A stretch of DNA of 51,004 bases, taken from NCBI GenBank assembly GCA_023662835.1, contig JAMPII010000011.1, forward strand, positions 1 through 51,004, given 5' to 3'. A program made the translations under genes and the position numbers. This document shows, piece after piece, positions 1-51,004 of the stretch. Position 1 is the first letter of the stretch, and each line of letters starts with the position of its first letter. The notes beneath the pieces were generated by a model. That model was not told where the DNA came from and did not search any database. It saw nothing but the letters and a program-made list of their open reading frames with translations. The DNA comes from Muribaculaceae bacterium (lineage in GTDB: Bacteria > Bacteroidota > Bacteroidia > Bacteroidales > Muribaculaceae).

Positions 1-1011
1 GAAAATCTTTTCCTTTGCCCCACGCTGATTGTAGAATGAGATTATTTCAGCCTCATCATCATCCCAGTCGTTGGTGAGGATGGCCCGGTAAACATATTGG
101 CCGTCAAACAAATCGGGAGTGTCCTTCTTGGAGCGTTGCACGACAAGACGGCAATGATTGATGCCCTCGATGGATATGAATGGCAGCGAGAGCGCTTCGG
201 TTTCCTGTCCGTCAACATCGACCTTTTCCCAGTTGGTATGTTCTGCCAGACTATCCCTCAATGCACCATACATGTTGGCACGGATATAGAATTTATGACA
301 ATGCCGACTGATGGTCTCGATTATCTCACGGCTGTACGACCCACAGTCACAGCGAACCTTGGCCGCCCATAATCCATTGGCCTCTATACGTTTGAATGTG
401 CGCTCCAACGTGTCGGCCTGATGGAACTTGACATTGGTGTTGCCATCGCGGTTCTCGACTCCTACAATCACGTCATCACCGGTCGCCATATCCGTCAGAA
501 CTGACACTCCAGGCATATATCCACGCTCCCCGCGATATGAGAACTTTGCGTCATATTTCTCTGCCTCGATGAATTTGTGGTCGAAATCAAGGATATACTG
601 ACGACCGAGCCGAAGCATTCCCTGACGCATTGCCGCCTTGACCATCAGAGTGTTCAACTTCTCCGAGATGTTGAATGCGTAACTCTTTCCGCTTTCAGCC
701 ACATATGTTGTGTTGGCTACAGTCAGCTCGTCAATGGCTCGCAGCACCGTGTCCGGACTGCACAGTTTCATCCCCGGCATGTACTCGATTCCCGGCTGAT
801 AGACCTTGATGTCCTCCATGCGGTCGCCGCCGCACATATAATTGCACATCATCGTGCGCATGATCTCGCCGTATTGGTAGCCTACTGCCTTCACTCGACG
901 CCCAAGCTCCGAGTCAATCAGACGCTCGATTGAAGAAAATTCACAGATGACGGAAAATATTCCGCCGAAAGGCATGATTTTGTCAGATTTTATTGCTATT
1001 TTTGCTTCCAT
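1..1011 (-). CDS. IS1380-family transposase, C-terminus cut by window edge
   Basis: DDE transposase that would catalyse cut-and-paste movement of an insertion sequence. About 337 codons are visible, starting at the ATG at 1011; an in-frame TAA lies just upstream (1018-1020), which fixes this as the earliest ATG. The reading begins MEAKIAIKSDKIMPFGG, typical of Bacteroidetes IS1380 proteins. Landmarks in order are CNYMCGGDRMED, the first acidic residue in LDFDHKF, RCDCGSYS around the second, and FYNQRGAKEKIF, which carries the expected glutamate, right at the window edge. The last portion and the distal IS end lie outside the window. No stop or frameshift is seen in the visible part, so it may be intact. 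Rightward open frames over the same DNA are shadows. The family call is from recall of motifs, not from a search. Confidence 0.85.
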   Translation of the reverse strand, partial: MEAKIAIKSDKIMPFGGIFSVICEFSSIERLIDSELGRRVKAVGYQYGEIMRTMMCNYMCGGDRMEDIKVYQPGIEYMPGMKLCSPDTVLRAIDELTVANTTYVAESGKSYAFNISEKLNTLMVKAAMRQGMLRLGRQYILDFDHKFIEAEKYDAKFSYRGERGYMPGVSVLTDMATGDDVIVGVENRDGNTNVKFHQADTLERTFKRIEANGLWAAKVRCDCGSYSREIIETISRHCHKFYIRANMYGALRDSLAEHTNWEKVDVDGQETEALSLPFISIEGINHCRLVVQRSKKDTPDLFDGQYVYRAILTNDWDDDEAEIISFYNQRGAKEKIF

Positions 1012-1096
1012 GTCAGGTTATTTGTGCAACACCAAATTAGGTGAAATTTCTGACATGGCCAAATCTTTTGAAGACTTTGTTGCTCAAAGATTTGGC
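1009..1096. repeat. Nested inverted repeats at the IS1380/ATPase-fragment junction
   Basis: Two inverted repeats are visible. CATGTCAG at 1009-1016 pairs with CTGACATG at 1050-1057. GCCAAATCTTTTGA at 1058-1071 pairs with TCAAAGATTTGGC at 1084-1096, with one bulged T. The stop of the truncated ATPase fragment lies inside the second repeat, so the outer end of the insertion sequence must be in or near this stretch. I cannot place the exact terminal repeat or target duplication without a reference copy. Confidence 0.45.
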
Positions 1097-1599
1097 TTTT
1101 TTATGCAATATTCAGTTGCGGATGCGAGGTTGAACTTAAAGAAGTCATATATGGGTTGGCTTATAGAATTTCTATAATCATGGTCTTGTGTGATTTTCTC
1201 ACACTCATCAAATAAGCAAAACCAATCATCTCCATATATATTTATCCCAAGATTCTCTGTTTCTCGTCTAATTTTATAGAAACTTTCAGGAGTTGTAAGG
1301 ATTTTCTTATACGGAATGTCCTCACGTTTAAGATATGTGCGTAATGGTATCGGTTGTACTTTTGAATACACACCCTCTAACGGCATATCATCGTTATCAA
1401 GTTTGCATTGAATCACTGGCACGTTAGGTTCAATGATGATAGAGTTGCGCTTTGCATGGATTTCACAATGGGTTGCACCAACTCCCGTAAGCGTCTTGTC
1501 AAGGATAACATTTGTCGGTATGTAGTCACCATAACCGCCTCGACTTAACGCATCTGACAGCCATTCATTTTCATGTAATTCAAGATATTTAGTTTCCAT
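1084..1599 (-). pseudogene. Truncated DECE-box ATPase/helicase-like protein of a mobile element
   Basis: Open frame of 171 residues starting at the ATG at 1599. It contains a P-loop-like TLTGVGATH near residue 37, a DECE box (FDECEKI, about residue 130) and an SAT motif (LASATE) close to its end. These match motifs I, II and III of DEAD-like ATPases. The frame then runs into CIKKPNL and a stop inside the IS-proximal repeat, so the rest of the protein has been lost. I infer that the neighbouring IS1380 element interrupted it. The intact relative would be a larger ATPase or helicase found in Bacteroidetes transfer elements; that assignment rests on motif recognition only. Confidence 0.6.
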
Positions 1600-1627
1600 G
1601 ATTAAATCTTATCTGATTTTTTGAATT

Positions 1628-1698
1628 ATTCAGAACGGTATAAAATTGGAGAAATTCAACTATATATGTCCGTCCGCCAACAATGTACCGTTCTGAAT
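1628..1698. repeat. 13-bp perfect inverted repeat with 45-bp spacer
   Basis: ATTCAGAACGGTA at 1628-1640 is perfectly repeated in inverse at 1686-1698. The repeat lies between the upstream gene (ending at 1742 on the minus strand) and the ATPase fragment. There is no uridine tract, so it is not a typical intrinsic terminator. It could be a protein-binding site or a replication/transfer site of the element. Confidence 0.6.
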
Positions 1699-1741
1699 TT
1701 TGGCTTTATATCATGTTCTCACATGGTATTTGTGGATTTAT

Positions 1742-2572
1742 TTAGGCGGCTTGCCTTTTCCGTAGTTCCTCAATAAAGCCAACAAGTTCAGCAACAAGGC
1801 AGTTTTCCTTTTCATGGCACTCACTCATCTTATATAGTGAGATTGTGGAAGCGGGTATCTGCTCCAACGCTGTAAGTACAGTTTCGTAATCGTACTTGTT
1901 GATTGTAGCGTTAATGGCATTGATAGCATAACGCTTGCTCATATCTTTCTTGCCAAACACTACCTCTACTGCATCAATGAGTGCTTCTGCTTGCTCAACC
2001 GTACGTTTCAGCGCAGGTACTTCTGCTACTTCCAATCCTAATGAAAGTTTTAATGTATGGGCTTGTTTCAGTCGAATACCGAAAAATGCCATTGCGGTAT
2101 TCATTGGTATGCCGTGTTTTCTTGAAAGATTGTGGACTTCCTTGTATGTTTCATTCTTGGAAGCGATAGCGGCGATACCGAGAGCTTCTACGTTATTGAA
2201 CTTACGGCTGTAAACCATAGTCGTGCCGATTGCTTTACCATACTCTTGTACAGTAGTAAAGTTGTGAATTTCCACATCTTCGAGAATTTCATCGGTTTCA
2301 AACCGATAGTAAGTGTCCGCTGTGTCGCATGGTACATACACGTTAGGTGTATTTTGGGGGATTATCTCCCCATTGGAATCCACAAGGGATATACCTTCGT
2401 TCCAAAACGGTTGTGGAACGGATAGGTGAAATTTTACTTTGAATTGGCTTATGCGGTCAATCGCATCAAGCAAACCTGCTTTGTCTTTATGTCGCTCCAT
2501 GTTGTATGGAGTGTAGCCCAAAATGATGTCTTGAACTTTGCCGTTGACAACGGCTTTTATGGATGTCCTCAT
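1742..2572 (-). CDS. Unrecognised mobile-element protein (276 aa)
   Basis: I do not recognise this family. The chosen start is the ATG at 2572 (MRTSIKAVVNG), because a TAnnTTTG promoter box (TAAATTTG, 2645-2652 on the minus strand) lies upstream of it. An upstream extension to 2710 would run through that box. The protein is soluble and mixed alpha/beta with no signal peptide. The N-terminal half carries a long charged domain (residues about 10-110). The C-terminal half has repeated helical segments rich in Ala and Glu and ends in ELRKRQAA. It sits between the truncated ATPase and another unknown gene in an element delimited by an integrase. That context suggests a role in maintenance or transfer, but no function can be assigned. 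Confidence 0.7.
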   Translation of the reverse strand: MRTSIKAVVNGKVQDIILGYTPYNMERHKDKAGLLDAIDRISQFKVKFHLSVPQPFWNEGISLVDSNGEIIPQNTPNVYVPCDTADTYYRFETDEILEDVEIHNFTTVQEYGKAIGTTMVYSRKFNNVEALGIAAIASKNETYKEVHNLSRKHGIPMNTAMAFFGIRLKQAHTLKLSLGLEVAEVPALKRTVEQAEALIDAVEVVFGKKDMSKRYAINAINATINKYDYETVLTALEQIPASTISLYKMSECHEKENCLVAELVGFIEELRKRQAA

Positions 2573-2723
2573 ATTTTGATTTTTTTGAGGGTTAATATTA
2601 GTGTAATTACCCAGTCTATGTACACTTGGCTTTCGATTACGATGCAAATTTAGGAAGACCTCAAACTGTGTGCAGAGAGTAAAATTGTATGCTGTTTTTA
2701 CTCCCCTCAAATTAGGATAGGCA

Positions 2724-2766
2724 TTAAAAGAAAAATCCTATCTCTCACGATTGAGAAATAGGATTG
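2724..2766 (-). terminator. Intrinsic terminator after the 275-aa gene
   Basis: On the minus strand an AATCCTATTTCTCA arm pairs with TGAGAGATAGGATT across a 2-4 nt loop (one mismatch), and a TTTTTCTTTT tract follows. It lies 24 bp past the stop of the gene ending at 2790. Confidence 0.85.
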
Positions 2767-2789
2767 AATATGTTGAATATTAGATAGTT

Positions 2790-3617
2790 TTATAAGAAGT
2801 ATAAATCTCCTAATGTTGTTATCTTCTTGTTTTTGTATTGCTTGAAAAATCCTTTGATTGTTTCATCGCTTTCTTTGAAACTTGGATTTCTTGACAGTCC
2901 TAAATTATAAATCAGAGTTGAGATAAGCATATTCTTGCTTAATGATAGACCGTCACATTTTTTCGATTCCCCCTTATATTGGGGATTCAGTTCAAAAAAG
3001 TACCGCATTAAAGATGCGAAATACCATATCAATACGGAGTTGGATTCTTCGCTACGGCTGAAAATATCTTTTGCGTCAGTTTTATCAAACTTTTTAAGAA
3101 CTTCCTTATCCTCAATCGAATCATAACCTTGCTTAATCCATTGCAGTATTTGAGCCATTGCCCTGCCATTGGATAGGGTAAAGCTTGACTTGCCCGATTT
3201 TAGTGTAAGTTGCGATTTTGTAAAATCTGGATTTTCACATGACTCCACAACTTGCATAAAACGATTGATTAGGTCTAACGCTGAATCGCAGAATTTCAAT
3301 CCACCGCAACGGTCTAATGCGTAATCGTAACAGAAAAGCGTCAGAAGCCAAAAGGGTATCGGTTCAAGTTTCAAACCTCGTATTACAGTTTGCAGGTCTT
3401 TGTCTGCAATGAATTTATCGTATGTATAGCGTGTGGCCATTTTATCCTCGTTATAACGGATTTCAAATGTTTCTATCGCTTGTTGTGGGTTTGCTTGAAT
3501 CATGCTTGAATATAAAACCGTACCGTCTAATAGGCGTATAGGCTCTCTGTTCCCCTCTATGATAGAGTATATATATTTGAATTGCGCGGAATTGTCGCAG
3601 TCTATTGGTTTAAGCAT
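2790..3617 (-). CDS. Unrecognised helical protein (275 aa)
   Basis: Family not recognised. It starts at the ATG at 3617 (MLKPIDCDNS). The protein is soluble and mostly alpha-helical, with aromatic-rich central segments (WLLTLFCYDYALD near residue 90, WYFASLMRYFFEL near residue 200). There is no membrane topology or signal peptide and no catalytic motif I can name. A putative promoter box lies at 3640-3647 and a strong terminator at 2724-2766, so it appears to be a single-gene transcription unit. It is adjacent to the integrase and is likely cargo of the integrated element. Confidence 0.7.
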   Translation of the reverse strand: MLKPIDCDNSAQFKYIYSIIEGNREPIRLLDGTVLYSSMIQANPQQAIETFEIRYNEDKMATRYTYDKFIADKDLQTVIRGLKLEPIPFWLLTLFCYDYALDRCGGLKFCDSALDLINRFMQVVESCENPDFTKSQLTLKSGKSSFTLSNGRAMAQILQWIKQGYDSIEDKEVLKKFDKTDAKDIFSRSEESNSVLIWYFASLMRYFFELNPQYKGESKKCDGLSLSKNMLISTLIYNLGLSRNPSFKESDETIKGFFKQYKNKKITTLGDLYFL

Positions 3618-3639
3618 GGTCTTGTCTTATTTATAAGTG

Positions 3640-3647
3640 TAAAGTTA
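3640..3647 (-). promoter_or_regulatory. Possible -7 box for the 275-aa gene
   Basis: TAACTTTA on the minus strand resembles the Bacteroidota TAnnTTTG box. It sits 22 bp before the ATG and directly after the integrase terminator. No clear -33 box was seen. Confidence 0.35.
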
Positions 3648-3680
3648 CGAAAAATCCGCCTATCTGTGAATAAGCGGATT
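3648..3680 (-). terminator. Intrinsic terminator of the integrase gene
   Basis: On the minus strand AATCCGCTTAT pairs with ATAGGCGGATT (one mismatch) around a 6-nt loop, followed by TTTTTCG. It begins 23 bp past the integrase stop. Confidence 0.85.
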
Positions 3681-3703
3681 CTGTAAATGTTTGGATTCTG
3701 CAA

Positions 3704-4921
3704 TTATAGCAGATTTTTCATGGCATTATCTATCTGTTCATTATCGAAGCTATCAAGGTAGATTTGAGTTGTCGAAAGGTCAGAGTGTCCTAATGCTTCA
3801 CTGATGATTGCAATGTTCGTGCCTGACTTTTTAAGAACGCTTGCGAATGAATGACGTGCAACGTATGTAGTCATGTTCGCCTCTATGTTGAGGTCTTGGG
3901 CTATCAGCTTTAAGTTGGCATTTACTTTAACCAATATCTTATGTATGCGGTTCTGTTTTTGTTGAGCGGTGATGTGGATGGCTTTGTCAAGAATCGGGAA
4001 AAGATAACCGTTTGTTTGGTTGTTGTATTTAGCAATGATTGATAATGCTTCATCACATAAGCCAAGAGATATAGGTTTATGTGTCTTTTGTCGAATGTAT
4101 TTTATACGACCGTTGACAATGTTATCCGTAGTGAGATTTGCCATGTCAGTAAAGTTTATTCCACCGCACAGATAGCTGAACATAAAGAGGTCACGGCTTA
4201 ATTCCATGTATTGTCGTTTTCCACATGGAATATGACATTCTTGGATTTTCAATATTTCCGTTTTTGCTATGGCTCGTTTTTCTGTCTTGGTGCTGAACTT
4301 GTTGATTTTATAATTATCAAAAGGATAATCTGACTTGCGAGCGCATTTAGCTTGTATCGCCTTATTAAACGCACTGCGTAATGTGCGGAATAATAGGCTT
4401 ATTGTGGTGTCTTTATTACCTTTTGACCGTAGCCACTTCTCATATCTCGCAAGCCATTCTTCCGTGATTTGACTGAAAGGTATATCAAGTTTCCCCTTGT
4501 TAAAGGTTCGTAGTGAGTTATATGAGCCTTTATAAACAAGGCGGTTTCCGCATTTCTCACTTTGTGTATATTCTGCAATCAGTCCTTCATAGAACTCGCC
4601 CACTGTTTTAGGTGCGAATCGCTCTACATTGGAGTTTATCAATGATGTCGAAGTATAGTCCTTATCCTCTGCATTTAGTTCAAGCACACGTTTTTGCATC
4701 TCTGCAAGTTTGGAGATGATAACCTTTTGGATTTCTTCTCTATTCGGGCAACTTGCTTTTGGGGCGTTCTTGCTGAAACTCCAATTTTTAGGGTGTACGG
4801 ATACTCCTAAACTTTGATATTTGCGTTTACCGTCTTTGCAGATGCAGAGCATAAGAGGGTGTTCGCCGTTTGCAAGCGTTTTCCACTTGTAGCAAACTAC
4901 TGAAATTGAAGCATTTTTCAT
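3704..4921 (-). CDS. Tyrosine recombinase (Bacteroidetes-type phage integrase)
   Basis: Site-specific recombinase of 405 aa, expected to integrate and excise the neighbouring element. An arm-binding N-terminal domain (residues 5-50, ending in a HPKNWSF motif) is followed by a SAM-like core-binding domain (about 105-200) and the catalytic domain (215-400). Catalytic residues visible are a lysine in RQKTHKP (279-282), Arg356 in YVARHSF, His379 in LGHS and the nucleophile Tyr388 in QIYLD. The first catalytic arginine is not present: the expected RG appears as Gly253-Gly254 in YLCGGINF. Replacement of this arginine is known in the CTnDOT-type integrase, so the enzyme may still work. The gene starts about 115 bp from the 3' end of tRNA-Gly and reads away from it, the usual layout for a tRNA-targeting integrase. 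Confidence 0.92.
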   Translation of the reverse strand: MKNASISVVCYKWKTLANGEHPLMLCICKDGKRKYQSLGVSVHPKNWSFSKNAPKASCPNREEIQKVIISKLAEMQKRVLELNAEDKDYTSTSLINSNVERFAPKTVGEFYEGLIAEYTQSEKCGNRLVYKGSYNSLRTFNKGKLDIPFSQITEEWLARYEKWLRSKGNKDTTISLLFRTLRSAFNKAIQAKCARKSDYPFDNYKINKFSTKTEKRAIAKTEILKIQECHIPCGKRQYMELSRDLFMFSYLCGGINFTDMANLTTDNIVNGRIKYIRQKTHKPISLGLCDEALSIIAKYNNQTNGYLFPILDKAIHITAQQKQNRIHKILVKVNANLKLIAQDLNIEANMTTYVARHSFASVLKKSGTNIAIISEALGHSDLSTTQIYLDSFDNEQIDNAMKNLL

Positions 4922-4930
4922 TCAAATGTC

Positions 4931-4951
4931 GGTTGACATCTTGGTTGACAT
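4931..4951. repeat. GGTTGACAT direct repeats upstream of the integrase
   Basis: The nonamer GGTTGACAT occurs at 4931-4939 and again at 4943-4951, a 12-bp period. They lie between the integrase start and the tRNA gene, where arm-type integrase or excisionase sites are expected. The role is inferred from position. Confidence 0.45.
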
Positions 4952-4990
4952 GAAATGCTTGAAAACCGCTGATTTTTCCTATTTATAAAG

Positions 4991-5028
4991 CAGAAAAATC
5001 AGACAGTCAATAAGCTAACTGTCTGATT
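4991..5028 (-). terminator. Intrinsic terminator downstream of tRNA-Gly
   Basis: AATCAGACAGT (4997-5007) pairs perfectly with ACTGTCTGATT (5018-5028). On the minus strand the stem is followed by a TTTTTC tract. The left arm also forms part of a second inverted repeat (CTGATTTTTC at 4969-4978 with GAAAAATCAG at 4993-5002), so two alternative hairpins share one arm. Confidence 0.85.
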
Positions 5029-5036
5029 CTCTTGGG

Positions 5037-5109
5037 AGCGGTAGACGAGGCTCGAACTCGCGACCCTGGGCTTGGGAAGCCCATGCTCTACCAACTGAGC
5101 TACTACCGC
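5037..5109 (-). tRNA. tRNA-Gly(CCC)
   Basis: The cloverleaf can be drawn by hand on the minus strand. The acceptor stem GCGGTAG/CTACCGC pairs perfectly with a T discriminator base. The D arm contains AGCTCAGTTGGTAGAGC, the anticodon stem is TGGGC/GCCCA with loop TTCCCAA (anticodon CCC), and the T arm has GTTCGAGCC. CCA is not encoded. A TAATTTTG promoter box precedes it and a terminator follows. The 3' end points at the integrase gene, so this is the probable attachment gene of the element to the left; the tRNA copy remains complete. Confidence 0.93.
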
Positions 5110-5129
5110 AGTGGTGGTGAATTTTATTG

Positions 5130-5137
5130 CAAAATTA
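5130..5137 (-). promoter_or_regulatory. -7 promoter box for tRNA-Gly
   Basis: TAATTTTG on the minus strand fits TAnnTTTG exactly and lies 20 bp before the tRNA 5' end. The -33 region is not clear. Confidence 0.6.
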
Positions 5138-5201
5138 AGCAAAAATTTTTGTTTCCGATGAACGTGCGTGTTAATATGAGTGAAAAATGCTGGAAGCGTA
5201 G

Positions 5202-6329
5202 TTACCGGTTTTTGTACATTTCGTCATAATAACGTTCATAATCACCTGAGGTAATGTTGTCGAGCCATGACTGATTTTCGAGGTACCAGCGTACGGTTCG
5301 TTCAATGCCTTCTTCGAACTGCAGAGACGGCTCCCAGCCTAATTCTTTCTGTAGTTTACGCGAATCGATTGAGTAGCGAAGGTCGTGACCCGCACGATCA
5401 GTAACGAAGGTTATTAGTTTTTCCGACGTTCCTTCCGGATTTCCAAGCAGTCGGTCAACGGTTTTTATGATTACTTTTATAATATCGATATTTTTCCATT
5501 CGTTAAATCCACCAATGTTATAAGTGTCGGCAATTTTACCTTTGTGGAAAATCAAGTCGATAGCACGCGCGTGATCCTCAACATAGAGCCAATCGCGAAC
5601 GTTTTCGCCTTTACCATAAACAGGTAGTGGTTTTTGATGGCGTATGTTGTTGATGAACAAAGGAATTAACTTCTCTGGAAATTGATATGGCCCGTAGTTG
5701 TTGGAGCAATTTGTAACAATTGTTGGCATTCCGTATGTGTCATGATAGGCGCGAACGAAATGGTCGGATGAGGCTTTTGATGCGCTGTAGGGAGAGTGGG
5801 GGCTGTATTTTGTTGTTTCAACGAAAAACTCGGTGCCATATGCCTGGCTCTGGGTTGATGAGGCTTTTGTGGTGAACGGAGACGCGATTCCTTGAGGATG
5901 AGTAAGTTCCAATGCTCCATATACTTCGTCGGTCGAAATATGATAGAACCGTTTGCCATTGTAGCCTTCGGGCAACGACTCCCAATATTCGCGAGCCGCT
6001 TGAAGCAACGACAACGTTCCCATAACATTTGTACGTGCGAATGTGAAAGGATCCTTAATTGAACGGTCAACATGGCTTTCGGCTGCAAGATGTATAATGC
6101 CTTCGATTTTATTTTCGACAATCACCTGACGCATCTTCTCTATGTCGGCAATGTCGGCTCGTACGAATTTATAGTTGTTGCGGTTTTCTATATCCTTTAA
6201 ATTCGCCAAATTTCCGGCGTATGTCAGCTTATCAAGATTTATAATGTTGTAGTTCGGGTATTTATTAACAAAAAGTCTTACAACATGCGAACCAATGAAT
6301 CCGGCACCGCCGGTTATGAGAATATTCAT
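5202..6329 (-). CDS. rfbB: dTDP-glucose 4,6-dehydratase
   Basis: Extended short-chain dehydrogenase that converts dTDP-glucose to dTDP-4-keto-6-deoxyglucose, the second step of dTDP-rhamnose synthesis, in the cytoplasm. The 375-aa protein has the NAD-binding GGAGFIGSH at residues 7-15, the HISTDEVYG segment with the Asp-Glu catalytic pair, and the YSASKASSDHF segment with the Tyr-Lys pair. The C-terminal half has YGKGENVRDWLYVEDH, which binds the sugar nucleotide. It is slightly longer than the roughly 350-aa family norm because of an insertion just before the YSASK segment. It is the last gene of rfbA-rfbC-rfbB. No dTDP-4-dehydrorhamnose reductase (rfbD) follows; the next gene is tRNA-Gly. 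Confidence 0.95.
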   Translation of the reverse strand: MNILITGGAGFIGSHVVRLFVNKYPNYNIINLDKLTYAGNLANLKDIENRNNYKFVRADIADIEKMRQVIVENKIEGIIHLAAESHVDRSIKDPFTFARTNVMGTLSLLQAAREYWESLPEGYNGKRFYHISTDEVYGALELTHPQGIASPFTTKASSTQSQAYGTEFFVETTKYSPHSPYSASKASSDHFVRAYHDTYGMPTIVTNCSNNYGPYQFPEKLIPLFINNIRHQKPLPVYGKGENVRDWLYVEDHARAIDLIFHKGKIADTYNIGGFNEWKNIDIIKVIIKTVDRLLGNPEGTSEKLITFVTDRAGHDLRYSIDSRKLQKELGWEPSLQFEEGIERTVRWYLENQSWLDNITSGDYERYYDEMYKNR

Positions 6330-6385
6330 GCGCTTTTAAAAGGTTAATAGGGTGTCTGTTTTATTGTGATTCCCGATTAGGCAGG

Positions 6386-6934
6386 TTAAAAAGGAGAGTT
6401 GTAATCTGCAAGGAGTTTGTGGCGTAAGTCTTTGTCGCTCAATATTACCTCTGTTGGATCTAATTGCCAGTCGATAGCAAGCGACGGGTCGTTGATTGCA
6501 ATGCCGTCTTCCGATTCCGGATGATAATAATTATCGCATTTGTATTGGAAAACTGCAGTGTCGCTAAGTACGGAGAATCCATGGGCAAACCCTTGTGGAA
6601 TAAACAACTGCAAATGATTGTCGGACGACAGTTCTACAGCTACATGCTTTCCGTAGGTTTGTGAATTTTTTCGCAAATCGACTGCGACATCGAGTACACG
6701 TCCGCTAACACAACGCACAAGTTTGCTTTGGGCAAATGGGGGGCGCTGAAAATGTAGACCTCTCATTACGCCGTGAACCGACATTGATTCATTATCCTGA
6801 ACAAAGCGTACGGGATGAATATTCTCGTCAAACTCTCTCTGAGAAAAACTTTCAAAAAAATAGCCCCGCGAATCCTCGAATATACGCGGTTTAATTATTA
6901 CAACTCCTTCTATTTCAGTTTTTATAAACTCCAT
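6386..6934 (-). CDS. rfbC: dTDP-4-dehydrorhamnose 3,5-epimerase
   Basis: Cupin-fold epimerase of 182 aa acting on dTDP-4-keto-6-deoxyglucose, third step of dTDP-rhamnose synthesis. Recognisable segments are DSRGYFFESF near residue 22, MRGLHFQRPP with the catalytic histidine near residue 61, FIPQGFAHGF near residue 112 and the QYKCDNYYHPESE segment with the catalytic tyrosine. The length is normal for the family. It starts 2 bp after the rfbA stop and ends 56 bp before rfbB, so the three genes form one leftward operon. Confidence 0.95.
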   Translation of the reverse strand: MEFIKTEIEGVVIIKPRIFEDSRGYFFESFSQREFDENIHPVRFVQDNESMSVHGVMRGLHFQRPPFAQSKLVRCVSGRVLDVAVDLRKNSQTYGKHVAVELSSDNHLQLFIPQGFAHGFSVLSDTAVFQYKCDNYYHPESEDGIAINDPSLAIDWQLDPTEVILSDKDLRHKLLADYNSPF

Positions 6935-6936
6935 TT

Positions 6937-7842
6937 CTAGTCGAGATTTTTAAATCCGGTATAGTCAACCTCATTAATAACTTTCATTAAATATTGACCG
7001 TATTGATTCTTGAGCATAGGCTTTGCTATTTCAGTCATGCGCTCACGGTCGATCCATCCATTGCGGTAGGCAATTCCTTCAAGGCACCCTATTTTCAAAC
7101 CTTGTCGTTTTTCCAAAACCTCAACATATATTGATGCTTCGGCAAGTGAATCGTGGGTTCCAGTGTCGAGCCATGCGAAACCGCGGGGCAATGTTTGCAC
7201 TTTGAGTTGCTCCAAATTGAGAAATTCTTGATTGACTGTTGTGATTTCCAATTCGCCTCGAGCCGAGGGCTTGATGTGTGCTGCAATGTCGACAACCTTG
7301 TTTGGATAAAAATACAGCCCCACAACAGCGTAGTTCGATTTCGGTTTTACTGGCTTTTCTTCAATCGACAAACATTTACCGTCCTTGTTAAATTCGGCCA
7401 CGCCGTAACGCTCCGGATCGTCAACCCAATAGCCGAAAACTGTAGCCATGTTACTGTTTTCTGCGTCCTCAACTGCTTGCCTGAGCACGGACGAGAACCC
7501 GGCACCATGAAAAATATTGTCGCCCAGCACCAGACATACCGAGTCATCGCCTATGAATTCACGACCAATAATAAATGCCTGAGCCAGACCGTCGGGAGAG
7601 GGCTGTTCGGCATATGATATTTTTATGCCATAGTCGGAACCGTCGCCGAGCAGACGTTTAAAACCGGGCAAGTCGAAAGGTGTTGATATAATAAGAATGT
7701 CGCGTATGCCGGCCAACATCAGAGTCGATATTGGATAATATACCATTGGTTTGTCGAAAATAGGAAGCAATTGCTTGCTAACACCTTTTGTTATCGGGTA
7801 AAGACGAGTGCCGGAACCGCCGGCCAAAACTATACCTTTCAT
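6937..7842 (-). CDS. rfbA: Glucose-1-phosphate thymidylyltransferase
   Basis: Makes dTDP-glucose from glucose-1-phosphate and dTTP, the first step of dTDP-sugar synthesis. The start chosen is the ATG at 7842 ([16 protein letters not shown]), giving 301 aa, the usual length. A longer frame to 7893 adds 17 residues before the conserved N-terminus and is unlikely. The signature [26 protein letters not shown] covers the nucleotide-binding loop. [27 protein letters not shown] and [10 protein letters not shown] follow in the expected order. It heads the rfbA-rfbC-rfbB operon. Confidence 0.95.
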
Positions 7843-8153
7843 GTCAATAATTGAGAGGCTTTTGAAAGCTGAAGTTAAATTCCAGTCGTTCAAAAAGATA
7901 TCTTTGACGATAGCAATTTAACAGTAGCATATTTCCTTTTGTTTTATTGTTTTGAATATCTAATCATAAAAATTGTTAGAATTACAACTTCTAAAATTAG
8001 TTGGGTACGAAATTAACTATTTAATTTCAGTTTGGCAAGTCGATGTTAGGACTCAATCATTCCGTAAATGATAAAAATTGCGGCAAATAAACTTTACTAA
8101 AGTTTTTCAGATGAAAAAATGAGAAATTATATGGAAAACCAGCGGAATTTTAT
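7843..8153. other. Intergenic region between rfbA and carA
   Basis: About 310 bp of AT-rich DNA separating two divergent transcription units. Apart from the carA promoter at its right edge I see no ORF, RNA gene or strong repeat here. The rfbA promoter must lie in it, but no clear TTTG-N19-TAnnTTTG pair was found. Confidence 0.5.
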
Positions 8154-8161
8154 TAATTTTG
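8154..8161 (+). promoter_or_regulatory. -7 promoter box of carA
   Basis: TAATTTTG fits TAnnTTTG and would start transcription near 8167. That leaves an untranslated leader of about 80 nt. ACGATAG at 8172-8178 can pair with CTATCGT at 8239-8245, immediately before the ATG. Confidence 0.55.
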
Positions 8162-8245
8162 CACGGTTTTCACGATAGAAGGCTGCGAGACAGAACGATT
8201 GGTTTCTGACCGGAATTTAAACTTATTTGTTACATTATCTATCGT

Positions 8246-9316
8246 ATGCGCGAGACAAGGAATGCTGTCCTGATTCTAGAGGATGGCACGCGATTTGAGG
8301 GTAAATCGTTCGGCTATGAGAAGTCGACAGCCGGAGAGGTGGTATTCAACACTGCAATGACCGGTTACCCTGAGAGTTTAACCGACCCTTCATATGAGGG
8401 CCAGATACTAGTCACCACTTATCCAATATTAGGAAATTACGGGGTTCCACCCAGAAGAGAGAAGGATAGCGTCAGTGAGTATTTTGAGAGTGACAATATC
8501 CATTGTAAAGCGATTGTCGCACAGGACTACTCTTGGGAACATAGCCATTGGCAAGCCGACCGTAGCCTTTCCGATTGGTTAAAAGCCGAGGAGATCCCTG
8601 GAATTTATGGCGTTGACACTCGTGCTTTGACAAAACATTTGCGCGATTGTGGCTCAATGTTGGGCAAAATAGTTATTGAAGGTTGTGGTGATGTAGAGCT
8701 TTACGACCCGAATCAAGAAAATCTTGTCGCCAAAGTAAGCTGTCGTAATGTCGAGAAACATGGACAAGGAGAAAAAATTGTTGTTCTTGTCGACTGTGGA
8801 GTAAAACATAATATAATAAGATGTCTAACTAGAAGAGGAGTCCGGGTCATACGAGTTCCATGGAACTATGATTTCACTACCATACCTTACGACGGTTTAT
8901 TCATATCAAACGGACCCGGCAACCCCGATATGGTTGACGAAACAGTAAAGAATCTGCGCAAAGCAATGGAGCTGAAAAAACCGATATGTGGAATTTGTAT
9001 GGGGAATCAACTTCTAGCCAAGGCTGCAGGCGCAAAAACCTACAAACTTGCCTATGGGCATCGTAGCCACAACCAGCCAGTACAACGAGTGGGAACCAAT
9101 CGGTGCTACATAACGTCGCAAAATCATGGTTTTGCAGTAGATGATAGCACTTTGCCAACCGACTGGGAGCCACTGTTTGTGAATATGAACGACGGTACTA
9201 ACGAGGGTATACGCCACAAATTGTTGCCATACTTCTCCGCTCAATTCCATCCGGAGGCATCGTCTGGCCCAAAAGATACAGAGTTTTTATTCGATGAATT
9301 TGTGAACATGCTGTAA
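8246..9316 (+). CDS. carA: Carbamoyl-phosphate synthase small (glutaminase) subunit
   Basis: Releases ammonia from glutamine and passes it to CarB for carbamoyl phosphate, feeding arginine and pyrimidine synthesis. The 356-aa protein has the CarA N-terminal domain (residues 8-140, including FNTAMTGYPESLTDPSY) and a class I glutamine amidotransferase domain (about 178-355). The triad is Cys251 in CGICMGNQ and His335/Glu337 in FHPEAS. It starts MRETRNAVLILEDG, giving normal length. It is followed after 55 bp by carB, but a strong hairpin with a U-tract overlaps the carA stop, so the two may not be transcribed equally. Confidence 0.96.
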   Translation: MRETRNAVLILEDGTRFEGKSFGYEKSTAGEVVFNTAMTGYPESLTDPSYEGQILVTTYPILGNYGVPPRREKDSVSEYFESDNIHCKAIVAQDYSWEHSHWQADRSLSDWLKAEEIPGIYGVDTRALTKHLRDCGSMLGKIVIEGCGDVELYDPNQENLVAKVSCRNVEKHGQGEKIVVLVDCGVKHNIIRCLTRRGVRVIRVPWNYDFTTIPYDGLFISNGPGNPDMVDETVKNLRKAMELKKPICGICMGNQLLAKAAGAKTYKLAYGHRSHNQPVQRVGTNRCYITSQNHGFAVDDSTLPTDWEPLFVNMNDGTNEGIRHKLLPYFSAQFHPEASSGPKDTEFLFDEFVNML

Positions 9317-9345
9317 CCCGAGCGTTACAGGATGTTCTTTTTTTT
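9304..9345 (+). terminator. Terminator-like hairpin overlapping the carA stop, before carB
   Basis: GAACATGCTGTAAC (9304-9317) pairs with GTTACAGGATGTTC (9324-9337) with one mismatch and a 6-nt loop. An eight-T run follows directly. The carA stop codon lies within the left arm. This has the full form of an intrinsic terminator, yet carB begins only 27 bp after it. Confidence 0.75.
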
Positions 9346-9371
9346 ATGAAACAGATTAACCTATTATAAAT

Positions 9372-12300
9372 ATGTCCAATTCAAAAAAGATCAATAAGGT
9401 TCTTCTTCTCGGTAGCGGCGCTTTGAAAATCGGCGAGGCCGGTGAGTTTGACTACTCAGGTTCACAGGCATTGAAAGCAATGAAAGAGGAGGGTATAACA
9501 ACTGTATTGATTAACCCCAATATCGCAACGGTTCAAACTTCGCAAGGAGTTGCCGATACAATATATTTCTTGCCGGTAACGCCATACTTTGTTGAAAAAA
9601 TCATAGCAAAAGAACGCCCCGACGGCATATTGCTCGCATTTGGCGGCCAGACCGCATTGAACTGCGGCGTGGAACTGTATGAAAATGGGGTATTGGAACG
9701 CTATGACGTTGAAGTGCTTGGAACACCGGTCAGAGCTATCATGGACACCGAGGATCGTGAATTGTTTGTTAAAAAGCTCGATGAAATAAATGTAAAGACA
9801 ATCAAGAGCGAAGCTGTTACATCAGTAGCGGAAGCGGCTATGGCTGCGAAAGAATTGGGCTATCCAGTTATTGTTAGAGCTGCATATGCTCTTGGCGGTT
9901 TGGGTAGTGGATTTTGCGATGATGAAGCTCAACTCAAAACTCTGGTTGAAAAGGCGTTGTCATTTTCGCCTCAAGTTTTGGTTGAAAAAAGTTTAAAAGG
10001 TTGGAAAGAGGTTGAATATGAAGTCGTGCGCGACCGATTCGATAATTGCATAACAGTTTGTAACATGGAAAACCTCGACCCGCTTGGCATTCATACAGGA
10101 GAGTCGATCGTAGTTGCTCCATCACAAACACTTACCAACGAGGACTATCACTATCTTCGTAAACTGGCAATAAAAATTATCCGTCATATAGGTATTGTAG
10201 GAGAGTGTAACGTACAATATGCTTTCGATCCCGAGTCGATGGATTATCGCGTTATAGAGGTGAACGCCCGATTGAGCCGATCGTCAGCACTAGCTTCGAA
10301 AGCAACAGGCTACCCGTTGGCTTTTGTCGCTGCAAAACTCGGACTAGGCTATGGATTGTTCGATCTAAAGAACTCAGTTACAAAGGTTACATCAGCATTC
10401 TTTGAACCAGCTCTTGACTATGTTGTAGTAAAAATTCCCCGCTGGGATTTAGGTAAATTCCATGGTGTAAAACGGGAAATCGGCTCGTCGATGAAATCGG
10501 TCGGAGAGGTTATGGCGATTGGCCGAACTTTTGAAGAAGCAATACAAAAGGGACTTCGAATGATCGGTCAGGGCATGCACGGCTTTGTGGAGAACAAAGA
10601 ACTGAAGGTTGCTGATATCGACCACGCGCTTAAGGATCCTACCGACAAACGCATATTCGTCATTTCTAAGGCTATGCGTGCAGGATATCCAATTGAAAAA
10701 ATTCACGAGTTGACAAAGATAGACCGCTGGTTCCTGTATAAACTTCATAATATAGTTGCTACTGCGGATGAATTGGAAGCATATGATAAGATTGAAGATG
10801 TACCTGCCGAACTTTTGCGCCAGGCCAAACAGCAAGGTTTCAGCGATTTCCAGATAGCAAGGGCGTTGTTTAAAAACACAATCACAGATTCATCGACAGC
10901 ATCGAACATCATACGAACATGGCGAAAATCACTTGGCATACTGCCGGTTGTAAAACAAATTGACACACTTGGTGCTGAATACCCGGCCAGAACAAATTAT
11001 CTGTATCTGACTTATAACGGCGATGTAAATGATGTCACATATCTTCACGACCACAAGTCGATTGTTGTGCTTGGTTCGGGCGCATATCGAATAGGTAGTT
11101 CGGTCGAGTTTGACTGGTGCTCGGTGAATGCGCTAATGGCTGTGAAAAAACAAGGCTGGCGCTCAGTTATGATTAACTATAACCCGGAAACAGTGTCGAC
11201 CGACTACGATATGTGCGATCGACTATATTTCGATGAGCTTACATATGAACGAGTCATGGACATCCTCGAATTGGAGAATCCACATGGCGTAATATTATCG
11301 GTAGGAGGCCAGATACCAAACAATCTGGCAACACGTCTCGACAGTGCCGGCGTGCCAATCCTCGGAACAACAGCAACCTCAATTGATAACGCAGAGGACC
11401 GACACAAATTTTCAGCCATGCTCGATCGGATTGGCGTTGATCAACCCCGCTGGCGCGAGTTGACATCGCAGGCCGATATCGATGCTTTCATTGATGAGGT
11501 TGGCTTTCCGGTTCTGGTTCGCCCAAGCTACGTGCTTTCAGGCGCGGCCATGAATGTATGTTCAAACAGCGAAGAGCTACACCGATTCCTGCAGCTTGCA
11601 GCTAATGTTTCGAAACAACATCCTGTAGTAGTGACTGAATTTATACAGTATGCTAAAGAAATCGAATTTGACGCTGTAGCACAAAACGGTGAAATTAAAG
11701 TATATGCAATATCAGAACATATTGAGTTTGCGGGAGTGCATTCTGGCGACGCTACCATTCAGTTCCCACCGCAAAAACTGTATGTTGAAACCATTCGTAG
11801 AATAAAAAAAGTAAGCCAGAAGATAGCTCGCGAGCTAAAAATTTCCGGACCTTTCAATATTCAGTTCCTGGCAAAGAACAACGACATAAAGGTTATCGAA
11901 TGTAACTTGCGTGCATCCAGATCGTTCCCCTTCGTAAGCAAAGTTTTGAAATTAAACTTCATCGATCTGGCAACAAGAGTGATGCTGGGAGAACCGGTGG
12001 ATAAACCCGGCAAAAATGCTTTCGATCTGGATTATGTTGGCGTGAAGGCATCGCAATTCTCGTTCTCCCGTCTTCAGGGCGCCGACCCGGTGTTGGGAGT
12101 GGATATGGCCTCTACCGGTGAAGTTGGGTGTATAGGTAGCGATACTGATGAAGCCGTTTTGAAAGCAATGTTGTCGGTAGGCTTGCGAATCCCAGCAAAA
12201 AACAAAGGCGTTCTGCTTTCAACCGGCACACCGAAACAGAAAGCTGATTTGCTCGATGCCGCACATAAACTGTATCTGGCAGGATACCAACTGTATGCCA

Positions 12301-12605
12301 CACCGGGAACACACGGATTCCTGGCAGACAATGGTATACCCGCGTTGAAAGTTTACTGGCCTAGTCAACCCGATATCCAACCTCAAGCGTTGGATTTACT
12401 TCACAGTAAAGAGATTGATTTAGTGGTGAATGTGCCTAAGAACCTTTCCGAAACCGAGCTGACAAATGGTCGCAAGATACGTCGTGCTTCAATCGATTTG
12501 AATGTGTCGCTGCTGACTAACGCAAGGCTGGCATCTGCGTTTATAAATGCATTTACCGAATTGGATGTTGATGACATTGAAATTCGGCCATGGAACGAAT
12601 ATTAA
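9372..12605 (+). CDS. carB: Carbamoyl-phosphate synthase large subunit
   Basis: Synthesises carbamoyl phosphate from bicarbonate, ammonia (from CarA) and two ATP. The 1077-aa protein shows the duplicated structure: an N-terminal carboxyphosphate half with PreATP-grasp (GSGALKIGEAGEFDYSGSQ, about residues 14-32) and ATP-grasp (RAAYALGGLGSGF near 169), an oligomerisation domain, and a second half (GSGAYRIGSSVEFDWCS near 569; RPSYVLSGAAMNV near 717). A C-terminal MGS-like allosteric domain follows from about residue 935 (STGTPKQKADLLDAA onwards). Length is as expected. No separate promoter for carB was found in the 55-bp gap after carA. Confidence 0.96.
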   Translation: MSNSKKINKVLLLGSGALKIGEAGEFDYSGSQALKAMKEEGITTVLINPNIATVQTSQGVADTIYFLPVTPYFVEKIIAKERPDGILLAFGGQTALNCGVELYENGVLERYDVEVLGTPVRAIMDTEDRELFVKKLDEINVKTIKSEAVTSVAEAAMAAKELGYPVIVRAAYALGGLGSGFCDDEAQLKTLVEKALSFSPQVLVEKSLKGWKEVEYEVVRDRFDNCITVCNMENLDPLGIHTGESIVVAPSQTLTNEDYHYLRKLAIKIIRHIGIVGECNVQYAFDPESMDYRVIEVNARLSRSSALASKATGYPLAFVAAKLGLGYGLFDLKNSVTKVTSAFFEPALDYVVVKIPRWDLGKFHGVKREIGSSMKSVGEVMAIGRTFEEAIQKGLRMIGQGMHGFVENKELKVADIDHALKDPTDKRIFVISKAMRAGYPIEKIHELTKIDRWFLYKLHNIVATADELEAYDKIEDVPAELLRQAKQQGFSDFQIARALFKNTITDSSTASNIIRTWRKSLGILPVVKQIDTLGAEYPARTNYLYLTYNGDVNDVTYLHDHKSIVVLGSGAYRIGSSVEFDWCSVNALMAVKKQGWRSVMINYNPETVSTDYDMCDRLYFDELTYERVMDILELENPHGVILSVGGQIPNNLATRLDSAGVPILGTTATSIDNAEDRHKFSAMLDRIGVDQPRWRELTSQADIDAFIDEVGFPVLVRPSYVLSGAAMNVCSNSEELHRFLQLAANVSKQHPVVVTEFIQYAKEIEFDAVAQNGEIKVYAISEHIEFAGVHSGDATIQFPPQKLYVETIRRIKKVSQKIARELKISGPFNIQFLAKNNDIKVIECNLRASRSFPFVSKVLKLNFIDLATRVMLGEPVDKPGKNAFDLDYVGVKASQFSFSRLQGADPVLGVDMASTGEVGCIGSDTDEAVLKAMLSVGLRIPAKNKGVLLSTGTPKQKADLLDAAHKLYLAGYQLYATPGTHGFLADNGIPALKVYWPSQPDIQPQALDLLHSKEIDLVVNVPKNLSETELTNGRKIRRASIDLNVSLLTNARLASAFINAFTELDVDDIEIRPWNEY

Positions 12606-12675
12606 AGCGAGTAATTAACAACCTCATTTGCTCCATTAATTGATGATTTGTGGAAATTGCAGCCAATCAATAGCG

Positions 12676-12706
12676 TTGCAGATAATAAAATAAATGTTTA
12701 ACTTTG
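12676..12706 (+). promoter_or_regulatory. Promoter of the SPOR-domain gene
   Basis: TTG at 12676-12678, a 20-bp spacer, then TAACTTTG at 12699-12706, an exact TAnnTTTG. Transcription would begin near 12711, which argues against a translation start at 12694. Confidence 0.6.
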
Positions 12707-12743
12707 CGGCGACGTTAATAATCAATTACGTCGCCGCAAAGTT
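12700..12743. repeat. 16-bp perfect inverted repeat overlapping a promoter
   Basis: AACTTTGCGGCGACGT at 12700-12715 is repeated in inverse, without mismatch, at 12728-12743, with a 12-bp AT-rich loop. The left arm includes most of the -7 box of the downstream gene. A GTTTTATC stretch follows, a weak U-tract. It could be a carB terminator, a 5'-end stabilising hairpin or an operator. Confidence 0.75.
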
Positions 12744-12756
12744 TTATCACAGCAAG

Positions 12757-13275
12757 AAAATGATACGCATAATGTCTCGAATATTTTTGGCAATGATTTT
12801 ATTGCTGTCAGCTTCGGTAGCAAATTGTCAGACTCAGGAGCAGATTGAAGCTGGAGTGGGGGAGGATTTATGCAATCACCTTACCCGAGCAGGAAATGTT
12901 AAAGTGACAATGCCCGAACAGCTAAGGTTGCGAATTATGCCCGAAAAACAAACGGCAGCGGTAGATACGGAGTCTCAATCGGTTAAAACTGGAGCCGCCG
13001 GAAAAATGGGTGGCTACAGAATACAGGTATTCTCTGATAACAATTCTCGGACAGCAAAAGGAGAAGCAAGATCGCGCGCACGAAATGTTAGCGCTCAGTT
13101 CCCACAACATCAAACGTATGTGGTTTATAGCTCACCTTATTGGCGGCTTCGTGTTGGTAATTTCAGAACACACGACGAAGCCAACCTTGTGGCCGAAGAA
13201 ATGAGGCTAGCATTCCCTTCGTATGCGCGCGAAATCAGAGTGGTTCGTGACCGCATTGTCGTTGAAGCAGATTAA
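12757..13275 (+). CDS. Exported SPOR-domain protein
   Basis: 172-aa protein with a signal peptide (MIRIMSRIFLAMILLLSASVANC, to about residue 23) and a C-terminal SPOR domain (about 90-172). The start is set at 12757 because the promoter box at 12699-12706 lies downstream of the alternative ATG at 12694. The SPOR repeat pattern is visible in GGYRIQVFSDNNSRTAKGEA and YSSPYWRLRVGNFRTHDEA. SPOR domains bind denuded septal peptidoglycan glycan strands, so a periplasmic cell-envelope or division role is likely. The middle region (25-85) is variable. It precedes folE by 5 bp, so the two are probably co-transcribed. Confidence 0.85.
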   Translation, partial: KMIRIMSRIFLAMILLLSASVANCQTQEQIEAGVGEDLCNHLTRAGNVKVTMPEQLRLRIMPEKQTAAVDTESQSVKTGAAGKMGGYRIQVFSDNNSRTAKGEARSRARNVSAQFPQHQTYVVYSSPYWRLRVGNFRTHDEANLVAEEMRLAFPSYAREIRVVRDRIVVEAD

Positions 13276-13280
13276 ATAAA

Positions 13281-13850
13281 ATGAGATCGTCGGAAGAAAC
13301 AATATCGGAATTAGCAAAGCATTATCGTGCAATAATAGAGTTGATTGGTGAGGATCCGGAAAGAGAAGGATTGCGAAAAACACCTCTACGCGCGGCGAAA
13401 GCACTTTATTATGCGACAAGCGGATATAGGGAAAATGCACACGAAATAATGCGTCAAGCTGTTTTTGAACATAGCGGTTCGAAAATAGTTATGGTTAAAG
13501 ATATTGAATTTTACTCATTCTGCGAACATCATATTTTGCCGTTCTTTGGTAAAATATCTGTAGCATATATCCCTGATGGCGAAATTATAGGATTGTCAAA
13601 ACTGGCAAGAGTGGTCAATACATTTGCCAGAAGGCTACAAGTACAGGAACGCCTGACAGCAGAAGTATGCCGGGCTGTCGCCAGCGCATTGTCAACAAAA
13701 GGAGTAATGGCCGTTTGTCAGGCTGAGCACCTTTGCATGAAAATGCGCGGCGTAGAAAAACAAGATTCCTCAACCTTAACTACTGAATACACCGGAGCCT
13801 TTGCTGAAAGTGCAGAGCTGCGACAGGAATTCTATCAGTTATTGAAATAG
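13281..13850 (+). CDS. folE: GTP cyclohydrolase I
   Basis: Converts GTP to 7,8-dihydroneopterin triphosphate, the first step of folate synthesis. The 189-aa protein has the zinc ligands Cys81 and His84 in FCEHHILPFFG and Cys152 in EHLCMKMRGV. IGLSKLARVV and FARRLQVQERLT also match the family core. Length is normal for the bacterial type I enzyme. It starts 5 bp after the SPOR-domain gene and has no obvious terminator behind it. Confidence 0.96.
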   Translation: MRSSEETISELAKHYRAIIELIGEDPEREGLRKTPLRAAKALYYATSGYRENAHEIMRQAVFEHSGSKIVMVKDIEFYSFCEHHILPFFGKISVAYIPDGEIIGLSKLARVVNTFARRLQVQERLTAEVCRAVASALSTKGVMAVCQAEHLCMKMRGVEKQDSSTLTTEYTGAFAESAELRQEFYQLLK

Positions 13851-14283
13851 AACTGAACAGTATCCCAAATTAAAACATCCCAAAATCACCTGCAACAACG
13901 TAGCTCAGCCTTTGAAAAATTGTCTGTAGCTCAACCTGTGAGAATAGTTAGCGGGGGGCGATCAACAGCGCAAAGTAGAGCGATTGAAAATATTAAAATT
14001 ATACATAATATGCATTATGTTAAATACGAAACGCATTAATGCGGTATATGTCGTTATGGAAATCTCAATTTGCTTAACGGTGATCAAATAATAATTGTTT
14101 GCGCGCGAATCTGTTGATTTCTGTATGATATGATTTTTTTTAAATTATCGGGATGTTTTTACGCAGCTACCAATTATTATAGGAGTTTGAATACCATTAA
14201 TGCTGGTAAATCTTATGAATTGTGAGTAAATTTGTATCTTATAAATAGCTCATCTGTTAAAGTAATGCTCTCTGAGTTTTCTC
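13851..14283. other. Intergenic region upstream of the AraC gene, with palindromes
   Basis: No gene is supported here. It contains ACATAAT-ATGC-ATTATGT (14003-14020) and the perfect 12-bp palindrome CGCATTAATGCG (14032-14043). An imperfect direct repeat around GTAGCTCA lies near 13899 and 13927. A TAAATTTG box at 14227-14234 is a likely promoter for the AraC gene, starting transcription about 45 nt before its ATG. Confidence 0.5.
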
Positions 14284-15159
14284 ATGGAAATAAATACGAT
14301 AAACAATATTCCTTCTACCTCACCTTTAGCCGGTTTCAGTGATAATATTGCAATATTCAGCGATATGTCCATATTACGAGACATTGAGCTGCCAGCTAAA
14401 ATTGATTTCATTTTATCGATTATGTGTGAAGAAGGCAGTATGAACATTACATATGACAAACAATGTAAGGTGCTGACAAGCCATTCACTGATGGTAATGA
14501 GACAGGGGCACGTGATTAACAGCTATGAATTATCACCCGATTTTAAAGGTCATATCATTGCCGCCAGCACCAAGCATCTTGACCAGAATGTTCCGGCAAT
14601 GTCCAAGCTTATGCCCTTTTTGGTTCACTTTATGGGTAATCCGGTAATCTTATTGTCGAAGCAAGAAATGCAGAATCAGATAGAATTGCGCAACCTGCTA
14701 ATGGCGAAATCGAACAACAAAAGCGAACAAGCATATCGAAAAAATGTTGTACGATCGCTGCTTGAAGCTCTATTTTTTGAAACACTTGGTGTATACTCAG
14801 CACACTCTATAAATCTGCATTCATTGAATTCGCTAAAACGAAAGGACTCGTTACTATACGAGTTCGTTCGTTTAGTGGAAGAGGAATATAAAAAGGAGCG
14901 GTCGGTAGCTTATTATGCCCAAAAACTGTTTGTTTCCCCAAAGCATTTGTCGGCTATGGTCAAAGAGGCAAGCGGTAGAACTGCTGGAGAATGGATCGAT
15001 TTGTACGTGATTATGGAAGCTAAAAGCCTACTGAAAAACACAGGTATGACCATTCAGGAAATAAGTCAAGAACTAAATTTTTCGAACCAATCTTTCTTCG
15101 GTAAATACTTTAAGAATTTGACTGGAACTTCACCGCGTATTTATCGGTCTGCCATCTAA
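14284..15159 (+). CDS. AraC-family transcriptional regulator
   Basis: 291-aa regulator with a variable N-terminal sensing domain (residues 1-190, cupin-like beta-rich by inspection) and a C-terminal double helix-turn-helix (about 200-289). The second HTH reads MTIQEISQELNFSNQSFFGKYFKNLTG, and the protein ends with TSPRIYR as usual for the family. It stands alone between folE and an AT-rich gene-poor stretch, so no target operon can be inferred. Palindromes in its long upstream region may be its own or another regulator's sites. Confidence 0.9.
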   Translation: MEINTINNIPSTSPLAGFSDNIAIFSDMSILRDIELPAKIDFILSIMCEEGSMNITYDKQCKVLTSHSLMVMRQGHVINSYELSPDFKGHIIAASTKHLDQNVPAMSKLMPFLVHFMGNPVILLSKQEMQNQIELRNLLMAKSNNKSEQAYRKNVVRSLLEALFFETLGVYSAHSINLHSLNSLKRKDSLLYEFVRLVEEEYKKERSVAYYAQKLFVSPKHLSAMVKEASGRTAGEWIDLYVIMEAKSLLKNTGMTIQEISQELNFSNQSFFGKYFKNLTGTSPRIYRSAI

Positions 15160-16114
15160 GATGACTTTTTAACCACGGGAACGTGTATGTATTATTCTGG
15201 GAAAGTTCCAGATAACCGATTTAAACCAGAAGCGTGTGCTGATATGCTGTCAGCTGGCACTCCCTTTTGCTCGAAAACATTTATGAAGCAAATGTTCATT
15301 GATAGGTTTTGTTGTTTTTGTCGATTGTTATGTTGAGTGGGAGAAAGAGAATCCAAATACATGATAAAGTTGGAATGAAGTGGAAAAATATGTAAAGGAG
15401 GATAAGAAATGAATTTTTAGCTATTATCATCCGCCTACCAAAACCTGTTCTAATATCGCAAGGAAAAAATGCTATAAAACATAAAAAATAATTTGCATAT
15501 TTGAGATTTTAGTCTCGGAATAGTAAAAAATTGCTAAAAACCTAATGATAAGCTGGTTATTCTGCTAATAAAGTGTAATACGCGAATCTTTTTGTGAAAA
15601 TTGCATGTTTAATGATAAAGCATGTATTTAATGACATTAAAGTGCCATTCGTATCAATGTTGAATAATGTCTGTATTCTCTTTAAATACATAGTTTGCAA
15701 AAATAACTGAAAATAAGTTTGCGAATGCAACACGACTAAGAAATACACGCCAAAAGTGGTGTTTGAATTAAGAAATCGCCATCAGATTTTCTATTGCTAT
15801 TTATAAATTCGAAAGAGTTTTAAATTGCAACAGAGAGTCGTGATGGTAATTTTTTTACGCGTTAACACTTAATAATATGCATGCGTAAATAACAGAAAAC
15901 CATGGATATTATATAATAAAAATAAAGTAATAGATTATGAATCGGTGAATAATTGGTGGATTGCTATACTTAAATGACATATACGTAGTATAATACAATG
16001 AAAAACAATTATATATATAATAAATATAAAGCAGCACTATAAATATTTTTAATCAGGCCATTTCGCCAATTTTAAATTATGCAAACTGCGATTTGAAATT
16101 AAAAATTCAAATTT
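15160..16114. other. AT-rich, gene-poor region
   Basis: Nearly 1 kb without a supportable gene and visibly richer in A+T than its neighbours. One 63-codon leftward frame (15557-15748) has no protein-like features. The stretch contains an unusually good Shine-Dalgarno sequence (AAAGGAGG, 15394-15401) before a three-codon frame ending at 15420, and a possible hairpin over it. It may be a relic of lost DNA or carry untranslated regulatory elements. Confidence 0.45.
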
Positions 16115-16157
16115 AAAAATGTAAATTTGGAATTTACATTTTTATTGGTTACATTTG
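16115..16157 (+). promoter_or_regulatory. Promoter with overlapping palindromic operator of the HTH gene
   Basis: TTTG (16126-16129), a 20-bp spacer and TACATTTG (16150-16157) form a near-ideal Bacteroidota promoter. AAAAATGTAAATT at 16115-16127 is perfectly repeated in inverse at 16131-16143, covering the -33 box. A second, weaker inverted repeat (ATTTGAA/TTCAAAT, 16091-16112) lies just upstream. This suggests autorepression by the downstream regulator. Confidence 0.7.
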
Positions 16158-16176
16158 CACATAGATAAATTGCAAA

Positions 16177-16743
16177 TTGAAACAGATAATGGATATCTCG
16201 ACTCGCCTAAAAACATTCATGGAGTACATTAATGTACCCGTCACTAAGTTGGCCGATAATTGCCAAATTCCCCGCCCTTCTATGACTCAGTTGCTTAAAG
16301 GAAGGAATAAAAAGGTGAGCGACGAAGTTATATCCAAGATACATGTAGCTTATCCTCAACTATCTATTCTCTGGTTGCTTTTTGGCGAAGGGGAAATGGT
16401 GAACGAATCAAATATGCAAATCTCAGAGCCTGAAAACCAACAAAAATTCATAGATTTTGATTCGCAAATTGATGAATATAAGTTTGATATATCTAATCTC
16501 GATACCGTAAATTCCGATTCTGAAAAATTGCAAAATAGAATTGAAACAGTATCGGCTTCAAATAAATCGAATATAAAGGGTTCTAACACGCGACAAGTGC
16601 CCTACCCTTCAAACTATGAAAATTCTGAGGTTAAGATAAATTGTAATATTCACAGCGAAAAGAGGCACGTTGTGAATATCATGGTTTTTTATTCTGATAT
16701 GAGTTTCGAGTCGTTCGTTCCCCAGAAGGAAATCAAAAACTAG
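16177..16743 (+). CDS. CI-like phage-type repressor (HTH domain)
   Basis: 188-aa protein with an N-terminal helix-turn-helix (about residues 8-70: KLADNCQIPRPSMTQLLKGR, then VSDEVISKI and a conserved LWLLFGEGEM end). It is followed by a low-complexity polar region with no peptidase motif. The HTH is of the bacteriophage CI/XRE kind common in Bacteroidetes. The start could also be the ATG at 16189 (MDISTRL). The gene is isolated, with its own promoter and palindromic operator, and converges on nhaC. No other phage gene is next to it, so it may be a domesticated regulator. Confidence 0.75.
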   Translation: MKQIMDISTRLKTFMEYINVPVTKLADNCQIPRPSMTQLLKGRNKKVSDEVISKIHVAYPQLSILWLLFGEGEMVNESNMQISEPENQQKFIDFDSQIDEYKFDISNLDTVNSDSEKLQNRIETVSASNKSNIKGSNTRQVPYPSNYENSEVKINCNIHSEKRHVVNIMVFYSDMSFESFVPQKEIKN

Positions 16744-16813
16744 GATAGCAAATCTATAGAGGAAAGTGGCCTACTGGGTTTTGAGCTAAGAATAATGATT
16801 CTGCAATAAAGGT

Positions 16814-18280
16814 TTACGATTGCTGGGCTTTAGGATGTAATGAATGAATGTGGAATCCGAACCAGCCAACGATAAGTGTCATCAGAGGGCTTACTATATT
16901 AAAAATACAAAATGGTAAGTAGGCAAGAGTTGTTACGCCTAGTACTGTTGATTGGGTAAGACCGCAACTGTTCCAGGGAATCAGCACGGAAGTCACGGAT
17001 GTTGAATCTTCTATTGTACGGCTAAGCAAACGCGGCTCTAGAAAACGTCGGCGATAAAGATTTCTATAAAGGTTGCCGCAAAGAATAATCGACAGATATT
17101 GGTCGCCCGTAAAACTATTGAGCATTAATCCTGTTAAGGCTGTCGACGATATGATCTTGCCATTTTTGCGCAATCGACGCGTTATCGAATGGGTTATTGT
17201 CGAGATTAAACCGGAAGCCATCATAGATGTTCCGAAAAATAGCGCGCTAAGCACTAATGTGATTGTAGGAAGCATCCCTTTCATTCCGCCGGTTGATACA
17301 AGCGAATTAAGCAATGTATGGTTCAGGTTAAGTGATGTGTCGGTTGACAATAAACCTGCAATAGACTGGATGTGCCGCCATATCGTATTGTCTGACACCA
17401 AGTTTTCTTCTAAAGCAGTTAAAATTTGAGGCTGAAGTATGAATATTCCGGCAACACCAAGAATTGTGCTTATAACTAGTGTTTTTATTGTACCTACTTT
17501 ACATGAGAGTACTACAATGGTGGCTACAGGAATCAGTAGACACAATGGGGTTATATTGAACGTTGCGTGAAGCAAGTCTATTACCTCAACCGATTGAGAC
17601 GACATGTTGGCCGGGGTGCAGAATCCTACAACTGTGTATATTATTAACGCCAATCCCATAGCCGGTCCGGTTGTCCACATCATGTATCGGATATGCTGCA
17701 TTAAAGGAACGCCACAGGTAGATGACGCCAGAACGGTGGTGTCGGACAGTGGTGATACTTTGTCTCCAAAATAAGCGCCGGATATAATTGCTCCGGCAAT
17801 CCAGCCTGGCGAGTAGCTCCACATTGTGCCAATTCCCATGAATGCCACGCCAATTGTGGCAATTGTGGTCCATGAGCTTCCACTCATTACCGACACTACT
17901 GCGCACACGGCACAAGTTGTGGCCAGAAACATCTGCTGATTCAGAATATCCATCCCGTAGCATATCAAGGCCGGAACCACTCCACTGAACATCCATGAGG
18001 CGGAAACCGTGCCTATAAGCAATAATATTGCCAGCACAGGCAATGCTTGTACCGCACTTTTGTGAGCACTCACTGTTAGCGGACGTTTGAGCGGCCGATT
18101 ATGAAAACTGGCAATAGCCAACGCAATAAGTCCACAAACTACTAATAACGGCTGGCTGAATGATTGTATATTATCAGCCCCGTCAAAAATAAGAGTAGAT
18201 GTTATTCCACAAATCAGCACTCCTAGAGGAATCAAGGCAGCTGAAGTTGAAATTTCTTTGGGAGTTTTTGTTTTAGGCAT
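16814..18280 (-). CDS. nhaC: NhaC-family Na+/H+ antiporter-like membrane protein
   Basis: 488-aa integral membrane protein with about eleven to twelve hydrophobic segments. The conserved GAYFGDKVSPLSDTTVLASS segment near residue 170 and a C-terminal PWNSCGLTQSTVLG segment are typical of the NhaC family. It starts 38 bp after the stop of the N-carbamoylputrescine amidohydrolase gene and on the same strand, as the last gene of the agmatine operon. The family is known for Na+/H+ exchange, but relatives move amines or amino acids, so an agmatine/putrescine-linked substrate is possible. The symbol denotes the family, not a proven substrate. Confidence 0.82.
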   Translation of the reverse strand: MPKTKTPKEISTSAALIPLGVLICGITSTLIFDGADNIQSFSQPLLVVCGLIALAIASFHNRPLKRPLTVSAHKSAVQALPVLAILLLIGTVSASWMFSGVVPALICYGMDILNQQMFLATTCAVCAVVSVMSGSSWTTIATIGVAFMGIGTMWSYSPGWIAGAIISGAYFGDKVSPLSDTTVLASSTCGVPLMQHIRYMMWTTGPAMGLALIIYTVVGFCTPANMSSQSVEVIDLLHATFNITPLCLLIPVATIVVLSCKVGTIKTLVISTILGVAGIFILQPQILTALEENLVSDNTIWRHIQSIAGLLSTDTSLNLNHTLLNSLVSTGGMKGMLPTITLVLSALFFGTSMMASGLISTITHSITRRLRKNGKIISSTALTGLMLNSFTGDQYLSIILCGNLYRNLYRRRFLEPRLLSRTIEDSTSVTSVLIPWNSCGLTQSTVLGVTTLAYLPFCIFNIVSPLMTLIVGWFGFHIHSLHPKAQQS

Positions 18281-18318
18281 TTACAAGCAACAAATGTCAG
18301 ATGAAAGTGAATGTTTGT

Positions 18319-19209
18319 TTATTTGGTGTGTAAGTATCGACTTGTCAATCCTTCATAGAAGTCGATTCTGCGGTCGCGGAGGAATGGCCACCAGCGGCGA
18401 ACCCATTCGCTCCTTTCCATATCAATGTCGACAACCGTTTCTGTTTCTGTATCTGTCGAGGCCTGCCACAAGAATTCTCCTTGGGGACCTATAGCCATTG
18501 ACGACCCCCAGAATGTGATTCCGTTTGTTGCTCCCGATGGATCGAATTCGTGCCCTACTCTGTTTGCCGCAATCAGAGGTAGCCCGTTGGCAATAGCATG
18601 CCCGCGCTGAACTGTTATCCAGGCGTCGCGCTGACGGTTTTTCTCCTCATCTGGGTCGGAACTTTCCCATCCGATAGCCGTTGGATATATAAGCAAATCT
18701 GCACCATTTAAAGCCATTAGGCGCGCTGCTTCCGGAAACCATTGATCCCAGCATACCAGTACGCCGAGACGTCCAACGGATGTGTTGATTGGCTCGAAAC
18801 CCAAATCGCCTGGTGTAAAATAGAATTTCTCATAATATGCAGGATCGTCGGGTATGTGCATCTTGCGGTATTTCCCGGCTATGCTTCCGTCGGATTCGAA
18901 TACGACAGCTGTGTTGTGGTATAAACCGGGAGCCCGGCGTTCAAACAGTGACGTTACTAGAACGCAACTTGTTTCTTTTGCCAGCGACGAATAAAACTCG
19001 GTTGTCTCTGACGGAATTGCTACAGCAAGCGAGCAAAGATCGGTCGACTCCGTCTGGCAAAAGTAAAGAGAGTCATGCAACTCCTGAAGGATAACTAATT
19101 GTGCGCCCAGTGCTCCTAGTTTACGTACTTTCTCGGCAATGCGATTCTGATTGTCGGCTATATTGTTTGAATTGGCTTGTTGTATGATGCCTGTTTTTAG
19201 AATTTTCAT
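18319..19209 (-). CDS. aguB: N-carbamoylputrescine amidohydrolase
   Basis: Nitrilase-superfamily enzyme of 296 aa that hydrolyses N-carbamoylputrescine to putrescine, CO2 and ammonia. The triad is visible as Glu43 in QELHDSLYF, Lys116 in YRKMHIPDDP and Cys153 in VCWDQWFPE. The long match of YEKFYFTPGD and LIYPTAIGW supports the specific assignment within the superfamily. Its ATG shares one base with the stop of aguA, so translation is coupled. The gene order aguA-aguB completes the two-step agmatine to putrescine pathway. Confidence 0.93.
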   Translation of the reverse strand: MKILKTGIIQQANSNNIADNQNRIAEKVRKLGALGAQLVILQELHDSLYFCQTESTDLCSLAVAIPSETTEFYSSLAKETSCVLVTSLFERRAPGLYHNTAVVFESDGSIAGKYRKMHIPDDPAYYEKFYFTPGDLGFEPINTSVGRLGVLVCWDQWFPEAARLMALNGADLLIYPTAIGWESSDPDEEKNRQRDAWITVQRGHAIANGLPLIAANRVGHEFDPSGATNGITFWGSSMAIGPQGEFLWQASTDTETETVVDIDMERSEWVRRWWPFLRDRRIDFYEGLTSRYLHTK

Positions 19210-20276
19210 TATGCAATATTTATGGATGGATTATTTAGAAATCCTGTCGGAATTTGCATTGTAGCGCAATGTAGCGAACCGTGTTGCTGAATCAATGCTG
19301 TGCAGTCAATTCCGATTATCTCTTTATCTGGGAAAACAGACTTAATAGCGTTTAATGCCTTCTGATCATTTTCCGGTTGATTGTAAGTAGGAACAAGAAC
19401 GGCATTGTTTATGGTAAGATAGTTGGCGTATGTAGCCGGCAATCTATTCCCCTCCAAGTCGAAAATGGGTTCAGGAAATGGCAAGGCAATAAGGCGAAAA
19501 GTATTGCCGTCGTTTGTGCGGAACTTCTTGAGCTCATTTTTCATTGCTTCCATTTCGGCAAAGTGTGAGTCTGCCTTATCGTCGGGTCGGCCAACATAAA
19601 CTATCGTGTTGTCCGGAGCTAGCCGGGCTAATGTATCAATATGGCTGTCTGTGTCGTCGCCTTCAAGCGCTCCCGATTCCAGCCACAGAACATTTTTTGC
19701 GCCTAATTCCTGCTTGAGACATTGTTCAATTTCACGTCGTGTGAGTTGTCCGTTGCGGTTAGTCGACAGCAGACAGCGCGCCGTTGTCATTATGGTGCCT
19801 TTGCCATCGCTTTCAATAGAGCCACCTTCCAAAACGAATCCAAGTCGATTGGTGTATGAGGCATTGAACAAATTTCCTTGAGACAATTGTATAGTTACTT
19901 GATTATCCTTGTCGGATGCAAATTTCAATCCCCAGCCATTGAAGCAGAAATCAAGAATGAGTTTTTTGTCGCATTCGCTTACAGAGATTGGCCCATAGTC
20001 GCGGATCCAAGTGTCGTTTGTTGGTATTTCGACATAGAAAATATTATCCTTACGCCCTTTATCTGCCATTCCCTTAAGTGGAATTTTAATGTCGGGGGCG
20101 ATTATAATCACTTTAGCATAGTTCGACAATTCTGTGGCCAACTTAATGTAGGTTTCTTGAATTTCTTCAAGCATATAATTCCAGTCGCTATTAACGTGGG
20201 GCCACGATAAAAAAACGGCTTCTTGCGGTTCCCATTCCGCCGGAAGCCGTCTGTATTGCCTAGAAAGGTTATTCAT
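19209..20276 (-). CDS. aguA: Agmatine deiminase
   Basis: 355-aa enzyme of the guanidino-group-modifying fold that converts agmatine to N-carbamoylputrescine and ammonia. Conserved pieces are EWEPQEAVFLSWPH near residue 14, NDTWIRDYGP near 87, EGGSIESDG at 150-158, DTDSHIDTLAR with His212, and the nucleophile Cys337 in GSLHCATMQIP. The length is typical for the bacterial enzyme. It overlaps the stop of the preceding 77-aa gene by 8 bp and the start of aguB by 1 bp. The peptidylarginine deiminase family is related, but the adjacent aguB favours agmatine as substrate. Confidence 0.93.
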   Translation of the reverse strand: MNNLSRQYRRLPAEWEPQEAVFLSWPHVNSDWNYMLEEIQETYIKLATELSNYAKVIIIAPDIKIPLKGMADKGRKDNIFYVEIPTNDTWIRDYGPISVSECDKKLILDFCFNGWGLKFASDKDNQVTIQLSQGNLFNASYTNRLGFVLEGGSIESDGKGTIMTTARCLLSTNRNGQLTRREIEQCLKQELGAKNVLWLESGALEGDDTDSHIDTLARLAPDNTIVYVGRPDDKADSHFAEMEAMKNELKKFRTNDGNTFRLIALPFPEPIFDLEGNRLPATYANYLTINNAVLVPTYNQPENDQKALNAIKSVFPDKEIIGIDCTALIQQHGSLHCATMQIPTGFLNNPSINIA

Positions 20277-20502
20277 CGAAATCGCTTAAGTTGTCGTAAA
20301 TTGATTGTTGGTTGTCGAGAAGTTCCTCGCAAAAATCCAGAAATCCCATTTTCTCTGAACTTCCAACTGAAGCACACCATTCGCTATATTCTTCAGCAAG
20401 TGTGTCATCTTCGGCCAGGAGTTTTTTTAACTCTGCATTAGCGATGTCAATGCTACCATACTGCGATAACAAATTGTGAAAAAATTCAGTAATATCGTTC
20501 AT
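20269..20502 (-). CDS. Small acidic protein upstream of aguA
   Basis: 77-aa, strongly acidic and helical (MNDITEFFHNLLSQYG, then many Glu and Asp, ending DNLSDFDE). It has no signal peptide and no known motif. It is the first gene after a strong promoter (20606-20636), and its last 8 bp overlap the start of aguA. The tight overlap and normal coding character argue that it is real. I do not recognise the family; a regulatory or accessory role for the agmatine enzymes is only a guess from position. Confidence 0.72.
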   Translation of the reverse strand: MNDITEFFHNLLSQYGSIDIANAELKKLLAEDDTLAEEYSEWCASVGSSEKMGFLDFCEELLDNQQSIYDNLSDFDE

Positions 20503-20605
20503 TGCCGTTATGAACTTTGTATTGTGTTTTGTTCAACGGCTTTCGGTCTCTATATGCGATGAGCCGAGAACAAACCATAGTTAATAATCAAGTTCTTATC
20601 TCTTT

Positions 20606-20636
20606 CAAAATTACTATATTTTATTTGTTATGCAAA
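20606..20636 (-). promoter_or_regulatory. Promoter of the agmatine operon
   Basis: On the minus strand TTTG (20636-20633), a 19-bp spacer and TAATTTTG (20613-20606) match the Bacteroidota consensus closely. The leader before the 77-aa gene would be about 100 nt. Confidence 0.7.
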
Positions 20637-20666
20637 ATATTAAAATAAAATGATACTAAAAACATG

Positions 20667-22064
20667 TTAATTTGTATAGGAATCCGGCAGAAAACGTCGT
20701 AGAAGGAAGTAACCGACAATACCGGCAATAAGCGAGCCCAAAACGATGCCTATTTTAGCCTGATCTAGCATCTGTATCGTTTCAATGCTATCGGAATCGA
20801 AACTTAAATTGGCTATGAATAAAGAAACAGTGAACCCAATTCCGCCCAAAGCCGATGCTCCCGCAATCATGCGCCAGCTGGTTCCTGCAGGTTTTGGCGC
20901 CAGATTAAACTTTACGGTTAGCCACGAAAAACCAAAGATACCGATAAACTTACCGATTACAAGGCTACATATTATAGCCAGACTTAGACCTGAATACAGT
21001 GTTGCCGGTTCAATATTATAGAAACAGATTCCCGCATTTGCAAAGGCAAAAAGTGGTACAATCAAGAAGTTTACAATTGGATGAAGAGTGTCTTCAAGAT
21101 CCTGTAGAGGAGAAATAACTTTATCTGATGCCGATTCAATCTGTTTCAACCAGTCGAGTTGGTCATGGCTAAGCATTGTGGTGCTGTCGAGTGATTTATC
21201 GTCGTCAATTTTGAAATGAGATATGGCTCTACGTATGGTTTTTACATAGCTTTGGGGCGCAAAAACCGGCGTTGATGGAATGCAAAATGCGATTAAAACA
21301 CCGGCAATTGTAGGATGAATTCCTGAATTGAGAAATAGAAACCATATAATGGTACCTACCCCGATGTAGAAAATCTTACTCTTGATTTTGAATTTTGCCC
21401 CTAGCATCAATATGCCCAGAAGCAATGTTGCAATAATCAACAAACTGATATTAATATGGGAGCTATAGCATGTTGCAATTACAATTATGCCTCCTATATC
21501 GTCAACAACCGCTAGTGTGGTTAAAAATATCTTCAGTGATATAGGAACACGGCGACCTAGCATCGCCAGTATGCCAAGCGTAAACGCTATATCGGTTGCC
21601 ATTGGTATTGCTGCACCACCAATATAATCCGATCCGTTGCCAATAGCGAAAAAAATAGCTACCGGCACAATCATGCCACCTACAGCAGCGATTATTGGCA
21701 GCAATGCTTGCTTTAATGAACTCAGTTCTCCAACCAGAATCTCACGTTTTATTTCCAATCCGATTGAGAAAAAGAAAATTGCCATAAGGGCGTCGTTGAT
21801 GAATTGAATCATTGTCATCGCATGGCCAGAATGGCTGAAAAGGTTGAAATTGCCTATTTGCAGACGAATCTCGTTATTCCAGAATTCAGTGTATAAAGCA
21901 TTTGTTTGTGGAATATTGGCCGCAAACAAAGCAAGCAGCGTAGCAACAATCAATACGTTGCCACCTGAAGCATGGCTATGGATAGCACGTTTGGCTGCAT
22001 AGTAAACCCTGTGGGCAACGGGTTGCTCACAGGGCGTATCTGAATGATTGTAGTTGTTTCTCAT
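20667..22064 (-). CDS. nhaA: Na+/H+ antiporter NhaA
   Basis: Inner-membrane antiporter of 465 aa that exports Na+ in exchange for protons, important for pH and salt homeostasis. About twelve membrane segments are visible. The key segment TTLAVVDDIGGIIVIA contains the paired aspartates of the ion-binding site, and FFFSIGLEIKRE and GAAIPMATDIAFTLG are also typical. It is longer than the E. coli protein because of a hydrophilic N-terminus and a cytoplasmic insertion (about residues 280-320). It follows lepA by 43 bp on the same strand and is probably transcribed with it. Confidence 0.95.
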   Translation of the reverse strand: MRNNYNHSDTPCEQPVAHRVYYAAKRAIHSHASGGNVLIVATLLALFAANIPQTNALYTEFWNNEIRLQIGNFNLFSHSGHAMTMIQFINDALMAIFFFSIGLEIKREILVGELSSLKQALLPIIAAVGGMIVPVAIFFAIGNGSDYIGGAAIPMATDIAFTLGILAMLGRRVPISLKIFLTTLAVVDDIGGIIVIATCYSSHINISLLIIATLLLGILMLGAKFKIKSKIFYIGVGTIIWFLFLNSGIHPTIAGVLIAFCIPSTPVFAPQSYVKTIRRAISHFKIDDDKSLDSTTMLSHDQLDWLKQIESASDKVISPLQDLEDTLHPIVNFLIVPLFAFANAGICFYNIEPATLYSGLSLAIICSLVIGKFIGIFGFSWLTVKFNLAPKPAGTSWRMIAGASALGGIGFTVSLFIANLSFDSDSIETIQMLDQAKIGIVLGSLIAGIVGYFLLRRFLPDSYTN

Positions 22065-22107
22065 TTTGCGTGAATAGTTGACCGTTTCTACTATAACACG
22101 CGAAAGG

Positions 22108-23895
22108 TCAATCTAGTTTCAGCACAGCAAGGAAAGCTTTTTGAGGCACTTCAACCGAGCCTATCTGTTTCATACGCTTCTTACCTTTCTTTTGTTTTTC
22201 CAGAAGTTTCCTTTTTCGTGATATATCGCCGCCATAGCATTTTGCGGTAACATCTTTACGAACGGCTTTTATCGTTTCCCGGGCTATAATCTTTGAGCCA
22301 ATTGCCGCTTGAATAGCTATGTCGAATTGCTGTCGCGGGATTAGTTCCTTCAGCTTCTCACACATACGACGTCCGAAGGTTACGGCATTATCAACGTGGG
22401 TTAATGTGCTGAGTGCGTCAACGCTCTCGCCATTCAGGAGTATATCGAGTTTAACAAGTTTTGACTCGCGAAAATCATGTATATGATAATCGAACGAAGC
22501 GTATCCTTTCGAAATTGATTTCAGCTTGTCGTAGAAATCGATAACAATTTCGCCAAGAGGAATATCGAATGTGAGTTCGATACGGTTGCCCGATATATAT
22601 TCCTGTTTGATCAGCTCACCGCGTTTGCCCAGGCATAGAGTCATGATTGATCCTATATAGTCGGCCAATGTTATTATGGAGGCGCGTATATATGGCTCTT
22701 CGATATGGTCGATCAGTGTTGGATCGGGCAATCCGGATGGGTTATGAACTTCAGTCATTACACCCTTTTTGTCAAAAACGCGATATGAAACGTTAGGAAC
22801 TGTTGTTATAACATCCATGTCGAATTCACGGCCCAGACGTTCCTGCACAATTTCCATGTGGAGTAAGCCTAGGAATCCGCAACGGAAACCGAATCCTAGA
22901 GCCATTGACGATTCAGGGGTGAATGTGAGCGACGCGTCGTTGAGCTGTAACTTCTCTAATGATGCTCGAAGATTTTCAAAATCCTCGGTTTCAATTGGAT
23001 AAACACCGGCAAAAACCATTGGTTTCACTTCCTCAAACCCGTCGATTGCCTTGTCGCAGGCATTGTTGACGTGTGTGATAGTGTCGCCTACCCTTACTTC
23101 CTTTGACGTTTTTATGCCTGAAATTATGTAGCCTACGTTTCCTGCCGAAAGTTGCTGACGGGGCGACATTTCCAGTTTCAGTACTCCTATTTCATCCGCA
23201 TTATATTCTTTGCCGGTTGACACGAACTTGACAAAATCGCCTTTACGGATAGTGCCGTTAACTATTTTATAATATGCGATAATGCCGCGGAACGGATTGA
23301 AAACAGAGTCGAAAATCAAAGCTTGCAACGGCGCTTCCGGGTCGCCTTGCGGAGCTGGAATACGATCTACGATAGCTTGAAGTATTTCAGGCACGCCTAT
23401 GCCGGTTTTACCCGAAGCTCGGATAATCTCTTCGCGTTTGCAACCCAGCAAATCAACAATCTGATCCTCAACTTCGTCGGGCTTTGCACTGTCAAGATCA
23501 ACTTTGTTTATAACCGGAATAATTTCAAGGTCGTTCTCAATTGCCATATATAGGTTTGAGATTGTCTGAGCTTGAATGCCTTGCGCCGCATCTACAATCA
23601 GAAGCGCACCTTCACAAGCTGCAATTGACCGCGAAACTTCATAGCTGAAATCTACGTGTCCGGGAGTGTCAATGAGGTTCAGCGTGTAATCTTCTTCGTT
23701 GTAACGATAGTTCATCTGAATCGCGTGGCTTTTAATTGTAATGCCACGCTCGCGTTCAAGATCCATATCGTCGAGCACTTGATCCTGCAAGTCCTTGGCA
23801 GAAACAGTGTTTGTATATTCAAGAAGACGATCGGCAAGTGTGCTTTTGCCGTGGTCGATATGAGCTATTATGCAGAAGTTTCGTATTCGTTTCAT
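22108..23895 (-). CDS. lepA: Elongation factor 4 (LepA), ribosomal back-translocase GTPase
   Basis: Translational GTPase of 595 aa that remobilises stalled ribosomes. The start is the ATG at 23895 ([19 protein letters not shown]), giving the family length. A longer frame to 23961 would pass through the lepA promoter. The G-domain motifs are AHIDHGKS (G1), DTPGHVDF (G3) and NKVDLD (G4). The LepA-specific C-terminal domain ends with [20 protein letters not shown]. It is followed by nhaA. Confidence 0.96.
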
Positions 23896-23918
23896 ATTAT
23901 TGAAGAACAAACGGTATA

Positions 23919-23948
23919 CAAAGTTACGCAATAATTTGGGTTTGTCAA
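23919..23948 (-). promoter_or_regulatory. Promoter of lepA
   Basis: Minus-strand TTG (23948-23946), a 19-bp spacer and TAACTTTG (23926-23919). The -33 box lies almost at the stop of the upstream hydrolase gene. The leader is about 20 nt. Confidence 0.7.
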
Positions 23949-23950
23949 AA

Positions 23951-24979
23951 TTACCTATCAAGCCATTGAAACATCAATTTGTAAGCCTGTTCCCTGGGAC
24001 ACGGTTGCGAAAGAATCAGGTCGTGAATCCCGTTATTAACTGTTACCGATGTCACATCTCTCCCGAGTTTGGAACCATAACGTTGTATGTCGTTCACATC
24101 AAGAACCACATCTGATCGTTTTATCATTGCTGTATCCTGTCCTGAATATGACTTGTCAGAATGCATTAACAATACCGGTATCTGGATGTTGGAGCTTTTT
24201 TGCAACTTTTTTTGCGCCGAATTGATGGCATGGAGCCAGCCTGTCGTTACCGGGCGAGCTTTTGTCACTTTCCAGTTGGTGTTAAAATCCCATTGTCCAT
24301 AACCCGATTTCAGCAGGCTCTCGGCATACGATGTGCCTTGTGGCTGATTTATCGAAACTCCTGGAACAAAACGGCCAATCCACGCTGCCGCCGGAATGGC
24401 AATTTCCTCCATGAATTCACTCATGTTCCAGTCAAGGAATGGCGAATTAAGAATCAGTCGCTTCACTTGTTGCGGCTTCCGGTCGTTGATGTACGAAGAT
24501 GCCGTCAGTCCTCCTGTTGAATGTCCAATCATAACCACAGAATCGATACCGTTATTTTTCATTACGGCCAATGCAGAATCAATGTCGGGATAGTATTCCG
24601 AAATATTGCGTACGTCAAAAATTCGTTGTCCCGGCATTATCGACCTTCCGTATTTACGTAAATCAACCGCGTAGAAACTGTAGCAAGAGTCGGCAAAACG
24701 TTCAGCCATCTCTTTTTGAAAGAAATAGTCGTTATAACCATGGATATATAATACACCACGCTTGAGGGAGTCGCCACAGGGACTTGTGTGCCGGATAATC
24801 GTTGAGCGCACTTGCCCCGAATAATCGTGCCCTTGATCAACATATCTCGATTCAAACCCAGGGCCTAATGTGTCGGTTCTCCAGCCTGTCGACAAATCGC
24901 CATTATCGAATGTGACCCGAGGCGAGCAGCCCCAGGTCACAGTTATCAATGCTGTAAGAATTATATGTTTAAGTGTCAT
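23951..24979 (-). CDS. Lipoprotein alpha/beta hydrolase (lysophospholipase-like)
   Basis: 342-aa serine hydrolase. The start is the ATG at 24979 ([18 protein letters not shown]), which gives a lipoprotein signal peptide with the acylated Cys at residue 18; the longer frame to 25045 would overlap the SPFH gene. The fold shows the HGYND oxyanion segment, the nucleophile in GHSTGG, an aspartate in [11 protein letters not shown] and the histidine in NNGIHD. This resembles the Hydrolase_4 monoglyceride lipase group. It begins 4 bp after the SPFH-protein gene, so it belongs to the nfeD-SPFH operon and may act on membrane lipids. Confidence 0.82.
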
Positions 24980-24983
24980 TCCA

Positions 24984-25967
24984 TTATTGTTGTTTAAACA
25001 AATCCTTGATTGAACCCAGCGAACTGAGTACGCCAGATGCCTCATATGGGATATAAACGGTTTTGCTGGCCGGACCCTGAGTCATTTCTCGCAAGGTAGC
25101 AATATATTGCATTGCTAGCATGTAGGTTGCCGGATCGGTTTTCGATTGGTTTATAGCTTCGGCAACTTTACGAATTGCCTCGGCTTCAGCTTCGGCTTTG
25201 AGCACTTTTGCCTTTGCTTCGCCCTCGGCACGGAGAATTTCCGATTCTTTCTTGGCCGTTGCTTGATTGATTTGAGATGCTTTTTCACCTTCCGACAAAA
25301 GTATCACAGATGTTTTCTGTCCCTCTGCATTAAGAATCTCCGCACGACGGTTACGCTCAGCCTGCATCTGTTTCTCCATAGCTTCGCGAACACTTTTGGG
25401 CGGGTTGATATCTTGAAGTTCCACTCTGGTCACTTTTACGCCCCACTTGTTTGTAACATCGTCGAGAATCGTTTGCAGACGTGAATTTATTGTGTCGCGT
25501 GACGACAGAGTCTGGTCAAGCTCAAGCTCACCAATAACGTTTCGGAGCGAGGTTTGAGTTAGCTTTTCCAACGCGTTTGGGAGATTATCGATTTCATATA
25601 CAGCCTTTTTGGGATCAACAATCTGAAAATACAGCAGGGCGTTGATTTCGGTTGTCACATTATCTTTTGTAATTACGGGCTGCGAAGGGAAATCATAAAC
25701 CTGTTCGCGAAGGTCGATAGAGGTTGATGTTGAAATACGGCTCATGGTTTTCCCGTTCAGACCCGTTATAACCTGACGCGTGTAAACAACTTTTGGTTTA
25801 TCGATAAAAGGCCAAATTATGTTTAATCCCGGATTCAGTACGCTGTGAAAACGGCCAAGTCGTTCAACAACACTTGTTTCTGATTGCGGTACGATTTTAA
25901 TCCCCGCCCAAGCCAATACCAGTACAACAAATACTAAAATGGCAAGAAGTACTAATGATGCTTCCAT
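24984..25967 (-). CDS. SPFH/stomatin-family membrane protein (QmcA-like)
   Basis: 327-aa membrane-anchored scaffold protein. A single N-terminal membrane segment (residues 3-22) is followed by an SPFH/Band 7 domain (about 25-190, beginning IVPQSETSVVERLGRF). An Ala/Glu/Lys-rich coiled coil follows (about 195-270, with repeated EGEAKAKVLKAEAEAEA-like heptads). Such proteins form large oligomers that organise membrane microdomains. It is paired with an NfeD protein upstream, the usual partner, and a lipoprotein hydrolase downstream. Confidence 0.92.
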   Translation of the reverse strand: MEASLVLLAILVFVVLVLAWAGIKIVPQSETSVVERLGRFHSVLNPGLNIIWPFIDKPKVVYTRQVITGLNGKTMSRISTSTSIDLREQVYDFPSQPVITKDNVTTEINALLYFQIVDPKKAVYEIDNLPNALEKLTQTSLRNVIGELELDQTLSSRDTINSRLQTILDDVTNKWGVKVTRVELQDINPPKSVREAMEKQMQAERNRRAEILNAEGQKTSVILLSEGEKASQINQATAKKESEILRAEGEAKAKVLKAEAEAEAIRKVAEAINQSKTDPATYMLAMQYIATLREMTQGPASKTVYIPYEASGVLSSLGSIKDLFKQQ

Positions 25968-26075
25968 AATATGAGTTTTTAATAAAATATTTGAAACTAG
26001 CCAGTGTCATTGCTGTACAAAATTTGAACGACATGACTATGTAACAGTAATGTTCTTAAGCCGCAGTTGAAGATA

Positions 26076-26510
26076 TTATTTGATTACCTTTACTTTTAAT
26101 ATAATACTGTCGTAACCGACAACCTTGACCGCTGTACCTGATTCTATCGATTCGCCGTTGTTACTTACAAATTGCCAGTTGTCGCCGTCAATTCTCAGCC
26201 TGCCCGGCCGTTTTTCCGCCGTATACGATTCTGTTACAACCGATTCGCGTCCTATCAAGGCGTCCATGTTTGAACTGTATTGGTTGCCCTTATGTAAATT
26301 CTTGTTAACCAACGGACCAAGAAAAATAAATGCTGCTACACCACCCAGAATCAATGCGATAAGCTGACCTTCCAAGCCTAATCCCAGTCCAGCGGTAACT
26401 GCCGCACATATAGCTCCAATAGCCGGACAAAAAGCGGCAAAGGCGCCAAATAAAAGCTCGACTGTAGCCAATACGGCGGCTATGATTAGCCAAATTAACC
26501 AAGATGCCAT
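26076..26510 (-). CDS. NfeD-family membrane protein
   Basis: 144 aa with hydrophobic segments at about residues 3-22, 25-45 and 50-70 and a soluble C-terminal OB-fold domain (about 80-143: DALIGRESVVTESY, RLRIDGDNWQ, GTAVKVVGYDSIILKVK). This is the short NfeD form without the ClpP-class protease domain. It is encoded just before the SPFH protein and probably works with it in membrane organisation. Confidence 0.9.
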   Translation of the reverse strand: MASWLIWLIIAAVLATVELLFGAFAAFCPAIGAICAAVTAGLGLGLEGQLIALILGGVAAFIFLGPLVNKNLHKGNQYSSNMDALIGRESVVTESYTAEKRPGRLRIDGDNWQFVSNNGESIESGTAVKVVGYDSIILKVKVIK

Positions 26511-26536
26511 AGTTGAATTCTTAAAGTTGATTTTTG

Positions 26537-26544
26537 CAAATATA
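26537..26544 (-). promoter_or_regulatory. -7 box of the nfeD-SPFH-hydrolase operon
   Basis: TATATTTG on the minus strand, an exact TAnnTTTG, 27 bp before the NfeD start. A TTTTC about 20 bp further upstream could be the -33 box. Confidence 0.55.
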
Positions 26545-26602
26545 AAAATCTTTCAGCTATTATGAAAATAATAGGTCGTTTTAAACGACATATTCTGGTT
26601 CC

Positions 26603-26650
26603 AAAAAAAACAAGACGATATGCCGGTTACGACATATCGCCCTGTTTTTT
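26603..26650 (-). terminator. Intrinsic terminator of alaS
   Basis: The minus-strand arms AAAACAGGGCGATATG and CATATCGTCTTGTTTT pair with two mismatches around a 10-nt loop, and an uninterrupted T-tract follows. It starts about 23 bp past the alaS stop. Confidence 0.85.
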
Positions 26651-26672
26651 CGGATTATAGCATTATTTAATA

Positions 26673-29297
26673 CTACATGTTAAGTAGCTGCTTCATCTTT
26701 TCAAAAGCTGTTGCGATAGCATCGGCGTTCTTTCCTCCGGCTTGTGCGAATCCGGGTTGACCACCACCACCACCATTAATCAGTTTGGCCGCTTCTCTAA
26801 CAGTTGCCGACGCGTTCATTCCTTCAGCAACCAGATCGTCGGTAAGCATTACAGTTAACAATGGCTTGCCTGAAGTGTCGGTTGTAGCCGCTATAAATGC
26901 TGTGTGTTCGGGCGATTTAGCACGAATTTTGAATGCTAAATTCTTGACAGCATCAGGTAGTCGCACACCGGTAAGCTCGACTACCGACACTCCTTTTATT
27001 GTACGCGCTTTGTTAAGAAGTTCGTCGGCAAGCATGTTGATTTTTTCTTGGAAATACTCTTCTGCTTGTTTTTTTAACTCTGAGTTTTCTTCAACGGCAT
27101 GTTTGAGTGCGTTAACCAGATTAGGTGCGTTGTTAAACATTCCGGCTATTTCGCGTAAAGTTGTTTGAAGACGTTCAACTTCAAGTTCGGCATTCAAGCC
27201 AGTGATAGCTTCAATCCTTCGTATTCCGGCCGCTACGCTGCTTTCTGAAATAATTTTGATCATACCGATGTTGCCGGTATTGGCAACGTGTGTTCCACCG
27301 CAAAGTTCCACCGATGAACCGTAACGGACAACACGTACGTCATCGCCATATTTTTCACCGAACAGTGCCATGGCGCCCATTTCGCGAGCCTCTGCAATAG
27401 GCATGTGGCGATGCTCGTCCAGAGCGATAGCCTGACGTACACGCGAATTGGCCAGATGCTCAACGGCCGAAATTTCCTCAAGTGTAAGTTTCTGGAAGTG
27501 AGAAAAGTCAAAGCGGAGAACTTCTGGCGACACAAATGAACCACGCTGTTCAACGTGTGTTCCCAGAACTTCGCGCAGAGCCTCGTGAATTAGGTGGGTT
27601 GCAGTATGGTTGCATGACGTTGCCATACGCAAGTTCCCGTCAACTGTAGCCTGAAATACGACATCAGGGTTTGCTGGAATGGTTTTTGTTAAATGAACAC
27701 TCATGCCGTTTTCCCGCTTTGTGTCATAAATCTCTGTAACTGAACCGTCGGGAGCTGTAAGAACGCCTCTGTCGCCAACTTGTCCACCCATTTCTCCGTA
27801 GAAAGGTGTGGCAGCAAGAACAATCTGGTAATATTCCTGCTTTTTCTGTTTAACTTTACGATAGCGCAATATTTTTGTTGCAACAGTCTGTTTGTCATAT
27901 CCAACAAACTCCTGTTCTCCTTCATTTAAAATAGTCCAGTCGTCGGTTTCAACAGCGGCAGCATTTCGTGCCCTGGCCTTTTGCTGGGCCATTTCCTGAT
28001 CGAACTGAGCGTGGTCCAGTGTCATACCGTTTTCCTTGAGAATCAGCTCGGTCAAGTCGAGAGGGAACCCGTAGGTATCGTATAGCACAAATGCTTCCTT
28101 ACCGGAAATTTCTGTAACATTCTTAGCTTTAGCAGCCGCGATTGCTCCATCGAGAAGTTTAATTCCGTTTTCAAGCGTACGCAGGAATGCATCTTCCTCT
28201 TCTTTAATCACTCTCATAATCAGCTCGCGCTGTTTCGGCAGCTCAGGATAGGCTTCGCCCATCGAGTCAATCAGGGTGTCAACAAGCTTATACATAAACG
28301 CTTGTTTCTGACCCAGGAAAGTGTATGCGTAGCGTACGGCTCTACGCAGTATTCGACGAATAACATAGCCTGCTTTAGCATTTCCAGGCAATTGCGCGTC
28401 GGCAATGGAGAATGATATTGTGCGCACGTGGTCGGCGATAACTCGCATTGCCACGTCAACTTTGTGGTCTTTATCATATTCAAGACCCGATAATTCAGCT
28501 ATTTTGCCGATCAAAGGAGTGAAAACGTCGGTGTCGTAGTTCGACTGTTTCCCTTGCATAGCCATACAAAGACGCTCAAAGCCCATGCCGGTATCGATAA
28601 CCTTAGCAGGCAATGGCTCCAATGAACCATCAGCTTTACGATTATATTGCATAAACACAAGATTCCAGATTTCGATAACCAGAGGATGATCGTGGTTAAC
28701 GAGCTCGCGACCCGGAATGGCGGCCTTCTCCTCCTCCGAACGCAAATCAATGTGTATTTCAGAGCAGGGACCACAAGGCCCAGTATCGCCCATCTCCCAG
28801 AAGTTGTCGTGCTTGTTGCCGTTAATAATATGGTCTTTAGGTAAGTGGTTCTCCCATATTTCGGCAGCCTCGTCGTCGCGGCTTAATCCTTCCGATTTAG
28901 AGCCTTCAAACACTGTTGCATATAAATTTTTAGGATCCAGCTTCAGAACGTCAACAAGGTATTCCCATGCCCAATCGATAGCTTCTTTTTTGAAATAGTC
29001 GCCAAACGACCAGTTGCCAAGCATCTCAAACATGGTGTGGTGGTATGTGTCCATACCAACTTCTTCCAAATCGTTATGTTTACCGCTGACACGCAAGCAT
29101 TTTTGCGAATCGGCTACACGACTGTATTTAGGCGCTACGTTACCCAGAATAATATCTTTAAACTGGTTCATTCCCGCGTTAGTGAACATCAACGTAGGAT
29201 CGTCTTTAATCACCATTGGTGCCGAAGGAACAATCTGATGTCCCTTATTTTTAAAGAACTCTTTATAAGATTCCCGGATTTGCTTTGCTGTAAGCAT
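26673..29297 (-). CDS. alaS: Alanyl-tRNA synthetase
   Basis: Charges tRNA-Ala with alanine. The 874-aa protein has the class II catalytic core at the N-terminus ([25 protein letters not shown], near residues 18-48), a tRNA-recognition domain, and an editing domain with zinc ligands in [11 protein letters not shown] and [10 protein letters not shown]. The C-terminal DHHA1 oligomerisation domain contains [15 protein letters not shown]. Length matches the family. It is transcribed alone, divergent from the GNAT gene, with its own promoter box and terminator. Confidence 0.96.
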
Positions 29298-29344
29298 AAT
29301 AGAAATTTAGGGGGTTGTTTTATTGTTTCTTGAATTACAATTTG

Positions 29345-29352
29345 CAAATTTA
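29345..29352 (-). promoter_or_regulatory. -7 box of alaS
   Basis: TAAATTTG on the minus strand fits TAnnTTTG, 48 bp before the alaS ATG. The -33 box is not clear. Confidence 0.55.
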
Positions 29353-29402
29353 CGAAAAAATTCATATATTCGTCCATCATAAAACCATTACATATTTTAA
29401 AA

Positions 29403-29945
29403 ATGATTTCTTTGCAGCAAATAACAACTTCGTCGCCATATTATTCTTCAGCCGAACAATTGTGGATGGAGGCGTTCCCAGAATATGAACGTCGCGAAAC
29501 AATGGCTCAACGACAAAACGTTGATTTCAACAGCAGATTTCATTTCATTCTGGTTGTCAATGGCGATGAACCTTGCGGGATGTTCACATACTGGGATTTT
29601 GACCGCTTTATTTATTGTGAGCATTTTGCAATATCACCCCTTGTCAGAGGTAAAGGCATAGGCGCAGAGGTACTGAAACAGATCCAGCAATCGGCTGCAA
29701 AACCGTTAGTGCTCGAAGTTGAATTACCCCACAACTACGACAGCAAGCGCAGAATACAATTTTATCAACGTAATGGATTCGTGCTGTGGGATAAAAGCAA
29801 GTATATTCAACCGCCATATAGGAAAACAGATAAACCGCTGTCGATGATGCTAATGTCGACTACCGGATTAAACGAACAATCCGATTTCGAAAAAGTGAAA
29901 AATACGATACATAAAAAAGTATATGAGAGCCATAAGAGCTTGTAA
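29403..29945 (+). CDS. GNAT-family N-acetyltransferase
   Basis: 180-aa acetyl-CoA-dependent acyltransferase. The GNAT core is seen as CEHFAISPLVRGKGIGAEVLKQI (beta-4/alpha-3 with the acetyl-CoA pyrophosphate loop RGKGIG, about residues 77-98) and RIQFYQRNGFVLWD (about 117-130). The N-terminal segment has EAFPEYERR, typical of one Bacteroidetes subgroup. The acceptor substrate cannot be told from sequence. It is divergent from alaS and stands alone. Confidence 0.85.
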   Translation: MISLQQITTSSPYYSSAEQLWMEAFPEYERRETMAQRQNVDFNSRFHFILVVNGDEPCGMFTYWDFDRFIYCEHFAISPLVRGKGIGAEVLKQIQQSAAKPLVLEVELPHNYDSKRRIQFYQRNGFVLWDKSKYIQPPYRKTDKPLSMMLMSTTGLNEQSDFEKVKNTIHKKVYESHKSL

Positions 29946-30000
29946 AAACAGCATTTCAATACGTTTGTAAAGTTTTTCCGGATTTTTTCATGCCATTTTG

Positions 30001-30030
30001 TTGTAAAATAAAAAAAAATAGTTACATTTG
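30001..30030 (+). promoter_or_regulatory. Promoter of the histone H1-like gene
   Basis: TTG (30001-30003), a 19-bp spacer and TACATTTG (30023-30030). The leader is about 140 nt and has no ORF, which is long for so small a gene. Confidence 0.7.
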
Positions 30031-30177
30031 TCGCATGTACAAAAAATAACAGCTAATTGTTGTAGTATTAATAACTTGCTAAAGAAACACTGGAGTGATT
30101 AACAGCAACAGAAATCGGCTGCTATTGAATGCTGAAAAGAATAAACCAAATATTACAACATTAATACCAAACTTACT

Positions 30178-30351
30178 ATGAACGAATTAGTAGCCAAAGT
30201 GGCTTCACTTTACGAAGCATTCCAAAAAGACGCTAACGCACAGGTTGAAAACGGCAATAAAGCAGCAGGTGCTCGTGCACGCAAAGTATCTCTCGAACTG
30301 GAAAAACTGCTTAAAGAATTCCGTAAAGCATCAATCGAGGCTGCAAAATAA
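30178..30351 (+). CDS. Histone H1-like DNA-binding protein (57 aa)
   Basis: Very small basic protein, MNELVAKVASLYEAF at the start and LLKEFRKASIEAAK at the end. The middle segment NGNKAAGARARKVSLELEKL is characteristic of the Hc1-like histone H1 homologues found throughout Bacteroidetes. It is predicted to be a helical hairpin and to bind DNA non-specifically as a nucleoid protein. It has its own strong promoter and a clean intrinsic terminator, which suggests abundant expression as a single-gene unit. Confidence 0.88.
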   Translation: MNELVAKVASLYEAFQKDANAQVENGNKAAGARARKVSLELEKLLKEFRKASIEAAK

Positions 30352-30372
30352 TTTTGCCTTCAAGTAATTACT

Positions 30373-30417
30373 AAGGCTGTAACCTGCATACATGTGGATT
30401 ACAGCCTTACTTTATTA
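30373..30417 (+). terminator. Intrinsic terminator of the histone-like gene
   Basis: AAGGCTGTAA (30373-30382) pairs perfectly with TTACAGCCTT (30399-30408) across a 16-nt loop, followed by ACTTTATTATT. Confidence 0.8.
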
Positions 30418-30441
30418 TTATAGCTTGTTTAAGTCAATGTA

Positions 30442-30473
30442 TTTGCGATGTTACCCGCTTATTAATATCTTTG
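30442..30473 (+). promoter_or_regulatory. Promoter of the patatin-AAA-FHA operon
   Basis: TTTG (30442-30445), a 20-bp spacer and TATCTTTG (30466-30473). The box ends only 4 bp before the patatin ATG, so the transcript would start at or next to the start codon. Confidence 0.65.
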
Positions 30474-30477
30474 TAAA

Positions 30478-31326
30478 ATGAAACGAGGATTTGTTTTGGA
30501 AGGCGGGGCTATGCGAGGCTTGTTTACGGCCGGAGTTCTCGATGAACTCACAAAGCAAAATATAACTCCCGATGGCATCGCCGGCGTGTCGGCCGGTGCA
30601 GCGTTCGGGTGTAATGTTAAATCACGTCAGCCGGGCCGCGTAATCCGATATAACAAACGGTTCGCTAATGACTCGCGCTACAGTGGTTTACTATCTTTTT
30701 TGAAAACCGGTAATATCTTCAACGCTGAATTCGCTTACCATCGTGTCCCGGAAGAATTTGATCTGTTCGACAATGAAACATTCCTCTCAAACCCAATGGA
30801 ATTTTACGCTGTTTGTACCGATGTCAGAACCGGCACCCCGGTTTACCACTTATGTGAAGAATCCGGGAACGAGTTTTATGAATGGATACGCGCATCGGCA
30901 TCAATGCCTCTTGTTTCAAAAATTGTAAACATAAACGGGCAGCTCCTGCTGGATGGCGGTCTCTCTGATTCCATTCCTCTTGAATTTATGCAAAACAAAG
31001 GTTACAAAAAAAATATTGTAGTTCTTACCCGCCCGGAATGGTACTTAAAAAAGCCGTCATCCCTTGGTCCGATAATAAGCACATATTATCATAAGTATCC
31101 AAATTTAGTTAACACGGCTCTTAATCGCCATGTAATGTATAACAAACAATTGGAATACATTCGTTTGTCGGAACAACAAGGAAGTTGTTTCGTTTTCCGT
31201 CCACCAACACCGCTCCCCATTGGCCATCTCTCCCACTCTCCTTCCGAGATGCAGAAAGTGTACGATATAGGAGTGGCTACAGCAAAAAAATTAATGCCGG
31301 TTCTAGAACAATGGTGGAACTTATAA
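30478..31326 (+). CDS. Patatin-like phospholipase
   Basis: 282-aa lipid acyl hydrolase of the patatin/RssA-YjjU type. The Ser-Asp dyad is visible as Ser38 in GVSAG (36-40) and Asp159 in LLDGG. An oxyanion glycine run lies in LEGGAMRG (residues 7-14). There is no signal peptide, so it acts in the cytoplasm or on the inner membrane face. It starts at the ATG directly after the promoter box and is followed by a four-AAA+ protein after 25 bp, with which it is probably co-transcribed. Patatin lipases serve in lipid turnover and as effectors of some antiphage systems; which applies here is open. Confidence 0.88.
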   Translation: MKRGFVLEGGAMRGLFTAGVLDELTKQNITPDGIAGVSAGAAFGCNVKSRQPGRVIRYNKRFANDSRYSGLLSFLKTGNIFNAEFAYHRVPEEFDLFDNETFLSNPMEFYAVCTDVRTGTPVYHLCEESGNEFYEWIRASASMPLVSKIVNINGQLLLDGGLSDSIPLEFMQNKGYKKNIVVLTRPEWYLKKPSSLGPIISTYYHKYPNLVNTALNRHVMYNKQLEYIRLSEQQGSCFVFRPPTPLPIGHLSHSPSEMQKVYDIGVATAKKLMPVLEQWWNL

Positions 31327-31351
31327 TAAATTAGAAATCAAGTAAGAAAAT

Positions 31352-34300
31352 ATGAAATGTCCCCAATGTAAGCGCGACAATCGCGAGATAGCCAAATTTT
31401 GTATGTGGTGTGGCGAACCAATTGTTTCGCACTCATCGACAAGCAGCGAAAGGCAAATTCTCGAAGAGTTTGTTGAAAAAGACGACGTTGTTGCCGAACT
31501 TTCTCAACTAACATCCAGAGCCAAAGCTGCAATACGAGCAGGAAGGCGAATGAATTTGAGCTTTGTTGTGACCGGAAGTGTGGGAACTGGCAAGAACTTT
31601 GTTGCCGAAGGCATTACAAAACTGCTTTACAGTGCCGGACTAGTTCGCACATCCAAACCGGAAATTGTTGGACCGCTCGACTTTGAGGAGTTTATCAACA
31701 ATTCAAATGCCAAAGCACAAAATTTGAAAAATACGGTTGTCGTTTTCGACGAAGCCCATAAACTGATACCATCATATAATTCAAATTCAATTTGTCAACT
31801 CGACTATATTATTGATTTGATTAACAATTGGAACGGAAAAGCCGACAAACCTATTATCGTAATACTTGGCAATCAGAAATTAGACGATTATTTCAGAGAT
31901 CATCCCGAGACTTCCGCCTTGGTTGGCTATCGTTTTAAATTGTCAACGCTGTCACTCGATGGCTTGGTTAAAATTGCCTTGCAACAGCTAAGGCTCAAAT
32001 ACCATTGCGAACTCACTTCGCAAGCCGCCCAAAAACTACGTCGTATATTCGCAAACGATCTGCGCTCGCCCGACGATGCGCTTGGTGTTCAGGGCCATGA
32101 TGCAGCCAAACGAGCCTACCAAATCAGCTTGGCTGCCCTGACAGCAAAAGTAGGAAATTCGCCCATTGGTCCGTCGCTCATAAAAGGAAAGGAGTTTGAG
32201 ATAAAAACGCTTGATCAGATAATGGCGGAGTTCGACAAATATGTAGGTGTAGACGAAGTAAAAGCTGCCGTAAAGTCGGTTGCTCATGCTGTTGAGCAAG
32301 CCCGAAAAGCTGGTAAAGAATATAAATTAACCGACCATTATCAGTTCCTAGGTAATCCCGGTACGGGTAAGACAACCATGGCACGCTTGTTTGCCCAGGC
32401 ATTAAATGCCTTGGGCGTGTTGCCCACAGGACAATTAGTTGAGGTTAGCCGAACCGATCTTGTTGCGGTTTACGTTGGTGAAACCGCGAAACAAGTTACA
32501 AAAAAATTTGATGAGGCAATGGGCGGAGTCCTTTTTCTGGATGAAGCTTATTCCTTGGTAACTGCTAAAAACGACTCCTTTGGGCAAGAAGCCGTTAACA
32601 CCCTACTCCATCTGGCGGAAAACCGTCGAGGAAAATTAGTTGTCATTTTAGCCGGCTATACTAAAGAAATGGGCGATTTCATGAAAGTGAACTCCGGTTT
32701 GGCATCCCGTTTCAACCGTATAGTGAATTTCCGCGATTATACAGGCCCGGAACTAGCTGAAATTTTCAAAAGAATGGTTGCGCAAAATAGCGAGGGATAT
32801 CGGCTGGCTCCCAACATGGACAACGACATTCGTGCTTTCTTCGACAAAATATATCTGACGCGCCAGCGCGATTTCGGAAATGCCCGCGAAGTGCGCAACG
32901 CATATTCGGCAGCGTGTGGCCGCGTGACCGACCGTTTGGCTGCTGCGCCTAATTCAGGTGCTCACATTACGGCAGCCGACCTCGATCCGGATTTGCAAAC
33001 ACAATCCAATATGAGTGTCGATGAAGCTCTTGCCGAGCTCAACTCCTTCATCGGAATGGAGTCGGTTAAAGAACAACTCCGTTCGCTTGCAAACAGAATC
33101 AGAATAGACCGTATACGCGCTCAACGTGGCGGAAATATGGTTCAACCAAATGTACATGTCGCAATCACAGGCAATCCAGGAACAGGCAAAACGGAAGTAG
33201 CCAAGAAATTGGGCGCTATTTTAAAAGCCATAGGTTATTTGCCAAAAGGACATGTTGTTGAACGCGAACGAAAAACATTGCTCGATTCGTATGCAAACTC
33301 CGCCGGTCAAAATATGGAAAAAGCTGTCGACGAGGCTATGGGAGGTGTGCTGTTTATCGACGAGGCATATAATCTGATATCGTCGGAAACTCCCGGCGAA
33401 AAAGATAAAGATGGCAAAGTTGCCGTTGAGGCTCTAATGACACGAATGACTAACGATGCCGGTAAATTCGTCACCGTAATAGCCGGATATAAAGAACCTA
33501 TCGAAGAGTTCATCAATAACGCCAATCCCGGTTTGGCTCGACGTTTTTCATACCGTATTCACATCCCCGATTATACAGCATCACAGCTTTTTGATATATT
33601 CATGCAAAAAGCAACGAAAGAAAAATTGCAGCTAACCGACACTGCCAAAACTCGCCTAATGCAGAAAATCGACCAAATGGTTAAAATGAAGGATAAGAAT
33701 TTTGGCAATGCAGGCGAAATGGTAAAGCTGCTCGATGAGGTAAAGAACCGGCAAGGAGAGCGTCTGGCAGCGGGAGATATCTCAAAATTGTCCGACGGAC
33801 AATTGTACACAATAAGAGTTGTCGACATACCATTCGATGAAACCAAATCCGTGAACCTAGAACAATGTATGGCTCAATTAGATGCTCTTGTTGGTTTGGA
33901 GTCGGTGAAAAACGCGGTTAGAGAACTAGCCGACACAATAGTGATTGAGCAACAGCGAGGAAATAAAAATGGCGTAACCCCCGACCACTATCTGTTCTTA
34001 GGTAACCCTGGAACGGGTAAAACAACCGTAGCAAGAATAATCGGTAATATCCTTCATACACTCGGGCTGCTACCGTCGCCAAAAGTTGTAGAAGTTGTGA
34101 AAACCGACCTTGTTGCTTCATATGTAGGCCAGACAGCTCCCAAAACACGACAGATGATCGACCGCGCTCTTGGTGGCGTACTGTTCATTGACGAAGCATA
34201 TACTCTCGACGATGGGCAGTTTGGCACACAAGACTGTATGCCCGAACTACTCACCAAACTAATCGACTACAAGGGTCGAATGGTTTGTGTAGCAGCCGGC

Positions 34301-34654
34301 TATCCTCGCGAAATGCAGAAATGGCTTAATTCAAACTCAGGTTTGACCTCGCGTTTCACCCGTGTAATAAACTTCGAGGATTATTCTGCCGACGAACTCG
34401 CTCAGATTTTCCGCAAAAAAGTTGAAGCCGAAAATATGCGCCTTGAGCCGGAGGCCGACCGTACAATGCAAAACTATTTCAGGCAATTAACCGCAAACAA
34501 AAGCATTAATTTTGCAAATGCTCGCGAAGCCGCGAACTATTTCGACCGTGTGAAGTTAAACCAAGGAAGGCGGTTGCGTAACGAAATCAACAATCCATCG
34601 TTCAACAGAGAGCAACTTTATATTATCAAACAACAAGATATGATTATTCAATGA
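31352..34654 (+). CDS. Zinc-ribbon protein with four AAA+ modules (CbxX/SpoVK-like)
   Basis: 1100-aa cytoplasmic ATPase. Residues 1-25 form a zinc ribbon (Cys3, Cys6, Cys17, Cys20). AAA1 (about 67-265) has GSVGTGKN at 75-82 and VVFDEAH at 130-136. The other three are CbxX/CfxQ-type: AAA2 with GNPGTGKT at 334-341 and VLFLDEA at 393-399; AAA3 with GNPGTGKT at 607-614 and VLFIDEA at 666-672; AAA4 with GNPGTGKT at 884-891 and VLFIDEA at 943-949. Pore-loop YVGET and YVGQT occur in AAA2 and AAA4, but AAA3 has YANSA. AAA1 has Asn where Ser/Thr should bind magnesium, so it may not hydrolyse ATP. Relatives (CbbX, EccA, SpoVK) remodel protein complexes. Its stop overlaps the start of a zinc-ribbon/FHA gene. 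The target is unknown. Confidence 0.9.
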   Translation: MKCPQCKRDNREIAKFCMWCGEPIVSHSSTSSERQILEEFVEKDDVVAELSQLTSRAKAAIRAGRRMNLSFVVTGSVGTGKNFVAEGITKLLYSAGLVRTSKPEIVGPLDFEEFINNSNAKAQNLKNTVVVFDEAHKLIPSYNSNSICQLDYIIDLINNWNGKADKPIIVILGNQKLDDYFRDHPETSALVGYRFKLSTLSLDGLVKIALQQLRLKYHCELTSQAAQKLRRIFANDLRSPDDALGVQGHDAAKRAYQISLAALTAKVGNSPIGPSLIKGKEFEIKTLDQIMAEFDKYVGVDEVKAAVKSVAHAVEQARKAGKEYKLTDHYQFLGNPGTGKTTMARLFAQALNALGVLPTGQLVEVSRTDLVAVYVGETAKQVTKKFDEAMGGVLFLDEAYSLVTAKNDSFGQEAVNTLLHLAENRRGKLVVILAGYTKEMGDFMKVNSGLASRFNRIVNFRDYTGPELAEIFKRMVAQNSEGYRLAPNMDNDIRAFFDKIYLTRQRDFGNAREVRNAYSAACGRVTDRLAAAPNSGAHITAADLDPDLQTQSNMSVDEALAELNSFIGMESVKEQLRSLANRIRIDRIRAQRGGNMVQPNVHVAITGNPGTGKTEVAKKLGAILKAIGYLPKGHVVERERKTLLDSYANSAGQNMEKAVDEAMGGVLFIDEAYNLISSETPGEKDKDGKVAVEALMTRMTNDAGKFVTVIAGYKEPIEEFINNANPGLARRFSYRIHIPDYTASQLFDIFMQKATKEKLQLTDTAKTRLMQKIDQMVKMKDKNFGNAGEMVKLLDEVKNRQGERLAAGDISKLSDGQLYTIRVVDIPFDETKSVNLEQCMAQLDALVGLESVKNAVRELADTIVIEQQRGNKNGVTPDHYLFLGNPGTGKTTVARIIGNILHTLGLLPSPKVVEVVKTDLVASYVGQTAPKTRQMIDRALGGVLFIDEAYTLDDGQFGTQDCMPELLTKLIDYKGRMVCVAAGYPREMQKWLNSNSGLTSRFTRVINFEDYSADELAQIFRKKVEAENMRLEPEADRTMQNYFRQLTANKSINFANAREAANYFDRVKLNQGRRLRNEINNPSFNREQLYIIKQQDMIIQ

Positions 34655-35112
34655 TGAAGTGCCCGTATTGTAATTCAGAAATCGATAATCGCAGCCTATA
34701 TTGCGACCAGTGCGGAACAAAACTACAAGCCAACAATGTAGCTTCCAATTCTGCCGAAGAAACCATATGGGAGATTGATGATTTGTTGTCCGACGAATAT
34801 TCATATCCAAAAGAGAATCTGCCACAAGCACCTACACGGCTTGTCTGCAGCAAATATGGAATGGAAATAAGACTGCGCGACAATGCCGTGATTGGACGCA
34901 CCACGGGCGATTATGTTGGAGTTTTTGGCAAATGTAACTATATCTCAAGTACACATGCCATACTCAAACGAACCTCAAAAGGCTGGAGTATAACCGACAT
35001 GGGTTCTACTAACGGTACAACCGTAAACGGCGTTAAATGCCGCCCCACCCTGAACTTCGGTATGGGTGACAAAGTTTGCTTAGCTGTTTATTACGAGTTT
35101 GTAGCTAAATAA
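34651..35112 (+). CDS. Zinc-ribbon/FHA-domain protein
   Basis: 153-aa protein with an N-terminal zinc ribbon (Cys4, Cys7, Cys18, Cys21) much like that of the upstream AAA+ protein, an acidic linker (about 35-55) and an FHA domain (about 62-152). The FHA shows the phosphothreonine-binding pattern IGR (Arg83), SSTHA (99-103) and GSTNGT (118-123). FHA domains recognise phosphothreonine, so a Ser/Thr kinase elsewhere is implied. It overlaps the AAA+ stop by ATGA; the second ATG (34654) is an equally good start. Coupled translation suggests a complex of the two. Confidence 0.9.
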   Translation: MMKCPYCNSEIDNRSLYCDQCGTKLQANNVASNSAEETIWEIDDLLSDEYSYPKENLPQAPTRLVCSKYGMEIRLRDNAVIGRTTGDYVGVFGKCNYISSTHAILKRTSKGWSITDMGSTNGTTVNGVKCRPTLNFGMGDKVCLAVYYEFVAK

Positions 35113-35131
35113 TTGGTTTAAACCTGTTAAT

Positions 35132-36088
35132 ATGAAAAACTCAAAAAAAAAACACACCGACGAAAAACAAGCAATTCATGTAGCTAATCATGTTACATGG
35201 GTTGGCTTTTGGTGGAATATACTTTTAGGTATAGCAAAAGTTGCCGGCGGTATTATAGGACGCTCTGGAGCCCTTGTTGCCGACGGTATACATTCGCTAT
35301 CCGACGTTTTTACCGATGTCGTAATATTGGTTATGGTTGGAATTGCCAGAAAAAAACCTGACAAAAAATACCAGTATGGGCACGGAAAATATGAAACTTT
35401 TGCCACCATGCTTTTGGCCGTAATACTTGCAATTGTTGCCATCGGTATATTTGGGGAGGCTGTGCAACGGATAATAGATGCTTCCCATGGAATTCTGCCC
35501 CCTCGCCCCGGCATGATAGCACTGGTGCTTTGTACTGCTTCAATCGTTGTCAAGGAATGGTTATATCATTACACATTATCGGCCGGCCGAAAAATTAATT
35601 CCGGTGCCATAATAGCAAATGCGTGGCATCATCGCAGCGACGCTTTTTCGTCGGTTGCAACATTGTTGGGAGTGTCCGGAGCAATGTTCCTTGGACCGCA
35701 TTGGCGCATACTGGATCCAATCGCTGCCATTATAGTTGCTATTTTCATTGTAATTATATCAGTAAAAATAGCAATTCCTGCCGTTAAAGAATTGTTGGAA
35801 ATAGCCTTACCAAAGGAAATGGAAAACGAAATTCGCCAGATAACTGCTTCCACCCCCGGCGTTATCACCTACCATCACCTGCGCACACGCCGTAACGGAA
35901 ACACAATAATAATCGACATGCATATTAAAGTGCGCCCCGACATTCTGGTTGTAACCGCCCATAACATATCATCAAACGTCGAGAATCGTATCGACCGAAG
36001 ATATGGAAAAAACAACACGATTGTAACCATACATATCGAGCCATACGAAGGAGAAAAGATTCGTCGCGACGGAAGCTGTGCCGAATGA
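35132..36088 (+). CDS. Cation diffusion facilitator (CDF) family transporter
   Basis: 318-aa membrane protein exporting divalent metal (Zn, Mn or Fe). Six membrane segments occupy residues 20-215 and a cytoplasmic ferredoxin-like domain follows (about 230-310, with ITYHHLRTRRNGNTIIIDMHI). Metal-site residues are in DGIHSLSDVFTD (segment 2) and AWHHRSDAFSS (segment 5, the HxxxD pair). It starts 19 bp after the FHA gene on the same strand and has no promoter of its own that I can see. Co-transcription is likely but may be incidental. It converges on dnaG with a 15-bp gap. Confidence 0.92.
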   Translation: MKNSKKKHTDEKQAIHVANHVTWVGFWWNILLGIAKVAGGIIGRSGALVADGIHSLSDVFTDVVILVMVGIARKKPDKKYQYGHGKYETFATMLLAVILAIVAIGIFGEAVQRIIDASHGILPPRPGMIALVLCTASIVVKEWLYHYTLSAGRKINSGAIIANAWHHRSDAFSSVATLLGVSGAMFLGPHWRILDPIAAIIVAIFIVIISVKIAIPAVKELLEIALPKEMENEIRQITASTPGVITYHHLRTRRNGNTIIIDMHIKVRPDILVVTAHNISSNVENRIDRRYGKNNTIVTIHIEPYEGEKIRRDGSCAE

Positions 36089-36103
36089 AATTGGCCGCTT
36101 AAA

Positions 36104-38350
36104 CTATTTCCTGCTGAAAATTCTGTCGCCCAAATATTTTGCTAGCTCCGAACGCAGCGATGATATTTGTTGCTGTTGGGTTATTATCTGATTAACAGCA
36201 TCCGATTTTTCCAAATCAGTCATACTGCTGTCGGCAACGATATTTTTAAGGTCGTTGCGCAACGAACGGTCGCGGCAAGTCAATATCGCATCCTTCAATG
36301 CAAAAATTGCCCGTGGAACCAGTTCCTCCAAACGGTCGATGTCAGTTTCAATTTTTGCAAATTTTGTATGCATCTTGCTCAGTACATGTTTCTCCGGAAC
36401 AAGTTCGAGCGCCAGATTTCTTATTTGAGAATCAGCATCCGAGCACAACGCCTTTTCAATATATGCCTGTGCATATTCTGATTGCCATCGGGCATAGTTT
36501 TCGTCGGCCTGTGAGTAGAGCTGCTGTTGCTTCCGATCCAAATCGGCCAAATCGGTAAGTGACTCTCTGATTTCAGCCTCACCTTTGACTATAAATTCAG
36601 CTCGTTTTCGCAGCAATACCTCTTCATTATTTTTATAGTCCGACTTCCATTGATTTTCCGACAAAGCTTTTGCCGATGCAAACGCTTTAGCAACACCGCT
36701 GTCGCTGAACTTAATATCATCATATTGCATCTCTTGAGCAACATAATCGATCACATTAATCGTTAGCGTATTGCCTTGTTCATCAACCTCATCACACAAA
36801 TCAACCATACCATACCGAAGCACCAGCTGAAGCAAGTTCTTTTCATAAGCAAGCAAAAAGGCGGCATCGGAATTATCGGCCTTTTTAACCGATCTCTCAA
36901 TAATTTCCGATACCTGCGGTATGTCTGTGTCTTGTTTATTATCATTAGCTTCATCGACTTCAATAACCTCGGCTTGAACATTGCCGCCGTTTTTTAACGA
37001 ATCGCGTGCTTCCTGTTGCTTGCGCCGCATACTTTCCTTTTCAGCAATGTCGGCTCGCTGCTTTTTCACCTCCAGGCGAATAACCCCCTCATTGATATCT
37101 AGCATCCGGCTACATTCTGTAATGTAAAGGTTCGTACTTACAGGATTTGGTATCGCGGCAATTGAACGAACTATATCAGTAATTGCGCGCGCCCGCGCCA
37201 TTGGGTCGTTCTCAACCCCTTTGAGCAGAATATCGGTTTTAAATTTAATGAAGTCAGTCTCGTGTGTGCGAATATATTCTTCTAACTCCGACGCTGATCG
37301 GCTTTGCGCGAACGAATCAGGGTCGTGACCGTCGGGCAAAAGCAGAACTTTAATGTTTAAACCCTCAGCTAGCAACATATCTATACCGCGCAGTGAGGCT
37401 TTTATACCGGCGGCATCACCGTCGTATATCACTGTCACATTTTCAGCAAATCGGTGGATAAGTCTTATCTGTCCTTCAGTGAGAGATGTGCCCGACGAGG
37501 CAACAACATTTTCCACTCCGCTCTGATGCATGGAAATGACATCCATGTATCCTTCAACAAGGATACACTTATTCATTTTTGCGATAGCCGATTTTGCCTG
37601 GTAAATACCATAAAGTTCATTCGACTTTGAGTATATTACCGATTCTGGCGAATTCACATATTTAGCAACATCTTTTTTCAGTGTTCTGCCACCGAATGCA
37701 ATAGTTTTGCCCGAAAGCGAGAATACAGGATATATCACCCTACCCTTAAATCGGTCATATATACGCCCGTTATCAGTTTTTACACAAAGCCCGGCTGTCA
37801 CCAGATTTTCCTCTTTAAACCCCTTTTCTATAGCCGCATTGAAAAGCTCAGTGCTTTTCTCCGATGCATAACCCAGCCGGAACTTCTTAATGGAGGCATC
37901 GCTCAAACCGCGCTCCCGGAAATAACTCAAACCGATTTCCCGGCCGTCGTCAGTATTAAACAGATTGTGCTCAAAATGCCTAAGCGCAAAATCGTTCACG
38001 GCAAGCAAACTCGCACGCTGACTTTCACGCTCTTTTTCCTGCGAGGTCATCTCGTGCTCCTTGATTTCGATGCCGTATTTCTTAGCCAGATAGCGCAGAG
38101 CCTCCTGATAGGTCATATGTTCATGCTCCATGATGAAGTTTACCGGACTACCCCCCTTTCCACAACTGAAGCATTTACATATATTTTTCGCTTTTGATAC
38201 CGAGAACGATGGTGTCCGCTCATTATGGAACGGGCAAAGACCCAGGTAGCTGGTCCCCCTGCGCTTTAAACTTACGAAATCACTCACAACCTCAACTATG
38301 TCGGCTGTGTCAAGAATTCGCTGTACAGTTTCGCGATCAATCGTTTTCAA
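36104..38350 (-). CDS. dnaG: DNA primase
   Basis: Synthesises RNA primers at the replication fork. The zinc finger CPFHNERTPSFSVSKAKNICKCFSCG lies near residues 40-65. The TOPRIM domain has KCILVEGYMDV and IYDGDAAGIKASLRG, and a long helical C-terminal region for DnaB contact follows. The start is taken as the TTG at 38350 (LKTIDRETV), giving 748 aa. An AAGGAGG sits 8 nt upstream, and a TAACTTTG promoter box covers the alternative TTG at 38374. Another TTG at 38356 is possible. No ATG is available near the conserved N-terminus. Confidence 0.93.
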   Translation of the reverse strand: MKTIDRETVQRILDTADIVEVVSDFVSLKRRGTSYLGLCPFHNERTPSFSVSKAKNICKCFSCGKGGSPVNFIMEHEHMTYQEALRYLAKKYGIEIKEHEMTSQEKERESQRASLLAVNDFALRHFEHNLFNTDDGREIGLSYFRERGLSDASIKKFRLGYASEKSTELFNAAIEKGFKEENLVTAGLCVKTDNGRIYDRFKGRVIYPVFSLSGKTIAFGGRTLKKDVAKYVNSPESVIYSKSNELYGIYQAKSAIAKMNKCILVEGYMDVISMHQSGVENVVASSGTSLTEGQIRLIHRFAENVTVIYDGDAAGIKASLRGIDMLLAEGLNIKVLLLPDGHDPDSFAQSRSASELEEYIRTHETDFIKFKTDILLKGVENDPMARARAITDIVRSIAAIPNPVSTNLYITECSRMLDINEGVIRLEVKKQRADIAEKESMRRKQQEARDSLKNGGNVQAEVIEVDEANDNKQDTDIPQVSEIIERSVKKADNSDAAFLLAYEKNLLQLVLRYGMVDLCDEVDEQGNTLTINVIDYVAQEMQYDDIKFSDSGVAKAFASAKALSENQWKSDYKNNEEVLLRKRAEFIVKGEAEIRESLTDLADLDRKQQQLYSQADENYARWQSEYAQAYIEKALCSDADSQIRNLALELVPEKHVLSKMHTKFAKIETDIDRLEELVPRAIFALKDAILTCRDRSLRNDLKNIVADSSMTDLEKSDAVNQIITQQQQISSLRSELAKYLGDRIFSRK

Positions 38351-38358
38351 TATCAATA

Positions 38359-38379
38359 CCTCCTTATTATGCAAAGTTA
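38359..38379 (-). promoter_or_regulatory. Promoter box and Shine-Dalgarno of dnaG
   Basis: On the minus strand TAACTTTG (38379-38372) is followed by AAGGAGG (38365-38359), 8 nt before the TTG start at 38350. A strong Shine-Dalgarno sequence is unusual in this phylum and helps decide the start. Confidence 0.6.
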
Positions 38380-38555
38380 AGAAATAAAATATACACAGTA
38401 TAATAACACGACCGAAAATAGAAATGTCCCTGTCATAATAAAAGCATTTTCACAAACCTAAAATGACGAACCGTTATGAAATGGGCTATAATCTCCGATA
38501 GGAATTAGGAAAGAAATATTAAACTAAAAGAAGGATGATAATCGTTTTTTTTGTG

Positions 38556-38563
38556 TATTTTTG
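38556..38563 (+). promoter_or_regulatory. -7 promoter box of pepT
   Basis: TATTTTTG fits TAnnTTTG and lies 32 bp before the pepT ATG. The -33 box is not distinct in the preceding T-rich stretch. Confidence 0.5.
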
Positions 38564-38595
38564 CAATATATTAATCACATAAAACTAATTGCACC

Positions 38596-39813
38596 ATGAA
38601 TTTAGTTGACAGATTCCTGCAATATGTAAAATACGACACCCAGAGCGACGAATTGACAAATCTATGGCCCTCAACACCCGGACAAATGATTTTCGCTCAA
38701 TATCTGGAGTCGGAGTTGCAAAAGCTCGGTTTAACCGAAATTTCGCTTGACGAAAATGGCTATCTTATGGCCACACTGCCGGCAAATACCGACAAGCCAG
38801 TTCCAACAATCGGTTTTATAGCCCACCTCGATACATCTCCCGATATCTCGGGCCGTCATGTATCGCCTCGCATTGTCACTGCTTATGAAGGCGGCGATAT
38901 TGTTCTGAATGCAGAAAAAGATATAAAACTTTCGCCCCGCGAATTTCCCGAATTAGACCATTACATCGGCCAAGATTTGATTGTCACCGACGGAAACACA
39001 CTTCTCGGTGCCGACGACAAAGCCGGCATTGCAGAAATAATTTCAGCCGTCGACTATCTGATAAAGCATCCCGAAATCAAACATGGAAAAGTCCGCATCG
39101 CATTCAATCCCGACGAAGAAATTGGCCAAGGAGCTCACAAATTCGATGTAGCTAAATTCGGTTGCGACTGGGCCTACACAATGGATGGCGGCGAAATTGG
39201 CGAACTCGAATTCGAAAACTTCAATGCCGCAGTCGCTAAAGTAACATTCACAGGTCGAAATGTGCATCCCGGCTACGCAAAACATAAGCTTATAAACTCA
39301 ATGCGAATAGCCAATCAGTTTATGGGGATGTTGCCCCGTTGGGAAACCCCCGAACACACCGAAGGCTACGAAGGATTCTATCACCTTGTCGGCATTCAAG
39401 GCGATGTAGAGAAAACGATTATAACATATATAATACGCGATCACGACCGCGACCGTTTCGAGCGCCGCAAAAAAGAACTCGAACATCTGGTGCGCAAATT
39501 CAACAACGAATTCCCCAACAGTACAGCTATTGAAATTAAGGACCAATACTATAATATGCGCGAAAAAATTGAACCAGTAATGCACATTATTGATACAGCC
39601 GAGCAGGCAATGCGCAATGTGGGAGTAACACCCCATGTGGTTCCTATTCGCGGAGGAACAGACGGAGCGCAACTATCGTTCAAAGGTCTCCCCTGCCCCA
39701 ATATCTTCGCCGGTGGGTTAAACTTCCATGGCCGATACGAATTCATCCCCATTCCATCAATGCAAAAAGCGATGGAGGTTATTGTTGAAATAATCCGTCT
39801 TGTAGCTAAATAA
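38596..39813 (+). CDS. pepT: Peptidase T (tripeptidase)
   Basis: Cytoplasmic zinc aminopeptidase of the M20B family that removes the N-terminal residue from tripeptides. The 405-aa protein has the metal ligands in [11 protein letters not shown] (His77, Asp79), [24 protein letters not shown] and [11 protein letters not shown]. The C-terminal [22 protein letters not shown] is also typical. Length is standard. miaA follows after 1 bp. Confidence 0.95.
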
Positions 39814-39814
39814 A

Positions 39815-40729
39815 GTGCACGACACCCCCCTTTTAATAGTTGTTACCGGAGCAACAGCTTCCGGCAAAACGGATTTGGCAATAGAATTGGCCGAAAATTA
39901 TGGATGTGACATAATTTCGGCCGATTCACGCCAGATTTTCAAAGGCATCCCTATAGGAACAGCCGCCCCTACACAGGAACAATTAGCCCGTGTGAACCAC
40001 CATTTTGTTGCCCAACTTGAACTCGATCAATATTATAGTGCGGCATGTTTCGAAAGAGATGTCCTAAAATTGCTGCCCGATTTGTTTCAAAAAAGCGATG
40101 TTCAAATTATGTGCGGTGGCTCAATGATGTATGTCGATGCCATTGTTAATGGCATCGACGATTTGCCTACAATAACTCCGCAAGTACGAGAATATGTAGC
40201 CAATGTTTTCCAAAACGACGGCTTGGCAGGATTACGTATGCTGCTGAAAAATCTCGATCCGGATTATCTCGATAAAGTTGACATAGCCAATCCACGCAGA
40301 CTAATCCACGCTATCGAAGTGTCAATACAGTCCGGAAAGCCATACTCATCATTATGCACCGGCAAAAAGAAAGAACGTCCATTCCGCATAGTGCAATTCG
40401 CGATTGCACATGAGCGAGAAACACTCTTCAGCCGTATAAATCATCGCACGCAAATGATGATCAACGCCGGTTTAGTAGATGAAGCTAAATCAGTGTTCCA
40501 TTTACGCCACCTGAATTCGCTTAATACAGTTGGCTACAAAGAGATGTTTGCATATTTCGACGGCACATTCACCCTCAGTCAGGCCACCGACCGTATGGCA
40601 AAAAACTCACGCGTCTACGCAAAAAAACAATTAACTTGGATCAAACGCAACGATAACATAATCTGGTTGTCCCCCGACAATCCTTACAACGAAGCTCTAA
40701 AGGCCCTGCAATTTTATGAAATGCCATAA
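39815..40729 (+). CDS. miaA: tRNA dimethylallyltransferase
   Basis: Adds an isopentenyl group to A37 of tRNAs that read UNN codons. The 304-aa protein has the P-loop GATASGKT at residues 12-19, ISADSRQIFKG, GGSMMYVDAI and the C-terminal KNSRVYAKKQLTWIKR. The start is a GTG one base past the pepT stop, so pepT and miaA are translationally linked. A compact terminator follows. Confidence 0.95.
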   Translation: MHDTPLLIVVTGATASGKTDLAIELAENYGCDIISADSRQIFKGIPIGTAAPTQEQLARVNHHFVAQLELDQYYSAACFERDVLKLLPDLFQKSDVQIMCGGSMMYVDAIVNGIDDLPTITPQVREYVANVFQNDGLAGLRMLLKNLDPDYLDKVDIANPRRLIHAIEVSIQSGKPYSSLCTGKKKERPFRIVQFAIAHERETLFSRINHRTQMMINAGLVDEAKSVFHLRHLNSLNTVGYKEMFAYFDGTFTLSQATDRMAKNSRVYAKKQLTWIKRNDNIIWLSPDNPYNEALKALQFYEMP

Positions 40730-40745
40730 ATAAAATACACTGAGT

Positions 40746-40768
40746 AAGCATAGAATATGCTTTTTTTT
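40746..40768 (+). terminator. Intrinsic terminator of pepT-miaA
   Basis: AAGCATA (40746-40752) pairs with TATGCTT (40756-40762) across a 3-nt loop, and a run of eight T overlaps its end. The next promoter box lies within 10 bp. Confidence 0.8.
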
Positions 40769-40770
40769 GT

Positions 40771-40778
40771 TACTTTTG
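40771..40778 (+). promoter_or_regulatory. -7 promoter box of gpmI
   Basis: TACTTTTG fits TAnnTTTG and lies 33 bp before the ATG at 40812. It immediately follows the miaA terminator. Confidence 0.6.
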
Positions 40779-40811
40779 CACCCATAAAAACAATTGGAAA
40801 ATTTCAAGAAT

Positions 40812-42326
40812 ATGGCACAGAAAGCTCTTCTTATGATTCTAGATGGCTGGGGTATAGGAAACCACAGTAAAGGTGATGTAATTTTTAACACACCAACCCC
40901 TTATTGGGATTATCTGACATCAACATATCCTAACTCTCAGCTTCAAGCCAGCGGCGAAAACGTTGGTTTGCCCGACGGACAAATGGGTAACTCCGAGGTT
41001 GGTCACCTCAATATCGGTGCCGGCCGCGTTGTTTATCAGGATCTTGTTAAAATTAACAAGGCTATCCGCGAAGGATCAATTAAAAACAATCCCGAAATCA
41101 TCAACGCATTCTCATACGCTAAAAATTCAGGTAAAGCAATCCACTTTATGGGTCTTACCTCTGATGGCGGTGTGCATTCATCGCTCGACCATCTTTACGC
41201 TTTGTGCAACATAGCTAAAGAATATGGCCTTGAAGATGTTAATATCCATTGCTTCATGGATGGCCGTGACACCGACCCCCGCTCCGGAAAAGGTTTCATT
41301 GAAGCCCTTACCGACCATTGCACAAAATCGGCCGGACGCATAGCTTCAATTGTTGGACGTTACTATGCGATGGATCGCGATAAACGTTGGGAACGCGTAA
41401 AAGAAGCATACGATCTATTAGTAAAAGGCGAAGGCACCAAAGCCACCAACATGGTCGAAGCCGTCCAGAAATCCTACGACGAAGGAGTTACCGACGAATT
41501 CATCAAACCCATAGTCAATGCCAACTTCAACGGAACAATTAAAGAAGGAGATGCTGTTATTTTCTTCAACTACCGCAACGACCGAGCAAAAGAACTTACA
41601 ACAGTGCTCACACAGCACGACATGCCGGAAGCCGGAATGACGACAATACCCAATCTGCAATACTACTGCATGACTCCTTACGATGCCTCATTCACCGGCG
41701 TACACATTCTGTTCCCCAAAGAAAACGTTGTCAACACATTAGGCGAATACCTGTCGGCACAAGGCAAAAAACAACTTCATATTGCCGAAACCGAAAAATA
41801 CGCTCATGTCACATTCTTCTTCAATGGTGGCCGTGAACAACCATACAAGGGAGAGGAACGAATCCTTATAGCTTCGCCAAAAGTCGCAACCTACGACCTG
41901 AAGCCCGAAATGAGCGCTTTCGAAGTCCGCGACAAACTTGTTGAGGCCATACGTTCCGAAGAATTCGATTTTATTGTAGTCAACTACGCCAATGGCGATA
42001 TGGTAGGCCACACCGGCGTTTACGAAGCAATAGAAAAAGCAGTGGTTGCAGTCGACCAGTGTGTTCGTGACACAATCGAAGCCGCAAAAGTTGCCGGCTA
42101 CGAAGCAATAATCATCGCCGACCATGGTAACGCCGACAATGCTGTAAACCCCGATGGAAGCGCCAACACCGCCCACTCGCTTAACCCCGTTCCATGTATC
42201 TACGTAACAAACCGCAAAAATGCAGTAGTACGTCCGGGCCGCCTGGCAGATGTTGCACCAACAATGCTTAAAATAATGGGATTGCCACAGCCAAAAGAAA
42301 TGACAGGTGAGGCTCTCATCGACTGA
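40812..42326 (+). CDS. gpmI: 2,3-bisphosphoglycerate-independent phosphoglycerate mutase
   Basis: Interconverts 3- and 2-phosphoglycerate in glycolysis, using two manganese ions. The start is the ATG at 40812 ([14 protein letters not shown]), giving 504 aa; a TTG six codons upstream is unlikely. The catalytic serine lies in [14 protein letters not shown]. Metal ligands are in [15 protein letters not shown] and IIADHGNAD. Length is normal. It stands alone between two terminators. Confidence 0.96.
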
Positions 42327-42350
42327 TTTAAGCTACCCTCTAAGTAACAG

Positions 42351-42386
42351 AAGCGACGAAGTTTTCCCCTTTGTCGCTTTTTTTTG
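42351..42386 (+). terminator. Intrinsic terminator of gpmI
   Basis: AGCGACGAAG pairs with CTTTGTCGCT (one mismatch) across an 8-nt loop, followed by at least eight T. Confidence 0.85.
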
Positions 42387-42529
42387 TATTTAATCAAAAA
42401 AGTTAACAATATAACCTTCAAAATACATTAATTACATTCAATTCCTAAATTTTATTCATATGCCCATATACTTTTGGCATAGTATTTGTTGTTATAGTAA
42501 GTAAAAACTTTATTCCGGAAAGCTTATAT

Positions 42530-45082
42530 ATGAGTATGGAAACCAATTTTTCGAACGACATGCGTCATGTGCTCGACCAAAGTCGCGTTGAGGCCCTTCG
42601 CCACAACAGCGACATCATAAAGGCCGAACATATACTACTTGCCATAATGAGTCAGCCCTCCTGTCAAGGATGCGTCGCTCTGCAAAAACTTGTAGGCGAC
42701 GAAGTGCTTGAACAGATGCGGTTGTCGCTTACAACATCACTCTTCGAGGTAGCGGCACCCACAACCGAAATAAGGGCTGTCAGTGATTTGGCAAACCGAA
42801 TAATTAAACTCAGTGTGCTCGAAGCTCGAATGCTGAAAAGTAATATTGTCGACTCAGAGCATATGTTACTTGCTATTTTTCACAACACAGAAATGCACAA
42901 CACAGAAATTATAAAACAAATGAATCAGGCCGGCGTAACCTATGAAAACTTATACAAGTTGCTTGCAAATCCGGCCGACACACCTCAGATGGGTCCCAGT
43001 TTCGACGATGATGACGACGATTACGAAAGCGACGGACCCGGTAGTAACGACACCTATGGCCCACCATCGTCACAAGCCTCTTCAGCATCGGCGCCCCGTC
43101 ATGGCGGCGACACCCCGGTGTTGGATAAGTTCGGCAACGATATGACACGCGCAGCCGAGGAAGGCCATCTTGACCCCGTTATTGGACGGGACACAGAAAT
43201 TGAGCGACTCGCGCAAATTCTCAGCCGCCGAAAAAAGAACAACCCTATATTAATAGGTGAACCCGGCGTAGGAAAATCGGCCATCGTTGAAGGTTTGGCC
43301 TTGAGAATTGTTCAGCGCAAAGTGTCACGGCTACTTTTCGACAAACGAGTGATATCGCTCGATATGGCCTCAATTGTTGCAGGCACAAAGTATCGCGGAC
43401 AATTCGAAGAGCGTATCAAGAGCATTCTTGCTGAATTATCGAAAAACAAAGATATTATTTTGTTCATCGACGAAATTCATACCATTGTCGGTGCCGGGAA
43501 TGCAGCCGGCTCAATGGATGCTGCCAACTTGCTCAAACCCGCATTGGCCCGCGGCGAGATTCAATGCATTGGAGCAACCACTATCGACGAATATAGAAAA
43601 AATATCGAAAAAGATGGCGCACTCGAACGCCGCTTCCAAAAAGTAATGGTCGAACCTACCTCAGCCGACGAGACACTCACTATATTGAACAACATCAAGG
43701 ACCGCTACGAAGAACATCATCGAGTTAGCTACACCGACGAAGCGCTGCAAGCCTGTGTCCGGCTAACCGACCGATATCTGTCCGACCGAAACTTCCCCGA
43801 CAAAGCCATCGATGCATTGGACGAAGCCGGTTCGCGAGTTCACGTATCGAATATTGTTGTACCTAAAGAAATCGAGGACATTGAAGCCAAGATTGCAGAA
43901 ACATCGGCCTCAAAGTTGAAAGCGGCTCAACAGCAGAATTTCGAAAGCGCCGCCGCATTCCGCGATCAAGAGCATCAACTCAAAGTTGAACTCGACACAG
44001 CAAAGCGAGCTTGGGAACAACAGCTCGACAGCCAGCGTATTACAGTCGACGAGGATCGCGTAGCCGAGGTAGTTGCAATGATGACCGGCGTTCCTGTTCA
44101 GCGAATAGCCCAAGCCGAAGGAATGCGGCTTCGCGAAATGGCGCCGCGGCTGAAGTCTGCCATCATCGGTCAGGATCCGGCAATCGAAAAAATCGTCAAA
44201 GCCATCCAGCGCAACCGTTTGGGTTTGAAAGATCCCAATAAGCCAATAGGCACGTTCATGTTCCTAGGCCCGACCGGAGTTGGTAAAACTCATCTTGCCA
44301 AAAAGTTAGCCGAATACATGTTCGATTCAGACGATGCATTGATTCGAATCGATATGAGCGAATATATGGAAAAATTCACTGTATCGCGACTCGTTGGTGC
44401 CCCTCCCGGATATGTTGGGTACGAAGAAGGCGGTCAGCTGACAGAAAAAGTGCGGACACATCCCTACTCCATTGTGCTGCTCGACGAGATCGAAAAAGCC
44501 CACCCCGATGTGTTCAACTTGCTACTGCAGGTGCTCGACGAAGGTCGCCTAACCGATTCGCTTGGACGTCGTGTCGATTTCAAGAACACCATCATCATAA
44601 TGACATCGAATATCGGAACACGCCAATTAAAGGATTTCGGCTCGGGCGTAGGTTTCAATACCCGCTCAAACGAAGCTGAAAAAGATTATTCCCACGGCGT
44701 AATCCAGAAAGCTCTTAACAAAGCGTTCTCGCCCGAATTCCTAAACCGCGTCGACGACATCATCATGTTTGAATCGCTAAGCAAGGATGCAATCTTCAAG
44801 ATTATCGACCTCGAACTTAATGGATTCTACAACCGCGTCTCTTCGCTCGGATACACATTGACTATTACCGACGAAGCCAAAAATTTCATAGCAGAAAAAG
44901 GCTACGACGCGCAATATGGCGCCCGTCCACTAAAGCGCGCAATCCAGAAATACCTCGAAGATGAATTGGCCGAGATGATCATCAACGCTCAAGTTGAATC
45001 AGGCAACGAAATCTTTGTCGATTTCGACAAGGAAAACAACAAAATATCCATGCAGGTACGCTCAAACGTATTAGAACCATAA
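42530..45082 (+). CDS. clpC: ClpC-type ATP-dependent protease ATPase subunit
   Basis: Hsp100 unfoldase of 850 aa. Two Clp-N repeats (about 5-145) are followed by an unusually acidic, Ser-rich linker (158-190, with six consecutive Asp). AAA1 has GEPGVGKS at 243-250 and FIDEIH at 312-317, a UVR motif lies at about 463-485, and AAA2 has GPTGVGKT at 580-587 and LLDEIEKAHPD at 650-660. The short middle domain and the SGVGF loop (705-709), which docks ClpP, point to ClpC rather than ClpB. A start six bases later is possible. A clear promoter was not found in the 200-bp upstream gap. Confidence 0.92.
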   Translation: MSMETNFSNDMRHVLDQSRVEALRHNSDIIKAEHILLAIMSQPSCQGCVALQKLVGDEVLEQMRLSLTTSLFEVAAPTTEIRAVSDLANRIIKLSVLEARMLKSNIVDSEHMLLAIFHNTEMHNTEIIKQMNQAGVTYENLYKLLANPADTPQMGPSFDDDDDDYESDGPGSNDTYGPPSSQASSASAPRHGGDTPVLDKFGNDMTRAAEEGHLDPVIGRDTEIERLAQILSRRKKNNPILIGEPGVGKSAIVEGLALRIVQRKVSRLLFDKRVISLDMASIVAGTKYRGQFEERIKSILAELSKNKDIILFIDEIHTIVGAGNAAGSMDAANLLKPALARGEIQCIGATTIDEYRKNIEKDGALERRFQKVMVEPTSADETLTILNNIKDRYEEHHRVSYTDEALQACVRLTDRYLSDRNFPDKAIDALDEAGSRVHVSNIVVPKEIEDIEAKIAETSASKLKAAQQQNFESAAAFRDQEHQLKVELDTAKRAWEQQLDSQRITVDEDRVAEVVAMMTGVPVQRIAQAEGMRLREMAPRLKSAIIGQDPAIEKIVKAIQRNRLGLKDPNKPIGTFMFLGPTGVGKTHLAKKLAEYMFDSDDALIRIDMSEYMEKFTVSRLVGAPPGYVGYEEGGQLTEKVRTHPYSIVLLDEIEKAHPDVFNLLLQVLDEGRLTDSLGRRVDFKNTIIIMTSNIGTRQLKDFGSGVGFNTRSNEAEKDYSHGVIQKALNKAFSPEFLNRVDDIIMFESLSKDAIFKIIDLELNGFYNRVSSLGYTLTITDEAKNFIAEKGYDAQYGARPLKRAIQKYLEDELAEMIINAQVESGNEIFVDFDKENNKISMQVRSNVLEP

Positions 45083-45099
45083 AAAAGCATACCCTAATA

Positions 45100-45142
45100 C
45101 AACGGCGCAGCAATCATCAATTGTTGCGCCGTTGCCTTTTTT
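45100..45142 (+). terminator. Intrinsic terminator of clpC
   Basis: CAACGGCGCAGCAAT (45100-45114) pairs with ATTGTTGCGCCGTTG (45120-45134), one mismatch, 5-nt loop, followed by CCTTTTTT. It starts about 18 bp past the clpC stop. Confidence 0.9.
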
Positions 45143-45202
45143 GTAGAACCTTTCGTGCCGTATATGCCTGTAATTTATGATGCTAGGCAACATTTAATCC
45201 AA

Positions 45203-45269
45203 ATTATTTTAGTAAGTTTACGTCATAATTGAATTTCCTCAGGCTGTAACATAAACTTACTAAAATAAT
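45203..45269. repeat. 18-bp perfect inverted repeat with 31-bp spacer
   Basis: ATTATTTTAGTAAGTTTA at 45203-45220 is repeated in inverse at 45252-45269 with no mismatch. It lies just upstream of a decayed thioredoxin-like gene, at the border between core genes and an accessory cluster. There is no U-tract after either arm. Confidence 0.8.
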
Positions 45270-45284
45270 AAGCCAACATACATC

Positions 45285-45919
45285 ATGAAAAAAGAATTCT
45301 TAAGCATCATCTTAGTGCTGACTTTCATAAATACCTGTTTTGCGAATGTCGATGGGTTCACCGCTAGATTCAATATTACAGGATTCCAAGATTCTACAGC
45401 GATGGTTGCTCGTATTCATGACGGAAATTATTATAGCGATTGGCGATTCGATACCATATACATTGTTAATGGCACAGCGAAACTTCATGATGTAAGTAAA
45501 GTCAAAGAACCGGCGAGAATGTATGTATTCACCGATTCAGGCACAATAACAACCTATGTGCAGAACGGCCATAATGAGCTTATATTCTCTTGGATTTCTC
45601 CCAATGTTATTGCGGTCCATGCATACTTGCGGCCAAAGAGATTCATCAGATCAAAGAAAAATATAAAGGGAAAGTTGTTTTCATAAACTACTCGTGTGAT
45701 GATACAGAACGTGAATGGCAAAAAGTGGTTAAAAGAGACAATATAACATGGCCTTCGTTATACAATGGAGAGGGGACCCAAGGCGAAACATGTCTGAAAT
45801 ACATGGTCAATAGCTATCCGACATTTTTCCTGTTTGGCCCCGAACGTACTCTATTAGACCGAAGAAACGGCTATGGCGCAGGAATGCTTGAGTCGTATTT
45901 AAACAATTTCCTAAAATAA
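45285..45919 (+). pseudogene. Decayed DUF4369/TlpA-like thioredoxin protein
   Basis: Two frames together resemble an exported thioredoxin-like oxidoreductase of Bacteroidetes. Frame 1 (45285-45686) gives a signal peptide (MKKEFLSIILVLTFINTCFA) and the first part of a DUF4369-like domain up to about residue 96, then nonsense. The frame ending at 45919 gives a thioredoxin fold from LLDFSQCYCGPC onwards, with an intact CGPC site, SYPTFFLFGPERTLL and the family's end. The change of frame falls at about 45570-45578. The usual segment between DUF4369 and the thioredoxin core is also missing, so an internal deletion probably caused the shift. It is unlikely to make a working exported protein unless recoded. 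Confidence 0.75.
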
Positions 45920-46035
45920 CGTTATCCAACTGAGCCAACCCAAATCAGAGAGGACGAATTCCAAGGGAAGGCACGGCCAAATCAGGCTTTAAGAACATAA
46001 AACGCTAAAATAAAGATTTTTAACTCAACCCAAAT

Positions 46036-46656
46036 ATGAAAAAATTATTCTCGTTAACAATGGCACTAGTAGCCTCTGTGAGCATTTATGCACAAAATAT
46101 AAATTTGCCTGAACCCGCCACAACCGGAGGCCTCCCCGTAAACAAAGCTCTCGCCGTCCGACATTCAGTCCGTAACTTTGATTCTTCAAAGGCTCTTTCG
46201 ATGCAGACTGTTTCAAACCTCTTGTGGGCGGCCTGCGGTATCAACCGTGCTCAGAGCAATATGAGAACCAATCCTACTGCCCGTAATTTTCAGGAGATTG
46301 ACGCATATTGGTTTGACCAAAACGGCGTATATCGTTATGATCCAAAACAAAACCTACTCATCGAAATTACCAAAGGCGATTATCGGAGTCTGATTGCCGG
46401 AGCCAAATTCAAGCAAGAATTTGTCCTTGACGCTCCTGCATCTATTGTGCTTGTGGCCGACACCACCAAGCCCGGAATGACCGCAGCCCTAATTGATGCA
46501 GGTATAGCATGTGAGAACATTAATATCTTTTGTGCCGGAAACGGACTTGCTACAGTTCCTCGCATGACAATGGACAACAACGCTATCCAGAAACTATTGT
46601 CACTGCCCGACACATCGTTGCCTGTTCTCAACAACCCTATAGGATACGAAAAGTAG
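46036..46656 (+). CDS. Exported nitroreductase-family (SagB-like) protein
   Basis: 206-aa flavin-dependent oxidoreductase fold. The N-terminus is a signal peptide (MKKLFSLTMALVASVSIYAQ), so it is exported. The nitroreductase core shows ALAVRHSVRNFDSSKALS near residue 38, NLLWAACGINRA near 62, DAGIACENINIFCAGNGLATVPRMTMD near 155 and a C-terminal NPIGYEK. The short form and the GIACENI segment match the SagB-type/nitroreductase subgroup. It is the first gene of a four-gene rightward cluster with rhodanese, esterase and YjbR-like genes. The substrate is unknown. Confidence 0.85.
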   Translation: MKKLFSLTMALVASVSIYAQNINLPEPATTGGLPVNKALAVRHSVRNFDSSKALSMQTVSNLLWAACGINRAQSNMRTNPTARNFQEIDAYWFDQNGVYRYDPKQNLLIEITKGDYRSLIAGAKFKQEFVLDAPASIVLVADTTKPGMTAALIDAGIACENINIFCAGNGLATVPRMTMDNNAIQKLLSLPDTSLPVLNNPIGYEK

Positions 46657-46703
46657 CGTAACATAACGTCGAGAAAAGCTGATCAAAACCACCAAAATTC
46701 AAT

Positions 46704-47117
46704 ATGAAAATAAAAACAATATTCACATTCGTAATCGGGCTAATTATGACAGGATGCAGCGCAAAAGCCTCCAATACAAGTGTTGAAGTTATTTCTCCTA
46801 AAGAATTTCAATCTAAACTTAATGCTGACCCTGATGCGCTTCTCCTCGATGTTCGCAAACCGGATGAATACGCAGCCGGCCATCTTAAGGGAGCCCATCT
46901 TCTCAATTGGCTTGACACGGACGGCTTCAAACATGATGCAAAGAAACTTGACAAATCCAAAACCATTTACGTGTATTGCCGTAGTGGTCGCCGTAGTAAT
47001 GAAGCATCCCGCTATCTTGCAGAAAAAGGTTACAAGGTTGTTGATATGGATGGCGGAATATTGGCTTGGAACGAAAATAATCTGCCCGTAGTCATCGAAA
47101 CAAGCTCTATGCCATAG
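46704..47117 (+). CDS. Rhodanese-like lipoprotein
   Basis: 137 aa. The lipoprotein signal MKIKTIFTFVIGLIMTGC places the acylated Cys at residue 18. A single rhodanese domain (about 27-130) has LLLDVRKPDEYAAGH and the active-site loop YCRSGRRS with Cys92. Such proteins move sulfur (thiosulfate, persulfide) and act outside the cytoplasm when lipidated. It lies 47 bp after the exported nitroreductase and 12 bp before the esterase gene. Confidence 0.92.
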   Translation: MKIKTIFTFVIGLIMTGCSAKASNTSVEVISPKEFQSKLNADPDALLLDVRKPDEYAAGHLKGAHLLNWLDTDGFKHDAKKLDKSKTIYVYCRSGRRSNEASRYLAEKGYKVVDMDGGILAWNENNLPVVIETSSMP

Positions 47118-47129
47118 CTAAACTATAAG

Positions 47130-47873
47130 GTGAAAGATATTTCTTTAATCTACGAACCTCTTTATAGTGAATGTGGTTTAATAGATATGGAAAATACGAT
47201 GACTGAGATATTCAATATAGGAAACTTGCAAATCAGGGCGGTAATCAATCATGACTATGAAAGAATTGCATACATTCTCTATCCACTCGATGTATTAGAG
47301 GAGTGGCTGGAACCGGCTGCAAAAAGATACAGCGTTTCAATCGTGGTCATAACAAATATTGACTGGAACAATGACCTTACTCCTTGGCCGGCTCCAGGAG
47401 AAGCCAAAGGATGTCCCGATTTTGAGGGTAAAGCTTCTGAATTTTTAATTTCACTGATTAATGATATTGTTCCGGAAATTGACCGAAGATATTCACTTCC
47501 AAAGAACATTGAGCGCACATTAGTCGGTGTGTCATTATCCGGATTATTCACCCTTTGGCAATGGCCCCTGTGTGGAACATTCCACAATATAGCAACGCTT
47601 TCGGGTTCATATTGGTACAATGGCTTTGAACAATGGATATTTAATCAATCATTTTCCGGGAAGGAAGGGCGGTGTTATATGCTTCTTGGAGAGGACGAGC
47701 CGTACAGCAATGTGCCTGCTTATCGTAAAGTTGGTGTATGTACTGAAAATATAGTAGGATATATGCGTCGTAATGGTGTTCATATTACGTACAACATAGT
47801 TTCGGGCAATCATTTCCAGTATGGAATTGAACGCCTGAACAAAGCATTTGAAAACGTATTTAAAACAAGATAA
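47130..47873 (+). CDS. Esterase D/enterochelin-esterase-like alpha/beta hydrolase
   Basis: 247 aa as read from a GTG at 47130; an ATG at 47187 (MENTMTEIFN) is a likely alternative, giving 228 aa. Ser135 in GVSLSGLF fits the nucleophile elbow and SGNHFQYG contains the likely catalytic His. PEIDRRYSLPKNIERTLVG is typical of the esterase D (IroE-like) family. There is no signal peptide, so it is cytoplasmic. The substrate is not evident; siderophore or acyl-thioester hydrolysis are known activities of relatives. It is followed by the YjbR gene after 2 bp. Confidence 0.8.
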   Translation: MKDISLIYEPLYSECGLIDMENTMTEIFNIGNLQIRAVINHDYERIAYILYPLDVLEEWLEPAAKRYSVSIVVITNIDWNNDLTPWPAPGEAKGCPDFEGKASEFLISLINDIVPEIDRRYSLPKNIERTLVGVSLSGLFTLWQWPLCGTFHNIATLSGSYWYNGFEQWIFNQSFSGKEGRCYMLLGEDEPYSNVPAYRKVGVCTENIVGYMRRNGVHITYNIVSGNHFQYGIERLNKAFENVFKTR

Positions 47874-47875
47874 TT

Positions 47876-48235
47876 ATGGACGTTGAAGAACTCAGAGAGT
47901 ATGTACTCTCGCTTCCGAAAGTAGAAGAAAACCAACCTTGGGCAGAACCTCAATACGAGATGCTTATCACTTACAAGGTGGGCGGCAAATGGTTTATGCT
48001 CGAAGACCCCGACAATAAATTCATCGATGTAAAATGCGACCCCGAAACAATAGCCGAAATGCAAAGTCGCTACGAAGGAGCGTTTCCGGCATGGCACATG
48101 AACAAGGAGCATTGGCTCGGCATTCGGCTGACGTCAGATGTCCCAAACTCTATAATCAAACAAGTTATAAAAGACGGTTATGAATTAATTGTCGCTAAAC
48201 TACCCAAGAAACTACGCGAGAACCTCAACTTATAA
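47876..48235 (+). CDS. MmcQ/YjbR-family protein
   Basis: 119-aa double-wing-like small protein. The family pattern is visible as LREYVLSLPKVEENQPW, MLEDPDN.FIDVKCDPE and the C-terminal AWHMNKEHWLGI, then DVPNSIIKQVIKDGYELI. The fold resembles CyaY and some members bind DNA. It is the last gene of the cluster and is followed by a long hairpin. Its function in this operon is unclear. Confidence 0.9.
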   Translation: MDVEELREYVLSLPKVEENQPWAEPQYEMLITYKVGGKWFMLEDPDNKFIDVKCDPETIAEMQSRYEGAFPAWHMNKEHWLGIRLTSDVPNSIIKQVIKDGYELIVAKLPKKLRENLNL

Positions 48236-48251
48236 ACCTAGTTAAGAACAG

Positions 48252-48295
48252 GATAGGCCGTAAAGCCCCTTTTTATAAGGACATTACGGCCTATC
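48252..48295 (+). terminator. Hairpin after the YjbR gene, probable terminator
   Basis: GATAGGCCGTAA (48252-48263) pairs perfectly with TTACGGCCTATC (48284-48295) across a 20-nt loop. It is followed only by TTATTG, so the U-tract is weak. Confidence 0.6.
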
Positions 48296-48545
48296 TTATT
48301 GATAGTGGGTTATATACGCTTAATCTTCGATGGCAGCCTGGGCCGCGCCCAGAATTCTAACATTTACTTACAGTTAGCGTAATGCTTTACACTATCTGTA
48401 TATGGCAACTTTCAGCTTATTTTGTGGTGTGATTTTAGATTTTATCGGTTGTTTGTGATTTTGTTTTCTATGGTTATGGGGTAGATACCCCTTAATTCTT
48501 TCAGAAACGCCCCAATTTTGCGTTTTGTGCGCTCGGGCGAGGATT
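48296..48545. other. Gap between the accessory cluster and the second element
   Basis: No gene is supported here. Short palindromes are seen: TGGGC-CGC-GCCCA near 48338-48350 and GGGGTA-GA-TACCCC near 48478-48491. An attachment site of the element to the right could lie in this gap, but none is recognisable without its partner. Confidence 0.35.
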
Positions 48546-48908
48546 TTATCGTCTTTTGTTTTGAGATGCCTCTAAACGGCTTATTTTGGCTTTCGCTTCG
48601 GCATACATGTCGTAAAGTTCTACGGAGCGGTCGGTGGCGAAGTATTCAGCCCAAGTCGCAAACGAATGACACTCGCCGGTTACCTCGTCCTCGTAGTCAT
48701 TGCAATCCCACAAGTCGCAGAGCTGCGCGTTGACATCAAAAGGGTCGGAGCCGAGCGCGTCCACAACCTCCATCGGGAATTGCTCTATCAGCATGGTTAT
48801 CCAATCCCCACACTCCGTGCCGGGATTTTCATGCAGGATGTTCCATGCAGCTTGTTTCAGTTCGTACCAAAACTCATCCTTTTCGCAAAATGGCCATTGT
48901 CCGTTCAT
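48546..48908 (-). CDS. Small acidic protein of the right-hand element
   Basis: 120 aa, start at 48908 (MNGQWPFCEKDEFWYELKQ). The composition is rich in Trp, Asp, Glu and Cys, soluble, with a helical C-terminus (SVELYDMYAEAKAKISRLEA). Not recognised. Similar short acidic proteins are common in phage and ICE accessory regions. It is the last gene of a leftward series that starts with an XRE regulator at 50036. Confidence 0.6.
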   Translation of the reverse strand: MNGQWPFCEKDEFWYELKQAAWNILHENPGTECGDWITMLIEQFPMEVVDALGSDPFDVNAQLCDLWDCNDYEDEVTGECHSFATWAEYFATDRSVELYDMYAEAKAKISRLEASQNKRR

Positions 48909-48923
48909 TGTTTCATGATATTT

Positions 48924-49376
48924 TCAATCTTTTCTGCATAACTCAGCCCATTCTGAGAATGTCAATTCTATTCCTGTATTAGGTTCTGTATAACTCATAT
49001 TCCAAATGTTTAGCAATTCTTCCGTTGTAATTTGGAAAAGTAGAGGCATCTTATGAACATATTCATCTATGAGGTGAAAAATTTCCTCATCGACAACAGG
49101 CTTTTCTTTTCTGATGACCGAGAAAACAAAATTTTTTAAATTTGATATATGTAGTTCTTTTGTGCTGCTTATCAAGTCATTTACGATTTCAAAGTAGCTT
49201 TGCTCAACGATTTCTCTATCAACGTTATTAAAGATTGGCTCTCGGATAATTTCATGTAGATTTGAAGTACTTCGCATCAAGAACTCTGTCATAGAACGAA
49301 TCTCGCTTAAATCAGAGAGTCTAAAATAATTATCTTCGCTCATTTGCTCTATAATTTTGATATCGTCTCCATTCAT
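48924..49376 (-). CDS. Unrecognised protein (150 aa)
   Basis: Soluble, helical, acidic protein, start at 49376 (MNGDDIKIIEQMSEDNYF). No known motif. It overlaps the end of the upstream membrane-protein gene by 47 bp. Base composition is more AT-rich than the genes on its left. Probable cargo of the mobile element. Confidence 0.6.
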   Translation of the reverse strand: MNGDDIKIIEQMSEDNYFRLSDLSEIRSMTEFLMRSTSNLHEIIREPIFNNVDREIVEQSYFEIVNDLISSTKELHISNLKNFVFSVIRKEKPVVDEEIFHLIDEYVHKMPLLFQITTEELLNIWNMSYTEPNTGIELTFSEWAELCRKD

Positions 49377-49644
49377 TTGGGTTATTTTTCACCTTAGGCC
49401 ATACAACTTCTTTGAAGAATTGGCGTGCCTCAACACTATCTACACCATGGTCTTCCATCACGTTCTGAAACTCGTCATAGAGTAGCCGATACTTATTGAA
49501 TTGACGGATATCCATACGAAGTTTTGACGCCTCTTTGACATTGGAATCTTTTATCGCTTTTACAAACAAGACAACCAAGTATAGAAATCCTCCAATCAAA
49601 CAATATAGAAGACAATTGATTAATGCAGGTACAAGCCACTTCAC
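49330..49644 (-). CDS. Small single-pass membrane protein (104 aa)
   Basis: Starts at 49644 with MKWLVPALINC. A strongly hydrophobic segment (about residues 3-28, to LYLVVLFV) is followed by a soluble charged tail ending in WRRYQNYRANERR. Its start overlaps the stop of the XRE regulator gene by 4 bp (ATGA) and its end overlaps the next gene by 47 bp. The family is not recognised. Overlap with the regulator suggests coupled expression. Confidence 0.6.
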   Translation of the reverse strand: MKWLVPALINCLLYCLIGGFLYLVVLFVKAIKDSNVKEASKLRMDIRQFNKYRLLYDEFQNVMEDHGVDSVEARQFFKEVVWPKVKNNPNEWRRYQNYRANERR

Positions 49645-50036
49645 TTATTCTCAAGCATATTTAAGAGTCGGTCAATTTGTTCTTGCGACTTGGATACGAG
49701 TTTACGCTGTTCGGCAATCTCTTCCATCATTTTGTTGAATGCCTCCATAGGTACACTTTCTCCTTTGCATGATTTATCTACATGCACATCTCCAGTGCCA
49801 GTAGTTCCATCACCCTCCACGTATTGCTGGAATTGCGGAGCCTCTTGGATGCATTGTTCCACGATTTCTACGCCATAGCGTTCGCGGACTTTGTTGACAA
49901 CCTCGTCTGTTACGGACTTCTTGCCCTTTTCAAGTTCGGATATGTAGCCTTGAGCCAATCCTATCTCCGAAGAGAGTTGCACTTGGCTAATTCCGAGTGT
50001 CTGCCGAAGCAGCTTTAAATTGAGATATTTTGCCAT
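49641..50036 (-). CDS. XRE-family HTH regulator with coiled-coil tail
   Basis: 131 aa. An N-terminal Cro/CI-type helix-turn-helix (about 5-60: LRQTLGISQVQLSSEIGLAQGYISELEKG) is followed by a Gly/Thr-rich linker (about 72-82) and a C-terminal coiled coil (about 95-129) for oligomerisation. It is divergent from the small rightward operon starting at 50179, with operators in between. This is the layout of a phage or ICE repressor controlling early genes. There is no peptidase domain, so it is not a self-cleaving repressor. Confidence 0.85.
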   Translation of the reverse strand: MAKYLNLKLLRQTLGISQVQLSSEIGLAQGYISELEKGKKSVTDEVVNKVRERYGVEIVEQCIQEAPQFQQYVEGDGTTGTGDVHVDKSCKGESVPMEAFNKMMEEIAEQRKLVSKSQEQIDRLLNMLENK

Positions 50037-50083
50037 ATAATGTTAAATAATGTTAATAATGCACCCTTTTTCTGAGATAGTTG

Positions 50084-50138
50084 TGCTATATCTCGGAGAT
50101 ATTTGCTATATTTGCATCGTCTTATCGGAGATATAGCA
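50084..50138 (+). promoter_or_regulatory. Operator pair and promoter of the rightward operon
   Basis: TGCTATATCTC (50084-50094) is repeated in inverse as GAGATATAGCA (50128-50138). A TATATTTG box (50107-50114) lies between, with a partial half-site GAGATAT just before it. The arms flank the promoter, so a regulator binding them would control the rightward genes and probably its own gene. Confidence 0.65.
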
Positions 50139-50178
50139 TTGCAACTCTCTGATTGTAACCGCAAAATTAACAAATTAT

Positions 50179-50421
50179 ATGCAGAAAACAAAGGAAATAG
50201 CAAAGCAAAATCCCTATCTCGTCACAAGGGTATCGCTTGTGGATAGCATCACCTCTATCCCGGCAGGGATTTCTGCAACCTACGACTGTCGGGTTGCCGG
50301 TCCAATGGCGAGTGCTAAATCGTGTGTCAGCAGACTCAACAAGAATGCAGGTTATGAAGCATACAGCATCACGACCAAAGACAACGGAGTAACCTACACA
50401 GTAACCCACAACGAAAACTAA
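50179..50421 (+). CDS. Small basic protein of the rightward operon (80 aa)
   Basis: Starts MQKTKEIAKQNPYLVTRVSL. Contains the conserved-looking TYDCRVAGPMASAKSCVSRLNK and ends YTVTHNEN. Not recognised. It is the first gene behind the operator-controlled promoter. Codon usage, with many C-ending codons, differs from the core genes on the left. Confidence 0.6.
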   Translation: MQKTKEIAKQNPYLVTRVSLVDSITSIPAGISATYDCRVAGPMASAKSCVSRLNKNAGYEAYSITTKDNGVTYTVTHNEN

Positions 50422-50425
50422 GGCT

Positions 50426-50590
50426 ATGGTACAACGAATCGTATTCCAAGATGCACTCGGCTACACTTTCGTGGTCAACGTCCGCAGAGACGGTACAGCC
50501 AAATGGCGCAAGACTATCTACAAAACCCTTGCTCACGCTCGTAGAGCAATCAACCGATGGGCAGAGGGTGGTATCACTAAAATAAACTAA
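50426..50590 (+). CDS. Very small basic protein (54 aa)
   Basis: Read from the ATG at 50426: MVQRIVFQDALGYTF, then a basic helix TLAHARRAINRWAEGG, stop at 50588. It starts 4 bp after the preceding stop. The length and composition resemble small phage/ICE early proteins. Not recognised. Confidence 0.5.
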   Translation: MVQRIVFQDALGYTFVVNVRRDGTAKWRKTIYKTLAHARRAINRWAEGGITKIN

Positions 50591-50602
50591 TTCTCCACCA
50601 GT

Positions 50603-50800
50603 ATGAAATTTCAAATCTTCAACGCCCTCATCGACCTCTACAACGAGGGCATCACGTCAGTTGACAACAACATCGCAGAGAAAGTAATCGAAGCTGCCAA
50701 ACATGCGCTTCCCGAATTCGTAGTCTGTGGTGGTATCTACCAAGCCGAGACCAACACCAAAGTCCTCTATGTTGACAACTTTATCCAAGCAAAGAAATGA
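50603..50800 (+). CDS. Small protein of the rightward operon (65 aa)
   Basis: Starts MKFQIFNALIDLYNEGITSVD, soluble, and ends FIQAKK. Its stop overlaps the start of the next gene (ATGA), showing coupled translation. Not recognised. Confidence 0.55.
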   Translation: MKFQIFNALIDLYNEGITSVDNNIAEKVIEAAKHALPEFVVCGGIYQAETNTKVLYVDNFIQAKK

Positions 50801-51004
50801 AAAAGACAATCCTCACCCTCATCCTCGCAGTCGCTACTCTGACCGGCTGCACCTCAAGCAAACTCGCCTCCGTCTCCATGGAGGAGCGTGGCGAAATCTC
50901 GTGGAACGCATTTTGCCACGCTCACGGCTACGACCGCAACGACAACACCTACCTCGCCATCAACGAGTACCTCGACACTTGGTGTGGCTCGGTTGATGAG
51001 GAAG
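50797..51004 (+). CDS. Small lipoprotein, cut by the window end
   Basis: Starts at the ATG at 50797, overlapping the preceding stop. The sequence MKKTILTLILAVATLTGC is a clear lipoprotein signal with the acylated Cys at residue 18. The visible rest (SMEERGEISWNAFCHAHGYD and so on) is soluble. Codons are markedly C-ending. The gene continues past the window, so length and family are unknown. A lipoprotein in an early operon could be a surface-exclusion protein, but this is speculation. Confidence 0.6.
   Translation, partial: MKKTILTLILAVATLTGCTSSKLASVSMEERGEISWNAFCHAHGYDRNDNTYLAINEYLDTWCGSVDEE

What the first reader, a model, noticed from the sequence alone, without database searches (positions are those of the whole stretch)
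30478..36088. Patatin lipase, four-AAA+ ATPase and FHA protein in one compact operon
A patatin-like hydrolase, a 1100-aa protein with four AAA+ modules and a zinc ribbon, and a zinc-ribbon/FHA protein are packed with gaps of 25 bp and an ATGA overlap, with a CDF transporter 19 bp later. I know of no named system with this composition. CbxX-type AAA+ proteins remodel complexes (CbbX, EccA) and FHA domains read phosphothreonine. A lipase controlled by a phospho-dependent remodeller, in metal signalling, envelope stress or defence, is a testable idea. The sequence shows gene order and domains only; the shared function is inference.
Basis: partly seen in the sequence, partly recalled or inferred. 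Interest (0 to 1): 0.75.

Follow-up and report, generated by a model that had tools for sequence, protein, structure and literature searches.

The report
Kinase-less remnant of phospho-signalling cassette
A gut bacterium keeps a paired protein-remodelling motor and phosphothreonine reader that in its relatives belong to a fixed five-gene unit with its own kinase and phosphatase; here that kinase and phosphatase are gone, and the neighbouring lipase and metal-pump genes are probably incidental.

Summary
Relatives change what they are. The zinc-ribbon tandem-AAA+ and zinc-ribbon FHA proteins are two members of a conserved Bacteroidota unit: multi-zinc-ribbon protein, Ser/Thr kinase with hydrophobic segments, tandem AAA+ (3 to 6 modules), FHA, PP2C, in that order on one strand. 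In family Muribaculaceae 26 of 397 genomes have this FHA protein; AAA+ lies upstream in 25 and PP2C follows in 24. The two without PP2C are the window and Muribaculum caecicola, sisters nested among full cassettes, with a patatin in the kinase's place and a CDF in PP2C's. Patatin and CDF orthologues of other Muribaculum lie elsewhere, so they look like neighbours. Intact motifs and low dN suggest that AAA+ and FHA still work, perhaps reading phosphothreonine made by an unlinked kinase; one candidate kinase is found only in these two of 14 Muribaculum genomes, which kinship alone could explain. Nine of ten paper searches sought the unit and listed no description of it. No structure was predicted and nothing biochemical was tested.

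The parts
30442..30473 (+). candidate promoter TTTG-N20-TATCTTTG, 5 bp before the patatin ATG (near-leaderless start)
   Evidence: 11 matches in the window versus 1.83 expected; the consensus itself is recalled from Bacteroides work
30478..31326 (+). patatin-like hydrolase with DUF6363, Ser38/Asp159; probably a neighbour rather than a system component
   Evidence: a patatin C-terminus (57 aa, 44% identical) also precedes AAA+ in M. caecicola at the contig end; orthologues elsewhere in 5 other Muribaculum
31352..34654 (+). zinc-ribbon plus four tandem CbxX-type AAA+ modules (Walker A at about 31574, 32351, 33170, 34001)
   Evidence: best solved relatives CbbX 3zuh/3syk and EccA1 9lur
34651..35112 (+). 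single zinc ribbon plus FHA domain; G82 R83 S99 H102 N121 G122 N126 present
   Evidence: second zinc ribbon of most relatives missing
35132..36088 (+). CDF cation-efflux transporter, last gene of the run; probably a neighbour
   Evidence: also follows FHA in M. caecicola, elsewhere in 10 other Muribaculum

Best explanation
The AAA+ and FHA genes are the remodeller and reader modules of a Bacteroidota phospho-signalling cassette (multi-zinc-ribbon protein, Ser/Thr kinase, tandem AAA+, FHA, PP2C) that lost its kinase, phosphatase and multi-zinc-ribbon genes in an ancestor of the window species and Muribaculum caecicola and now lies between a patatin and a CDF gene. Working model of the full cassette (inferred): the membrane kinase phosphorylates threonines, including repeats of its own tail; the FHA protein binds them and brings the tandem AAA+ motor, perhaps through zinc-ribbon contacts, to the phosphorylated complex, which it remodels with ATP; PP2C resets the state. 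In the window lineage reader and motor persist and probably take their phosphothreonine signal from another kinase, the best candidate being the kinase/PP2C/FHA cluster on contig C15. Patatin and CDF are co-transcribed neighbours. Shown: gene content, order, distribution, relationship of the AAA+ proteins, motifs, conservation. Inferred: membrane location, all binding, phosphorylation, remodelling, the trans kinase.
For: Order: kinase upstream of AAA+ in 20 of 20 family loci where it can be seen (window and M. caecicola apart), multi-zinc-ribbon gene before the kinase in 17 of 17 with room, PP2C after FHA in 24 of 26; all five genes in 7 genomes outside the family and two more cut by contig ends (families f22, f28, f59, f135, f153, the two cut loci in f4 and f135). 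AAA+ tree of 27 rows: window and M. caecicola together 100/100, inside an 8-row group (100/99) whose other 6 are full cassettes. No cassette kinase in G000 or G001. The commonest Thr-containing 4-mer of the kinase tail beats shuffles at p<0.01 in 16 of 22 tails. 23 of 23 kinases scanned have 3 or more hydrophobic segments. The C15-type kinase is at E 1e-60 in G000 and G001 only, of 14 Muribaculum.
Against: No experiment and no structure (nine attempts, machine busy). G1087 has FHA-PP2C beside a CHAT/TPR gene without AAA+ at the locus; G170, one of 20 AAA+ genomes, has kinase, PP2C and zinc-ribbon genes but no Pfam FHA. 6 of 22 kinase tails miss p<0.01, three having no repeated 4-mer; the repeat test was devised after seeing the tails, and tails were cut by hand-set rules. 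The tree is midpoint-rooted; the nesting fails if the root lies on the branch to the two species. The C15 co-occurrence is in two sister genomes, and only 9 of the 14 are at least 90% complete with low contamination. Absence of the kinase rests on draft genomes (95.5 and 98% complete). Loss in place cannot be told from transfer of AAA-FHA alone.
Confidence: 0.6

Rival explanations
1. One reading: the patatin is the client or effector of the AAA-FHA pair, a lipase switched by a phospho-dependent remodeller.
For: Patatin is the first gene behind the promoter match, 25 bp from AAA+; the order patatin-AAA-FHA-CDF also holds in M. caecicola, although AAA+ is 75%, FHA 66% and CDF 72% identical. Catalytic motifs are intact.
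Against: Never upstream of the pair in the 28 of 33 other loci where the upstream gene can be seen. The patatin occurs in 5 of 12 other Muribaculum without the pair. The M. caecicola fragment, 57 residues, is only 44% identical, far less conserved than AAA+, and the rest of that gene is off the contig.
Confidence: 0.15
2. The pair is a decaying leftover without function.
For: Kinase, PP2C and multi-zinc-ribbon genes and the second FHA zinc ribbon are gone; the N-terminal part of AAA+ changes twice as fast as the rest.
Against: All four Walker A motifs intact, FHA residues conserved among relatives kept, FHA dN/dS 0.11 and AAA+ dN close to that of dnaG, genes still overlapping in both species.
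Confidence: 0.07
3. The cassette is an anti-phage or conflict system and the window carries a variant whose patatin is the toxic effector.
For: Patchy distribution (26 of 397 family genomes; 5 of 393 order and 7 of 395 phylum genomes with the window counted). Cassette kinases of relatives match PADLOC kinase models, PD-T4-6 over up to about 80% of one model and mad6. Patatins, AAA+ proteins and kinases serve in known defence systems (recalled).
Against: The PADLOC kinase matches cover the kinase domain and fit any such kinase; window proteins match IetA, TRIP13 and an effector phospholipase only in part, and NCBIfam's anti-phage ATPase model far below its cut-off. No AAA+ near the 6 viral FHA loci; one multi-zinc-ribbon protein had no match in plasmids. 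Defence-gene neighbours were not searched for.
Confidence: 0.12

Closest known systems
ArnA-ArnB archaellum regulatory module of Sulfolobus (ArnA = zinc finger plus FHA)
   Same: The FHA-protein profile matches 5a8i (named ArnA, E 6.4e-11) and 8s05_C (named Conserved protein, E 6.7e-11) across zinc finger and FHA, profile positions 4-159 (the best match by E-value is 1uht, FHA only). ArnA works with Hanks-type kinases and a phosphatase (passages of PMC6509490; abstract starts of PMC7472852 and PMC5300886).
   Different: ArnA's partner is a vWA protein, not an AAA+ array; no kinase-AAA-FHA-PP2C operon is known to me there; archaeal.
GarA / OdhI FHA regulators of Actinobacteria
   Same: Profile matches GarA and OdhI structures over the FHA part; both are regulated by Hanks kinases (recalled).
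   Different: GarA and OdhI carry an N-terminal phospho-site and inhibit 2-oxoglutarate dehydrogenase (recalled); no zinc ribbon, no AAA+.
T6SS threonine-phosphorylation pathway PpkA-PppA-Fha
   Same: Hanks kinase, PP2C phosphatase and FHA protein as one switch (recalled; abstract start of PMC3953482).
   Different: Tied to T6SS genes; none was recognised in the listings of neighbours, which were not annotated systematically.
CbbX / EccA / SpoVK (CbxX-type AAA+)
   Same: The whole protein, four modules summed, scores above the NCBIfam cut-offs of SpoVK, EccA and CbbX; best PDB matches are CbbX and EccA1.
   Different: Those have one CbxX module (recalled); here 3 to 6 in one chain with an N-terminal zinc ribbon.
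vWA-MoxR / GAP1-N2 conflict systems (PMC7159879)
   Different: Built around GTPase or vWA components; CbbX has no occurrence in the text and the passages seen show no FHA-tandem-AAA pair (12 of 21 places shown).

Membership tests
Bacteroidota ZRP-STPK-AAA-FHA-PP2C cassette (defined here) | zinc-ribbon tandem-AAA+ followed on the same strand by zinc-ribbon FHA | tested here: met
Bacteroidota ZRP-STPK-AAA-FHA-PP2C cassette (defined here) | Ser/Thr kinase upstream of AAA+ | tested here: not met
   patatin upstream; the profile of cassette kinases finds only weak matches on C15 and C58
Bacteroidota ZRP-STPK-AAA-FHA-PP2C cassette (defined here) | PP2C downstream of FHA | tested here: not met
   CDF downstream
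Bacteroidota ZRP-STPK-AAA-FHA-PP2C cassette (defined here) | common ancestry of the AAA+ with cassette members | tested here: met
   within an 8-row group at 100/99, midpoint root
CbxX-type AAA+ | AAA plus AAA_lid_6 modules with Walker A and B motifs | tested here: met
CbbX (rubisco activase) | rubisco operon context | tested here: inconclusive
   no rubisco gene recognised among ORFs of 26000-41000 (by eye); the genome was not searched for it
EccA / type VII secretion | esx/ecc gene neighbours | tested here: inconclusive
   none recognised by eye; neighbours not annotated systematically
FHA phosphothreonine reader | GR, S..H and NG..N residues | tested here: met
FHA phosphothreonine reader | binding of a phosphothreonine peptide | not testable with these tools
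   needs a binding assay
Patatin-like phospholipase (DUF6363 type) | Patatin plus DUF6363 with Ser and Asp motifs | tested here: met
   activity untested
Known anti-phage system (PADLOC) | a window protein matching a defence model over most of its length | tested here: not met
   best stretches are partial; relatives' kinases do cover most of one PD-T4-6 kinase model

The most novel reading that the evidence does not exclude
Probability: 0.3. Interest if true: 0.7.

Novelty: new variant of a known kind. Interest (0 to 1): 0.5.

Why it matters
Kinase-phosphatase-FHA switches are known, but a fixed operon that adds a tandem, single-chain CbxX-type AAA+ motor and shared zinc ribbons is, as far as my searches of one open library reached, not described, though it occurs in several families of Bacteroidota. 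It offers a defined set of proteins in which to ask how a bacterial kinase directs an AAA+ remodeller. The window lineage is a natural experiment: reader and motor kept, kinase and phosphatase lost.

Tried and rejected
Patatin-AAA-FHA as a conserved triad: not seen outside two sister species. CDF as a system part (metal signalling): same ground. Known defence system: window proteins match PADLOC models only in part. Phage or plasmid carriage: the FHA profile found 6 viral loci, none with AAA+ in the DNA held; AAA+ matches in 204 plasmid and 11 phage records are all below 60% identity and were not examined for the cassette; one multi-zinc-ribbon protein had no plasmid match. A named-genome scan with the AAA+ protein gave one relative; patterns from one sequence find close relatives only. 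YN00 failed on all pairs and NG86 dS was saturated or undefined for patatin, AAA+ and dnaG. A first anchor for kinase tails missed 7 of 23 and was replaced by an alignment anchor. Weaker FHA hits in the family that I fetched belong to other kinase/PP2C/FHA clusters or to lone FHA or zinc-ribbon genes; G306 and G779 were other FHA proteins; G465 and G615 were not examined. Structure prediction was never accepted, so no fold search was run.
Full report
OBSERVATION. The four genes are real, at the stated coordinates, on one strand with a 25-bp gap, a 4-bp overlap and a 19-bp gap. Pfam gives Patatin plus DUF6363, four AAA stretches with three of AAA_lid_6, zinc ribbon plus FHA, and a CDF transporter. 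All four AAA modules have Walker A motifs. The FHA keeps the residues invariant in the alignment of 18 rows, such as G82 R83 S99 D116 S119 G122 N126, with H102 nearly so. One promoter-like match lies 5 bp before the patatin start, and none between the genes on this strand.

WHERE IT IS. Its contig starts inside the C-terminus of a patatin, followed by AAA+, FHA, CDF and dnaG in the window's order. The patatin fragment is 44% identical over 57 codons, against 75% for AAA+, 66% for FHA, 72% for CDF and 78% for dnaG.

THE FULL CASSETTE. In family Muribaculaceae the FHA profile (E 1e-15 or better) is found in 26 of 397 genomes; an earlier single-sequence search gave 28 of 297 at E 1e-3, other FHA proteins included. 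Besides the window I fetched all 25 other loci and scanned them with profiles of the five components and of the window's patatin and CDF. AAA+ lies upstream on the same strand in 25 of 26 (in G293 the FHA gene is split over two contig ends; in G247 one gene intervenes); the exception, G1087, has a CHAT/TPR gene there. PP2C follows FHA in 24 of 26, all but the window and M. caecicola (in G284 it is cut by the contig end). A Ser/Thr kinase lies upstream of AAA+ in 20 of 20 loci where it can be seen; the other six are the window and M. caecicola (patatin), G1087 (no AAA+), and G229, G230, G1083 (contig ends). A multi-zinc-ribbon protein lies upstream of the kinase in 17 of 17 with room; G277, G284 and G1080 end too early. 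In several loci one further gene lies within the cassette (for example L049, L050, L085). Outside the family, searches of 393 genomes of the order and 395 of the phylum at E 1e-12 gave 8 matching genomes each, window included; over both, 9 genomes other than the window carry the pair: 7 have all five genes and 2 (G594, G749) are cut. Two matches were other FHA proteins (G306, G779) and two were not inspected (G465, G615).

From the AAA+ side, 20 of 297 family genomes have a match at E 1e-80; 19 also have the FHA protein. The twentieth, G170, has PP2C, kinase, two zinc-ribbon proteins and a 1839-aa tandem AAA+ but no Pfam FHA; its neighbours look Bacillota-like to my eye, so the contig may be a contaminant. 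It hints that tandem AAA+ with kinase and PP2C is wider than Bacteroidota.

ANCESTRY OF THE WINDOW FORM. A tree of 27 AAA+ proteins puts the window and M. caecicola together (100/100) within a group (100/99) whose other six members are full cassettes. The root is the midpoint; only a root on the branch to these two would undo the nesting. The simplest reading is loss of the multi-zinc-ribbon, kinase and PP2C genes; transfer of AAA-FHA alone is not excluded. The two FHA proteins have four cysteines in the first 60 residues, as has G230, where the 24 others have seven to nine (27 rows), so the second zinc ribbon is missing too. A profile of cassette kinases finds only weak kinase matches in G000 and G001. 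The genomes are 95.5% and 98% complete, so absence is likely but not certain.

MECHANISM. Cassette kinases have an N-terminal tail before the kinase core with repeated Thr units (for example TGTAIPSG, DKTLKPD, KTIRP, STGRASGRG, PTSVPGA). In 16 of 22 tails the commonest Thr-containing 4-mer exceeds residue shuffles at p<0.01; three have none repeated. I devised that test after seeing the tails, and it covers 22 of the 27 kinases found (one is cut; the four were left out). The same kinases and the cut one, 23 of 23, have three or more hydrophobic segments, so a membrane kinase is likely. In several cassettes the FHA protein's own linker carries a similar Thr unit (judged by eye, no control, and in others it is not evident). 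This fits FHA docking on the autophosphorylated kinase, perhaps with self-binding of the linker as in GarA and OdhI (recalled). AAA+, FHA and the multi-zinc-ribbon protein all have zinc ribbons, which I take as contact points (inference). By Walker A count the AAA+ has 3 to 6 modules across the 27 rows (2 in G261 and G269, which are as long as the 3-module forms). CbbX acts as a ring on rubisco (recalled), so remodelling of a phosphorylated complex is the likely output.

WHAT DRIVES IT IN THE WINDOW. The genome has two other FHA proteins, a PP2C and a kinase in one cluster on C15 with a caspase-like peptidase, and two further kinase matches on C58 and C66. Of 14 Muribaculum genomes only G000 and G001 have the C15 kinase at E 1e-60 (73% identical), with PP2C beside it in both. 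These are the two with AAA-FHA. They are the closest pair by the CDF comparison, and five of the 14 genomes are below 90% complete or above 5% contamination, so this is a lead and not a test.

PATATIN AND CDF. Patatin orthologues (52 to 62% identity) occur in 5 other Muribaculum and CDF orthologues in 10 others; the flanks fetched, 1.5 kb or to the contig end, show no AAA+, FHA or dnaG, and no CDF beside patatin. In the 28 of 33 other loci where the gene upstream can be seen it is not this patatin. Yet both genes keep their places in two diverged species, so a local tie in this lineage is possible.

LITERATURE. Nine sought the cassette or its parts; sought ArnA. Judged from the listings (20 of 76 papers shown) none describes the unit. 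I saw passages of PMC7159879 and PMC6509490 and read no paper in full.

VERDICT. The AAA-FHA half of the finding is a real and, as far as I could search, undescribed unit, better understood as a kinase-less derivative of a five-gene phospho-signalling cassette. The lipase and transporter are probably neighbours. Interest 0.5.

Noticed in passing
window 30178-30351 (+): 57-aa histone H1-like Hc1 protein (PF07432, E 1.1e-22) just upstream of the unit, with a promoter-like match at 29997-30030.
   Followed up: partly
window 30442-30478: Promoter match ends 5 bp before the patatin ATG, which would imply a leaderless or nearly leaderless mRNA.
   Followed up: no
window, whole: TTTG-N18..22-TANNTTTG occurs 11 times against 1.83 expected, so it probably marks promoters in this genome.
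   Followed up: partly
L057 (G000:C15) 7551-13448: Second phospho-signalling cluster: kinase, PP2C, two FHA proteins, a caspase-like peptidase C14 and a LytTR-like short protein (the last by eye); its kinase is in only 2 of 14 Muribaculum genomes at E 1e-60.
   Followed up: partly
L187 (G1087:C26) 4843-10701: FHA-PP2C pair without AAA+, next to a 1515-aa TPR-CHAT protein.
   Followed up: partly
L156 (G170:C61) 7330-19677: PP2C, kinase, unknown protein, zinc-ribbon protein, 1839-aa tandem AAA+ and zinc-ribbon protein in a Bacillota-looking contig: a possible cousin of the cassette outside Bacteroidota.
   Followed up: partly
L085 14930-15574, L050 10519-11349, L041 9823-11028: Variable genes follow PP2C in full cassettes: a DUF1963 protein, a Sel1-repeat protein and a GNAT-domain protein.
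   Followed up: no
AAA+ proteins of G247 and G176 versus G749: Number of tandem AAA+ modules varies from 3 (about 850 aa) to 6 (about 1680 aa) at the same position of the cassette.
   Followed up: partly
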